Source: Polytrichum commune (taxonomy: Eukaryota > Streptophyta > Polytrichopsida > Polytrichales > Polytrichaceae). From it: a DNA stretch of 64,000 nt. The notes under the pieces are model-generated. The model was given only the letters and a program-made list of their open reading frames with translations. It was not told the origin of the DNA and made no database searches. The translations under genes and the position numbers were made by a program. This document shows positions 1-64,000 of this stretch, piece after piece. The stretch covers positions 2,234,001-2,298,000 of the forward strand of contig OX485803.1 of the NCBI GenBank assembly GCA_950295325.1, read 5' to 3'. Every line of letters begins with the position of its first letter. Within the stretch, counting starts at the first letter, position 1.

Positions 1-927
1 CCTGGGTTTCTTTGTGCCCGAATTTCCATGAAATCGAGAGCGCCGACCCAACGATGAATACTTTTGAAACCTATAAAAGTCAAATTTTGAAACGGCGTGG
101 ATGGTATAGCACGCGGTACAACACACTTCCACATTCTCAAGTGTGACCACCTTATGCCCATGGGTGTCAATGTGCACATTTCTGTGGACCTTGAGTTTCT
201 TTGCCGATCTCATACGGAAATCCGCAAGCCACATCTCTTGACGTAGGGACTTAATTTTCTCCCGCGAGAAAAATTGGCAACATTTCCGATCGCAACAGTC
301 CTTGGCGGACACAAGACGGATAGATTCGTCTCCCAATATGCGATCCCGTCTACGTTCTTTATCTCCTCGAGGCACACGGTTAGAATCATATTTGCGCAGG
401 CCTTTGCGAGGACGTATGTTGGCCAACAAAGCTAATTGCGTTTGCTTATGGCGCCGCTCATGGTCCAACAAGCTCACTCCGTCATGGAGAACCCGACAAA
501 GAGGCCATCGACGCAAGGAAAATCTCCATGTCACCGGGACCTGAAGCGGAAGCAATGAATTCAAGATGCACACACCAACATCGCTGGGACCAAGGGGGTT
601 GGCATCCACACAATCACGGGGATCGGAGTTTCTACATATGCCATCTGCCATAGGGACACCAAGGTCGTTGTGTAGGACGACATCAAGGCCAACCCATTGC
701 TCCCTCCCAAAACCGGCACACAAAGGAATGTCATCGTGGTCATCCCTGGAATGTAGAGATTGTTCGTGCACTTCCAAAGATTCATGGGAGGATGTATCCA
801 CAAACACCCCCATCACGTTTGGCATACCATTACTACCCGCCGACGGGGAAGAAAGTTCACAGTCACCATCGGAGGACGAAGCAATTGTGGGAAACTCCAA
901 TGAACTATATGCCACGGGCAACGCCAT
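1..927 (-). CDS. DUF7869-like transposon protein, N-terminal part, cut by window edge
   Basis: On the minus strand the frame from the ATG at 927-925 stays open for 309 codons down to base 1, so it runs out of the window. It is collinear with the start of the minus-strand gene at 32,213-35,341, which is the same protein family. The part seen is an acidic, Ser-rich N-terminus followed by a basic Arg/Lys-rich segment that leads into a Cys-containing segment. In the second copy the downstream half carries the QLDN and GHTHDDID motifs of DUF7869-type proteins, which are usually found in repetitive, transposon-like genes. The start was chosen because the MAL start context is conserved in both copies. 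A palindrome array lies just upstream (right). The family assignment for this copy rests on similarity to the second copy. Confidence 0.6.
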   Translation of the reverse strand, partial: MALPVAYSSLEFPTIASSSDGDCELSSPSAGSNGMPNVMGVFVDTSSHESLEVHEQSLHSRDDHDDIPLCAGFGREQWVGLDVVLHNDLGVPMADGICRNSDPRDCVDANPLGPSDVGVCILNSLLPLQVPVTWRFSLRRWPLCRVLHDGVSLLDHERRHKQTQLALLANIRPRKGLRKYDSNRVPRGDKERRRDRILGDESIRLVSAKDCCDRKCCQFFSREKIKSLRQEMWLADFRMRSAKKLKVHRNVHIDTHGHKVVTLENVEVCCTACYTIHAVSKFDFYRFQKYSSLGRRSRFHGNSGTKKPR

Positions 928-1069
928 CCAACCTAAGCAAACCAATAATTAATGACAAACAAAACAAGCACAACAATGCACACAAAAGCGAATACGAGAG
1001 TTGTGTAGGTATATGGCTCAAAAATCACAAACAACTCTCGCGGCACCATTGGGGGACCTCACATATGTA

Positions 1070-2076
1070 GACGAACGTGCGTTCGAAAACAACGTCATGA
1101 CATGGAAATACAACATGGGATCCACACGGCAATGGACAACGGCATGCAATTGTAAAATGGATAAACAACGTGCATTGATTACAAGCACCCAAAATGCACT
1201 TGCATCATTATAATGATGCAGTAAAGCAATTGAGGGGCATGTCTTTGACGGGTGTGTGTATACGAACGACCGACCCCAAGACAGAGCCCAAACTGAGGGC
1301 TGTATGTATACGAACGATCGTTTGTAAGTCCTAGCCGAAACATATGGACGTATGCATAGGAACAATAAATAATATGTTCTAGCCGTGATCTTGTTTGTAA
1401 AAACTATTGACCCGACAGAAGAGATATCTATAGCCAAGGACTTGGAGGCATGTGTTCAAACTAACGGTTGTTTCTGGATAATTGCAAAATAATATCAATT
1501 GATATTTACGAACGCACGTTCGTGTATCATTGATACATTTTAGTACCTACGACTACCTATAAGTAGGTCAACGTGGATCTATGTCTAATGATCTACTTAC
1601 GAACGCACGTTCGTAAACCACTCGCATCACAAGAACTTAGGTGCACCTGTATCTTGAAAGAAATATATACGAACGCACATTCGTATATCATTGACAATTT
1701 TCATGCCTCTGACTACATATAAGTAAATCAACGTGGAGTATGTCTAATGCTCTACTTACGAACGCACGTTCGTAAACCAATCACATCACACGAATTTAGG
1801 TGCCCTGTATCTTGAAGGAAATATTTACGAACGCACGTTCGTAAACCATTCACATCACACAAACTTAGGTGCCCCTGTATCTCGAAGGAAATATATACGA
1901 ACGCACGTTCGTATATCATTGACAACTTTCATGCCTCTGACTACATATAAGTAAATCAGCGTGGAGTATGTCTAATACTCGGTTTACGAACGCACGTTCG
2001 TAAACCACTCACATCACGTGTCTGAGCCTCTTGTACATATGCTACCAACTCATCTTTACGAACGTGCGTTCGTAAA
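1070..2076. repeat. Array 1 of ACGAACG-NN-CGTTCGT palindromes
   Basis: About ten copies of a 16-bp dyad (two ACGAACG half-sites around a 2-bp spacer, usually extended by TTT/AAA to 22 bp) at roughly 1072, 1309, 1505, 1598, 1665, 1757, 1825, 1896, 1983 and 2055. Between 1500 and 2010 they sit in diverged tandem units of about 150-230 bp sharing text such as CATCACAAGAACTTAGGTGC. The 2-bp centre is mainly CA here. The array lies between the divergent DUF7869-like gene (left) and the gene A unit (right). Confidence 0.85.
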
Positions 2077-4332
2077 GGTCCGGTATTTGCGGTGGTATAT
2101 ACGGGTATGTGCAGACTGTAGTGTACCTGGGAGGTATAGGGTGGGCACACAAGAAAATGGTTTAAGCTCGTTCCAGTCAGGTCTGTGGAGCGCACACTTG
2201 GATGTGCCGCAGAAAAGAGCTCTGATGTGGGGGGAAGAGCTTTAAGTTCCTTCTCCCTGATGGTTCAAAATCCCTTGGATGCTATTTAAAAAGAGGATTC
2301 CCGCCGCCTACTTTGACCTAACAATATGCCATTCCATCCATGCGGATATATATAAATAGCATTATGTATGGAGTATGTCTTGCATGCACGCAACATATTG
2401 TAAATATGTCAATCGGTCGCACACCTTAGTTGTTACCAAGGTCTCACGAGAATATATGTTTATATTTATATATCTATATAAATTTCATATTATATATTGT
2501 ATTATATTATATTATATATACACATATATATATTATTATATACATAATGTCTATATAGGTTGATGGTTAACATTGAGTTTTAAATGATTTGCGACTAAGG
2601 TGTGAAGTCCAAGTTAATTGACAATTGATTATACCTAATAAAGTGATGAAGGGTTTAGGGTAATACATATTCACACACATAATGAGGTAAGAGTGGCTAA
2701 GAACATGTTGTGGAAGCCCCTAAAATTGTAGGTATCATATGATTCACATTAAAAAAATGCCCGTAATATGGTCATCAAGTGCATGAATACCAATAAAAAG
2801 TTGCTTAATCCATTATGGCTTGTACTAGGTAGATTGATGACATTTTGAACCAATCTTACCCAGTATATGTAGGTAAGGTCTTCATTCAAATGTAACACTA
2901 GGTTTGAAAATAATGAATTAAAATGGCATGATTGGAAATGATCAATCACTTTGGAACGGTGCATACGATAATGATAAGAATTGAAACCATACCTACGTGA
3001 AGTCACACTTACAATTATTAATATGTGTTTGACGTCCTATGGGAAATAAATTTTCCTCCACCTCTTGTAAAGGTTTAGGATAGCCCTCGCCACAATCTGA
3101 AATTGAGTCCTTTATCCGATAAATATTTATTTAAGGAACCATTGAACACCTTGAAAGATATATTATCCATGAAAATTTTATATTTTAAAACACCATATAC
3201 ACATCCTTGCGGGTGGATTCTTCGAGGCTCGCCAAACATCGGACCATATTATGAACTAATATAAGTTTAAATGCAATTGATCATTGGTGAAATTAAAAGT
3301 TGATGGCACTAGTATTCGTTTGTTAGTTCAAGACGACAACTAATTAAATGACTTCACTATTGGAAATTCATTTATCCTCCACCATGGTGTGGAAATGGAT
3401 AACTAATTTGGAATGGTGCATACATTAGTATGCACTTACAATTATCTGTTTATATTATTTGCATCCTACAAGAAGTATGTGCATGACCATAGCTTAAACT
3501 GTTGATTTAAACCAAAGTCTTAAACCATTCATGTTATAATAAGATTAAGTATGCATTGTGTGATCAAATTGCACTCAAAACTATATACTAAGGTGAAAGG
3601 GCTAGCATTCCAAATTTCCCTCTTCACCTATTAAGCCAATGTTTTATCTCAAAATGACAATTACTCGCATGAGTCTAGATTATTATAGTTGCTATGAACC
3701 ACATAAAGCAATTTCCAATCGAACCAACATTGGTTTACCATTTTGACATGATGCCCATAGACCACAACATGGCCTTATATAAGAAAGGTTGGTAAGATAA
3801 AAAGATGTAGGGTTTAGGGGTTAGGGTTTAGGGTTTGGGGTTAGCGTATAGGGTTTGTGAAAGTTGTCTATGTGGTTTGTGGGCTTAGGATTTATATCGT
3901 TAGTGATACTTAGTGTACTATGCGTTCGTATTTAGAGTATCTAATACTAAATATCACATTAAGGGTGGGTCAAGCTAACACCTCATGAAATTAATGACAT
4001 CGTATTGAAAATTGAATTTTCCCCCACTTCTTGAGGAGAATAAAATAGCCCCTCTCCACAATTTAAAATGCGTCCTTTATGTATGTCATATTTGTTTGAG
4101 GAACCATTGAACAACTTTTGGATGTGTGGTTCATGAAAACTCTATTTTGCAAAACACCATATACACATTGGGGTGGATTCTTCATCGAAAACCTATTAAA
4201 TGACATGCATTGTGTTGTACAAATTAACTGAACATACTTTTCTAAAATATGTTTACAAGGAATCCAACTGTAGAGGTATTAAGGGGAATGTAAAATTCAT
4301 GTCCCCGAACTAAGCTCCCACCTTTTCGTATT
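2077..4332. other. AT-rich spacer, copy 1, with interstitial telomere-like repeats
   Basis: No supported gene. The stretch is AT-rich and holds an AT microsatellite at about 2458-2560 and a run of degenerate TTTAGGG repeats at 3807-3858 (TAGGGTTTAGGGGTTAGGG and similar). It is collinear with 36,915-39,117 and, in its second half, with 30,160-31,469, so it is part of a repeated unit. The same text (AGAAAGGTTGGTAAGATAAA) precedes the telomere-like run in copies 1 and 3. Confidence 0.7.
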
Positions 4333-4620
4333 TCTTATTTCCTAAACCCTCATGCATCCATCTCCCCATGCTATTCCCTCATCCCCCGCATGTCCCTCCC
4401 CATCCCCCACCCCCATCCCCATGCCTCCCCTCCCCATCCCCATCCCCATCCCCTCCCCCCTCCCAACCCTGGCCAGTGGCCATCAGCCACGTGGCCGCCG
4501 CCAGGAAACCCTAGCGGTGCCGGGTACCTCCCCGCGCCTCTTCCTTTCCTCCTCATTTGTCATTTGGACCAGAGGAGGAGGGGAGAGCTTAGGTGTGGCG
4601 AAGCCCTTGCCATTTGTTTA
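4333..4620 (+). promoter_or_regulatory. G-box/telo-box promoter module, copy 1
   Basis: A (CCCATC)n-type pyrimidine tract is followed by a G-box CACGTG (4488-4493) inside GCCACGTGGC, a telo-box AAACCCTAG (4506-4514) and TACCTCCCCGCGCC. The same order and an 18-19 bp G-box to telo-box spacing occur at 31,470-31,745 and 39,118-39,362. G-boxes bind bZIP/bHLH factors and telo-boxes occur in many plant promoters. Position upstream of gene A suggests this drives it; no TATA box was confidently placed. Confidence 0.6.
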
Positions 4621-4654
4621 GCCGCATATTATATGTTTTCTTTGACGCGCATTG

Positions 4655-5035
4655 TCAGAAGCTTGAGAGTAGGATCGCTTGAGAGGGTGAGAGTTTTAGA
4701 AAGCTTGAGAGGTTGAGAGTTTTAGAAATCTTGAGAGGTTGAGAGTTTTAGAAAGCTTGAGAGGTTTACAGTTTTAGAAAGCTTGAGAGGTTGAGAGGTT
4801 GAGTGTTTCAAAAAGCTTGAGAGTTCCAAAAAACTTGAGTTTTAAGGGCTTGTGAGTTGTGTGTACATCAGAATATTTGTAGGATTTGTATATAAGTTCT
4901 GAAGGCTTGAGAGTGTGAGAAAGGAGCGAGGGTAGAAGATTGCATTTGAAAGTGAAGTCAGTGCATTTGTGAGGTTTCTGGTTTCTGAGTAGCAGGCAGC
5001 AGGTTTTGTGTGTGCAACAATTCAATGTGAGTACA
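4655..5035 (+). repeat. 5' leader with AGCTTGAGAG tandem repeats
   Basis: A degenerate 25-30 bp repeat built on AAGCTTGAGAGGTTGAGAG fills 4655-4830. The leader ends at a good splice donor (AAT|GTGAGT, near 5029). The same repeat and leader text recur at 39,405-39,840 before gene B. It is probably the untranslated first exon of gene A, followed by an intron with acceptor TTGCAG near 5242. Confidence 0.5.
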
Positions 5036-5360
5036 ACTTTCCTTTTCAAAACACTTCTTTGCAATATGAAATTCTTCTTTGTTGAATTACATGTGTTTTG
5101 TTTTATGCATTATGAGCTTTGGCATGTTTTGTATGAATTAGGACTTTCCTCTTCATTATGAATTCAAAATCACTCAATCTGAAATTTTGTTGTGATTCCA
5201 TATTGCACTTTGTGTTTCATCATTCTGATCAAGAGTTGCAGGCAGAAATCCAACCCATGTTGATCGCAACATTCATAAACCCATACATACGTATTCGTAT
5301 GTATACATATACGTATATATACGGACAAAGCATTTATTATCATACCCACACATGACCACA

Positions 5361-5762
5361 TTTACGAACGATCGTTCGTAAATGTGGCGTGTATACATCT
5401 AATACACCAACCCCTCTACTTTTACGAACGTGCATTCGTAAAATACGCACTCACCCTATACATTTGCGAACGTGCGTTCGTAATTGACTAAATAAGGAAC
5501 ATCACGTAATTGCGAACGTCCGTTCGTAAATACACAGTAATCACACATCAATATCCTAAATTTACGAACGGTCGTTCGTAAACAGGGATGCAAACATACA
5601 CAGGATTTACGAACACGCGTTCGTAAATCCACAAAGAGGCATGGACATAAATATGTACATCCAATAACTAATAAAAAATTATTCTCAAAAACGATCTCCG
5701 TACCTTTTGATTGCACCATATGAACATCAAAGCAACCAGAAATACGAACGCGCGTTCGTAAA
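5361..5762. repeat. Array 2 of ACGAACG-NN-CGTTCGT palindromes in the leader intron of gene A
   Basis: Seven palindromes at about 5361, 5421, 5462, 5509, 5561, 5605 and 5742, with centres AT, TG, TG, TC, GT, CG and CG. The half-sites are kept while the centre varies. They lie between a putative leader exon and the splice acceptor TTGCAG that directly precedes the gene A start codon. Confidence 0.85.
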
Positions 5763-5791
5763 TGCCATTCTGAAAGTGTCTTATATTGCAG

Positions 5792-7087
5792 ATGGCTAGA
5801 CCAGGCAGGAGCGCAATAGAGATGTTCGCAGTACAGTTGGATCGCCTTCCGGAGTCAGTGACAGATGACAATGGCAACAACAACTACGTCCCCAAAGATG
5901 ACTTCATTGGGGAGTGGACGGCGCTCCCCGAGAAAAGTGATGGCAGTTTGTTTGTCCTTAGGTTCACATACGAGTTGGAGACAAGGCCATACCAGCCTGA
6001 GCAGTGGGTGCAGATGAAGACCTGGGGGATAGAGTCTATAGAGGCACAGGGTGATTTTGTCATTTTGGAAATGAAGAACAAAAAAGACAACATCAACCTC
6101 CTGCTGGACTTCAGGAGGCACCCTTTCTCCCATACATACGCACAGAATAATATTGTAGAGGATGCAAAGCATTTTGACCTGAATAACCTCTTCACGAAGT
6201 ACAGCCTCAGCCAGCATTGGACTGCCAGGAAGCTCACTGCACTGGCCCTGAACATTTCCAAGTATAACAGTGTCGTCGCTGAGGCTAACAAGAAGAAAAA
6301 GAGTCCAAAAAAACCTACTGCATCCGGAGCAGGAGGTTCCAGAAGTGCGCCGCGGCCAGTGCCAACAGGTAGCAGATTGACAGAAGGGCCAAGCAGACAC
6401 TCCACGCCATCTAAAAGAACTAGGGATGACATGGAGAAGTCTGGTGTAACGGAGACCGCGGAGGTCAACTCGCCGCCTGTCATGCCGATTCCTTTGAAAA
6501 AGGGAGAAAACCCTGATGTTGCAAAGGCGACTCGTATCCTTCGAGACTTCAACAATTACTCGAAGGATTGCTGGCCCATGGGACGGCACTTCACCTTCAA
6601 CGTGGACTGCTTCAGATGCGAGAAATCCCCGAACAAGTGGGTGGTGAGGTCACGTGAAAGCGGGGGTGTGAAGTGGCAAATAAATAACTTGATGAACAAT
6701 GTGAAGTGGGATAGGCAAACTGTGTGTGTTATGCCAAAAGGTTTCACTTCCCGTCCCACGGAAAATGATTGGGCACGAATCCAGAACGGGGAGTTCTGGA
6801 TTATTGATGGACAACACAGCTTGGAGGCCTCGCAGATCATTCTAAAGGACGATAACTTCCAGCATGAGCTCAAGGGGGACCTACGCTACTGGAAAGCGTT
6901 CATGGTCTGGTCTGACGACTGGGACAAGCTCCGGAAAATCTCGACATTTCTGAATTCCGGAAATAAAATCAAGGCGTTTGAAGCGTCGTGGGCAGCGAAC
7001 ATAGTGGCTGCGAGAGACGTGTGGGTTGCACATGGGTGCCCACCAAAGGAGAGGGAGAATGCGAAAAACCAGTCTCCACAATGGAAG
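5792..7087 (+). CDS. Gene A exon 1: ParB/DGQH-like domain
   Basis: The exon starts at the ATG right after a TTGCAG acceptor and ends at AAG|GTGAGT. Residues 1-165 form an unfamiliar N-terminal domain, then a basic linker (NKKKKSPKKP) and a Ser/Pro-rich stretch. The second half carries the motif FWIIDGQHSLEAS near residue 335, followed by an Asn-Ser-Gly-Asn-Lys segment about 55 residues later. A DGxH motif followed by an Asn-rich helix is typical of the ParB/sulfiredoxin fold and of DGQHR-domain proteins such as DndB. In those families the motif belongs to a nucleotide-binding or DNA-acting pocket. Function here is inferred. No stops occur in this exon. Confidence 0.65.
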
Positions 7088-7206
7088 GTGAGTTTACGAA
7101 CGAGCGTTCGTAATTCTCATGTTCATTTTCAACATTCTTCATCATTATATTTACGAACGTGCGTTCGTATTTAGATGCCCACTGACATTATTTTCTTCTA
7201 ATGCAT

Positions 7207-8532
7207 GCGTTTTGCAATGCGATGGTAGATAAATTCTCTTCCATCGACATGAAGTCCACGTCAACGAAGTCGGTGCTCGAGCTGAAGGGTGAGCTCCGCC
7301 TTATTTGTTGCAACATAGACACCTGGGATTTGTGGACCCAGTTTTTTGATGCTCACAGTGTGGGGGATCTCGTCAACCCCGACACTGAAGAAAAATATAA
7401 CAAGGAGAAGACTGGGGAAGCCCCTCCGCTGCTGAGGGAATTTTTTAGGCCACTTCAGGGGTTGACGGAGTCCGAATTGCAGAGATGTGCAGTGCATGCT
7501 CTTGGGAACACCGTCGGGAGAACAATCCCCTACCCGAAGATTTTTTTGAAGAGGCCAAAGCACAGGCCCGGAACGTACTCCATCAAGGAGTGGTGCGAGC
7601 ATCGCAAATTGAAGACTAACGCAATGAGGGAGTTGGGCGCACTCGTCCCGGAGTACAAACTCTTCCAGGCCGACGGAGACATCAACTAGGCTGGATGGAA
7701 AGAGTTCAAGGTCGCGTACAACATCAACGGCTCTTCCATGCGTAGTCTAGTTAAGGAACACGCCTCCGTCTTGAAACTCAAAGGGAACAAGCGGACCAAG
7801 AAAACAGAGACAGATCCCCAGGAGGTGGAGTTGTATATAAATTTTTTGGAGAGGAAGCGGAGGGCCACATTCGAGGGAGTGGCCAGATTTTGTTTGGTAA
7901 CCACCGGGCTGGAGAGGACCACTTTTTCTAAGTGAGACGGCACCGTCAGCAAGGCCGAGGTGAGGGAGGACTGCAGGGGTTGCCCATTTGCCCTGATTGA
8001 TTTCAGGGGGATCCCAGGAGGTGCGAGGCAAGGGGGAAAGGATTTGCCCTTCTATAACCCTTTCATGGCAAAGTTTCAAGACTACGAATCGCCTACCATG
8101 AGGGAGCCTCACGTATGGCTTTGGATAGTGGAACAAGAGAAGCTATCCGTTGTGACGGAGCTGTACGAAAATACTATCAAGTTTGAATACAGCATCTACC
8201 ACAGCACCTACGTGCCCGCAAAAACAGAAGGGATCGTGGCCATCAACGAGGCCAGGGGCAATAAGCAGGTGGGAGCTATCAGCCTGATCTTCTTGACATA
8301 CAATGCACTCAGGCATGGGAGAGCGCCTGTGAAGACAAACAATACTTTCAAGAAGATATACAGCATTCCTCACCCCCCTCCCAAGGAACTGTTGCAGGAG
8401 ACACTGTACACTATTTTCCCCGCGTTGGAGCTCAGGTTGGAGTTCTACGTGTCAGTGTTGTAGAGCTTGGCAATCAGTGGAGAGACTGTCTACAACATCT
8501 TTGGAGGCAGCAAGTTCATGTACGCGGCCATG
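7207..8532 (+). pseudogene. Gene A exon 2: DNA-methylase-like domain with three stops
   Basis: The frame is continuous apart from stops at 7687, 7933 and 8461. Near the end it reads GETVYNIFGGSK followed by an Ala/Leu-rich helix and a hydrophobic strand; this fits motif I (SAM-binding) of N4/N6 DNA methylases lying at the C-terminal side, as in beta-class enzymes. Upstream, FALIDFRGIPG sits about where a catalytic (D/S)PP(Y/W/F) loop is expected, but it lacks the PP pair, so activity is doubtful even in an intact copy. The exon ends at ATG|GTAAGC. The intron that follows holds two palindromes (about 8549 and 8635). Confidence 0.6.
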
Positions 8533-8684
8533 GTAAGCTCTCCTTCGAATTACGAACGCTCGTTCGTAATGTTCATTGAGTTAGATGTTAATAGTTGCCA
8601 ATGTTTTTCTGTGGGTTGATCTTCATGTTTATGTTTACGAACGCGCGTTCGTATATGCTGACATGATTGCAATCGTTGCTACAG

Positions 8685-10145
8685 ATGCTGGGGTTGTGTG
8701 TGAATAGCTACATTGACGCCCAGGACGAGGAGGAATACCATGTCCACAGGGTGAAGGCTTCCACAATGGACCTACACGACATGGGTGTACCCAGGGAGGA
8801 CTTCAGCATGCCCGTCGACAAAGGCATGCCGGGCATGGAGACAGACGATGACGAGCCTGCCCCTTCCGTGGACGTAGACGTGGACGCCATCCTGCAGTCC
8901 TTCAACATCGCTCCTTTACGGATGTTGGCGCCAACGGGTCATCCTTCTGACCCCCAAGGAACACCGGGGGGCTATACAGGATCGTCGGCTGGGACCACCC
9001 AGGATGTCGTCCCCGCTAGAGTGTCGGGTGCGGAACCCTTCGGCACGCCTGGAGGCTACTTGACTTCAGTATCTCCAAGGCCCGTCGTCGTTCCGAAGAT
9101 GGAGACCCTCGACCTCCTCGACCAACGCTCGCGTCCATCCTTGGACCTCTTCCGGAACACGAGGAGGAGGATGAAGAAGACGCCGTACGTGGAGTTGCCT
9201 GAGGGAGCAATCATCGAGGTGTCGGACGAAGACGAGGGGGACATGGACATCATGACGGAGCTGGGGGTCGATTACGACAAGAACAAGCGGGTGAAGGAGG
9301 AGGCGCTGACTGTTGCCGAGCTGAATGCCAAGCTAGAGCAAAAAATGAAGGAAGAAATGGCGGCTGCGGCAGAGGAGAGTGCAAGAAATATGGCCCGCAT
9401 GCAGGAGGCACTGCGGGAGTCCGCAGCAAAGACGGACGCCATATTTGAGATGCTCAAAAATATGCAGAGCTTCTCGGCGCCAGCACAACAGCTTTACCCC
9501 TTCCCCGGAGGATACCCCTCCCATTCCCCCCCTCCAGGCCTGTTCCCCGGAGGACCTTCGCACCCACCAGCACCACACCCAACGCCAGCTGGGAGTCCTA
9601 TTCCCCCTGAAATGACTGCCACCCCCGTCAAGTCCCACGATGCGATAAGGGCTACCATACGCGAGGACGAAGATTTACGAACGCGCGTTCGTGAATCTTC
9701 AGGTCCGGCAGTCCTAACCCCTCCCCCTCCAAGGGTAGGACTGGCCTCAGTCACTGACACCGCCTCTTTGACAGTCGTCCCGAGGGTAGTGGATAGGCAG
9801 GGCGATGAATCTGCGCAACACACTGACATGGTCATTGTGGAGGAAACGCAGGGGAGCCCCAATGACGTGGCAGCTGTCCAAGGAATGGACGTTGAGAGCC
9901 CTGACCTAGGACGACATCCATCCGCGGAGATGGAGGATGTCCACATGGACACTCTCGACCTGGGCGGAGACGACGACGACGACGCGGACGACATTGTGCA
10001 GACCCAGGCGTCACAGTCGGAGCGTGCCACAGATGCCATGGAGACAGAGGCGGCTGGCCCAATGGGGATTACGAACGCGCGTTCGTTAAACGAAGAGGAG
10101 GGAACTGCTCGGTCCAGCGCCGTTGCCCCTCCCCCCTATGACGAG
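8685..10145 (+). CDS. Gene A exon 3: acidic, coiled-coil and Pro-rich region
   Basis: The exon runs from ACAG|ATGCTGGGG to GACGAG|GTAACT, 487 codons without a stop. It holds acidic patches (DDDEP; a run of Asp near 9970), a predicted coiled coil around 9310-9460 (AELNAKLEQKMKEEM) and a Pro/Gly/Ser-rich segment. Two palindromes are translated: at about 9674 they give DLRTRVRES and at about 10,069 TNARS. Both are kept at the same sites in gene B. No enzyme domain was recognised here; it looks like a linker or interaction region. Confidence 0.6.
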
Positions 10146-10708
10146 GTAACTCTCCTCTGAGAATACCACTCATTTGACTAACGCGCGTTCGTAACCACTA
10201 ACCCATGCGCGTTGTGTTCTTGGCGGTTCCTGTCCATCAGCATCACGAGGCGTGCGAGGACCCTTCTCTACGTGGACCCTAGGCCCGATAAATTTTGTAG
10301 AACACGGCATGTATTTGCCATAGGAAACTGTGAAAAATTATCACGTGAGACAATTGTAAATATTCACCGAATTAATATATGGGCAGATGATCTCTGCGTC
10401 GCATCTCCCAAGCTTATTGTATCATATCGCATCTTGTATTATGTATGTTCATGCGCCTCATTACACTTTCACACCCACCTCATTAACGAGCGCCCGTTCG
10501 CAAAAGGGTGCGACCATCTGTCCACCTCCTTCACGAACGAGCGTTCGTAAATGGTGCGCCACCCCAGCCTTCATTCACGAACGCTCGTTCGCAAGTCTGC
10601 ACTTGACCACATTCTCCTTGCACTATTTTCCTCGCATAATCGTCTTTTCCTTAATGCAATGTTATTTATTGGATCATAGAATTAAACTAGTCGAGTTGTT
10701 AATCACAG

Positions 10709-11476
10709 GATCCCCCGGAGATAGGTCGGAAACCCTCGACCAGTGGACGTCTTACCCGAAACAAACCGTTCGTCGTGTTCGACCTGAACAGGGTGTTGTG
10801 TCACACCGAACACATCCCCCGGGTCCCCACGCGTCCCTTCCGTCACCCCGACGAAAGGGACTACGACGGAGAGCTCGACACGCTCATTAACCGCAAGGCT
10901 GTCCGCGCCCGTCCCGGCCTGCGTGACTTCCTTCAAGAGGTGCTCGATGTAGCTCACGTCATTGTGTGGAGCTCCATGGTCATGGAGAACACCGAGCCAA
11001 TCGTCGACTTCCTCTTCCGCGATCTTCCGAGCCCTTGCCTCATCCTCGGCCAAGAGGATTGCGATGAATTGCTTGACGAAAAGGGTATGCCGGTTCCAAA
11101 GTTCGGCGGTCGTGGCGGAGGACAACAATTCCTCAAGGTCCTGAGGTCAAGACTGTGGCGGGGCATCCCCCGGCTGCAGGGGGTACCCCACGGGTGGTGG
11201 CCGACCCCCGAGAACACCGTCCTCGTCGACGACAACCCCACCAAAAGCGTCTTGAACCCCCCGGAGAACGTCATCTTCCCCGCCACTTGGACCGGCGATA
11301 GGAACGACACGTTTTTGGTCGATACGCTAGCGCCTTACCTTAGAAGGCTTGTTGTCCACGCCAGTAGCATACCATTTTTTGTTAGGTCCAACCCCATAGG
11401 CAATGTGGGTTTAAGCCCCCGTGATAATGTATTCAAGAGCATCATGAGGCTCGCCAAACTCAATAAATTGATTTGA
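10709..11476 (+). CDS. Gene A exon 4: FCP1/NIF-like HAD phosphatase domain
   Basis: The exon starts after ATCACAG and is in phase with exon 3. Motifs in order are FVVFDLNRVLCH (HAD motif I), VIVWSSM (motif II), a central Gly-rich insert, and TVLVDDNPTKS (motif III/IV). This order fits the NLI-interacting-factor/FCP1 family, which dephosphorylates proteins such as the RNA polymerase II tail. The second Asp of the usual DxDx(T/V) is Asn here (DLN), as in gene B and some plant HAD-like proteins, so phosphatase chemistry may be weak or altered. Read alone it would be about 255 residues; whether it is a separate gene or the C-terminal part of gene A depends on the splice at 10,145/10,709. Confidence 0.7.
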   Translation, partial: DPPEIGRKPSTSGRLTRNKPFVVFDLNRVLCHTEHIPRVPTRPFRHPDERDYDGELDTLINRKAVRARPGLRDFLQEVLDVAHVIVWSSMVMENTEPIVDFLFRDLPSPCLILGQEDCDELLDEKGMPVPKFGGRGGGQQFLKVLRSRLWRGIPRLQGVPHGWWPTPENTVLVDDNPTKSVLNPPENVIFPATWTGDRNDTFLVDTLAPYLRRLVVHASSIPFFVRSNPIGNVGLSPRDNVFKSIMRLAKLNKLI

Positions 11477-11588
11477 AATGCCTCCATGTCTTTGCTTTGT
11501 ATCATGTGGTTCACATTTACTAATGCTTGCTTCGTTTTTGGATGTCTTTTGTTGTTGTGATTGTTGTGGTGTTTATTCTTGCCTATAG

Positions 11589-12565
11589 TCTGCCCCCATA
11601 TGCGACGCCTCTGTGGTTGACGGCCCTTCCCGTCCCCTCTCGCCCCCTGCCTCCCCTTCCCGCGACGTCACGGACTTCCAAATGCCATCCCTCTACCAGT
11701 TCTCGGCGGTCGACGCGGCCTCGGCCGTGGATTACTCCCGCGACGACGGCGTCGTCAACAGCCCGCCCCCACCACTTGTCCCCCGCACGTACGCCCCGTC
11801 GCCCTCCCCCCTCTCCAAGGAGAAACGGACGCTCGTTCGTTTGGGACACCTCTCGCCCTCGAGGGACGACGCCGTCGCTCGTCGCGGGCCGAGCCGGCGT
11901 CTCCGCATGGAAGGCCCCCGTTGCCACACCTCCCCCGCCGACTCCGTTCCTCCCCCCGCAATGTCCTCCGCGATCGTGGGCCCTCCACGCCTCGACTCCC
12001 CCCCGCCATCCAACATAATTGCAATAGTTCCATTGGCTCCGAATGCTCCCGTCGACGCCCCCCTCGTTCCCACCGTTCCCCGCATGGACGTCCCCAAAGC
12101 CAAGGTGCCCTCCTCAACCCTAAACCCCTTTCCCGCTTTTGCTTTCCTTGTCTTCCGTGTGCGTGCCGTTCTCTTTACGAGCGCCCATCTCAAACCGCCC
12201 TCAGTATTTTCCCCACTCCATTCCTATTCTTATCTTCCTATGACGTTGTTTCGCAGGTGGCTACCCGCTCGCTTGGTGCCCGGCCCTCATCCACGTCCTC
12301 CTTGGATAGGCACGCCCTCAAGGCCGCATCTTCCGAGTCCGATCGTTGTCTGGCCCTCCGGAGAAGCGCAAGACGTTCCCTTTCGCAAACACCCTCGTAT
12401 TCTACTTATAATACCACCTCGTACAATTCAGGAGCGCGTCCTGAAACATGCAAGAACGATACATATTCCTATCCAGGCAACACACAAGGATTCAGTCGTG
12501 GGCCTGAGATTTTTAGAGCCATGGAGGCCGCCAAAAAAAAGGACTTAGCCGCAAAAAAAAAATAG
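11589..12565 (+). CDS. Possible further exons of gene A: Pro/Ser-rich tail with Lys-rich end
   Basis: After a TATAG acceptor at 11,588 an open frame runs to about 12,105 (Pro/Ser-rich, MPSLYQFSAVDAAS), and after a TTCGCAG acceptor near 12,256 a second frame runs to a stop at 12,565, ending in AAKKKDLAAKKK. GC content and codon style match exon 4. The donor that would connect it to exon 4 is unclear (the best in-phase site is a weak GTTAGG at 11,381). A degenerate palindrome (ACGGACGCTCGTTCGT) is translated near 11,827. Gene B is cut off by an LTR before this part, so it cannot be compared. Confidence 0.35.
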
Positions 12566-12914
12566 TGGGTCGGACTAGTGTGACTAGAAGCGTACTAGTG
12601 GGACGGACTCCCTAAATGGGCTTAGGTGTAGAACATATTTAAGTGCTTACTTTCTATGCTATTCCAAGTTATTCAAGACATTGATGGTATTTCCATTATA
12701 ATTGTATTTCAATCCCAATTAATTCATTCAACTTCCATTCATTCTTCGCATCTTCCCTTCCATTCATAACGAGTTGTCATTTCATACGCAACTATTTTCA
12801 TGTATGCCTCACATTTTTGTTCACTTTCATGCCTTTATGTATAATAATAGTAGCATACCATTATACATATGGGATTTTTAGTCGTCATTACTGGTCCAAT
12901 TTTGAAATGTGCAT
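12566..12914. other. AT-rich stretch without gene between gene A and the Mutator-like element
   Basis: No open frame with support. It is the left flank of the element starting at 12,925. Confidence 0.5.
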
Positions 12915-12924
12915 CCTTATATAG

Positions 12925-12990
12925 GACGACACTTGTATGTGAGCGTAGAGCGGAGAGCGGAGATTTGGAGAGCGGAGAGCGTAGAGGAAA
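12925..12990 (+). repeat. Left terminal inverted repeat of the Mutator-like element
   Basis: Matches, inverted, the sequence at about 27,865-27,913: GTGAGCGTAGAGCGGA plus a TTGGAGAGCGG block. The left copy has an extra GCGGAGA unit. Confidence 0.55.
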
Positions 12991-13517
12991 TAAAAATAGT
13001 AAACTTGTCAGACTAAAATTAGGATATTTCAAAATAGCCAAGAATGTACCAAGAATATTCTAGAATATGACAATAATAGTAAAAAAATTGGACCTATTTC
13101 CGTAGGATGTATAGGTCATAAAATAAAATAAAAACCCTGAATTTGAAATGGTCTCATTAAGTTTGGAAACCGTGAGGTGGTTGAATTATTAAAACCAAGG
13201 ATGACTACAAGAAAAAATCAATGAAAATGGATTTTTTGAGATTGGTATAATTGAATAATGAGTCAATCAAAATACAAAGGAATCAAAATAATAAATTTGC
13301 TTCGACCGGGTCCACCTCCCTCGCAATCATCTAAGAAGTATGCAAAACGGAAATAGAGTTGATAGACATAGGAAGCATTGTAATACAAAATTTTGAAGCA
13401 AATAAAAATAATCATTGAGATTATACCTTTATTATATCAATCAATTATTGCTTCACAAGAGGTCCAGAAATGGACACATATATCATAGCCCAATGTATTG
13501 CTAGGCTGAGAGGAATT

Positions 13518-16500
13518 CTAAGAAGTAGACTTTGTCAAAAGACCCCCTTCGAGGATGAGTTTGATCTCATTGAAGCTAAATGTCGGGGCGTGAATGAACA
13601 AATTCACTTCCGCATCCAAATTAGAAACCTTGATGAAAATGTAATACAAATGCTTACAATTCAGATAAGAATTTCGTTTGCGGCTGTACTTGGAAATCAT
13701 ATCCAAGAAGTATGCGCAGTTGCACTCTGGAAGAGAACTGACTGTCACTTGGTAGATCGGTGGTTGGGGTTCTGATTTGGACTGCAGTGTGATAATGCAA
13801 CCAAATCCCGGTTGAGGGATCATAGTTAACTTCAGAACGGTACCATGCATAGCTTCAGCAGAGGCCACCATCTGCCTCTGCTTTGCCGAAGGTGCGCTGC
13901 TGGATCGCCGAACAAGCTTGGACAATCTTGTCGGAGGGATCATGTCGGGGCTTTCTGGAACACGGATTCCAGACATATCCAGCGGGGGAGCAGAGTTGGT
14001 GAAGAGTTGAGTCGGTGTGATGTACTCCTTTGGTGGGAGTTGAAAACCTGCGTTCTCAAGGGCGAAGATCTCCGAGCGGGTGAGGTTGGTACCAATCTTC
14101 ACAGGCCAGATTGGGGGAATAGGAGGCTTCTGGTCATCAGCAGAGAACGGCATGACCCATTTCCGACGAGGGCCCTTCACGCAACGCTCAATGTCGTCTG
14201 GGCAAAAGACAAAGTCCGTGCGCTTCATAGATTGGAGTTTGTAATGATGCCACATACCGGTGTAGGTCGGCGCAAGGACGCTCTTATTATTAGTGACGAT
14301 TCTTGCGATGCACTTCTTCTTCGTGCCCGCATGATTAGCCCAACAAGACTTCCCAGACGTATAGGGTATACGGGCAATATGCCAAAGAGAGACGTCTACT
14401 TTGGTTTCTTGCACGGCAGTGACACGCTGGAAACCAAGTCCTGCAGGTGAAGGCACTTGAACCTCTTGTACAGAGGGGGAAGACTCCTCAATGATAGTGG
14501 GTAGTGTTTCTGGTTGAGATCGAGTGACACGCTTACCGGGGGGAGGGCGAGAGAAGTTTACGGTATCGGGGCGGTGGGTCTCGCCATCATCACCAATTGG
14601 AGTGTCTGGTCTTCGCTTCTGCGATCCAAACACCTCGGCGCCCTCAAGGTGTGGATCGCGAGTGCAAAATTCTTCCCCACCGGACATGTCAAGCAAGACC
14701 TTCTGCAACACTGTGGGGTCGCCAGTACGCTGAGCTCGACGTTGAGCACCCCTGAGCTTTAGTTCTTCTTTGCTTGGACCATCTCCGCCAATTCCACCTT
14801 TAAGGAACTGGTAGTATGCAACAACTTGTAAGAAGGCGCGAATGTAGTCGTCAACCGTAGCCACGTATAGATCTCCACCCTTGTTGCCGGAGGCTTGAAG
14901 CCACTTGTTGTGGACGGACTCCGCAAGATTGCACGACGGCATCTCGGCCAATTGGTCTTGGGTTAAAACCTTTTCCTGATTGGAGAAATCAAGTATTAAT
15001 ATAAATGTACAGAGAGAGGAAATCGAATCCAAGAAAAACCAATAATGAATTATGAAGGAGATGTACCAGTTCCATGAAACCACCCCATTGAAGGTAGCGG
15101 AAGTGCCAAAAAGCAAGCCAGAGCTGAAGATGCTTGAGACCGTCCTCACTTGTACAATTCGATGACGCCCACCAAGCCTTGATAGCTAGGTACCTAGTCT
15201 CAGCCTCTTCCATAGATGACGCATTTCGATATTGAAGGCAAAGATGTCTATGTTGGTCTTGTAACTCATGCTTTATATACGATTTCGTATGTTTTTCGAG
15301 TGATTGTTTCCAATGGAAAAAACAAGTGCGCTCACGACCCTCCATTGGAACTTTGGGATCCCCTGAACCGTACACAATGCGAACAGCGTTCCAATTGGCT
15401 TGGGCACTGTCCGCCATGAAGCCTATAAAGTTTGGATGTGGGATACCGTGTCGGGCCATGACGTGGTTGAGGTTCTGCCAGAAGAGAACTTGGGCATCCT
15501 TATCCTCCGATTGGAAATCACAACATGAAATGGTCATGACCCGTTGATAAGTCCCATCGTACACATGAGCGGCCATGGTGGTCCACCCTTTGACCCGCTT
15601 CACGTGATCGGACATCATCCACGCGTTCTCCAGGTCCCCACCCGGTTGCATCCGACGAACCAAATCCACTCCACTTCCAGGACCAACCTCCGACATCTTG
15701 AAGACGAACACCTTGTCTGTATCGTCACCTTGTCCTGGGAATTGGTTCCGTTGGACGTAGGCCCAATTGCTAACACCTCGGAGCTTTGCGATGCCATCCA
15801 TAACACCAAACCTCCGCAAATATTTGAAAGAGGTAACCTTAGAGCGAAGGTTTGGGGAATTCAACTCTCTACAGCTCTCAAAAACAGGTTCAAGCTCTTT
15901 TAAAGAGAAGAGACGGTGTGTGTCATTATCGCCAGAAAGGAGAAACTCACCAACAATGTCCTTGCTAGCTTCAAGGACAATCTTGCTGTGGGTGGCTTGA
16001 GGCGTACGTTCAACGTGCTCCTCAAGAAGTGCATTGATACGCTTCCGACTGTCTCTGCAGTCTCCAACCTTCACTGGATGTTGATGAGAACCGAGATGAA
16101 TGCAGACTCTTTGGGATGACTCCTTCCCATGGACGTAGAAGATTTTGGCCTCACATAGTGCAATGCATTTGGGAGGCTCTTTACAGATCCTGCAGACAAG
16201 AGTAGATCCGGATGGCACAATGCCAGAGAGAGGGAAAGGATCTTTAGTGAAACCTTCAAATTCTGTGTCATTGACCTTAGAGGTACGATGGGCGCGTTGA
16301 AGGTAATCACAACTCAGGTTTTGGCATTGGAGATGGCCAACACAGGTAGAGGAACGAAATGCAAGGCCAACGTCGTTTGTAATGTTGGTGGTTTGAGTCT
16401 TAGTCCAAACATGGCCATCATATTGCTTGTCCATGCCGTCCAACGACTTGGCCCTGGTTTGAGATGAAGAGACTTCTGCTGCAGGGAGGACAAATAACTG

Positions 16501-17190
16501 GGTGCCATCGAAACGAGGGGGAAGGTGATTAACTTCTTGGATTTTGATTTTATCGTAATCTATTTTCTTGAGGACGTTCTTACTACCGGGCATAGAGCCA
16601 AGATGACGAAGACATTGAACAATAGTTTGAGGAGGTTTAGATGTAGGGACCGAAGGAGTTGAAGGGACAGAGCTAGATGGAGAAGGCGTTACGTAAGATG
16701 CAAAGGGAAACAAATGAGGGAAATCATGGACAGCAGCCTTATGCACTGGTACATCTTCACTCGAAGAATCAGACAAGTCTATAACGTTGTCTACACCAGG
16801 CTCGGTCTTGACGCTTATTACCGGGGGTGTGCTAAAGGCAACAGTGGATGATCGAAGAGGAGGAAGGATTTCTGTTGACACTCCCATCTGAGAATCTGGC
16901 CAGCCACAAGCCCTATACTTTCCCGCGCCAAGCTCCCACACTACATTGCCATTGTCAGTTACCTTGGAGGTCTCATGGAAGGTATGAACGAGCAATCCAG
17001 TATCAGGATGGTAGATCTCACGCTCTACCCATATTGTACTAGCTTTCAAAGAGAACCTAATGCTAAGATGAAGCTCCGAGACAACAACAATACCTTGTGC
17101 ACCAATGGGGAATATAATAGGGACCCCAATGCCATGTGAACGAAGTTCGGCCATCTCAGAGACGGGAGGAAGAATTGAGGTGGAAGCCAT
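13518..17190 (-). CDS. MULE-type transposase with SWIM zinc finger
   Basis: Two exons on the minus strand, 17190-15067 and 14975-13518, join in phase 0 (donor GTACAT, acceptor AATCAG, 91-bp intron) into 1,193 residues. The start was set at MASTSILPP; an upstream in-frame ATG at 17,229 is also possible. The middle (about residues 520-690) has a DDE-like core: an Asp in HVYDGTYQRVMTI, GFMADSAQANWNAV, and a Cys/His segment FFHWKQSLEKH. Near the C-terminus CNCAYF...CKH gives the CxCx(n)CxH SWIM zinc finger usual in MULE/FAR1-type proteins. The N-terminal third is Ser/Pro-rich. No stops or shifts were seen, so it may be intact. It is divergent from the gene at 17,510. Confidence 0.8.
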
Positions 17191-17509
17191 GAAGGCAGAG
17201 AAAGCAAACGTGAAGGAACAAAGATGCAAAGATGCATAGAGAAGGAGAATGGTGATAACGATGAAGTTATAAACAAATACGCATGAATATCAGGAAGGAG
17301 ACAAAACTGTCAGGCATCCTAAAAAAAGATACCCCTAATTACAAAGATGGTTGTCAGATAGTAAAGCGCGCCTCCCATCGGGAGGTATTGCAATTATATA
17401 CTGAGAAGAATGCGATTGCTCACTTTCTTTCCAATGTGTGAGTTTGATGTGGTGAGGTTGTGGAAAGGAAATAGAGCGAATAGGTCTGAATTGCGGGAGG
17501 GTTGAACAC

Positions 17510-18457
17510 ATGAAGGAAATAGGCAATTCACAACCTCCGACAACGGAACCATCTAAGAAAAAGAAGAGGAGGCGATCGTCTACACATTACACTGATAAGA
17601 AGAGAAAGACAGTGAGGACACAAAAGTCACAGGCAAGGAAAGCGCCAATCGAGGGCCGTGGGACGCCCGAGGATTTGAGCCAAAGCATAAAGGACCTGCG
17701 GAAACCTTCATGGAGGCTAGACTGTGGGATTCGGCCTTTTCATTTATCACCGATTGTAGAAGAGGCGGACGGAAGTAAAGCGCAACCAATGGCAGAAGTG
17801 GAGGAGTTGGGAAACGACAGCATCCAAGAGGACTCACGCGAAGAGACAAACTCTACAAGTGTCGTACGTATTCTTCGGGTTCTCCATATATTCAGTTGTT
17901 TGAGCACATAATGAAAATGGTAGAACATATTCAACTGTGAAACAACTTTTCTTTTAGATATTATGGTTTGTCATCATTGTTATAAACATTGTTTTATCTT
18001 AAATATAGGAAGTGGGGGGAGTGGAGATAGTGGAAATATCTACGAAGAAGACAACAAGGAGGTAGCACAACAAATTGAGAAGGCGTTAGAAGAGCGAGAA
18101 CCGATGTCGGGACAACCAACGATTCAAGCAAGAGAAAAAATGAAGGCGTCCAAGAGGAAAGCGGCAAAGGAAGATCTGAAATCAAATTTGTTGGGAGGCC
18201 GCGAAAGAGCTGAAGGAGGAGACCCATGCGCAGAAACCCTAAGTGTGGATGTTGTGACCCCTGCTTCAAGATTTATGCGAAGCAAGGCGGGCGGAACACA
18301 ACAAACATCAAGGCGAGGGCGTGGCCGTGGGAGAGGAATGGCGCAAGTAAACCTCGGAGATTCGAGAAGCACTCCAATATCGCCGACAGAGGACAGGACC
18401 TCGGAAGATAGTGGCGCCAATATAGGGGCTTCAGTGGAGGGCATACTCCAAATTCTG
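17510..18457 (+). CDS. Low-complexity basic/acidic exons, possible 5' part of gene C
   Basis: An ATG at 17,510 opens a Lys/Arg-rich frame (KKKKRRRSS) ending near 17,858; after an ATATAG acceptor (18,008) a second frame continues to CTG|GTAAGG at 18,457 and includes RRGRGRGRG. A phase-1 junction works if GTGTCG at 17,859 is used as donor. The second exon ends in phase 0 and would splice in frame to the acceptor TTCTTAG at 23,932, which directly precedes gene C's ATG. If so, the whole palindrome array is in one intron of gene C. Composition suggests a disordered nuclear tail. The exact exon borders are uncertain. Confidence 0.35.
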
Positions 18458-18586
18458 GTAAGGTGTCGGGATCTCGGCCAAGCTATGTTCGCCAACGTTT
18501 TTGCTTTCTATCACCTTGATTTCTCATAGTATTTGGAATATCAGCTTGACTTGCTTTCGGCCTTGTCTTGATTTGGGTTTAGGAAC

Positions 18587-19430
18587 ATGTCAGGAAAGGT
18601 ATGTTTGTGCTTGAAAAATCAAAAGGTTATGTGCACATCATGTTGCTCTCGGCCTTGTCTCGTTTTGTGTAGTGCACAAGAACGAGCTAGGGGAAGAGGC
18701 CTCGGATCCGAGACCTCATATTTGTGTAAGTTTGAGTATGTGAAAGGTAGGGTTTTGAGAGAGGCGAGGTTCTTGATTTCTCAAACTAATGGAATGTCGA
18801 CTTTCTTGCTTTCTTGATTCCTTGCTCTCGGCCATTTCTTCTATTGTGTAGTGCATAAGTGGGAGCCATAGGAAGAGGCCTCGGATCCGAGGCCTCTTAT
18901 TTGTGGGTAGGTTTGTGCTTGAGAAATCAAAATGTTATGTGCACATCAATTGCTCTCGGCCTTGGCTCGTTTTGTGTAGTGCACAAGAACGAGCTAGGGG
19001 AAGAGGTCTCGGATCCGAGGCCTCTTATTTGTGTAAGTTTGAGTATGTGAGAGGTAGGGTTTTGAGAGAGGTGAGGTTCTTGATTTCTCAAACTAATGGA
19101 ATGTCAACTTTCTTGCTTTCTTGATTCCTTGCTCTCGGCCATTTCTTCTATTGTGTAGTGCATAAGTGGGAGCCATAGGAAGAGGCCTCGGATCCGAGGC
19201 CTCTTATTTGTGGGTAGGTTTGTGCTTGAGAAATCAAAATGTTATGTGCACATCAATTGCTCTCGGCCTTGGCTCGTTTTGTGTAGTGCACAAGAACGAG
19301 CTAGGGGAAGAGGCCTCGGATCCGAGGCCTCTTATTTGTGTAAGTTTGAGTATGTGAGAGGTAGGGTTTTGAGAGAGGTGAGGTTCTTGATTTCTCAAAC
19401 TAATGGAATGTCAACTTTCTTCCATTTTTG
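18587..19430. repeat. 307-bp tandem units each with two GGCCTCGGATCCGAGGCC palindromes
   Basis: Units repeat with a 307-bp period (for example near 18,859 and 19,166) and are nearly identical. Each holds two copies of the palindrome. They begin with text resembling splice signals and a TTGTGTAGTGCACAAG-type box. Confidence 0.75.
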
Positions 19431-19444
19431 ATTCCTTGCTCTCT

Positions 19445-19500
19445 GCCTTGTGCCCCACAGGCGAACGCCCGTGGGCCATGTAACAAGTAACTTGGTTAGG
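19445..19500. repeat. Hairpin CCACNGGCGAACNCCCGTGG, copy 1
   Basis: An inverted repeat with a short loop (GCCCCACAGGCGAACGCCC then GTGGGCC) followed by ATGTAACAAGTAACTTGG. Two relatives occur at 22,625-22,690 and 23,020-23,065 with a better-paired stem (CCACGGGTGAACACCCGTGG). Confidence 0.6.
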
Positions 19501-20814
19501 CATGTCTTTATGAGGCACTTTGGTTGGTTCTGAGTATGTAAACTAGTTTGTGTGTGAGGCCTCGGATCCGAGGCCTCTCGGCCGAGGCCACTTGAGGTTT
19601 TTTGATTCAAAGTATAACTTGTATGAATGAGGCACTTTGCTTGTTTTTGAGGATGTAAACTAGTTTGTGAATGAGGCCTCGGATCCGAGGCCTCTTTTAT
19701 GTGTTCCAAAACAAGTCTACGGATGAGGCACTTTGGTTTGTTTTGAGTATGCAAACTAGTTTGTGAATGAGGCCTCGGATCCGAGGCCTCTTTTATGTGT
19801 TCCAAAACAAGTGTACAGATGAGGCACTTTGGTTTGTTTTGAGTATGTAAACTAGTTTGTGAATGAGGCCTCGGATCCGAGGCCTCTTTTATGTGTTCCA
19901 AAACAAGTGTACAGATGAGGCACTTTGGTTGGTTTTGAGTATGTAAACTAGTTTGTGTGTAAGGCCTCGGATCCGAGGCCTCTCGGCCGAGGCCAATTGA
20001 GGTTTTTTGATTCAAAGTATAACTTGTATGAATGAGGCACTTTGCTTGTTTTGAGGATGTAAACTAGTTTGTGAATGAGGCCTCGGATCCGAGGCCTCTT
20101 TTATGTGTTCCAAAACAAGTGTACGGATGAGGCACTTTGGTTTGTTTTGAGTATGCAAACTAGTTTGTGAATGAGGCCTCGGATCCGAGGCCTCTTTTAT
20201 GTGTTCCAAAACAAGTGTACAGATGAGGCACTTTGGTTTGTTTTGAGTATGTAAACTAGTTTGTGTGTAAGGCCTCGGATCCGAGGCCTCTCGGCCGAGG
20301 CCAATTGAGGTTTTTTGATTCAAAGTATAACTTGTATGAATGAGGCACTTTGCTTGTTTTGAGGATGTAAACTAGTTTGTGAATGAGGCCTCGGATCCGA
20401 GGCCTCTTTTATGTGTTCCAAAACAAGTGTACGGATGAGGCACTTTGCTTTGTTTTGAGTATGCAAACTAGTTTGTGAATGAGGCCTCGGATCCGAGGCC
20501 TCTTTTATGTGTTCCAAAACAAGTGTACAGATGAGGCACTTTGGTTTGTTTTGAGTATGTAAACTAGTTTGTGAATGAGGCCTCGGATCCGAGGCCTCTT
20601 TTATGTGTTCCAAAGCAAGTGTACAGATGAGGCACTTTGGTTGGTTTTGAGTATGTAAACTAGTTTGTGTGTAAGGCCTCGGATCCGAGGCCTCTCGGCC
20701 GAGGCCACTTGAGGTTTTTTGATTCAACGTATAGCTTGTATGAATGAGGCACTTTGCTTGTTTTTGAGTATGTAAACTAGTTTGAAAATGAGGCCTCGGA
20801 TCCGAGGCCTCCTT

Positions 20815-20985
20815 GTAGTGCCCTCGATCAGCAGTCCCCAGGGAGTGGCTCCCGGGACTGCGAATGTTTAAACAGGCATAACTTCCTTGATTTCTGCCCA
20901 AATGGGGCAAGTGAGGTGTCCATCGGTATCTACATTTCACGTAGATGACGATAGAGTGGTTGATTGTTAGATTCGGAGACCACAC
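20815..20985 (+). repeat. Fragment resembling the gypsy LTR, inside the palindrome array
   Basis: Contains text matching the LTR at 42,761-43,734: the CAGCAGT...GGGAGTGNNTCCCGGGACTG block, AACAGGCATAACTTCCT, AATGGGGCAAGTGAGG, and the CGTAGATGA segment. A second copy lies at 21,304-21,465. It ends in a G run (about 21,014-21,023) shortly downstream. Confidence 0.6.
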
Positions 20986-21303
20986 GTGGAAGATATGGAG
21001 GTCTGAAGCTGCCGGGGGGGGGGGAAATGTGTTTTGTTAAGTGCATATGTAGGAGCTAGGAGAAGAGGCCTCGGATCCGAGGCCTCTTTTATGTGTTCCA
21101 AAACTAGTGTACGGATGAGGCACTATGGTTGGTTTGGAGTACGTAAATTACTTTGTGTGTGAGCCCTCGGATCCGAGGCCTCTCAGCCGAGGCCACTTGA
21201 GGTTTTTTGATTGAACGTATAGCTTGTATGAATGAGGCACTTTGCTTGTTTTTGAGTATGTACACTAGTTTGAAAATGAGGCCTCGGATCCGAGGCCTCC
21301 TTT

Positions 21304-21465
21304 TAGTGCCCTCGATCAGCAGTCCCCTGGGAGTGGCTCCCGGGACTGCGAATGTTTAAACAGGCATAACTTCCTTGATTTTTGCCCAAATGGGGCAAGT
21401 GAGGTGTCCATCGGCATCTACATTTCACGTAGATGACGATAGAGTGGTTGATTGTTAGATTCGGA
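21304..21465 (+). repeat. Second LTR-like fragment inside the palindrome array
   Basis: Nearly the same fragment as at 20,815-20,985, so it was probably amplified together with the array units rather than inserted twice. Confidence 0.6.
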
Positions 21466-22624
21466 TCCGAGGCCTCTTTTTTGTGTCAAGGTTTGTGCTT
21501 GAAAAATCAAAATGTTAGGTTCATTTTTGAATTCTCTCGGCCATTTTGTGTAGTATGTATTTCATAAGGAGGGGCATTCGGAAGAGGCCTCGGATCCGAG
21601 GCCTCATTTTTGTGTCAAGGTATGTGCATGAAAAATTAAAAATTTATGTTCATTTTTGAATGCTCTTGGCCCTCTTGTTTTGGGTAGTGCATAAGTAGGT
21701 ACTTTGTGAAGAGGCCTCGGATCCGAGGCCTCATTTTTGTGTCAAGGTATGTGCTTGAAAAATGAAAATCTTATGTTCATTTTTGAATGCTCTTGGCCTT
21801 CTTGTTTTGGGTAGTGCATAAGTAGGTACTTTGTGAAGAGGCCTCGGATCCGAGGCCTCATTTTTGTGTCAAGGTATGTGCTTGAAAAATGAAAATCTCA
21901 TGTTCATTTTTGAATGCTCTTGGCCTTCTTGTTTTGGGTAGTGCATAAGTAGGTACTTTGTGAAGAGGCCTCGGATCCGAGGCCTCATTTTTGTGTCAAG
22001 GTATGTGCTTGAAAAATGAAAATCTCATGTTCATTTTTGAATGCTCTTGGCCTTCTTGTTTTGGGTAGTGAATAAGTATGTGTTTTGGGAAGAGGCCTCG
22101 GATCCGAGGCCTCATGTTTGAGTCAATTTTATTTAAGAAAAATCAAAATGTTATGTTCGTGTAAGATTGCTCTCGGCCTTCTTGTTTTGGGTACTACATG
22201 AGTAGGAGGTTTGTGAAGAGGCCTCGGATCCGAGGCCTCTTGTTTGTGTAAGTTTGAGTATGTGAGAGGTAGGGTTTTGAGAGAGGCGAGGTTCTTGATT
22301 TCTCAAACTAATGGAATGTCAACTTTCTTGCTTTCTTGATTCCTTGCTTTCGGCCATTTCTTCTATTGGGTAGTGCATAAGTGGGAGCCATAGGAAGAGG
22401 CCTCGGATCCGAGGCCTCTTATTTGTGGGTAGGTTTGTGCTTGAAAAATCAAAATGTTATGTGCACATCAATTGTTGTCGGCCTTGTCTTGTTTTGTGTA
22501 GTGCATAAGAAGCAGCTAGGGGAAGAGGCCTCGGATCCGAGGCCTCATATTTGTGTAAGTTTGAGTATGTGAAAGGTAGGGTTTTGAGAGAGGCGAGGTT
22601 CTTGGTTAGGTTTTAACATCATCA

Positions 22625-22690
22625 AATGTGTGCCCCACGGGTGAACACCCGTGGGCCATGTAACAGGTATCTTGGGTAGGATTTAGCATC
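22625..22690. repeat. Hairpin CCACGGGTGAACACCCGTGG, copy 2
   Basis: Stem CCACGGGTG/CACCCGTGG with loop AA, followed by GCCATGTAACAGG. Same family as at 19,445 and 23,020. Confidence 0.6.
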
Positions 22691-23019
22691 ATCACGGGGA
22701 GATGTCTCCATGTCAAATATTTTTAAAAATTATGATTTTTTTTCTCTATATTCATAACCATTGATTTTATATTTTGTATATTTTTTTGAAATTTTTTGTC
22801 ATCTTCATTTTTTCTAGTAATTGTTTTAGTTGAATTCTGCGTCATTTTAGGTAGAAATTGTATGTTTTCTAGAAAAATATGGTCATCAAATTTGGTCATG
22901 ATATTTTACTCCGTAATGGATATCATGTATATCTACCTCCCAAAAACATTTGAGAAACTTTTGACCCATTTTGGTGATGCAACTTGGCAATGGAGTGACC
23001 TCCCCTGGAACATCATCAA

Positions 23020-23065
23020 ATGTGAACCTCACGGGTGAACACCCGTGAGCCATGTAACAAGTAAA
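23020..23065. repeat. Hairpin copy 3 (CTCACGGGTGAACACCCGTGAG)
   Basis: Both arms carry the same change relative to copy 2 (CCACGGG to TCACGGG and CCCGTGG to CCCGTGA), a paired difference that keeps the stem. Confidence 0.55.
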
Positions 23066-23935
23066 TTGGTTAGGTTTTAAAATCATCAAGGAGGGGCATT
23101 TGGAAGAGGCCTCGGATCCGAGGCCTCATTTTTGAGTCAGGTTGTGTGCTTGAAAAATGAAAATGTTAGGTTCATTTTTGAATTCTCTCGGCCATTTTCT
23201 GTAATATGTATTTCATAAGGAGGGGCATTCGGAAGAGGCCTCGGATCCGAGGCCTCATTTTTGTGTCAAGGTATGTGCATGAAAAGTTAAAATGTTATGT
23301 TCATTTTTGAATGCGCTTGGCCCTCTTGTTTTGGGTAGTGCATAAGTAGGTACTTTGTGAAGAGGCCTCGGATCCGAGGCCTCATTTTTGTGTCAAGGTA
23401 TGTGCTTGAAAAATGAAAATCTTATGTTCATTTTCGAATCCTCTCGGCCTTCTTGTTTTGGGTAGTGAATAAGTATGTGTTTTGGGAAGAGGCCTCGGAT
23501 CCGAGGCCTCATGTTTGTGTCAATTTTATGCTAGAAAAATCAAAATGTTATGTTCGTGTAAGATTGCTCTCGGCCTTCTTGTTTTGGGTACTACATGAGT
23601 AGGAGGTTTGTGAAGAGGCCTCGGATCCGAGGCCTCATTTTGGAGACAATGTATGTGCTTGAAAAGTCAAATTGCTATGTTCACATAAGATTTCTCTCCG
23701 CCTTTTTCTTTTGGGTAGTGCATAAGGAGGAGGTAGGAAAAGAGGCCTCGGATCCGAGGCCTCTCATTCGTAGGTAGGTTAGTGCTAGAGTTGACCACTT
23801 GACTTAGCATTCGGCCATTTGCATTTGTAGTTTGCTCTCGGCCTTGTATTGTTTTTGTGAGGATTTGTTTCTTTATAGTTACGAAGTTATTGACTTTTCT
23901 TTGTGAAATTCTCATTTTCTCCATGTTCTTAGGAT

Positions 23936-26925
23936 ATGGACTCTTCACAGGTTGCGCAATCGCAACCCCAATCTGGAGAGGATGTTGTTCTTGCGGCCCC
24001 CGCGGTTGAAGTTGAAGCTGTGCAGGTTGAGAGTCTCAATTCGCAGGGCCCATTACAAGTAGAGGTGAGTTGGATAGTTGTTGAGTAATTTGTTGAGCAA
24101 GTTTTTTGAGTTCTAGCTTTCTAAGCATGGTTTTATTGTTTGTGTTTTTGTTAGGCTCTCGCAATGAGCGAAGATGCCGTTCAAGCAGTTGCCGACACGG
24201 ATCCCGTGGTGTGTGAGCTTGAGCTTCGGAAATCACAAAAAGAGGATTCCATTGGTGTTATCCAACGCCTCCGGATTAAGCCAACCTGTAAGTCCCGCTT
24301 ATCCATTCCTTTGTGCCGCTTGAGAGCCCTCCCTCTCGTCCGTCCTATCAGTGAGGTTGAGGTGCAGCGCTTGGAATGTGAATTTGTAATGGGATACCGA
24401 GAGGGTGATCGGGTTCTTTACGTGTCTTCTTTCAACGACGTTCCCGTGGACCTCCCCATTCCCCCTGGCATTATGGCCTCCGCAGAATTTGACGCCAAGC
24501 TCAAGGAGGATCCGGATCTTGCACATTTCGCCGGGAAGATGTTCTTCGTCTGGGAAGGCAATCATTGTCTCACCGCTTGGTGGAGACACATCAATAACCA
24601 CCACGCCGATGACAAGAGTTGGCATATCTCGGTGGATTGCATTGTTGTTGACCCTAGAAGATACACCGGTGTATTCTTCAATGCTATGAGCGACATTAAT
24701 TGGTAAGCTCATTCATTTTTTTCATTCATTTTTCATTTTTGTTTCAATTATTTTCCATTCTTTTCACTTCACGTTCCTCACATATTTTCTCTCAGGTCAA
24801 CCGAGCATGATTATGTCAAGGCAAACATTCCGGCCAAGCTCCTTCGAATCCGCACTTTTGGGAGGTTAGAGTTGTCCATCTTCAAGGATCTTATATCGTC
24901 ATCTGACTACAAAGCATGCGAGAAGATAAAGGAGAGTCGCCCAACTTGGTACACCTTGACCGCGGATGTGTTCGTTAAGTTTCTTTACAAGGTATGATTT
25001 TATGCATTTAATCATTTAGAGCTTCCAACATAGATAATTTCCATGCCGATTATATGAACTCATAAGGTCATTTCTTACAGAGAGACATTTCGGCTCAAGC
25101 AGACCTTGCAGTGAGGCATTACCGTGAGACCACACCCGTTGCGGAGAGGTCGGCCACTGAGATTTGGAATGTTATAACCAAGGCCCAGGAGAGGACAATC
25201 AAAAGTATTCGGGCCCGTTCTTTTGAGAAGTACATATCCGTTGCACACCCTGACAATGGAGAGGATTTCTTTCATGAGGTACTCTTTTGAACTCAAATCA
25301 CTCTTGAACGCAATTCATCCAAATCACTCTTCAATTCTATTACTCTTTTGAACTCAAATCATTTTTATTTTGTGTACAGATTGACCGCCATTTTAATGAG
25401 TTCTCTTCGACGGACATGACAATTGAAAAATTGCAAAAAATTGTCACATGCCCGGTCGAAGCTTCGTTCAAAGCTAAGTGGCTTCACTGGTGGAACGCCT
25501 CCCTTCGTGAAAGGTTAGATAACAAGTTCCCCGTCGACAAGCCTATGAGGGAGAGGGCTTTGGACGACTGGCTACACAAGGCGTCCTTCTGGGCTCAGGT
25601 AAATCCATTCCTCGGCCTTCTTCATTTTCATTTTCCTCTATTCCATTTATCTCATATCTAATCATCTCCCTCTCTGCAGTTGGAGAAGGAAGTCGCGGTT
25701 GAAATTGAGACCTTAGAGGAGAGCTTCTCCGTCGACATTGATTGGGACGCATCAGAAATTATCTTGCGCCCTCGTGAGTACGTTGATCATTGGCGGATTG
25801 TCCTTTGGGACAAGGCCTTCAAGCCTTATCTCGGCGATAAGCCTGACATCGCCTTTGCCAAAGGTGATAATCTCTTGGAGTTCGAGGAGGGGGCTCTCGC
25901 TATCAAGCGTGTGGCCTATCGGTAATACATCTATCCTCCACTTTGCACCTCTCCTTAATGTCATTTCTTGCTCGTTTTCTTGGTTTTCTTATATTCTTGT
26001 TTTGTCATGTAGGTATATCATGAGAGAATTGGTTGTGAAGAATGCATTGGCCTCATCTTCCTTGCCGGACTACCTCTCGGACTGGGTGAATATTTTTTCT
26101 AGCCTCTGCGTGTACACGACCGCGCAAACAAACAAGTTTTCCGAATTGCACTTGCAGATGACATCTTCACCGATGAGAAGAGCCAGACGATGCGCAGTGA
26201 TGGGGTACCTTGGCGAGGTGCCCGTGAGAAGCATCCTATTTTTTTTTCCATCCTTCTCGCTACTCTCACCGACAAGAATGATGTTATTATGGACTGGCAG
26301 TGTGGTGTAGGTACGCCTTCTTTTTCAACTTCATTCTTACTTTGAATTTTCCATTATTTTTCCTTGACTAGTTTCCATACTAACATTTCGCCTCTCTTTG
26401 CTTTAGGTGGTTCGATTACAGCATGTCGCTCCCTTGAGCGGCATATTGTGGCCCTTGAGAGTGACCCCGTCATTTTCAATTCACTCCTACTCCCCATGCG
26501 CGATCCCCAGCCTGCGCGTATATCTCGCTCAGTTGCCGCACCGTCTACATCTATCTTTGATCCTCCTCAAAAGATGACCAAGAGGGCATTCGGATTCCTT
26601 TGTGCGTAAGTTTGCTTTCTATATTTTGCCATGTTTGCCTTGATTTCAAATTCTCATTTTCTAGTGTCATCATGTTTCTAATCCTTTTGCTTGGGTGTTT
26701 AGAGAGCCAGCGGAGGTCGCAGTCATTCGTCGAGACATGTTTTCAAGTCCTCCGAAGCCGTTTGAGCTTCCCCCGTATGCTAGTGCAATGGCGGATTGTT
26801 TTGCGAAGGCGGAGTCCCCATCTCCTCCTCGCGTTCGTCATTTCTCGCGTGGAACACGAAATCTTTTCTTGGTAGAAGCAAATGAGGGTGAGGAGAGTGA
26901 TAGGGAATGTTCTCCAAGCCCTTAG
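23936..26925 (+). CDS. Gene C: ParB-like protein with C-terminal DNA-methylase motif
   Basis: Ten exons splice in phase: 23936-24064, 24155-24702, 24796-24991, 25081-25278, 25380-25598, 25680-25921, 26013-26085, 26103-26310, 26407-26605, 26703-26925 (744 residues). Eight of nine introns are 81-101 bp with GT-AG ends; the one at 26,086-26,102 is only 17 nt (see findings). Near residue 176 the motif VWEGNHCLTAWW resembles the ParB GxH-type pocket. Residues about 570-625 read PWRGAREKHPIFFSILL, then DVIMDWQCGVGGSITACRSL and VALESD, the layout of the target-binding end and SAM motif I of N4/N6 DNA methylases. A catalytic DPPY-type loop was not found. It may be a degenerate methylase fold. The acceptor TTCTTAG right before the ATG suggests upstream exons. 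Confidence 0.75.
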
Positions 26926-27864
26926 TTTATCATTTTGGTTTTGGAGATTATAACTCTGTTTGTTGTTGTTATCCGGCTTTAATAAAAGTTGTGTGTTGGT
27001 TTTATTTTTGATATCCGGCGCAAGTTTCATTCTTTCTCTCCATTATTTCATATTCATATGTCAACCCGCATTGCATTCTTTATTTTTTCTTCATCGTTCG
27101 GATCTCTGAACTTCTAGTCACAAAACAATCTAGCTCTTGGCTCTTAGTGTGAGATCTTAGTTATAGGGGGACCATACTTTCTATTAGTGTGGATGGTTTA
27201 TTTTATGGTTGTGCGCACTAATCACATTGGCCGTCTTCCAATCCCAATTGCTATATAGCAATTGGAAGTTTTGTTTGGCACGCGAACATAACCTCGTCAA
27301 ACTTTTTAAATTGAACTTCATGTTGTTCTCAAAGAGCCGGCACGTCACCTCAAAAATTTCCAAGAGGATTCTAAGGTTGGACTTGGGGGATTTCTCTTTG
27401 AGGTCTTTGGCTAAGCTAAGGACTGAATTGGAAGGCTGTTATGGTGCGACGGAGTTTTATGGCATGTTCTTTGGATCATTTTACCCATATTGGACATGCC
27501 CGGCAGATAGGGTGTAGATGGCCCTAAACTAGAGTATATAGCTATTTTAACTAACTACCCATTTTTGTAAGTCTTGAGGTTGGCTACATTTTGTTGACCA
27601 ATAAAATATTTTGTGTATGGTATTTTGATTTCAATTTGGTGACGTCAGCCTTAATTTAATATGATACATTTGAAAACATATACTATAAGATGTTTGATAA
27701 CAAATGCAATCTTCCACGCCTATAGGATCCGTTGGTTTCTCAAACAATTATGGGTTATTATGTCCACGGGAATGGGGGTACCTTTCCAAATATAGAATTC
27801 AAACTATCTCTAATTCCACGGAAATAGGCACTGCTTCTCCTAAAATTACCCAACAAAATCTAAA
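26926..27864. other. Right inner flank of the Mutator-like element, no clear gene
   Basis: A plus-strand open frame of 102 codons (27,209-27,517) has no recognised domain and no start context; I do not call it a gene. An AATAAAA sequence near 26,981 could serve as gene C's polyadenylation signal. Confidence 0.4.
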
Positions 27865-27913
27865 TTTTCCGCTCTCCAATCTCCGCTCTACGCTCACATA
27901 CTTGAGTTTCCCT
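27865..27913 (-). repeat. Right terminal inverted repeat of the Mutator-like element
   Basis: On the minus strand reads AGGGAAACTCAAGTATGTGA and continues with GCGTAGAGCGGAGATTGG, matching the left end from 12,925. Confidence 0.55.
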
Positions 27914-27990
27914 CCTTATATAGTCTCATAATCAACAAAAAGTCTCCAAATACCGAATATAGTGTTCAAAGCTACCACTTTCTGTAACAG

Positions 27991-29584
27991 GCATGATGGC
28001 CCATGGACATGGAGATGAGAGATATGCCCACTATGCACTGGACATGTACCCTGGAGATTGCAACCATACTGTGGGCTCATTCGCGAGACTTTTACGCCAT
28101 TTGGAGGAACCTCCCATATCATCATCCCAGCGTCTTTTTCATGGTTTCGAGCGTGCACCTCTGTATTGTGCTGTTCTCAATGGGAGCGAAGTATGTTTGG
28201 GAGGATTACGACCCCCACCCACGGAGCCCACACCTGCAGTTTCTCTTCCACCCATTCTGCATGTTCAGCTTGATAATTGTGGAAGGACAACAAGTGTAGG
28301 TTTGTAAAGGCATTTTGGTCTATGCTCACGGCGAAAGCAATATTCACGGAGGTACATGTATCTTATCTATTGGTTGGCCACACCCATGATGACATCGATG
28401 CATCATTTGGAAGGTGGAGTATGGACCTGGGTGAACACGACTATCCCACTATACCCCTTCTTATGAAATCATACATGGACATGGAAAAGGTTCCTGTCAT
28501 TCCACACATGATAGAGGAACTTCCAGATTGGAGAACATTCGTCAGCGAGCATATCCCAAGTGGTAAGGAGAAACTCATTGGGCACACTAAGGCTCAACAG
28601 TTCAAATTCTATGTCCGAGATGATGGTTGGCCAGTTATGCAATACAAAGTGCTAAGCACGCATGGGGAGTCGTTGCCCAAAGACGGTGTGAAGATGTGGA
28701 AATCAAATATAAAAGGGGAGCCATGTATTCCATTCGGGGGCCCCTTTCCTGCACCACCGCGAGGTATGGCCAAGCTGGAGGAGGTTCTTGTGGGATTGCA
28801 AGGGTTCATTGACTATTGGCAATCAATATGTGACCATGACACGACAGGAGCATATATGGGTTCACACATGCATATTTTGCAATATTGGATAGGGGTGAAG
28901 GAGGCATTAGATGCACCCCTCAGAAACGTATACACTGTTGGGCTGCCATTATGCGAGGGATTCTGGCCACGAAGTAGAGTCGAAGCAGATGCACATCCCT
29001 TCTTGCAGAACGGAGAGCTTCGGGAAGAGCACCAACCGGACGACCATTATGTTGGTCCAGCAAACCTTCGTCCTGCAGCAGCTTTCCGCATCGCAGAGAA
29101 TGTGCACGAGGGGCATATGCTAATATTGCGTCCCCAAGAACAAGATATAGGTAGACCCATTTGGGTATGCCGGGCTGTGTCTGTACCGAACTTGGCGGTC
29201 ACAGGAGATCATCCACGTCAAATACTTGTACAGTGGTTCACTCCCACTTCAACCGCGAGGGACCTTTCAAAGAAATGGAATGGTTGGGACTCAAACCCAA
29301 AATTCAAGTGGAAACGAGATTTGAAATACTCCGTTTCCGACTGGCAGCCGATCGATTGCATTTTGGCAGCCTGGCCTCTGCCAGCACAGGAAGATGTGGA
29401 GCCATTAAAGGTTACTATCCCAGCAGAGCAAATTGGTTTTGCCAAAGATAATCTTCGACGGTGTTCAACAGCCGAGTGTGGGAACAGGGAGGGTGGGTGG
29501 GACGACGGGGAGTCTAGTGGGCAACGAGGGGGCCGTGGACATGGAGGTGGTAGACGTAAATCTGGGGGACGCGCATCCCGGTGA
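27991..29584 (+). pseudogene. DUF7869-like transposon protein, C-terminal half, frameshifted
   Basis: The exon starts after TGTAACAG and is homologous to 33,732-32,213 (minus). It encodes MMAHGHGD, then HVQLDNC, then after a 1-nt deletion near 28,278 KDNKCRF, LLVGHTHDDIDASFGRWS and a long C-terminal part ending in a Gly/Arg-rich tail (GGRGHGGGRRKSGGRASR). The QLDN and GHTHDDID motifs mark DUF7869-type proteins; the spaced Asp residues could form a DDE-like site, but that is inference. The N-terminal exons are missing: the Mutator-like element ends only about 65 bp upstream, in what should be the intron. The shift plus truncation make it a pseudogene. Confidence 0.75.
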
Positions 29585-30159
29585 TCAAAGACACTGGAAT
29601 TGAAGGTGATACGGGATTAGATGAGCCAGTGTCAAGACCCTAGTGATCTGCGGTAGGTGATAGGGCAGTACGTTTGGAACCAAACATCTCATTTTTTTGT
29701 CGATACAACCATAATTGCTATATGTGCAAATTTCAACCAATGTCATATCATCATGCATGGTGTGGTCCCATTAATGTATGGATTTTCAGACCTCAATGTA
29801 GGGAGCCTCAACCCTAACTTCCCCGCAATTTCAAACATGTGCGGTGGGACACTGTACGTATGTGCTGTGAAAATTTGTACGCAGGCAACTATTTATGAAT
29901 ATCACGAATATCGTGTGTAAGTGGTGTACATTGGCAAACGTTATGGCCCAGCCATGTGCCATGGTTCCCATAGAAGTTCCCCAATCTCGTCCATACTCCT
30001 CGTATTGACGTTCCCAATTGAGTTCCCCCCCCCCCCCCGTGTTCCTACGTTCCCATACACATGCACATAATCTTTGGCAAGTTCCCATGCACGTTCCCAT
30101 TCACGTTCCCACGTAGAATTTTGGTCAAAATGTACATGTTTTGCAATTTTGGGACTCCC
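29585..30159. other. Intergenic stretch with GTTCCCA repeats and poly-C
   Basis: No supported gene. 29,960-30,110 holds repeated GTTCCCA/CGTTCCCA units and a run of C at about 30,024-30,039. Confidence 0.5.
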
Positions 30160-31469
30160 AAAAGTCCCATAATGTTTAATATGATGTTATGTGTGGAAAT
30201 GTTGAATTAATTTGGAATGGTACATAAGATAGTGTAATCATATGAATTGAAACCATACCTAGGTCGAGTTCCACTTATAATTGTGTGTTTTTGCTTCCTA
30301 CAAGAAGACTTCTTAGTATGTGCATAGTAAATTTACTAATTGATTTAAACTGAAGTCTTAAGACATGCATATTATAATAAGATTATATATGAATTGTGTG
30401 ATTAAAATGCACTCAACACTATTAGGGTGAAAGAGGGACTCAAAATTTCAATTTTTACTTTTGAACGCTATCAAAGTTGAATCTCAAATCCAATTTTGAA
30501 TCTTAAAACGATGTGGATCAATCGGACATGTCCATGGATCACAACATGCCCACATATAATAAAGGATGGTAAGATAAAAGAAATCAGGGATGTAGGGTAT
30601 AGGGTTTGGGGTTAGGATTTAGGGTTTGTGAGGTTTGTGCATGTCCGGTAGTTAATATAATAGATTACACACACAAACTATATTCACTACTCAGAAATCC
30701 ATATCGCACTAACTTAATTATGTGTAGCTGATACTTGATGCGAGCCAAACATTCAACCACCATTGGCTGAAATGCACTAGTTCAAGTTGACACATAATGA
30801 AATGAATTTAAAGTCTATTTGAAATTGAATTTTCTCCCGCCTCTTGTAAAAAAATGGACAACCCCTCCCACCAATCTTAAATCGGGACCTTTATGAATCT
30901 TATATTTATTTGAGGAACCATTTAACAACTTGAAAGATATTTCAATTATGAACACACTATATATTTGAAATACCATATACACATCATTGGGGGTGGGTTT
31001 TCATCGAATCCCTACTACATGACGTGTATTGTGGAAATTGAATTCATACTCCTTATCTAAAAGATGTTTACAAGGAATCCAAATGTAGATGAATGGGATG
31101 TAGCAAATAAAATTCATGTATTTGTACTAAACTCTTTAAGTTTATGTGATGGAGGCATATACATATTATAAAGCTTGAAATTAACATGCCTTTATTGCTT
31201 ATACATCCAAATTGGATTATATTCGTTAATTAGAGACTTTGGAAAGTCTCAAACTAAATGCAAATGGTCTAATATCTAGTTGAATTTCTTATTGTGATGA
31301 CATGTATTTATGTCAAATTGGTTAGTGCCGCCCATGCAAATCACTTTATTAAGTCACATTGAATATATTTATGTGTTTTTCTTTTTCTTTATTTGGAAAA
31401 CCACGTCCTTCAATAGTCTCAAAATCATGAAAAAATCTTCGAGTGAATTCCTAAACCCCATTGAATTCC
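30160..31469 (+). other. AT-rich spacer, copy 2, with telomere-like repeats
   Basis: Collinear with 3000-4332 and 37,800-39,117 (shared text such as GAATTGAAACCATACCTA and TTATAATAAGATTA). A degenerate telomere-like run lies at 30,592-30,630. No gene. Confidence 0.65.
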
Positions 31470-31745
31470 AACCCATCCCCCCATCCCCCCATCCACCCAT
31501 CCCACACCCCATCCTATCTCCTCATCCCATCCCCTCATCTCCCCACCCCCCCATCTCCCCATCCCATCCCTCCCTAGCCCGACCCATCCCTTCCCTCCCC
31601 AGTGGGAAGCGGCCACGTGGCAGCCTGTGGGGAAACCCTAGAGGCGCGGGCTACCTCCCCGCGCCCCTTCCTCTCCTCTCTTCATTCTCATTTGGAGCAG
31701 AGAGAGGAGGAGCGCCGCGCTACTTAGATGCAGAGCGAAGCTTTT
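31470..31745 (+). promoter_or_regulatory. G-box/telo-box promoter module, copy 2 (orphan)
   Basis: CCCAT-rich tract, G-box CACGTG at 31,614-31,619, telo-box AAACCCTAG at 31,633-31,641, then CTACCTCCCCGCGCC. No ParB-methylase gene follows; the sequence breaks off into AT-rich DNA and then the end of the opposite DUF7869 gene. Confidence 0.55.
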
Positions 31746-32212
31746 GCTCTTTTTAGTTTCGTGTTTGTTATACTTGTTTTGTTGGCGCAAGTGTTGAGAG
31801 TTCAAGATAAAACACTATATTCGTTAATCGGAGACTTTTGAAAGTCTCAAAATAAAATATGCCCATAGTTTGGGATGCCAATATTGTGGGCATACGGAAT
31901 ATTGGGAACATCAAGAACATGACGATTTAAAAATTTGCACGTAAAGCATATTCTTATTACTAAAAATAGAGCATTTCAATTAAAATGAAAACGTGAGTTC
32001 CATGTGGAAAATAACAATCGACTCTAAAAAATAAATGGTTTATGTCATTATAGAGTTTGGGGTGCGCATCCCATAAGTAAGGCTCTTATGAATTTGGATG
32101 GCACATCCCAAACGTATACCACAATGGAATGTGACAAGTCCACTAAGTCTATTAAAAACCAAGTCTACTAAGCACCCATGTTTTTCGCCATTAACTCCCA
32201 CCTATGTTATGT
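31746..32212. other. AT-rich stretch without gene
   Basis: Joins the orphan promoter to the 3' end of the minus-strand DUF7869 gene. The first 60 bp still resemble the leader after promoter copy 3, so this is where the third unit is broken off. Confidence 0.45.
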
Positions 32213-35200
32213 TTACACATCTCCATCTTCCGCTTCATATCCATTCTTGGCGTCATTTTTTGCCGCTGCAATACGTGCCAAGTTGTCTTTGGCAAAATCT
32301 ATATGTTTTTGGGGGATGGTCATTGTTTCTGTTTTGGAACCTTTACGCGGCTTCCAAGCACAAAGTATAGTGTCCGTGTTTATCCAAACCGGTGTGTACG
32401 CTGAGTCCATTGTCCATTTAAAATTCTTTTTGGTGTCCCAACCTAAATAAGTGCGTAGCACGTTTTGGTCTTTAGTGCTTGGACGACAATATTCCACCTC
32501 AATTTGACGAAAATTGGGGCTAGATCGAACAAAATTGGGTGAAGACAATGCTTTCACCAACCAAATTGGCTTGGGATGTTCCTCATCCCCTGCTCGTACA
32601 AGGACCAAATAACCTTCATGGCAATCAACACCTACACGAAACGACGGTGCCGGTCGATTGCGGGCAGGGCCAACGTAATGCTCGTCCATTGCGAACTCTT
32701 CACGAACGTCTCCATTGCTAAAAAACATGGTGTCGGACTCGACAACCGTTAAACGGCTTTGTGGCCAAAATCCTTGTGTTAAAGTTGTATGGGTGTCGCC
32801 ACCAAGTGTCATTAGGGCCGAGCGAATGCGATCCCAATATGCAATCAAAGGTTCATGAGTATCTCTAACACGTCTAGTGATGTCCTCCTCACACAACTCT
32901 TTCCAATATTCAATGAATTCGGATATGCCTTTGATGATTTCCGGCCCATTCCTCATGGGGTCGGGTTTGCAAGGCTTTGGATCCCCATCCGGAAGCAAAC
33001 ATTTGCCATCATTGTCTTGACGCCATACGAGTATACCATCATCCGGGCCCCAATTAGGAGATGTGCACAAAAGCTTGAATTGCATGGCCGGGAGACCATC
33101 ATCCCTTATATAGAATCGGAATTGTTGTGCTTTGGTATGCCCCACCAAATGGTCCCCTGCCTTCAACATGTATGGCTTGATGAAGGCCTTGAAATATGGT
33201 ACTTCCTCAATCAAGTGCGGAATTACGGGCATATGGTCCAAATCCATATACGATTTCATAAGAAGAGGTATGGTTGGAAAATCTTTTTCATGCAACTTCA
33301 TGCTCCACCGTCCGAATGATGCATCAATGTCGTCGTGTGTATGTCCCACCATCAAGAAAGACACAAACACCTCCTTGAAGATTCCTTTCACCACGAGCAA
33401 TGACCAAAAACAAAATACGTATCGACATTTGTTGTCCTTCGCACAATTATCAAGTTGAACGTGGAGAATTGGAGGCAATGGTTTTGTACAAATGGGTTCT
33501 CCGGGTGGTTCTGGCAATGACGACATACAAACCTCCTTCCCCGCAAGCACTGCCTCATAAAGGGATGTGGTTCCACAACCATCAAAAAGTGCACGGGAAG
33601 AATGTACCGGTGGCTTCTCAAGATCGCGCAAGAGTTTTGCAAATGAACCCACCGTGTGGTTAGCATCGCCAGGGTAAAAATCCAAACCATAATGGGCATA
33701 CTTTACGTCCCCATGGCCGTGGGCAATCATACCTGGAAAAAACAAACGATGCGTGACCAAAATAATCAAATAACCACTAAACGGATGTATGGAGTTGGAC
33801 ATTTGCCAAACACACCCAAGAAAATTGGATAGACTTTAAACACGTAGTTGTGATTTCATACAAACCTGTGACAACTACGGGCAACTTGAAGAGACCATCC
33901 GTGGCCTTTATTTTGCGTGCATAACAAGGGCACGCGGTTTTGGCGTGGTCCATTTTATCATGGATGACTGTTAGAACCTCTGTGGGCCTTATTATGAATA
34001 GAGCACGATTCTTATAGTAATCTTGACGGTGTGCCTCTTGATTGTTGACATGCTCAATATATTTTTTCTGGTGTCTGGAATGAGATTCAGTGCCTATGGG
34101 GTGGGCGTCTCGAAGACCTTTGTATTTTTCACACGTCATACACCTTGCGAACTTGTCCCCGGGTCTTTTCAGAATGTATTACGCAAACTGTTGGTTTTTA
34201 ATCACACTCAACTTGGACAAAGAAATGGGCCCACATCCCACTATGCGACCCACTTCATTGATGTCCGTTAAGATGTTCTTCCATTTTGTGCCATGGGGAA
34301 CACCATTTGAACAACCTTCTCCCCTGACGACAATGTCCTCGTCTTGTGGGGCATTGCATCGGCCAATGGCACTATGATGGTGGATAGTGTCGCGGACGCT
34401 TGCAGTGTAGCCTCCCTAGGTTTCTTTGTGCCCGAGTTGCCATGAAATCGAGAGCGGCGACCCAACGATGAATACTTTCGAAACCTATAAAAGTCAGCCT
34501 TGGAGACGGCGTGGATGGTATACCACGCTGTACAACACACATCAACATTCTCAAGTGTCACCACCTTATGCCCATGTGTATCAAGGTGCAAATTTCTGTG
34601 GACCTCGAGTTTCTTAGCCGACATCATACGAAAATCCGCAAGCCACATCTCTTGACGCAGAGACCTAATTTTCTCCCGCGGGAAAAATTGGCAACATTTC
34701 CTCGCGCAACAATCCTTGCCGGACACTAGACGGATAGATTCGTCCCCCAAAAGCCGATCCCGTCGACGCTCCTTATCTCCGCGAGGCACACGGTTTGAAT
34801 CATATCTACGGAGGCCTTTGCGAGGACGTGTTTTGGCCAACAAAGCTAATTGTGTTTGCTTATGCCACCGCTCATGATCCCACAAACTCACTTCCTCATG
34901 TAGAACTTGACGAAGCGGCCATTGACGCAAGGAAAATCTCCATGTCACCGGGACCTCTAGCGGAAGCAAAGAGTTCAAGATGCACACGCCAACATCATCG
35001 AGACCTAGGGCGTTGGCATCGACACAATCACGGGGATTGGAGTTTCTACATATACCATCTGCCACCGGGACACTAACCTCGTTGAGTAGAACGACATCAA
35101 GGCCAACCCATTGCTCCCTCCCGAAACCGGCACACAACGGAATGTCATCGTGGTCATCTCCGGAATGCAGAGATTGTTCGTGGACTTCCAAAGATTCATG

Positions 35201-35341
35201 GGAGGATGTATCCACAAACACCCCCCTCACGTTTGGCACACCATTACTATCTGCCGACGGGGAAGACACTTCACATTGAGCATCGGATGACGATGCATAT
35301 GTCGACAACTCCAATGAACTATCACCCACATGCAACGCCAT
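32213..35341 (-). pseudogene. DUF7869-like transposon protein, near full length, degraded
   Basis: Minus-strand exons 35341-33866 and 33732-32213 join at TCACAG|GTTTGT and TTCCAG|GT, giving about 998 residues. Order: acidic N-terminus, basic segment, CCARKCCQFF, a segment with WYTIHAVSKADFYRFRK, a CMTCEKYKGLRDAH Cys/His element, then GMIAHGHGD, HVQLDNCAKDNKCRY, MVGHTHDDIDASFGRWS and a long C-terminal part. These are the features of DUF7869-type proteins, which occur in many copies in several eukaryotic genomes and are thought to be transposon-derived. Lesions: a 1-nt loss near 34,302 and TAA at 34,179-34,181 (a CAA-to-TAA type change). The frame is open upstream to 35,518, but the start at MALHVG is shared with the copy at the left window edge. 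Confidence 0.75.
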
Positions 35342-35663
35342 ACCACCTAGACGAACGACCAGGAAATGATCAACCCAACCACCACCGCAATGCATACAAG
35401 AGATGATAGAATATATGTGGAGATACATGGCCCAAAATTGACAAACAAATTTTGGTGCACCATTGGAGAACCTCACGCACAAAGACGAACGCGCGTCCCA
35501 AAAAAACGTTTTAAGCATACGTCTAGGAGCCTCACTAATGTAAACAATACATGGACAAAGAGGAGAACAATCGTTAGTCGTCCAGGAGGGCCCTGCTGTT
35601 CGGACCAGCGCATGTCCCCATACAACCGACGACGAAATTACAAATCCGAGAACGCCACATGCA

Positions 35664-36914
35664 TTTACGAACGCGCGTTCGTGACCTCAGTAACTTCTCC
35701 ATGTGCATCCGGCGGCCTTCGAGATCCCTCATCTGAGAGCACCCTCAGGAATATCGGTTTTGTAGGTCAAAGTACCATGTTGACTTAGGAACCTGCGCGA
35801 TATATTATCACAAGAGAACACTTGTCCATACGCACAAAAGTAGTAAATCTGCAGATGATGCCTGAATCAAGTCCAACAATATTTTGAACACTAAGCACCT
35901 TCATATTGTGAATTTGATTATGTTGACTTTTGCGTACCTACCCATTCACGAACGGACGTTCGTAAATGGGTGCGACCCCGTGTTCACATCCTTCACGGAC
36001 GAGCGATGAGCATATTTTTCTTGCTATTATGTGTTCGTATATAACTGCCATACTGATGTGTATGAATGAAGATGTGTTGCTCGATGCATAGACAATAATG
36101 ACATGTATTTACGAACGCACGTTCGTAAATTCCCGACCATCAGGTACCAATAGATACGGGTCAAATAAGTATGTATGATCCTCGAAGGCATATTTACGAA
36201 CGCACGTTCGTAAATGACTGTCATGGATTATGTGCATGTGACTAACCATATGAGTAGCTCAATCCAGAACATGCTCTCATGTGGGATTTACGAACGCACG
36301 TTCGTAAATTACCGACCATCAGGTACCAATAGACACGGGTCAAATATGTATGTATGAACCTCGAAGGCATATTTACGAACGCACGTTCGTAAATAAATGC
36401 CATGGATGATGTGCATGTGACTATCCATGAGTAGCTCAATCCAAAACATGCTCTCCTGTGGGATTTACGAACGCACGTTCGTAAATTACCGACCATCAGG
36501 TACCAATAGATACGGGTCAAATATGTATGTATGATCCTCGAAGGCATATTTACGAACGCACGTTTGTAAATAATTGCCATGGATTATGTGCATGTGACTA
36601 TCCATGAGTAGCTCAATCCAAAACATGCTCTCATGTGGGATTTACGAACGCACGTTCGTAAATTACCGACCATCAGGTACCAATAGATAAGGGTCAAATA
36701 TGTCTGCATGGTCCTCGAAGGCATATTTACGAACGCACGTTCGTAAATAACTGACATGGATTACGTGCATGTGACTATCCATATGAGTAGCTCAATCCAG
36801 AACATGCTCTCATGTGGGATTTACGAACGCACGTTCGTAAATCCTTGCCATGTACAGGTCCGAATCGTTTGTCTAAACCTAAAGCTCCTCATCTTTACGA
36901 ACGTGCGTTCGTAA
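35664..36914. repeat. Array 3 of ACGAACG palindromes in 177-bp tandem units
   Basis: From 36,105 to 36,840 about four and a half units of roughly 177 bp repeat, each with two palindromes (near 36,108/36,190, 36,288/36,370, 36,464/36,549, 36,640/36,726, 36,819). Almost all have centre CA. Single copies lie at 35,664 (centre CG), 35,946 and 36,893. Position between the divergent DUF7869 gene and the spacer matches array 1. Confidence 0.88.
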
Positions 36915-39117
36915 AATTCCGGTATTTACGGCGGTATATGCGGTAGGTACAGCCTGTACTGTACCTGGGTGGTGTAGGGTTGGCGCACACGAAATGGCTT
37001 GAGCGCGTTCGGTGAGGTCTGTAGAGCGCACACTTGCATGTGCCGCTGAAAAGAGCTTTGTTGTGGGGGGAAGAGCTTTAAGTACTTCACCCCGCTGGTT
37101 CAAAATCCCTTGGATGCTCTTTAAAAAGCGGATTCCCGCCGCCTTCTTTGGCCTAACAATCTCCCATTCCATCCATGTGGAATTATATAAATAGCACTGT
37201 CATGTATGGAACATGCCTTGCATGCACGCCAACATATTGAAAATATATAAATCGGTTGCACACCTTAGTTGTGACCAAGGTCTCATCGAAATATATGTAT
37301 ATACATATATATATATATATATCTATATATACACATAATGTCTAAATATGGAGATGGTTAACATTGAATATTTAATGATTTGCGACTAAGGTATGAAGTC
37401 CAAGTTAATTGACAATTGATGCCTAATAAAGTTATGAATGTCGAAGTCATAGATATATATATATATATATATATCTATACATATATACACATATACACAC
37501 ACACACACAATGAGGTCAGAATGGCTAAGAACATGTTGCGGACGCCCCTAAAATTATAGGTATCATATGTTTCACATCAAAAAATGACCGTAATATGGTC
37601 ACCAAGTGCATGAATACAACTAAAAAATCGGGTTAATCCATAATGGCTTGCACTAGGGTAGATTGAGGACATTATGAACTAATTATACCTAATAATATAT
37701 GTAAGTTAGGTCTTCTTTCAAATGGTATCTAGGTGTGAAAATAAGGAATTAAAATGGCATGAGTAGGAAGGATTAATCAATTTGTAATGCTGCATAGTAT
37801 GATAGCGTAATGATCATTGAGACTTGAAACCATACTAGCTACCGTAACGTTGAATCATAGTTACAATTATTATGTGTTTGATGTCCTATTGGAAATTGAA
37901 TTTTCGTCCACTTGTTGTAAGGGTACGGATACACATTGGTTAAATGTTTATTAGATCATTGGTGATATTTATAGTTGAATGCATTGTTCGATTGTTAGTT
38001 TAAGTTGACACATGATTAAATGAGTTGAGGTCCTATTGGAAATAGACTTTTAGGGTTTGGGGAAATGCACTATTAATTTGGAATGGTGCATACAATAGTA
38101 TGTACTTACAATTAATATATGTTTTGCATCCTATGAGAAGGATGTGCATCATCATAGCTTAAAGTGTTGATATAAATTGAAGTCTTAAGACATGCATGTT
38201 ATTATAATAAGATCGTGGATTGTGTGATGAAATTTCACTCAGAACTATTAAGGTGAAAGAGGGAATATTTGAAATTTCACTTATCACCTAAACCAAAGTT
38301 TTATCTCAAATCTATTAATTTGGAATGTGAAAATGACAATTGGCATCATTATCAATTATTATAGTTGTTATGAACGGAATTAAGAATTCTCCATCCAACC
38401 AACATTGGTAGACCAATTTGACCTGCCTCAGACAACAACATGGCCACATATAAGAAAGGTTGGTAAGATAAAAAGATGCAGGGATGTAGGGTTTAGGGTT
38501 TGCGGTTAGGAATTAGGGTTAGGGTTTAGGGGTTTAGGGTTTGTGAAAGTTGTGTATGTGGTATTTGGGTTTAGGTTTTAGATTGTTACTAGGATACATT
38601 ACACACACAAACAATATTGACTCCTCAAAAACCCTTGTAATTGCACTAACTTCATTCATCGCAAGCTCGTAGTTGATGCTAGCAAAATAGTTGACCACTC
38701 CATAAATGCATTAGTTCAAGCTAACACCTAATATTGGAACTTGAATTGACATCCTATCGTATAGCAACTCTCCGCAATCTCATATTATTATGAATTCCTT
38801 TTTGCATGTAATATTTATTTCAGGAACCATCGAATTAATTGAAAGATATCTAGCTCTTACATAAACTATATTTTAAAACACCATATACATATCTTTGGGG
38901 GTGGATTCTACATTGACAACCTAGGAAATGACATGCATTGTTTATTACGAATTAACTGAGCATACTTTTCTAAAATATGTTTACAAGGAATCCAAATGTA
39001 GAGGTACTAAGGAAATAAAACGAGTAAAATTCATGTATTTGAACTAAGCTTTTCAAGTTAATGCCCTAAACGCGTCCATTACATATAAATATGTCAAAGC
39101 ATGAGTATAACATGAAG
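36915..39117. other. AT-rich spacer, copy 3, with telomere-like repeats
   Basis: Collinear with copy 1 (2077-4332). Holds AT/AC microsatellites (37,295-37,335; 37,455-37,510) and the longest telomere-like run (38,485-38,544). No gene. Confidence 0.7.
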
Positions 39118-39362
39118 GGTTCCAATATACAACCATCTCCCATCTCCCATCGCATCCCATCCCATCCCATCCCTTCCCATCACCTCCCATACCATCCCAT
39201 CCCATCTCCCTCCCAGCCCTAGCCAGTGGAGCTGTGCCACGTGGCAGGTGCTGGGAAACCCTAGCGGCGCAGCTACCTCCCCGCGCCCCTTCCTCTTCTC
39301 CTCATTTGTCATTTCGAGGAGTGAAGGAGCGGAGCGCTTAGAGAGCGAAGCTCTTGTTTTTT
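39118..39362 (+). promoter_or_regulatory. G-box/telo-box promoter module, copy 3 (gene B)
   Basis: (CCCAT)n tract, G-box CACGTG at 39,238-39,243, telo-box AAACCCTAG at 39,256-39,264, CTACCTCCCCGCGCC. Same spacing as copy 1. Confidence 0.6.
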
Positions 39363-39404
39363 TTAGTCTTGAAGTTTTAAATTAGTTTTGTTGCAAGTTT
39401 TGAG

Positions 39405-39840
39405 AGATTTCAGATTGAGAGCTTGTGTGAAAGCTTTTGAGTTTGTAAAAGCTTTCAGTGTGAGAGTTTGTGAGTTTCAAAAGCTTGAGAGCTTGAGTAG
39501 AAAAGCTTCAGAGTTTCGGATTGAGAGCTTGAGGGTGATCTTTAGAAGCTTGAGAGTTTAAGGAAGCTTCAGAGTTGAAGCTTGAGAGTTTAGGGAAGCT
39601 TGAGAGTTAAGGGTTTGCTTAAGAGTTCAGAAGCTTGAGAGCTACAAGCTTGTGAGTTTTGTGTACATGGGAGTATACTAGGGTTTGTATATAAGCTGTG
39701 AATGCTTGAGGTCTGCATTAGAGAGTTAACTGAGTGTGCATTTGAAAGGCAATTGAGTGTGCAGTTGTGAGGATTTCTGGGATTTTCATAAAGAGAAGAA
39801 GCAGGATTTGAAATGTGCAGCATTTCAATGTAATTTGTTA
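39405..39840 (+). repeat. Leader with AAGCTTGAGAG repeats (gene B)
   Basis: Degenerate repeats of AAGCTTGAGAG and AGTTT, collinear with 4655-5035. Ends at a possible donor (AAT|GTAATT); a TTTGCAG acceptor follows near 40,010. Confidence 0.45.
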
Positions 39841-40116
39841 TCCTTTCCAACTCCTCTCACATTCTGAAAATGTTGCTTCTTGAATTCAATTTGTTTTGTT
39901 ACATGCAATGTGAATTATCACTTTCTTCTTCATGTTTCATTCTTAATTTCATTCTGCATCTCAATTGCGTTCTGATTCAAGATTTGCATCATTCTGACCA
40001 AGATTTGCAGACATGGCTGCAAGCAGGTTGCTAATAAATGAGACATATACATATATATATGTATTCGTATATATACAAATACGTATATGTACGGACAGGG
40101 GATCCCAAAACCATCA

Positions 40117-40798
40117 CATTTACGAACGCTCGTTCGTAAATGGACATACACTGCATACCCACCTCCATTTACGAACGCTCGTTCGTAAATGGACATACAC
40201 TGCATACCCACCTCCATTTACGAACGCTCGTTCGTAAATGGACATACACTGCATACCGAACCTCCATTTACGAACGTGCGTTCGTAAATACGCACTCCAC
40301 GTTCTTTGGAATGCTCTATATTTACGAACGCACGTTCGTAAATATACGCCAAATATCACTTAGATGGAACCTTAACTTTAATATGAACCTATCCGAATAT
40401 CTAAAGAACAAATATAAATTTGCGACCACCAATAAAACAACTCATATGTATTTACGAAAACTAAATCAACCAAATGTCCGAAAAGATAGACCAAATGGAC
40501 ATATTTACGAACGCACGTTCGTAAACAAAACCAAATCTAGAAAACCTATATCTTTTACGAACGATCGTTCGTAAAAATAACCAAATATATTGCAAATACA
40601 TTCATGACGAGTAGTCTCTTTGATCTTAATATCTTTTACGAACGCTCGTTCGTAAACTCAATACTAAAAATTTATATTATCTTGCAACCCCTCATTTACG
40701 AACGAACGTTCGTAAATATAATTACATCAATTGCAAAGACGCATTAACACTGCGTAGTATGTGGGATATGCATGTCATTTACGAACGTTCGTTCGTAA
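40117..40798. repeat. Array 4 of ACGAACG palindromes in the leader intron of gene B
   Basis: Ten palindromes near 40,119, 40,167, 40,215, 40,266, 40,320, 40,503, 40,553, 40,634, 40,694 and 40,778. The first three are a 48-bp tandem repeat with centre CT; the others have TG, CA, CA, AT, CT, AA and TT. They precede the TTGCAG acceptor of gene B, as in gene A. Confidence 0.88.
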
Positions 40799-40827
40799 AG
40801 TCACTAATTGTTTATATTCTGTTGCAG

Positions 40828-42123
40828 ATGGCAAGATCAAGCAGAAGCGCCATTGAGATGTTCGCGGTGAAGGTCGATCGCCTCCCAGAGTCGGTGTTAG
40901 ACGACAACGGCAACGACAACTATGTCCCCAAGGAAGACTTCATGGGGAAGTGGACGGCACTGCCAGAGAAGATCGGGGACGGCCTCTTCTGCATGCGCTT
41001 CACCTACGAGCTGGAGACCAGATCGGACCAGCCTGAACAGTGGGTTCAAATGAAGACGTGGGAGATAGAGTCCATAGAGGCCCAGGGGGAGTATGTAATT
41101 CTGGACATGAAGAACAAGAAGGATCATATCAACCTCTTGTTGCATTTCCAGAAACATATCTTCTCCTACCAATACGCCACCAATAACGTAGTGGAAGATG
41201 CCAAACACTTCGACCTGGACGCACTCTTCTCGAAGTATGCCTTGAGCCCATACTGGACGGCAAGGAAATTGACAGCCCTCGCCTTGAACATCTCGAAGTA
41301 CAACAGTGTGGTCACCGAGGCCAACAAGAAAAAGAAGAGCCCCAGGAAACCATCCACATCAGGGGCAGGAGGATCAAGAAGTGCACCCAGGCCTGTGCCT
41401 TCCGCGAGTAGGGCGACGGAGGGCCCCAGCAGGCACTCCACGCCATCCTAGAGGACAAGGGAAGAGATGGAGAAATCGGTAGTCACAGATATCGCGGAGG
41501 TGAGCTCGCCGGTATTGATGCCTACCCCCTTGAAAAAGGGCGAGAACCCAGACGCTGTGAAGGCCACCAGAATCCTTCGAGACTTCAACAACTACTCGAA
41601 GGATTGCTGGCCCATGGGACGCCACTTCACATTCAACGTGGACTACTTCAAGTGCAAGAAGTCCCCCAACAAGTGGGAGGTTCGGTCTCGCGAGAGCGGT
41701 GGTGTGAAGTGGCAAATCAACAATCTCATGAACAACGTCAAGTGGGATAGGCAGACCGTCTGCGTCATGCCGAAGGGGCTGATATCCCGTCCGACGGAGA
41801 AGGACTGGCCACGGATCCAGAATGGGGAGTTCTGGATCATAGACGGCCAACACAGCTTGGAGGCGTCCCAGATAATCCTCAAGGACGACAACTTCCAGCA
41901 CGAGCTGAAGGCAAATTTGCGCTACTGGAAGGCGTTCCTGGTGTGGTCGGACGACTGGGACAAGCTGCGGAAGATTTCCACCTTCCTCAACTCAGGCAAC
42001 AAGATCAAGGCCTTCGAGGCGTCGTGGGCAGCCAACATAGTGGCTGCAAGAGACGTCTGGGTTGCCCACGGGTGCCCCCCCAAGGAAAGGGAGAATGCCA
42101 AGACCCCGTCTCCCCAATGGAAG
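40828..42123 (+). pseudogene. Gene B exon 1: ParB/DGQH-like domain
   Basis: 432 codons, same length as gene A exon 1, with one stop (TAG at 41,449) in the Ser-rich linker. The motif FWIIDGQHSLEAS is identical to gene A, as is the following Asn-Ser-Gly-Asn-Lys segment. The strongest conservation between the copies lies around this motif. Followed by an intron with two palindromes (42,129 and 42,183) and an intact TTCAG acceptor. Confidence 0.7.
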
Positions 42124-42760
42124 GTGAGTTTACGAACGTTCGTTCGTAAAGTTGGGCGCATTTCTAGTTCTTTTACATTCAAATTTACGAACGTGCGTTC
42201 GTATTGTGTGCATCACTGACTTTTGTTTTTCTCTTCAGGCTTTTTGCGATGCGATGGTGGACAAGTTCTCCTCCATCGATATGAAGTCCACAACAACCAA
42301 GTCTGTCCTGGAGCTCAAGGGCGAGCTCCGCCTCATTTGCTGCAACAGGGACACTTGGGACTTGTGGACCCAATTTTTTGATGCACACAGCTCGGGAGAT
42401 CTTGTCAACCCCGACACCGAGGAAAAGTATAGCACAGAAAAGACCGGGGAGGCCCCTCCACTGCTGAGGGAGTTCTTTAGGTCCCTTCAAGGGTTGACGG
42501 AGTCCGAGTTGCAGAGGTGCGCGGTGCATCTTCTTGGGAACACAGTGGGTAGAACCATACCCTACCCCAAGATATTTTTGAAGAGGCCAAGGCACAAGCC
42601 CGGCACGTATTCCATAAAGGAATGGTGCGACCACCGCAAGATGAAGACGGCGGCAATGAGGGAATTGAGCGCCCTAATACCCGAGTACGTACTCTTCCTG
42701 ACCGACGGGGACGTGAATTGGGCCAGTTGGAAGATGTTGAAGGTCGACTACAACATCTCG

Positions 42761-43734
42761 TGTCGCGCACCTCTCCATGAGGAGTGCCCGAAACACCATG
42801 GGCACAAGGGGGACCCCGGAGTGACACCCGGGACTTGTGGCGCCGTTGGTGAGAGGGCCCAAGTGATCCTAGTGTGGGTGAGGGCCCCGGGCGTTGGGAA
42901 CGCCTCCCACCCACGAAGTCTAGGAGGCACTAGGGTAAGGCCATAAGTTATGCGTAGCTCATGGCGTGGTGATTCTAGAAAGCTCAAGAACAACTCAATC
43001 GGAGGTGTGAGCTAGAAGTTATGGCCATTTGAGTGGGGCGCTGTCCCGGGAGAGCGCCCTGGTACAGCAGTGCCTGGGAGTGATTCCCGGGACTGCCAAG
43101 GTTCAAACAGGCATAACTTCCTCAATACTTGCCCGAATGGGGCAAGTGATGAGTCCATCGGCATCTACGTGAAGCGTAGATGAGGCTGGAGTGGTTGGTT
43201 GTTATGATCAGACATCATACAAGGAAGTTATGATGGTCTGAAGCTGCTGGGGGGTTCTAGGCCCAGCAGCTAAAGGAAAATGTCTACTTGGCCCCAACTC
43301 TTGGTAGAGAGACAAGAGGTTGGTTGACGGTGGGGTAGGGGCCCCGCGTGAAGTCCTAGAGGCTTATATGGGTGAGGTGGTGTGGCCTCACCCACCCGAG
43401 GCCGAACGGCAAGGCCTCCATGGGCATTGGCCCAATGTGAGGCCATAGTTGCCTAGTATGGTTCGGGTTGTTGTAGCGTTGCTCCGGCAATGCGATGATC
43501 AACATGAGATTGGACTTCCATGGATGGAAGTCCACATCTAAGAATTGGTTACCGATGAAGGGGTGAGTCCCAAAATCAAAGTAGGAGGGTTGGTTCCCCT
43601 CTTATGAACTATATGGTCCGGGGTAAGAGGAACTAACCATTAGCATGGCGGAATGCGAAGGGTTAGTGCTCGTAACCTTTGCTAGAATTGAAAATTGGCA
43701 AGATTGTCAAGGGGGGCTAGCAAGGGTTGCGACA
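42761..43734 (+). mobile_element. Solo LTR 1 of the gypsy family in gene B exon 2
   Basis: 974 bp, TGTCGCGCAC...GGTTGCGACA, flanked by the 5-bp duplication TCTCG (42,756-42,760 and 43,735-43,739). Matches the LTRs of the element at 45,225-52,269. No internal region, so it arose by LTR-LTR recombination. Confidence 0.9.
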
Positions 43735-44099
43735 TCTCGGGAGCCTCAATGCGTTGCCTTGTCAAGGAGCACGCCTCCATTTTGAAGCAGAAGGGGAACA
43801 AGAGGACAAAGAAAACCGAGACGGATCCCCAGGAGGTGTAGCAATACAAAAGGTTTTTGGCGCGGAACAGGTTGGCCACATTCGAGGGAATGGCCAGATT
43901 TTGTGTGGTGACAGCCGGCGTAGAGAGAACAACTTTCTCGAAGTGGGATGGCACCATCAGCAAGTCCGAGGTTAGGGAGGACCGACGGGGGTGCCCATTT
44001 GCCCTGATCGATTTCAGGGGGATCCCGGGTGCGTCGAGGCAGGGGGGGAAGGACATGCCATTCTACAACCCCTTCATGACCAAGTTCAAGGAGCACAAG

Positions 44100-45076
44100 T
44101 GTCGCGCACCTCTCCATGAGGAGTGCCCGAAACACCATGGGCACAAGGGGGACCCCGGAGTGACACCCGGGACTTGTGGCGCCGTTGGTGAGAGGGCCCA
44201 AGTGATCCTAGTGTGGGTGAGGGCCCCGGGCGTTGGGAACGCCTCCCACCCACGGAGACTAGGAGGCATGAGGGTAAGGCCATGAGCTATGCGTAGCTCA
44301 TGGCGTGGTGATTCTAGAATGCTCAAGATCACCTCAAGCGGAGGTGTGAGCTAGGAGTTATGGCCATTTGAGTGGGGCGCTGTCCCGGGACAGCGCCCTG
44401 GTACAGCAGTGCCTGGGAGTGATTCCCGGGACTGCCAAGGTTCAAACAGGCATAACTTCCTCAAGACGTGCCCGAATGGGGCAAGTGAGGAGTCCATCGG
44501 CATCTACGTGAAGCGTAGATGAAGATGGAGTGGTCGCTTGTTTGTATCAGACATCATACAAGGAAGTTATGATGGTCTGAAGCTGCTGGGGGCTTCTAGG
44601 CCCAGCGGCTAAAGGAAAGTGTCCACTTGGCCCCAACTCTTGGTGGAGAGACAAGAGGTTGGTTGACGGTGGGGTAGGGGCCCCGCGTAGAGTCCTAGAG
44701 GCTTATATGGGTGAGGTGGTGTGGCCTCACCCACCCGAGGCCGAACGGCACGGCCTCCATTGGCATTGGCCTAATGTGAGGCCATAGTTGCCTAGTATGG
44801 TTCGGGTTGTTGTAGTGTTGCTCCGGCAACGCGATGATCAACATAAGATTGGACTTCCATGGATGGAAGTCCACATCTAAGGATTGGTTACCGATTGAAG
44901 GGGTGAGTCCCGAAAGCAAAGTAGGAGGGTTGGTTCCCCTCCTATGAACTATAAGGTCCGGGGTGAGAGGAGCTAACCATTAGCATGGCGGTATGCGAAG
45001 GGTTAGCGACTCGTAACCTTTGCTAGAATTGAAAATTGGCAAGATTGTCAAGGGGGGGCTAGCAAGGGTTGCGACA
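44100..45076 (+). mobile_element. Solo LTR 2 of the gypsy family in gene B exon 2
   Basis: 977 bp, same ends, flanked by ACAAG (44,095-44,099 and 45,077-45,081). Confidence 0.9.
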
Positions 45077-45224
45077 ACAAGTCACCGGACATGAGGGAGC
45101 CTCACGTTTGGCTGTGGATAGTCGAGCAGGAGAAGCTCTCTGCTATAGTCGACCTGTACGAGAAGACGATCAAATTCGAGTACAGCATCTTCCACAGCAT
45201 TTACGTGCCCGCCAAGACGGAAGG

Positions 45225-46199
45225 TGTCGCAACCCTTGCTAGCCCCCCCTTGACCATCTTGCCAATTTTCCATTCTAGCAAAGGTTACGAGTCGCTAACC
45301 CTTCGCATTCCGCCATGCTAATGGATAGCTCCTCTTACCCCGGACCAATAGTTCATAGGAGGGAACCAACCCTCCTACTTTGCTTTCGGGACTCACCCCT
45401 TAATCGGTAACCCATTTCCCCAATGTGGACTTCCATCCATGGAAGTCCAATCCTATGTTGATCATCACGTTGCCGGAGCAACACTATAACAACCCGAAGC
45501 ATACTAGGCAACTATGGCCTCACAATAGGCCAAAGCCCATGGAGGCCTTGCCGTTCGGCCTCGGGTGGGTGAGGCCACACCACCTCACCCATATAAGCCT
45601 CTAGGACTTCACGCGGGGCCCCTACCCCACCGTCAACCAACCTCTTGTCTCTCTACCAAGAGTTGGGGCCAAGTGGACATTTTCCTTTAGCTGCTGGGCC
45701 TAGAACCCCCCAGCAGCTTCAGACCATCATAACTTCCTTGTACGATGTTTGATCATAACAACCAACCACTCCATCTTCATCTACGCTTCACGTAGATGCC
45801 GATGAACTCCTCACTTGCCCCATTCGGGCAAGTCTTGAGGAAGTTATGCCTGTTTGAATCTTGGCAGTCCCGGGAATCACTCCCAGGCACTGCTGTACCA
45901 GGGCGCTCTCCCGGGACAGCGCCCCACTCAAATGGCCATAACTCCTAGCTCACACCTCCGATTGAGGTGTTCTTGAGCTTTCTAGAATCACCACGCCATG
46001 AGCTACGCATAACTCATGGCCTTACCCTTGTGCCTCCTAGTCTTCGTGGGTGGGAGGCGTTCCCAACGCCCGGGGCCCTCACCCACACTAGGATCACTTG
46101 GGCCCTCTCACCAACGGCGCCACAAGTCCCGGGTGTCACTCCGGGGTCCCCCTTGTGCCCATGGTGTTTCGGGCACTCCTCATGGAGAGGTGCGCGACA
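45225..46199 (-). repeat. 3' LTR of the full-length gypsy element
   Basis: Inverted copy of the solo LTRs; ends at the polypurine tract (46,200-46,217). Confidence 0.88.
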
Positions 46200-47443
46200 C
46201 TCACCCCCACCAAACGGAGTCGATGCCCTCATCGACTATACTCGTAGTCGGCACACCAATTCTCAAGTTGCCATCCTCTATGGTGCGGCATTGTGTTTAC
46301 CTTAGGGCGCGACCCCCACAATGCATCTTCAAATTTGGCATAGTCCCAAAGGTGTCGTTCCTAGGTGGTCCGTTAGCGACCTTGGATCTCTCATCCAAGG
46401 ACCTAACCTATACTAGACCCACCTACTTTGGGACTCACTTGGATTGCCCCTCCTTTGGGGCCTCCCCCGTTAGGCTCCACTAGCCTAACGTGACACATCT
46501 AGGCGAGACCTCAACGCTTCCACTAAGTTGTCTCGGTTGCAACTCCGAGATGGCTTTCCATTGTTAAGCCACGCCTCGATCGCACGGGGGTGATGCCAAG
46601 TCCCGCCCGACTCGGTTTCCACTTTGCTCTTTCGAGACATGGGTTCATGACTCCCATGCGCCAACTCTCGTTAGCTCGCGGGTAGCACTTTTATGAGCAC
46701 GCGCCATCACCTTGTCCCCGCCCAGACAAGCCCACGGCTAAGAAGTTTCTTGGTTTTATCCAAGGCCCGTCCAACCCATGGCCCCCAATTACTCGGCTTA
46801 CCCAACCTAGTTTGGCATATCTATTCCCCCTCTTCCATTAACCAAGCACAAGTATAAGACTAGGACCTCATCTCATACTTTTCTCTTTGCACCACTAAAG
46901 TTTGGACTTTATTCCCTCAAGCCAAAGAACAAGTTCATGTTGTGGAGTAATTAACCTCGAAGCTAAGTGTGCTACTAGCGTCTCTCCCCCACTAAAGGAG
47001 ATTGATGTCCTCATCAATGCCTACGCTTCATTTTATTGGAATCCTTAGCCTTAGTTTCTTCAAAGTGCTTCACCAATTCATTGGTGTTCACCATGTCTCT
47101 TGCCGCCACCCAAGCGGTTTCTTTCTCATGGTATCCTCACCATTTCATCAATGACTCCTTTGTACATTTTCTTTCATTTTCACTTGGACTTCCTACACTT
47201 GAGGATGCCCTCCTACCTCATGTTCCAAATGACCTCCACAAGGTCGGGACGTGGCCTAATCACTTGCTTGTGATCGGGCCACAAGGTGTCGTCCTAAAAT
47301 GACTTTCGTAATGAGACATGAAATGTCGGATGCACTTTGATCTCCGGCGGTAATTCCAACTTATACATGTCCTTGAACACTTGTTCCACCATGGAAAACG
47401 AAGCTCCAATTTTGGACATGAACTTTTGAGTGAGGCCTTCCGG

Positions 47444-50177
47444 CTAAGTGAAGTTGTTCACATTCAACAACACCTTTTGGCCCACCTCATTCTCCACTTC
47501 GCGTTTTCCGGCATTGACTTGCACTCTGTAGCACCTTCGGGCTTTCTCCACCAACAACTTGGTCATCTCCAAGACTTGTTCACGCTTCTTAGCCAAGTCC
47601 TCACCATCTTGGTTGAACTCTAGTGTTGAATGTGCCCCCTCGAGAGCTAGGTTAATAGGTTGGAGCGCATCCACTCCATAAGCCACCACCAAAGACCACC
47701 CCTTGGTAGCCAAGTGCGTGGCTACATTGCAATTACACTCCGCTCGACCCACATAGTCCGCCCAATCTCCTTGGTCCGCCCCCACCAAGTTCCTCAAGTA
47801 TTGCTTCAAGACTCCATTCACACGCCCCGATTTCCCATTCATTTGGGAATGCAAGGGCGTGCTAAACCTTAGTTTCATTCCGACCTCCTTAGAGATATGC
47901 ATTGAAAATGCACTTGTGAACTTTGGATCTTGATCCCACACAATCACTCTTGGCAACCCGTGGTGCCTCAACCATCCTTTGAGAAAAGGCTATGCGGTCT
48001 CCAACGCGGTGGCGGTTCTCACAATCGGCACCATGTGTGCCAACTTGGCAAACCGCTCTACCATCAACATGATGGCATCATACCCATGTAAGTCCGGCAA
48101 ACTTGTGATCAAGTTCATGCACATACTATGCCATGGCGCCCACGGGATAGGCAAAGGTTGCAAGAGACTGCCTTGCTTTTGGTAAGAGGCTCGGTTCACT
48201 TGGCACTTTATTCACGCCTTCACAAAGTGGGTTATATCCTAGTTTATGCACCGCCAATGGTACCTCTTTGACACCATTCTATGGCGGTTTTTTCTTTCTC
48301 CTCTATGGCTGGCAATAGGACTATCATATTCCTCCTTCAAAACCGATAGCCTCAACTTGCCTTGTGGCACATACACCCAACTTTGCTTGCACTTGAACAA
48401 TCCGTCCACCAACTTAACCTCTTTGAGCACCTTGCTCTTGCGAAGCTCACCTAAAAGTTTTTGTGCTTTGGGATAGTTAATTTACCCCTCCCGTATCTTG
48501 CATCACAAGTTTCCTTCGCCGGCACACATTAGCCACAAGGTTTGGATGGTTCTCATTGCTTGGAACTCTTCCCGTCTACTTAGCGCATCCAGCACCACAT
48601 TTCCACGGTCCGGTTTGTGGATTAGATCCACCTTCATAAGCGCCAAGCTATCATGCCAACGCAATGACTTGGCGCTCACTTGCGCTTGTATGTCAAAATA
48701 CTTTTAGGACACATTGTCCTTGTAGACCTTTACTTTGTGCGACCCCAACTAGTGTCGCCACATCTTCAAGCAATGCACTACCGCAAAGAAGTTCTTTGTC
48801 ATGAGTTGGTTGTCTTCTTTGACAACCATCGAGCTTCATGCTCGCATATGCAATGGCCATCCATCTTACACATAATCCACCATTGGCAAAATCACTCACC
48901 CCCGTATGCACCTCAAAAGGTTTGTCAAGCTCCGCGAACTTGAGTACGGGCGGCGAAGAGAACTTGGCCTTAAGCTCCCCAAAGACTCGTGACAAACATC
49001 ATCCCACTCTTGGGATAGCCATTTCTTTCACAAGTCGAACCATCGAGCTTCATGCTCTCATATGCAATGGCCATCCATCTTGCATCAACATCCGCCAATG
49101 GTAAAGTCACTCGCCCCCCGTATGCACCTCAAAAGGTTTTTCAAGCTCCGCGAACTTGAACACGGGTGGTAAAGAGGAACTTGGTCTTAAGCTCCTCAAA
49201 GACTTGGTGGCAAGGCTCATCCCACTCTTGGGATAGCCATTTGTTGCACAAGTTGGACAAGCTTCTACAACCATGGAGCTTAATGCTCCCATAAGCAATG
49301 GTCATCCATCTTGGATCAACATCCGCCAATGGTAAAGTCCTTCGCCTTCATGTGCACCTCAACATGCTCATGAAAACCCGGAAACTTAACCACATCTTGT
49401 GAAGAGAACTTACTCTTGAGCTCCCCAAAGGCTTGGTGACAAGGCTCATCCCACTCTTGGGATAGCCATTTTTTCCAACATGTTGACTAAGGTTCTAGCA
49501 ACCTTAGAAAAACCATGAATGAAGTGGTGGTAGTAGTTGGCTAGGCCAACAAATGACCTTAGCCCTTTTCTTGAATCAAGGGCCAATTCTCTTTTTGGAT
49601 TGCCTTGACATTCTTCATGTTCGTCCACCAACTTCCTTTGTCACCACATACCTCAAGAACTCAATCTCTCGTTGAGCAAAGTTATTTTTCACTTCTTGGC
49701 GGTAACTTTTTGGGCAACACATTGGTGAATACATCCTTGTATCTCACCAACATCCCACCAATGTGGTTTGGTGGAGGCCCATCTTTCCTAGCCTCCCCAT
49801 ACATTCCTTGGAGTTGCTCCAATTGAACCACGACCATTATGTTTTCTATTTTTCATTTGGTCCAATAAGACCAAATTCAACTTGGGTCCTCCTACCATAG
49901 GAGTCCTTGTCAATTTGAACTTCAATTCTTTTCCATTATGACACGTCATAATGCACCGCAAGCTCACCGGCTTGCACCTCACATCTATCATGTGAGTTTC
50001 AAAGTAGGCGGCCTTCACAATGACATGCATTTCATCTATTTCACATGGTGTGAAATTTTGACAAAAATCCAATGTCCCACATTGAAAGGTTACATGCATC
50101 GCGGCCTCCTTTGTCTCATGCGGTTCGCCCTTTCCAAACCGCACCTTGGTGGGCTTGCTTTCTCTATCAATCGGCAA
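47444..50177 (-). pseudogene. Degraded gypsy polyprotein (protease, RT, RNase H, integrase)
   Basis: Pieces in order on the minus strand: 50177-49788, a region resembling the retropepsin domain (VSLRCIMTCHNGKELKF context); 49631-49446, the end of RT (LRSFVGLANYYHHFIHGFS); 48995-48693, RNase H (KPFEVHTGVSDFANGG, THDKELL); 48430-48239, integrase zinc-binding region; 48199-47990 integrase core (PWHSMCMNLITSLPDLHGYD); 47971-47444, integrase C-terminal part (GLPRVIVWDQDPKFTS). Many stops and shifts separate them, so the copy cannot be autonomous. A gag gene is not clear between 50,180 and 51,290. Confidence 0.8.
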
Positions 50178-51294
50178 GCCCCAACTCCCTTGTGAGCTTT
50201 GGGCTCAAGAAGGAGTGGTAGCCTCTTTGTCAACACATGAGACATTTCTCCCATTCATTGAGCCTCAAGGTACAAAAGATTTGGCCTTGGCTTAAGGCTA
50301 CTAGCCTTGGCCACAATGCCATCGTCTTACATTCGATCCTTAGCAACTTGGCTTGGCTTGGTCCGCAAAGCCAACTTTAAACATTTCGTCCGCGGGATAA
50401 ATTGGTTTGGTGCCACAAAACCAATTTCTAATAGTTTGTCCGCAAAACAAACATGTTTTGCCTTGGTAGCACAAAGCCACCTTCCCACACTCCGTCCGCG
50501 GCACGAACATGAATTGCCTTGGTAGGACAAACCCACCTCCCAACATTCCGTCCGCGGCACAAGTATGATTTGCTTTGGAAGCATAAAGCCACCTTTCAAC
50601 ATTCCGTCCGCGGCACCAACATGTTTTGCCTAAGTAAAATGGACCAAACAATTTGCACTCATTTCTTTGGGACCTACTTTGGCTAAAGCCACTTGTGGTG
50701 ATGCGCCGCCAAACTTCTCTTTGGGACCATCGGTTTCAATGCTCTTGCAAACTTGATGGTCCCCACCATGTCCTCAAGAAGCCTTCGGGACTTAAACAAG
50801 GCATTCACCACCCGCTTTTAAAACCCCACCTAAAAGGATGCATTTCTTAGAAAGCTCATCCGTTTTAGGTGTATCCTTCATTTGTGCGTTTGAATAGCGC
50901 ACATAGGCCTTAAGAGGCCCCGGGTGCCTCATTAGCACCAAATTCATTCCAACATCAATACCTTCCAAGCATTTCGAATTGGAATTTCAATCCAACATTA
51001 ATGCCCTCCAAGGTTTTGGGTGCTTTCGGTATTCTAGGCCCCAAATGTTTTTTGAGGTTTGAGGGAGCCCTTTCAAAGCACTCCTCCATTTTCCTTACCA
51101 AATCCACCCTCATGCCCACCATTGTCATTAGAACCAATGGTATGGTCAAATTCCACTTGCACATGATCCTTGTTCCAATTTGAGCCTCACAACCTTTTGG
51201 AAACCCCGGGCTCACCATCATAACCCGCATTTTTGATAGCCATGTTTCCCTCAAAGTGCGAGCTCAAAACTTGGAACCCTGCTCTGATACCAAG

Positions 51295-52269
51295 TATCGC
51301 AACCCTTGCTAGCCCCCCCTTGACAATCTTGCCAATTCTCAATTCTAGCAAAGGTTACGAGTCGCTAACCCTTCGCATTCCGCCATGCTAATGGATAGTT
51401 CCTCTTACCCCGGACCAATAGTTCATAGGAGGGAACCAACCCTCCTACTTTGCTTTCGGGACTCACCCCTTAATCGGTAACCCATTTCCCCAATGTGGAC
51501 TTCCATCCATGGAAGTCCAATCCTATGTTGATCATCGCGTTGCCGGAGCAACACTACAACAACCCGAAGCATACTAGGCAACTATGGCCTCACAATAGGC
51601 CAAAGCCCATGGAGGCCTTGCCGTTCGGCCTCGGGTGGGTGAGGCCACACCACCTCACCCATATAAGCCTCTTGGACTTCACGCGGGGCCCCTACCCCAC
51701 CGTCAACCAACCTCTTGTCTCTCTACCAAGAGTTGGGGCCAAGTGGACATTTTCCTTTAGCTGCTGGGCCTAGAACCCCCCAGCAGCTTCAGACCATCAT
51801 AACTTCCTTGTACGATGTTTGATCATAACAACCAACCACTCCATCTTCATCTACGCTTCACGTAGATGCCGATGAACTCCTCAGTTGCCCCATTCGGGCA
51901 AGTCTTGAGGAAGTTATGCCTGTTTGAATCTTGGCAGTCCCGGGAATCACTCCCAGGCACTGCTGTACCAGGGCGCTCTCCCGGGACAGCGCCCCACTCA
52001 AATGGCCATAACTCCTAGCTCACACCTCCGATTGAGGTGTTCTTGAGCTTTCTAGAATCACCACGCCATGAGCTACGCATAACTCATGGCCTTACCCTTG
52101 TGCCTCCTAGTCTTCGTGGGTGGGAGGCGTTCCCAACGCCCGGGGCCCTCACCCACACTAGGATCACTTGGGCCCTCTCACCAACGGCGCCACAAGTCCC
52201 GGGTGTCACTCCGGGGTCCCCCTTGTGCCCATGGTGTTTTGGGCACTCCTCATGGAGAGGTGCGCGACA
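51295..52269 (-). repeat. 5' LTR of the full-length gypsy element
   Basis: Second LTR of the element; its outer end (GCGCGACA) abuts host exon sequence at 52,270. Confidence 0.88.
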
Positions 52270-52576
52270 ATCCCCCTCCCAAGGATCTGCTGCAGGAGAC
52301 CTTGTACACTATCTTCTCGGCGTTGGAACTCAGGTTGGAGTTCTACGTCTCCTTGTTGCAAAGCGTGGCAATAAGCGGAGAGACTGTATACAACGTCTGT
52401 GGAGGCAGCAAATTCATGTACGCTGCAATGGTAAGCTCTCCAACTAATATTTACGAACGCTCGTTCGTAAAGTTCACCTCAACTTGTTTGGGTTTCATTA
52501 AAACTTGCATTGTTTCTTGTCGTTGATGTTTACGAACGCACGTTCGTATATTCTAACGTATTTTCTTGGATCTCAG

Positions 52577-55005
52577 ATGCTGGGGCTGGTCGTCAACAGC
52601 TTCATTGACGCCATCGACGAGGAGGACTTCCAGGTGCACAGGGCGAAGGCCTCCACGATGGACCTGGAGGACATGTCCCTCCCAAAGACAGACATCAACA
52701 TGCCCGTCAACGAGGGCATGCCCGCCATGGAGACGGACGACGACGAGCCCGCGCCCTCCTACAACGTCGAGGCGATCCTCCGATCCTTGGACGTCACTCC
52801 TCTCCGCATTTTGGCGCCGTCGGGAAATCCATCCGACGTGCAGGGGACTCCGGGTGGATAAACGGGGTCGTCGGCGGGGACAACCCAAGATGTCCTCCCC
52901 GCGAGAACGTTTGGAGCGGAGGCATTCGGCACTCCCAGGGGATGCTCGACATCGGTGTCGCCCAGGCCAGTCGTGGTTCCCAAGATGGAGAACCTTGACC
53001 TTCTGGACCAACGCTCCCGCCCGTCGTTGGACCACTTCCGCAACACTAGGCGGAAGATGAAGAAGACCCCCTACGTGGAGCTGCCTCCGGGGGCAATCAT
53101 CGAGGTCTCCGACGAGGACGAGGGAGATATGGAGATAATGGTCGAGCTGGGGGTCGACTTCGACAAGAACAAGCGGGTCAAGGAGGAGGCCCTCTCCGTC
53201 GCCGAGCTTAACGCCAAGCTCGAGCAGAAGATGAAGGAGGACATGGCGAAAACTGCTGAGGAGAATGCGAAGAAGATGAAAGCAATTCAGGAGGAGCTAA
53301 GGCAATCCAACGAGAAGACGGACGCCATCCTCGCCATGCTCAACAAGATGCAAAGCTTCTCGGCGCCCCCCAGCCGGCTTACCCCTTCCCTGGAGGATAC
53401 CCATCGCAATACCCCCCGCCAGGCTAGTACCCCCCGCAGGGCCATTTCCCATGAGGACCATCACTCCAATCCACGCCCCACCCTACGCCTGTTGGGACTC
53501 CTCCGCCCCCAGAGGTTCCCTCGACCACCTCCCACGATGCTGTCGCGGCGGCCATCCAGGAGGATGAAGATTTACGAACGCGCGTTCGTGAATCTTCAGG
53601 TCCTCCAGTCCTCACCTGTCGCGCACCTCTCCATGAGGAGTGCCCGAAACACCATGGGCACAAGGGGGACCCCGGAGTGACACCCGGGACTTGTGGCGCC
53701 GTTGGTGAGAAGGCCCAAGTGATCCTAGTGTGGGTGAGGGCCCCGGGCGTTGGGAACGCCTCCCACCCACGGAGACTAGGAGGCATGAGAGTAAGGCCAA
53801 GAGCTATGCGTAGCTCATGGCGTGGTGATTCTAGAATGCTCAAGAACACCTCAATCGGAGGTGTGAGCTAGGAGTTATGGCCATTTGAGTGGGGCGCTGT
53901 CCCGGGACAGCGCGCTGGTACAGCAGTGCCTGGGAGTGATTCCCGGGACTGCCAAGGTTCAAACAGGCATAACTTCCTCAAGACTTGCCCGAATGGGGCA
54001 AGTGAGGAGTCCATCGGCATCTACGTGAAGCGTAGATGAAGATGGAGTGGTTGGTTTTTATGATCAAACATCATACAAGGAAGTTATGATGGTCTGAAGC
54101 TGCTGGGGGGTTCTAGGCCCAGCAGCTAAAGGAAAATGTCCACTTGGCCCCAACTCTTGGTAGAGAGACAAGAGGTTGGTTGACGGTGGGGTAGGGGCCC
54201 CGCGTGAAGTCCTAGAGGCTTATATGGGTGAGGTGGTGTGGCCTCACCCACCCGAGGCCGAACGGCACGGCCTCCATGGGCTTTGGCCCATTGTGAGGCC
54301 ATAGTTGCCTAGTATGGTTCGGGTTGTTGTAGTGTTGCTCCGGCAATGCGATGATCAACATAGGATTGGACTTCCACGGATGGAAGTCCACATCTAAGAA
54401 TTGGTTACCGATCAAGGGGTGAGTCCCGAAATCAAAGTAGGAGGGTTGGTTCGCCTCCTATGGACTATATGGTCCGGGGTAAGAGGAGCTAACCATTAGC
54501 ATGGCGGAATGCGAAGGGTTAGCGCTCGTAACCTTTGCTAGAAAGGAAAATTGGCAAGATTGCTAAGGGGGCTAGCAAGGGTTGCGACATCACCCCTCCC
54601 CTTTCAAGGATAGGACTGCCCTCAGACACCAATACGTCGTCTTTCACCGTCGTCCCCAGGGTAGTAGACAGACATGGCGATGACTCTGCGCGACACACTG
54701 ACATGATCATTGTGGAGGACACGCAGGGGAGCCCCAATGACGCACCAGGAGTGTAGGGGATGGACGTGGAAGAGACCCCTGCTGCGTGGATGGAGGATGT
54801 CCGGATGGACGCGCTCGACCTGGGCGCCGAGGAAAAAGACGCGCTGCGCATCCAGCAGACACAAGCCTCTCAGTCGAAGCGTGAGGCCGACGCCATGGAA
54901 ACGGAGGCGGCTGCGGCTGTAGAGGTTACGAACGCGCGTTCATTAATCGTTGAGGAGGGACCTACTGCTCGGTCCAGCGCCGATTCCCCTCCCCCCGATG
55001 ACGAG
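52577..55005 (+). pseudogene. Gene B exon 3 (acidic/coiled-coil region), split by solo LTR 3
   Basis: Starts after TCTCAG at ATGCTGGGG and ends at GACGAG|GTAATT, the same borders as gene A. Acidic patches and the AELNAKLEQKMKED coiled coil are kept. Palindromes at 53,571 and 54,927 are at the same codons as in gene A. TAA at 52,859, TAG at 54,754 and a shift near 53,370 break it. Confidence 0.65.
53617..54589 (+). mobile_element. Solo LTR 3 of the gypsy family in gene B exon 3
   Basis: 973 bp, same ends, flanked by TCACC (53,612-53,616 and 54,590-54,594). Inserted about 25 bp after an exonic palindrome. Confidence 0.9.
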
Positions 55006-55032
55006 GTAATTCTCCTCTGAGAATACCATTTT

Positions 55033-55490
55033 TTACGAACGCGCGTTCGTAACCTCACTAACATCGCGGTGTTTTTCTCTTCATCGACACCCCCTGGCCC
55101 ACGCGAGCCCTCTTCAGCGACCCCCTTAGGGACGAACAGTTTTGTAGGACACGGCATCATTTTGCCTTAGGAAAATGTGATAGGATATCACGTGAGAAAT
55201 GTAAATATTCAACGGATTAATATATGAGCCTATGTTATCTGCATCGCGTTGCTTCAAATTCTCTGCCCTCGACCCCTTCTCGTATATTGTATATGTTGAT
55301 GCGATTATGTTCATTCTTGCATACCCACCTCATTCGCGAACGCTCGTTCGTGAAAGGGTGCGACCCACTGTCCACCTCATTCGCGAACGACCGCTCGTAA
55401 ATGTACGTGTAGCCGCGCTCACGAACGAGCGCTCGTAAATGATGCGCACCGCCCCCACAGCCTTCATTCACGAACGCTCGTTCGCAAGTG
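55033..55490. repeat. Palindromes in the last intron of gene B
   Basis: Five ACGAACG-type palindromes near 55,033, 55,335, 55,381, 55,420 and 55,467; the last four are diverged (GCGAACG, CGCTCGT). The matching intron of gene A has four (10,178, 10,486, 10,531, 10,575). Confidence 0.8.
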
Positions 55491-55620
55491 TGCCCTTGAG
55501 CACATTTTCCTTGCACTCTCCTCACTTCCTCGTCTTTCCCCATAATGCATCGTCTTCATTTTCTACGCAAAATTTCATTATTGGATCATAGCATTAAACT
55601 AGTCGCGTTGTTCATCACAG

Positions 55621-56279
55621 GACCCCCCGGAGATAGGTCGCAACCCCTCGACCAGTGGACCTCCCACCCGGAACAAACCTTTCATCGTTTTTGACCTCAA
55701 CGGGGTGTTGTGTCACACCCAACACATCCCAAGGGTCCCCACGCGTCCCTTCCGTCACCCCGACGAAAGGGACTACGACGGCGAGCTCGACACCCTCATT
55801 AACCGCAAGGCTGTCCGCGCCCGTCCCGGCTTGCGTGACTTCCTTCGCGAGGTGGTCGAGTTCGCTCACGTCATTGTGTGGAGCTCCATGGTCATGGAGA
55901 ACACGGAGCCCATCGTCCACTTCTTGTTCCGTGATCTCCCGAGCCCTTGCCTCGTCCTCGGCCAAGAGGACTGCGACGAGCTGCTCGACGAGAAAGGTCA
56001 ACCGGTGCCCGAATTTGGCGGTCGGGGCGGAGGACAACAGTTCCTCAAGGTCCTCCGCTCCAGACTCTGGCGAGGCGTCCCCCGTCTGCAAGGGACGCCG
56101 CACGGGTGGTGGCCGACTCCAAAGAACACCGTCCTCATCGACGACAGCCCCACCAAGAGCGTCTTGAACCCCCTGGGGAACGTCATCTTCCCGGACACTT
56201 GGACCGGCGATAGGCAAGACACATTTTTGGTTGATAGGCTAGCCCCCTACCTTAGAAGGCTCGTGCTCTACGCCGGTAG
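55621..56279 (+). pseudogene. Gene B exon 4: FCP1/NIF-like phosphatase domain, 3' truncated
   Basis: After TCATCACAG the frame is open for 219 codons to the LTR at 56,280. It has FIVFDLNGVLCH, VIVWSSM and TVLIDDSPTKS and matches gene A exon 4 closely. DLN replaces the usual DxD here too, so the change predates the duplication. The end is lost to the fifth gypsy insertion. Confidence 0.75.
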
Positions 56280-58030
56280 TGTCGCAACCCTTGCTAGCCC
56301 CCCTTGACAATCTTGCCAATTTTCAATTCTAGCAAAAGTTACGAGCTCTAACCCTTCGCATTCCGCCATGCTAATGGTTAGCTCCTCTTACCCCGGACCA
56401 TATAGTTCATAAGAGGGGAACCAACCCTCCTACTTTGATTTTGGGACTCACCCCTTCATCGGTAACCAATTCTTAGATGTGGACTTCCATCCATGGAAGT
56501 CCAATCTCATGTTGATCATCGCATTGCCGGAGCAACGCTACAACAACCCGAACCATACTAGGCAACTATGGTCTCACATTGGGCCAATGCCCATGGAGGC
56601 CTTGCCGTTCGGCCTCGGGTGGGTGAGGCCACACCACCTCACCCATATAAGCCTCTAGGACTCTACACGGGGCCCCTACCCAACCGTCAACCAACCTCTT
56701 GTCTCTCCACCAAGAGTTGGGGCCAAGTAGACATTTTCCCTTAGCCGCTGGGCCTAGAAGCCCCCAGTAGCTTCAGACCATCATAACTTCCTTCTATGAT
56801 GTCCGATTCCAACCACCAACCACTCCCTCTTCATCTACGATTCACGTAGATGCCTATGGACTCCTCACTTGCCCCATTCCGGCAAGTCTTGGGGAAGTTA
56901 TGCCTGTTTGAATCTTGGCAGTCCCGGGAATCACTCCCAGGCACTGCTGCACCAGGGCGCTGTCCCGGGACAGCGCCCCACTCAAATGGCCATAACTCCT
57001 AGCTCACACCTCCGATTGAGGTGATCTTGAGCATTCTAGAATCACCACGCCATGAGCTACGCATAACTCATGGCCTTACCCTTGTGCCTCCTAGTCTCCG
57101 TGGGTGGGAGGCGTTCCCAACGCCCGGGGCCCTCACCCACACTAGGATCACTTGGGCCCTCTCACCAACGGCACCACAAGTCCCGGGTGTCACTCCGGGG
57201 TCCCCCTTGTGCCCATGGTGTTTTGGGCACTCCTCATGGAGAGGTGCGCGACACTCACCCCCACCAAACGGAGTCGATGCCCTCATCGACTATACTCGTA
57301 GTCGGCACACCAATTCTCAAGTTGCCATCCTCTATGGTGCGGCATTGTGTTTACCTTAGGGCGCGACCCCCACAATGCATCTTCAAATTTGGTATAGTCC
57401 CAAAGGTGTCGTTCCTAGGTGGTCCGTTAGCGACCTTGGATCTCTCCTCCAAGGACCTAACCTACACTAGACCCACCTACTTTGGGACTCAGTTGGTTTG
57501 CCCATCCTTTAGGGCCTCCCCCGTTAGGCTCCACTAGCCTAACATGACACATCTAGGCGAGACCTCAACGCTTCCACTATGTTGTCTCGGTTGCAACTCC
57601 AAGATGGCTTTCCATTGTTAAGCCACGCCTCGATCGCACGGGGGTGATGCCAAGTCCCGCCCGACTCGGTTTCCACTTTGCTCTTTCGAGACATGGGTTC
57701 ATGACTCCCATGTGCCAACTCTCGTTAGCTCGCGGGTAGCACTTTTATGAGCACGCTGTCGTGTAAGAAATGGTTTAATAAATAAATATAGTGTGAAATG
57801 TTTTGAGAGAAGGGTTTAAAACAAATAAAAATAAAACTAAGAAAAATAAAAACATAGACAAAAGGGAGGGGGGGAGATCAGAGGAATGAGGGGAGAAGAG
57901 AAAGAACCATGGTTATAACCACGAAGCTTAGAGTCACAAGCTCAGGGGGTAGGTGGCGCCAACTGGTAGTTACCTGCCTAGTTTTCACCAGCAGTGCCAA
58001 GCCACGTGGCCATTTGCCTGCTCATACGGG

Positions 58031-58101
58031 TCCAGAGGGTTTCGAACCCGGACCAGTGCTATGGCGCTTGAAGCACTTTACCAGTTGGGCTTCCGCGGCT
58101 T
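58031..58101 (-). other. tRNA-like sequence (SINE-type pol III boxes?)
   Basis: On the minus strand GCCCAACTGGTAAAG resembles box A and GGGTTCGAAACCC box B, about 35 bp apart. The arms do not form a full cloverleaf, so it is a tRNA-derived repeat part, not a tRNA gene. Confidence 0.4.
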
Positions 58102-58329
58102 GGCGTTTATCAGAGCATGCTGAAGGGCTTTATATTCTTATCCAGTGTTTATACGTTTTATATTTTATATTTATTCGAGTGGATTTTGAGTGGAAGAAAT
58201 AATCATATCTTTTGGGAAAGCTTCAGAATGACGCCTTCCTACTATAAAGTATTTAGGTTACAAGAAGAAGGACCATTTCAGAGCTTCACCAGTTTAGTGT
58301 GGTTATTTTGAATTTTTTTTTTCTTGAAC

Positions 58330-58788
58330 ATGTCGAATTGGAGAGTTTTGCCTGAGTCTCAAGATGAAGAACCTCAACCAGAGCTTGAGCTGGACTTCTC
58401 TTTATCTCAACTGCCGACTCGTACTCTTCTGCCACTTAGTCCTTCACCACTGCATGAGCGTCCACAAGAAGAAGCTGGGCCTTCTCGGCCGTTGAAGCAA
58501 CCTCGTGTGGAGCAGCGGTGGCACGGAAACCTTCAACAAGATGCTCGTGCATTGGTAATTTTGTTGCAGGCTGGGTGTGTTGAACCTGGCACTCGGGATG
58601 TGACATTTGGAGGAATTTTTGAAGGCTTAAATGATGATCAATATTTTTGTTGTCTTAAGCCTGCGAAAGGAAGTTGCGGCCATCAACGTTGGCTACAAGG
58701 TCCAGTTAATCCATTGACTAAGGCTGATCGTGCAGACTACGTTGCACTTATTCTTCGGCGCATCTTCAAGTTCTTGCAGTTGGAATAA
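58330..58788 (+). CDS. Small ORF in the nested insert, function unknown
   Basis: An ATG at 58,330 opens 152 codons with a Pro/Glu/Leu-rich N-terminus (PESQDEEPQPELELDFS) and a C-terminal part with FEGLNDDQYFCCLKPAKG and LILRRIFKFLQLE. No family was recognised. It lies between a T-rich stretch and a tandem AGTAAGCTAAG repeat (58,940-59,000). It may be a captured gene fragment. Confidence 0.35.
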   Translation: MSNWRVLPESQDEEPQPELELDFSLSQLPTRTLLPLSPSPLHERPQEEAGPSRPLKQPRVEQRWHGNLQQDARALVILLQAGCVEPGTRDVTFGGIFEGLNDDQYFCCLKPAKGSCGHQRWLQGPVNPLTKADRADYVALILRRIFKFLQLE

Positions 58789-60273
58789 AATTCCTCTTGG
58801 AATTCTTTTCAACCTCCTTTAGACATACATTGATGTTATACGTTTAGTTTTAATATTTACAAACTTCATCTTGTATGTTTGAAGTTTGATAAAAGAAAAA
58901 AAAAGGTAGAAATAGTCTACTATTTCGGTTGAAATTTTTATGAGTAAGCTAAGATTAGGAATAGATGAGTAAGCTAAGACAAGGGTTAGATGACTAAGCT
59001 AAGGGATAGATATGGACGAGTTAGCTAATGGGGATTAGCCAATGACTAGTTGAAGCCCATGTGACTTAGGCATGGGCTAGTGTTGACTTTGGGAGGAGGC
59101 TAAGGGGTCGGACCCCTCTCTCCTCAAGGGGGGGTTGTTGAGTATGGGGTGTGGTGTGTGGAGAAGAAAAAAAAAAGTATGGATGTACTTGGAAGTTTTT
59201 TTCTATGGAAATTTTGGGAGTTGATACGTCTTGTCGAGCATGGAAATGTTTGTAGGTGTTTTGAGGATGAATACTTTGTGCATTTTCTAGTCTCCTATGT
59301 CTTAAGCCAAAACTAATTGCAGCCAGAGATCCAGTATTTTCCCGAAGCAAAGACTTCTCTACCCGACAACGCGCCATCACCTTGTCCCCGCCCGGATAAG
59401 CCCACAACTAAGAAGTTTCTTGGTTTTATCCAAGGCCCTTCCAAGCCATGGCCCCCAATTACTCGGCTTGCCCAACCTAGTTTGGCATGTCTATTCCCCC
59501 TCTTCCATTAACCAAGCACAAGTACAAGACTAGGACCTCATCTCATACTTTTCTCTTTGCACCACTAAAGTTTGGACTTTATTCCTTCAAGCCAAAGAAC
59601 AAGTACATGTTGTGGAGCGATTAGCCTCGAAGCTAAGTATGCTACTAGCGTCTCTCCCCCACTAAAGGAGATTGATGTCCTCATCAATGACTACGCTTCA
59701 TTTTATTGGAATCCTTAGTCTTAGTTTCTTCAAAGTGCTTCACCAATTCCTTGGCGTTCATCATGTCTCTTGCCGCTACCCAAGCGGCTTCTTTCTTATG
59801 ATATCCTCACCATTTGACCAAGTAATCCTTTGTACATTTTCTTTCATTTTCACTTGGGCTTCCGACACTTGAGGATGCCCTCTTACCTCATGTTCCAAAT
59901 GACCTCCACAAGGTCGGGACGTGGCCTAATCACTTGCTTGTGATCGAGCTAAAAGGTGTCGTCCTAAAATGACTTTCGTAATGAGACATGAAATGTCGGA
60001 TGCACTTTGATCTCCGGCGGTAATTCCAACTTATACATGTCCTTGAACACTTGTTCCACAATGGAAAACGAAGCTCCAATTTTGGACATGAACTTTTGAG
60101 TGAGGCCTTTCGGCTAAGTGAAGTTGTTCACATTCAACAACACCTTTTGGCCCACCTCATTCTCCACTTTGCGTCTTCCGGCATTGACTTGCACCTCGTA
60201 GCACCTTCGGGCTTTCTCCACCAACAACTTGGTCATTTCCAAGACTTGTTTGTCATCCTTGGCCAAATCCTCA

Positions 60274-63200
60274 TGTGGTACTTTTGGGCCACCCCCTTTC
60301 GAGGGAGCCTAAAAGTATCACACAAGCCCTTCGGTGAAGGTGGCCTGCATTTGCAGGCGCCCAAGCCGAGCCCGGATGATAGGTGTATAACGTGAGTAGT
60401 TAGATTTTTAAGGGAGATTAAATATGCGTCGTAGTACCTCCGGAGGTTGGGCCTTAGTTTTTTACTAGTGTGGCTTTAAACTCCACTAACCAATTTCATA
60501 TCTAGTTCTAACCTTAACCTACAACCTATTCTACGCGCAGACGCACCAGCCTTGAAACCAAGGCAATCCTAATTTGTGAATTGGGATGGTTCTAATACAC
60601 CCAACCGGGTGTGACTCATACCACCCTAATTCAACGAACGGAATAATGACAATTTGATGGACCATTCAATTCTTCCTATTTCTTTATTTAGTTCTATTTA
60701 GTTTTCTAAGCGGGGGAACTTGGCCTAAGTCCCACCCTTCACACAAATTCCTTCTTAATTACTTACTTTTGTTTGCACGTCCTAACTCACTACATTAACA
60801 TATTAGGCATCACCCCTTACCTCGGGTCTCTTGCCAACAAGGGTTTACGATTTATTTTGTATGTTTTGATTGTTAAATGTGTTTACACTGGATAGACCAC
60901 GAAATGCAACTCAATGGGACCAGGGTGACGGGCAACCTGTAGGTTCAACCTGTTGCGCAATCTTCATAAATTGGGGCCATTACTCCCAATCTATGGGGCC
61001 AACAACATAATAGTGGATTCGCGGGTCATTAACCCCACCTTTCCACCAACAACATTCAGAGTGGTCGTGTCGGTGATTAATCCGACTTACCACATACGAA
61101 ACTTACTAATAAATGAAGCTACTACCACAAAACATACCAAGGGCCCCGAAAACAATGGAGTTGGGTATTCCCTTGGCGGTCAAGTGGTCAAGCCACTTGA
61201 CCTTACGAGATAGGTGAGTGGGTTTATAGATGCGTACCTTAGCCGCGCTCCCTCCAATCCTAAATGGAAGGCTAGCGTTAGTAAATTTACCTCAATTCTC
61301 CTCGGTTGATTTGGGCTCGATGTAGGCCGAGCCGCTATCTCCTTCCTTGCTCCACTTCCCTAGCGTCGACCTTGCCTCCTTCTTTGTAACTAGTTTGGTA
61401 GTAAGCGTATCTTAATTAACAATTAAAATATAAAGTATTTATTCTGCGCTGTAATTTAATCCTAAGAATGATATTTATACTTAGTGCACCTAATTATCTT
61501 TCCAATGATCTAAAAATCACTTGAATCGGATAAGAAATGCAAAAGTTATGAGGGTTGGAAGTGTGAGGTCGATTCAACCGACCCTTCCAACCCACCTATC
61601 TACCTTCTAACTTCAAAAATTCATAGCACATTCCTTACTACTTGGATCTAGGCTTTCCTTATACTATTGGAAAGCTATGAACAAGCTCTAACTAGAAAAA
61701 TTATGACATCAGCAGGTTAAGCTAATAAAAATTCAACAGACTCCTTGTAACACAGCAGTCAATCAAGAAGACTTAAACTATGTATTTCACCTTCAACAAT
61801 TCATATCTAATTCAAATCTTATTCAAATCAAACGTTCTATATGACCCTGGAGAGATATTAAAAAGATGTATTTGATAAAAAATATTTGATTAGAAAGGTA
61901 AGCCGAAGTGAATCCAGCAGGTCCTCTGTAATGCAGCAGTCAACCAAAAGTTCTCAAACTATGTGTCCCATCTTGCATAATTCATATCTGATTCAAATCA
62001 TGCTCAAATCAAATGTTTTAAGCCATTTTGGAAAGCTACACAAAAGTTCTACTTGGGAAAAATATAAATTCTTGGAATTAAAATTCCTATTGGGCTCGCA
62101 GGTCTGATCCAGCAGCCGCTACCCACAAGACCACCCAGTTTTTCTACTCCATCTTTGAAAATTCATAACTAATTGTCATCTTAACCAAATCACAAATGGG
62201 AAACGGCTATGGATAGCTATAGGAAATCTCTCTAAGAAAAAAATGATAAGTATCTTGTTCTAGCTTCTGAACTAAGCCTTCAGGGCATTGGCAGATGAGG
62301 TCTACAATGCCTCCACTCAAACTCTACCATCCAACCTACCTCTACAAAAGAAGGAATCATTTTGTTGGTGTGTTAATAAACACACATTCTAACTAGGAGA
62401 GAGAGTAGAGGAGGTTGTCAAGCCTTTCTTTTAGGCCATTGAGAATGCATACTAAAGGGTTTTTTCCTAACTACATTGAAGCAGGGCTTCGCCCAAGCAT
62501 TAGAGGAAGAAAGAGCTACAAGGTGGAAGGAGGGGTTTTTAAACCCTCTCACAAAAGGGTTGGACCCCTCCTCCACCGGATCCATTTTTCAAACCCTTTC
62601 CCGAAATTTTGGCTCGGGGGTTTTTCCGGTTGAGGTTGCCACCCTCTCGCCGAGGTGGCTCCGACAAAAAACCTTTAGAAATCTTTCTAATTTTTCCGCC
62701 ATCGAGTTGGCAAGAGGGCAAGTGGACAAGTATCCCCCTTGCTCTCTTTCTTTTTTGTCTTCAAAAGTCTTCAAGCCGATTTTATCTTCTTACCTAAAAC
62801 ACCTCCAATAGTCTTGTGTGCCTCACACTAACTAATAAACTAACATTTGTTTAGCTAGCATTTACTAACATTTACTTAATAGCTAGCATCTACTAATATT
62901 TGCTTAGCTAGCATCTACTAACATTTGCTTAATAGCTAGCATCTACTAATATTTGCTTAGCTAGCATCTACTAACATTTGCTTAATAGCTAGCATCTACT
63001 AATATTTGCTTAGCTAGCATCTACTAACATTTGCTTAATAGCTAGCATCTACTAATATTTGCTTAGCTAGTTGCTTTTACTAGCTAGCATATTTTTTCTA
63101 TTTTGCTATCTTCTAGCACTACTTAGTTTCATTTTGACCTTCCTTCTTCTAGGCTAAATGCTAAATGAACTAATTTTCCCTAAATTCCCTATCAATTCTA

Positions 63201-63776
63201 ACTTTTAATGCTAACATTCTAACTAAAAGTGATCCCGAAGAGTGGTGGACCACTCAAAGGGTTCACATATGTCGGCCATCAGGGGAGCTGCTCGTTCGAG
63301 CGCTACGAACACCAGCTCTTGCTCGCACGCCAATTCTAGGTACACGGTCACCTGCATGCACACAACCACTTACACATATATTTTTGTTTTGTTTTTGTTT
63401 TTTCTTATTATTACTTGCACTTTTATCCGTTCAAAGATGTGAAGAGGAGAGAGAAAAGAAGAAGATAGTACTATACTAAAGCCAAAATACACTTCAAAGC
63501 CGCCACACTCCCCCACCGGACTGGGTTTGTGTCTATCTAGGACACCCCCTCCGCCTTGCGGGAGCAACTTGGAGCTATAGAAGAAAAAACTTTCAACCCG
63601 CTTCCTTCCTCTTCGGAGAGAGTTCGGACTACAAGAGCAATTCCCAGGCGCTGAAGAAAGAAGGTCCCCCTACTGGTTTCCTTCAAACAATGACCACGGA
63701 GGGCCGACCTCTAACCTAGCACCTATTGCAGGAATTTGAAACCCTCCGCCTTTGCTTTGGGTCTAAAGGTATCACA
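60274..63776 (-). mobile_element. Candidate 3.5-kb LTR (or long repeat) next to another gypsy element
   Basis: The left end TGTGGTACTTTTGGG and the right end CCTTTAGACCC... on the minus strand (TGTGATACCTTT) form a short inverted match, as LTR ends do. On the right, 28 bp away, a minus-strand gypsy integrase tail ends at 63,804, where a 3' LTR is expected. No good polypurine tract was seen. The first 48 bp also fold back on themselves. The body has no gene; it contains a tandem repeat at 62,835-63,075. Confidence 0.4.
62835..63075. repeat. Tandem repeat of TTTGCTTAGCTAGCAT units
   Basis: About four units of roughly 56 bp alternating TTGCTTAGCTAGCATCTAC and TTGCTTAATAGCTAGCATC; later copies are nearly identical. 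Confidence 0.85.
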
Positions 63777-63803
63777 TCGCATTTAATCCGCTAGTTGCAC
63801 CTG

Positions 63804-64000
63804 TCACACATTATACAACTTACACCGACCCCCGTTAGTTCGCGTAGGGAAATATGTGCCATCAAGTGTAGCCAATTGAACCGAATTATTGTCATACACA
63901 TTCGTGACCCAAAAAGGGCCCAACCACAAGGCGTCAAACTTACCTGGGAACTCCAGTTTCCTCGCATCTTGGAGCATCACCAACGTCCCGGGTTGCAAAG
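63804..64000 (-). CDS. Gypsy integrase C-terminal end, cut by window edge
   Basis: The minus-strand frame reads GTLVMLQDARKLEFPGKFD, then WLGPFWV and PTRTNG, the GPY/F-like module at the end of Ty3/gypsy integrases, followed by a stop at 63,804. The gene continues beyond base 64,000. The sequence differs from the 47,444-50,177 element, so this is another family. Confidence 0.65.
   Translation of the reverse strand, partial: LQPGTLVMLQDARKLEFPGKFDALWLGPFWVTNVYDNNSVQLATLDGTYFPTRTNGGRCKLYNV

Follow-up and report, generated by a model that had tools for sequence, protein, structure and literature searches.

Genes A and C are carried by two different multicopy DNA transposons of Polytrichum commune, and each transposon family holds a private dyad of the same 10-N2-10 form that changes in concordance with the protein clade, while gene A is under purifying selection. 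It is rather likely that both are accessory genes of their elements, and that the dyads are sites for a protein which the element itself encodes, most likely the accessory protein acting as a dimer, with a role in anti-silencing and/or in transposition.

The window, meaning the whole stretch of 64,000 nucleotides that was analysed, contains two copies of the gene A element and one gene C element. The C element is inserted in A copy 1, near its right end, at a site through which an intact A element reads, and because of this nesting the A dyads vanish there. The preliminary description of this DNA recognised the palindromes; it missed the transposon nature of both loci and the insertion of one into the other. 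The features of the window are as follows.

1-12924, plus strand: A element copy 1, the part left of the nested C element (left end precedes the window; piecewise alignment with copy 2 and with the intact copy L025/L002/L026)
1071-2073: A dyads, upstream array of copy 1
5364-5759: A dyads, leader of gene A copy 1
5792-7087, plus strand: gene A copy 1 exon 1, DGQH motif
7096-7168: two A dyads, intron 1 of copy 1
7207-8532, plus strand: gene A copy 1 exon 2, with three nonsense codons and without profile support for a methylase
8552-8652: two A dyads, intron 2 of copy 1
8685-10145, plus strand: exon 3 of gene A copy 1, coding for an acidic, proline-rich stretch; contains A dyads at 9677 and 10071
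10177-10592: A dyads, intron 3 of copy 1
10709-11476, plus strand: gene A copy 1 exon 4, NIF/FCP-type phosphatase-like domain (Pfam NIF 1.2e-16)
12914-12924: left 11-bp target duplication TCCTTATATAG of the nested C element
12925-27912, plus strand: C element inserted into A copy 1
13518-15185, minus strand: C-element ORF with a SWIM-like CxC..CxH stretch (by eye; without Pfam match)
14989-17289, minus strand: C-element ORF, DDE-transposase-like (by eye; without Pfam match)
17456-18457, plus strand: possible 5' exons of gene C, basic protein (ORFs and splice sites read)
18698-23761: C dyads, 37 sites
23936-26925, plus strand: gene C, nine exons, of which exon 2 carries the GNH motif and exons 7-8 a methylase-like stretch; frame change near 26106
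27913-27923: right 11-bp target duplication of the C element
27938-27964, minus strand: right terminal inverted repeat of A copy 1
31813-31839, plus strand: left terminal inverted repeat of A copy 2
32213-33835, minus strand: DUF7869 ORF of A copy 2, presumed transposase (Pfam on the L025 counterpart)
34268-35686, minus strand: second left-arm ORF of A copy 2
35667-36912: A dyads, array upstream of the left-arm ORFs of copy 2
40122-40796: A dyads, leader of gene A copy 2
40828-42123, plus strand: gene A copy 2 exon 1, one TAG
42124-56279, plus strand: remainder of gene A copy 2, broken by the ~975-bp repeat and other insertions
42760-43734, 44098-45076, 45224-46213, 51294-52282, 53617-54591 and 56279-57267: copies of the ~975-bp repeat

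Some further sequences lie in and around the A copies. The ~975-bp repeat, with copies 93-99% alike, was inserted no fewer than six times within and next to A copy 2, in either orientation. A second DUF7869 ORF is found at 28277-29584, just beyond the right end of A copy 1, and 30651-31800 is ~73-75% like the interior of the A element; the interval 28277-31800 is probably a third, diverged element. By eye, 47444-47989 on the minus strand resembles an integrase-like retrotransposon fragment.

Gene A sits in a multicopy DNA transposon of ~16 kb with ends AACACTATATTCG. One full family A element measures 16,059 bp between its CACTA...TAGTG ends and has 32 dyads at up to two mismatches. Besides gene A, the family contains a DUF7869 gene in the left arm (Pfam 1.8e-38, run on the L025 counterpart), whose product is the presumed transposase; the literature search found no publication on DUF7869. 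Genome-wide, A-type ends (up to two mismatches) number 2064, against 0 in the control. Gene A exon 1 is found at no fewer than 74 loci, a count from which window copy 1, L054 and L055 are missing, and the gene A and gene C loci together are distributed over seven contigs. Among nine fetched end pairs lying ~16 kb apart, eight have a 4-bp target duplication outside AACACTATA...TATAGTGTT, and four enclose a gene A copy among the loci listed. The left part is missing in some copies, as in L029, which joins other DNA ~1.1 kb before the gene. Elements of the CACTA superfamily have CACTA-starting ends and a 3-bp target duplication. This label was considered for family A and, despite the CACTA letters at the ends, dropped because the target duplication is 4 bp and not 3, which fits 8 of 10 end pairs once the L002 element, without such a duplication, is included.

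Both window copies of gene A have decayed, copy 1 by three nonsense codons in exon 2, and copy 2 by a stop in exon 1 and by inserted repeats; stop-free copies are present elsewhere in the genome (L002, L005, L010). In L002 the gene has four exons with phase-0 joins, and its reading frame stays open for 1607 codons up to the locus end; exon 1 carries the DGQH motif, exon 2 follows, exon 3 is acidic and proline-rich, and exon 4 encodes a NIF-type phosphatase. Comparison of the exons of L002, L005 and L010 gave dN/dS values of 0.05-0.25 at dS of 0.44-3.1 in 11 of 12 cases, the twelfth having a saturated dS; gene A is thus under purifying selection. The NIF/FCP profile matches exon 4 above the cut-off (Pfam 1.2e-16 and 4.5e-15). 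HAD phosphatases of the NIF/FCP type have a DxD catalytic pair, and since DLN replaces DxD in the copies read (L002, window copy 1 and L054), the exon-4 phosphatase is likely inactive.

Gene C sits in a multicopy DNA transposon of 15-19 kb whose ends differ from those of family A, with 11-bp target duplications, which flank both of the copies for which both ends are in hand (TCCTTATATAG in the window and GTTCATTTGAG in L030/L031). Gene C exon 2 was found at 150 loci or more. Mutator-like elements (MULEs) have target duplications of about 9-11 bp, and that of the C element falls in this range. The MULE label was not adopted, because the MULE and SWIM likeness of the two C-element ORFs was seen by eye only and neither ORF has a Pfam match to a MULE or SWIM domain. 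A candidate donor after 18457 and a candidate acceptor before 23933 flank the C dyad array and would join in frame, and from these splice signals it is plausible that the array lies within an intron of gene C.

The dyads of the window are far more numerous than expected by chance. The A dyad ACGAACGNNCGTTCGT was counted at 61 sites with up to two mismatches (0.08 expected), close to the ~58 first described, and with none between 11841 and 35666, which bears out the gap that had been placed at 12.6-35.4 kb. The C dyad GGCCTCGGATCCGAGGCC was counted at 37 sites with up to three mismatches (0.01 expected; ~36 had been claimed), all within 18698-23761. In the 408-Mb genome, exact A sites number 5602, with 4 for the reversed-pattern control, while exact sites of the 22-bp C dyad number 1917 and those of a third dyad, C', 1998, both with 0 for the control.

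All three dyads have the same 22-bp, 10-N2-10 form. Every gene A locus examined has TTTACGAACG-NN-CGTTCGTAAA, and the gene C clades have either GAGGCCTCGG-AT-CCGAGGCCTC or ACCCTCTCGG-NN-CCGAGAGGGT, with zero cross-over in the counted loci; the half-sites TTTACGAACG, GAGGCCTCGG and ACCCTCTCGG each stand opposite their own complement over a 2-bp gap. The inner CTCGG of the half-site is common to C and C', a CpG is present in all dyads, and the spacer of the A dyad is free. For the edges of the dyads, 8 of 13 A loci, 4 of 7 C loci and 5 of 6 C' loci were used. In 81 A sites with unlike flanks, the information content is 0.8-1.9 bits within the 22 bp and falls to ~0-0.3 outside, the edges of C and C' being less clean (12 and 17 non-redundant sites, respectively). 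The C and C' dyads are arranged in tandem arrays, and that of the window has its 37 sites in repeat units of about 96-128 bp and larger. Within gene A the leader and introns 1, 2 and 3 hold dyads, and exon 3 has two, as the mention of leader, introns and even exons had suggested; both exon-3 dyads are kept in all nine loci listed (of 13 A loci), and they persist while dS is 0.67-1.0.

The CpG content of the non-coding DNA of L002 was also measured, and its observed/expected ratio rises from 0.60 to 1.32 when the dyads are included; the depletion outside the dyads is as expected if such DNA is methylated. As raw counts that include the transition bias, transitions make up 45 of 65 changes at dyad CpG positions in broken A copies, and 10 of 15 in copies that are intact or nearly so (window 5792-11476 and other A loci).

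To compare dyads with proteins, protein identity served to select 11 A and 13 C loci, the de novo palindrome search came afterwards, and with the window copies added, 27 loci were counted. Thirteen A loci have A dyads only (8-22 each), seven C loci have C dyads only (3-53 each) and six C' loci have C' dyads only (11-32 each), while L016 has a single C' site in 8.5 kb. A dyads are present in L054 and L055 as well. In a tree of 14 C-side loci, C is split from L016 plus C' with a support of 1.000. These counts and this tree uphold the earlier proposal of one distinct palindrome per gene family, differing between protein clades. Six further C-family slices of 2 kb each were inspected; L058 and L059 have C' dyads, and the slices of L056, L057, L060 and L061 contain no A, C or C' dyad, although arrays could lie outside these slices. 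An intermediate clade of gene C relatives (L016, L056, L057 and L061) is without a C or C' array in the fetched DNA. L060 has, at 1199-1414 and upstream of its gene C relative, six copies of CGAGTG-N-CACTCG in a 34-bp tandem repeat, a different palindrome that occurs in no other fetched locus.

The preliminary description had held that palindromes spread genome-wide without a link to these genes would speak against it. They are spread genome-wide, and mostly within transposons carrying these genes, apart from lone sites and one C' cluster. The first 100 A sites listed fall into four clusters on contig C1, and every cluster contains an A-type end or has one no more than 6 kb away. Among the C sites listed there are three clusters beside gene C copies and one lone site, and among the C' sites listed one cluster around a gene C relative, one cluster without a listed gene and two lone sites. 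A separate interval, G000:C5:1751760-1846160, holds a tandem cluster of light-harvesting protein genes. The light-harvesting genes, and the PDB matches of one such protein (8htu and 7xqp, both moss entries), agree with a green plant.

The sharp 22-bp edge of the 81 A sites, the survival of the exon-3 dyads and the purifying selection on gene A speak in favor of protein-binding sites that have been maintained. On this view each element would carry, in its dyads, repeated binding sites for one of its own proteins, most likely the accessory protein, which would bind as a dimer to two 10-bp half-sites around the 2-bp spacer. With dense sites near the 5' ends of element genes and in introns, such a protein would coat its own family only. 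The coating would keep the element genes transcribed against host silencing, in the manner of VANC, and/or would aid transposition, in the manner of TnpA, and protein and site would change together as clades diverge. By analogy, the dyad systems of A and C are probably anti-silencing systems. The intermediate clade around L016 without an array, and L060 with its different palindrome, count against this explanation, as do the less sharp edges of the C and C' dyads, the negative profile searches for a DNA-binding domain in A and the negative comparison of A with C.

The transposase (DUF7869 in A, the other transposase-like protein in C) or the product of the second left-arm ORF could also be the dyad binder, with genes A and C doing something else. 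The left-arm dyads adjoin the transposase-side ORFs, and co-variation with the dyads is to be expected of every gene that an element carries. Transposases usually bind element ends, however, and the dyads run through the introns and an exon of gene A without being concentrated at the ends; the first 3.8 kb of the full-length A element are free of them, and the last 2.4 kb contain one of its 32. We regard this alternative as unlikely.

The search for folds and homologs gave little support to the names first attached to the two proteins. Neither A nor C has a match to a ParB or DGQHR-domain profile in Pfam and the other profile searches, so no profile result supports the proposed ParB-like fold, and the label comes from one short G(Q/N)H motif recognised by eye. 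The methylase-like assignment fared better for one gene. A permuted methylase-like stretch of gene C matches PHROG methyltransferases (E 0.0026-0.49) and Pfam N6_N4_Mtase (0.14), all on one motif-I region, and weakly suggests a methylase relation for gene C; gene A has no methylase profile match. For A, no DNA-binding domain was found by profile. AlphaFold models gave a mean pLDDT of 32.7 for exon 1 (two window sequences) and a pLDDT of 32.1 for exon 2 (one sequence), and a PDB profile search returned no match for exon 1 and chance-level matches only for exon 2. No homology between A and C was detected by hhalign (probabilities of 0.9, 0.4 and 0.7%). Relatives of A exon 1, A exon 2 and C were absent from the viral contigs searched, as were relatives of C from the other genome contigs searched. 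In a literature search combining ParB with transposon and methyltransferase, no paper on such a system was found, as judged by title.

A more far-reaching version of the story would have two unlike transposon families independently acquire a two-part protein of one kind, a ParB-like reader linked to a methylase-like fold, with the 22-bp 10-N2-10 dyad recognised and methylation read, written or blocked. This would amount to eukaryotic self-marking with specificity switching between clades, as in C and C', and we consider it quite improbable. It is very unlikely that an active methylase, guided by the ParB-like part, methylates its own dyads to mark the element as self. The weak PHROG and Pfam matches on the motif-I region of gene C and the CpG in every dyad agree with such an enzyme, but the Pfam score of 12.5 is under the cut-off of 26.7, A has no match, and no conserved DPPY-type catalytic motif was seen by eye in either protein.

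Very little credence is given to the dyads being passive repeats, functionless palindromes spread by tandem duplication and element copying. The tandem arrays of C and C' and the inheritance of sites by element copies would be accounted for, but A sites with unlike flanks have only the 22 bp in common, the exon-3 dyads persist at the dS given above, and the 10-N2-10 form is common to three families. Hardly credible at all is an RNA-level role, in which hairpins of intronic palindromes steer splicing or small-RNA production, for although many dyads are intronic and near gene A splice sites, a 2-base loop is poor for a hairpin, the A spacer is free, and dyads also occur upstream of genes and in exon 3.

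Several known systems resemble the element-encoded dyad binding that we favor. Cytosine methyltransferases have reportedly been captured by retrotransposons in charophytes and dinoflagellates. The present case is similar in having a methylase-related gene in a transposable element, tied to silencing; unlike those retrotransposons with C5 methylases, these are DNA transposons with at best a degenerate amino-methylase-like stretch. As in bacterial ParB-parS, a dyad is repeated near the gene of its supposed binder, and a G(Q/N)H motif can be read by eye, but there is no ParB profile match for A or C, no partition context, and the setting is a transposon.

According to the excerpted text of PMC2613891, TnpA of Spm-En, a DNA-binding protein encoded by the element, recognises the element's own repeats and takes part in both transposition and regulation, and non-homologous TnpA-like proteins of CACTA elements recognise diverse repeats. 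The dyads are likewise repeats of their own element and candidate sites of an element-encoded DNA-binding protein. CACTA elements, as described there, have subterminal repeats, whereas the sites here are spread through genes; the A element also differs in its 4-bp target duplication and in having DUF7869 rather than a Pfam match to the tnp2 domain.

Element-encoded, sequence-specific anti-silencing is best known from Arabidopsis VANDAL elements, and if the same strategy is used here, it arose in a different plant, in two unlike transposon families, through other proteins and with a palindromic code of greater length. Since C and C' combine related proteins with dyads that are related yet distinct, the protein-DNA code can be tested directly on this pair, and epigenome editing could gain sequence-addressed tools from such proteins. 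The preliminary description knew of no such eukaryotic system; the VANC proteins of VANDAL elements precede it (PMC5735166). In the excerpted text of that report, VANC proteins are encoded by the element, contain DUF1985 and bind private motifs repeated in their own element. These motifs are often in tandem, occupy non-coding parts, among them accessory-gene introns and the region upstream of the transposase gene, and differ between related families; that of VANC21 is the 9-base, non-palindromic YAGTATTAY (PMC5735166). Compared with this account, DUF1985, the VANC domain, is not among the Pfam matches of A or C, the dyads occur in two unlike transposon families, and the motif is a 22-bp dyad that is also found in an exon. 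As in VANC and VANDAL, a transposon accessory gene stands together with a family-private motif repeated in the same element, which would be bound by its product. As for VANC21, the accessory gene has sites in its introns, and further sites are placed upstream of the transposase side. Together with the TnpA precedent, this VANC21-like layout points to element-encoded DNA-binding systems.
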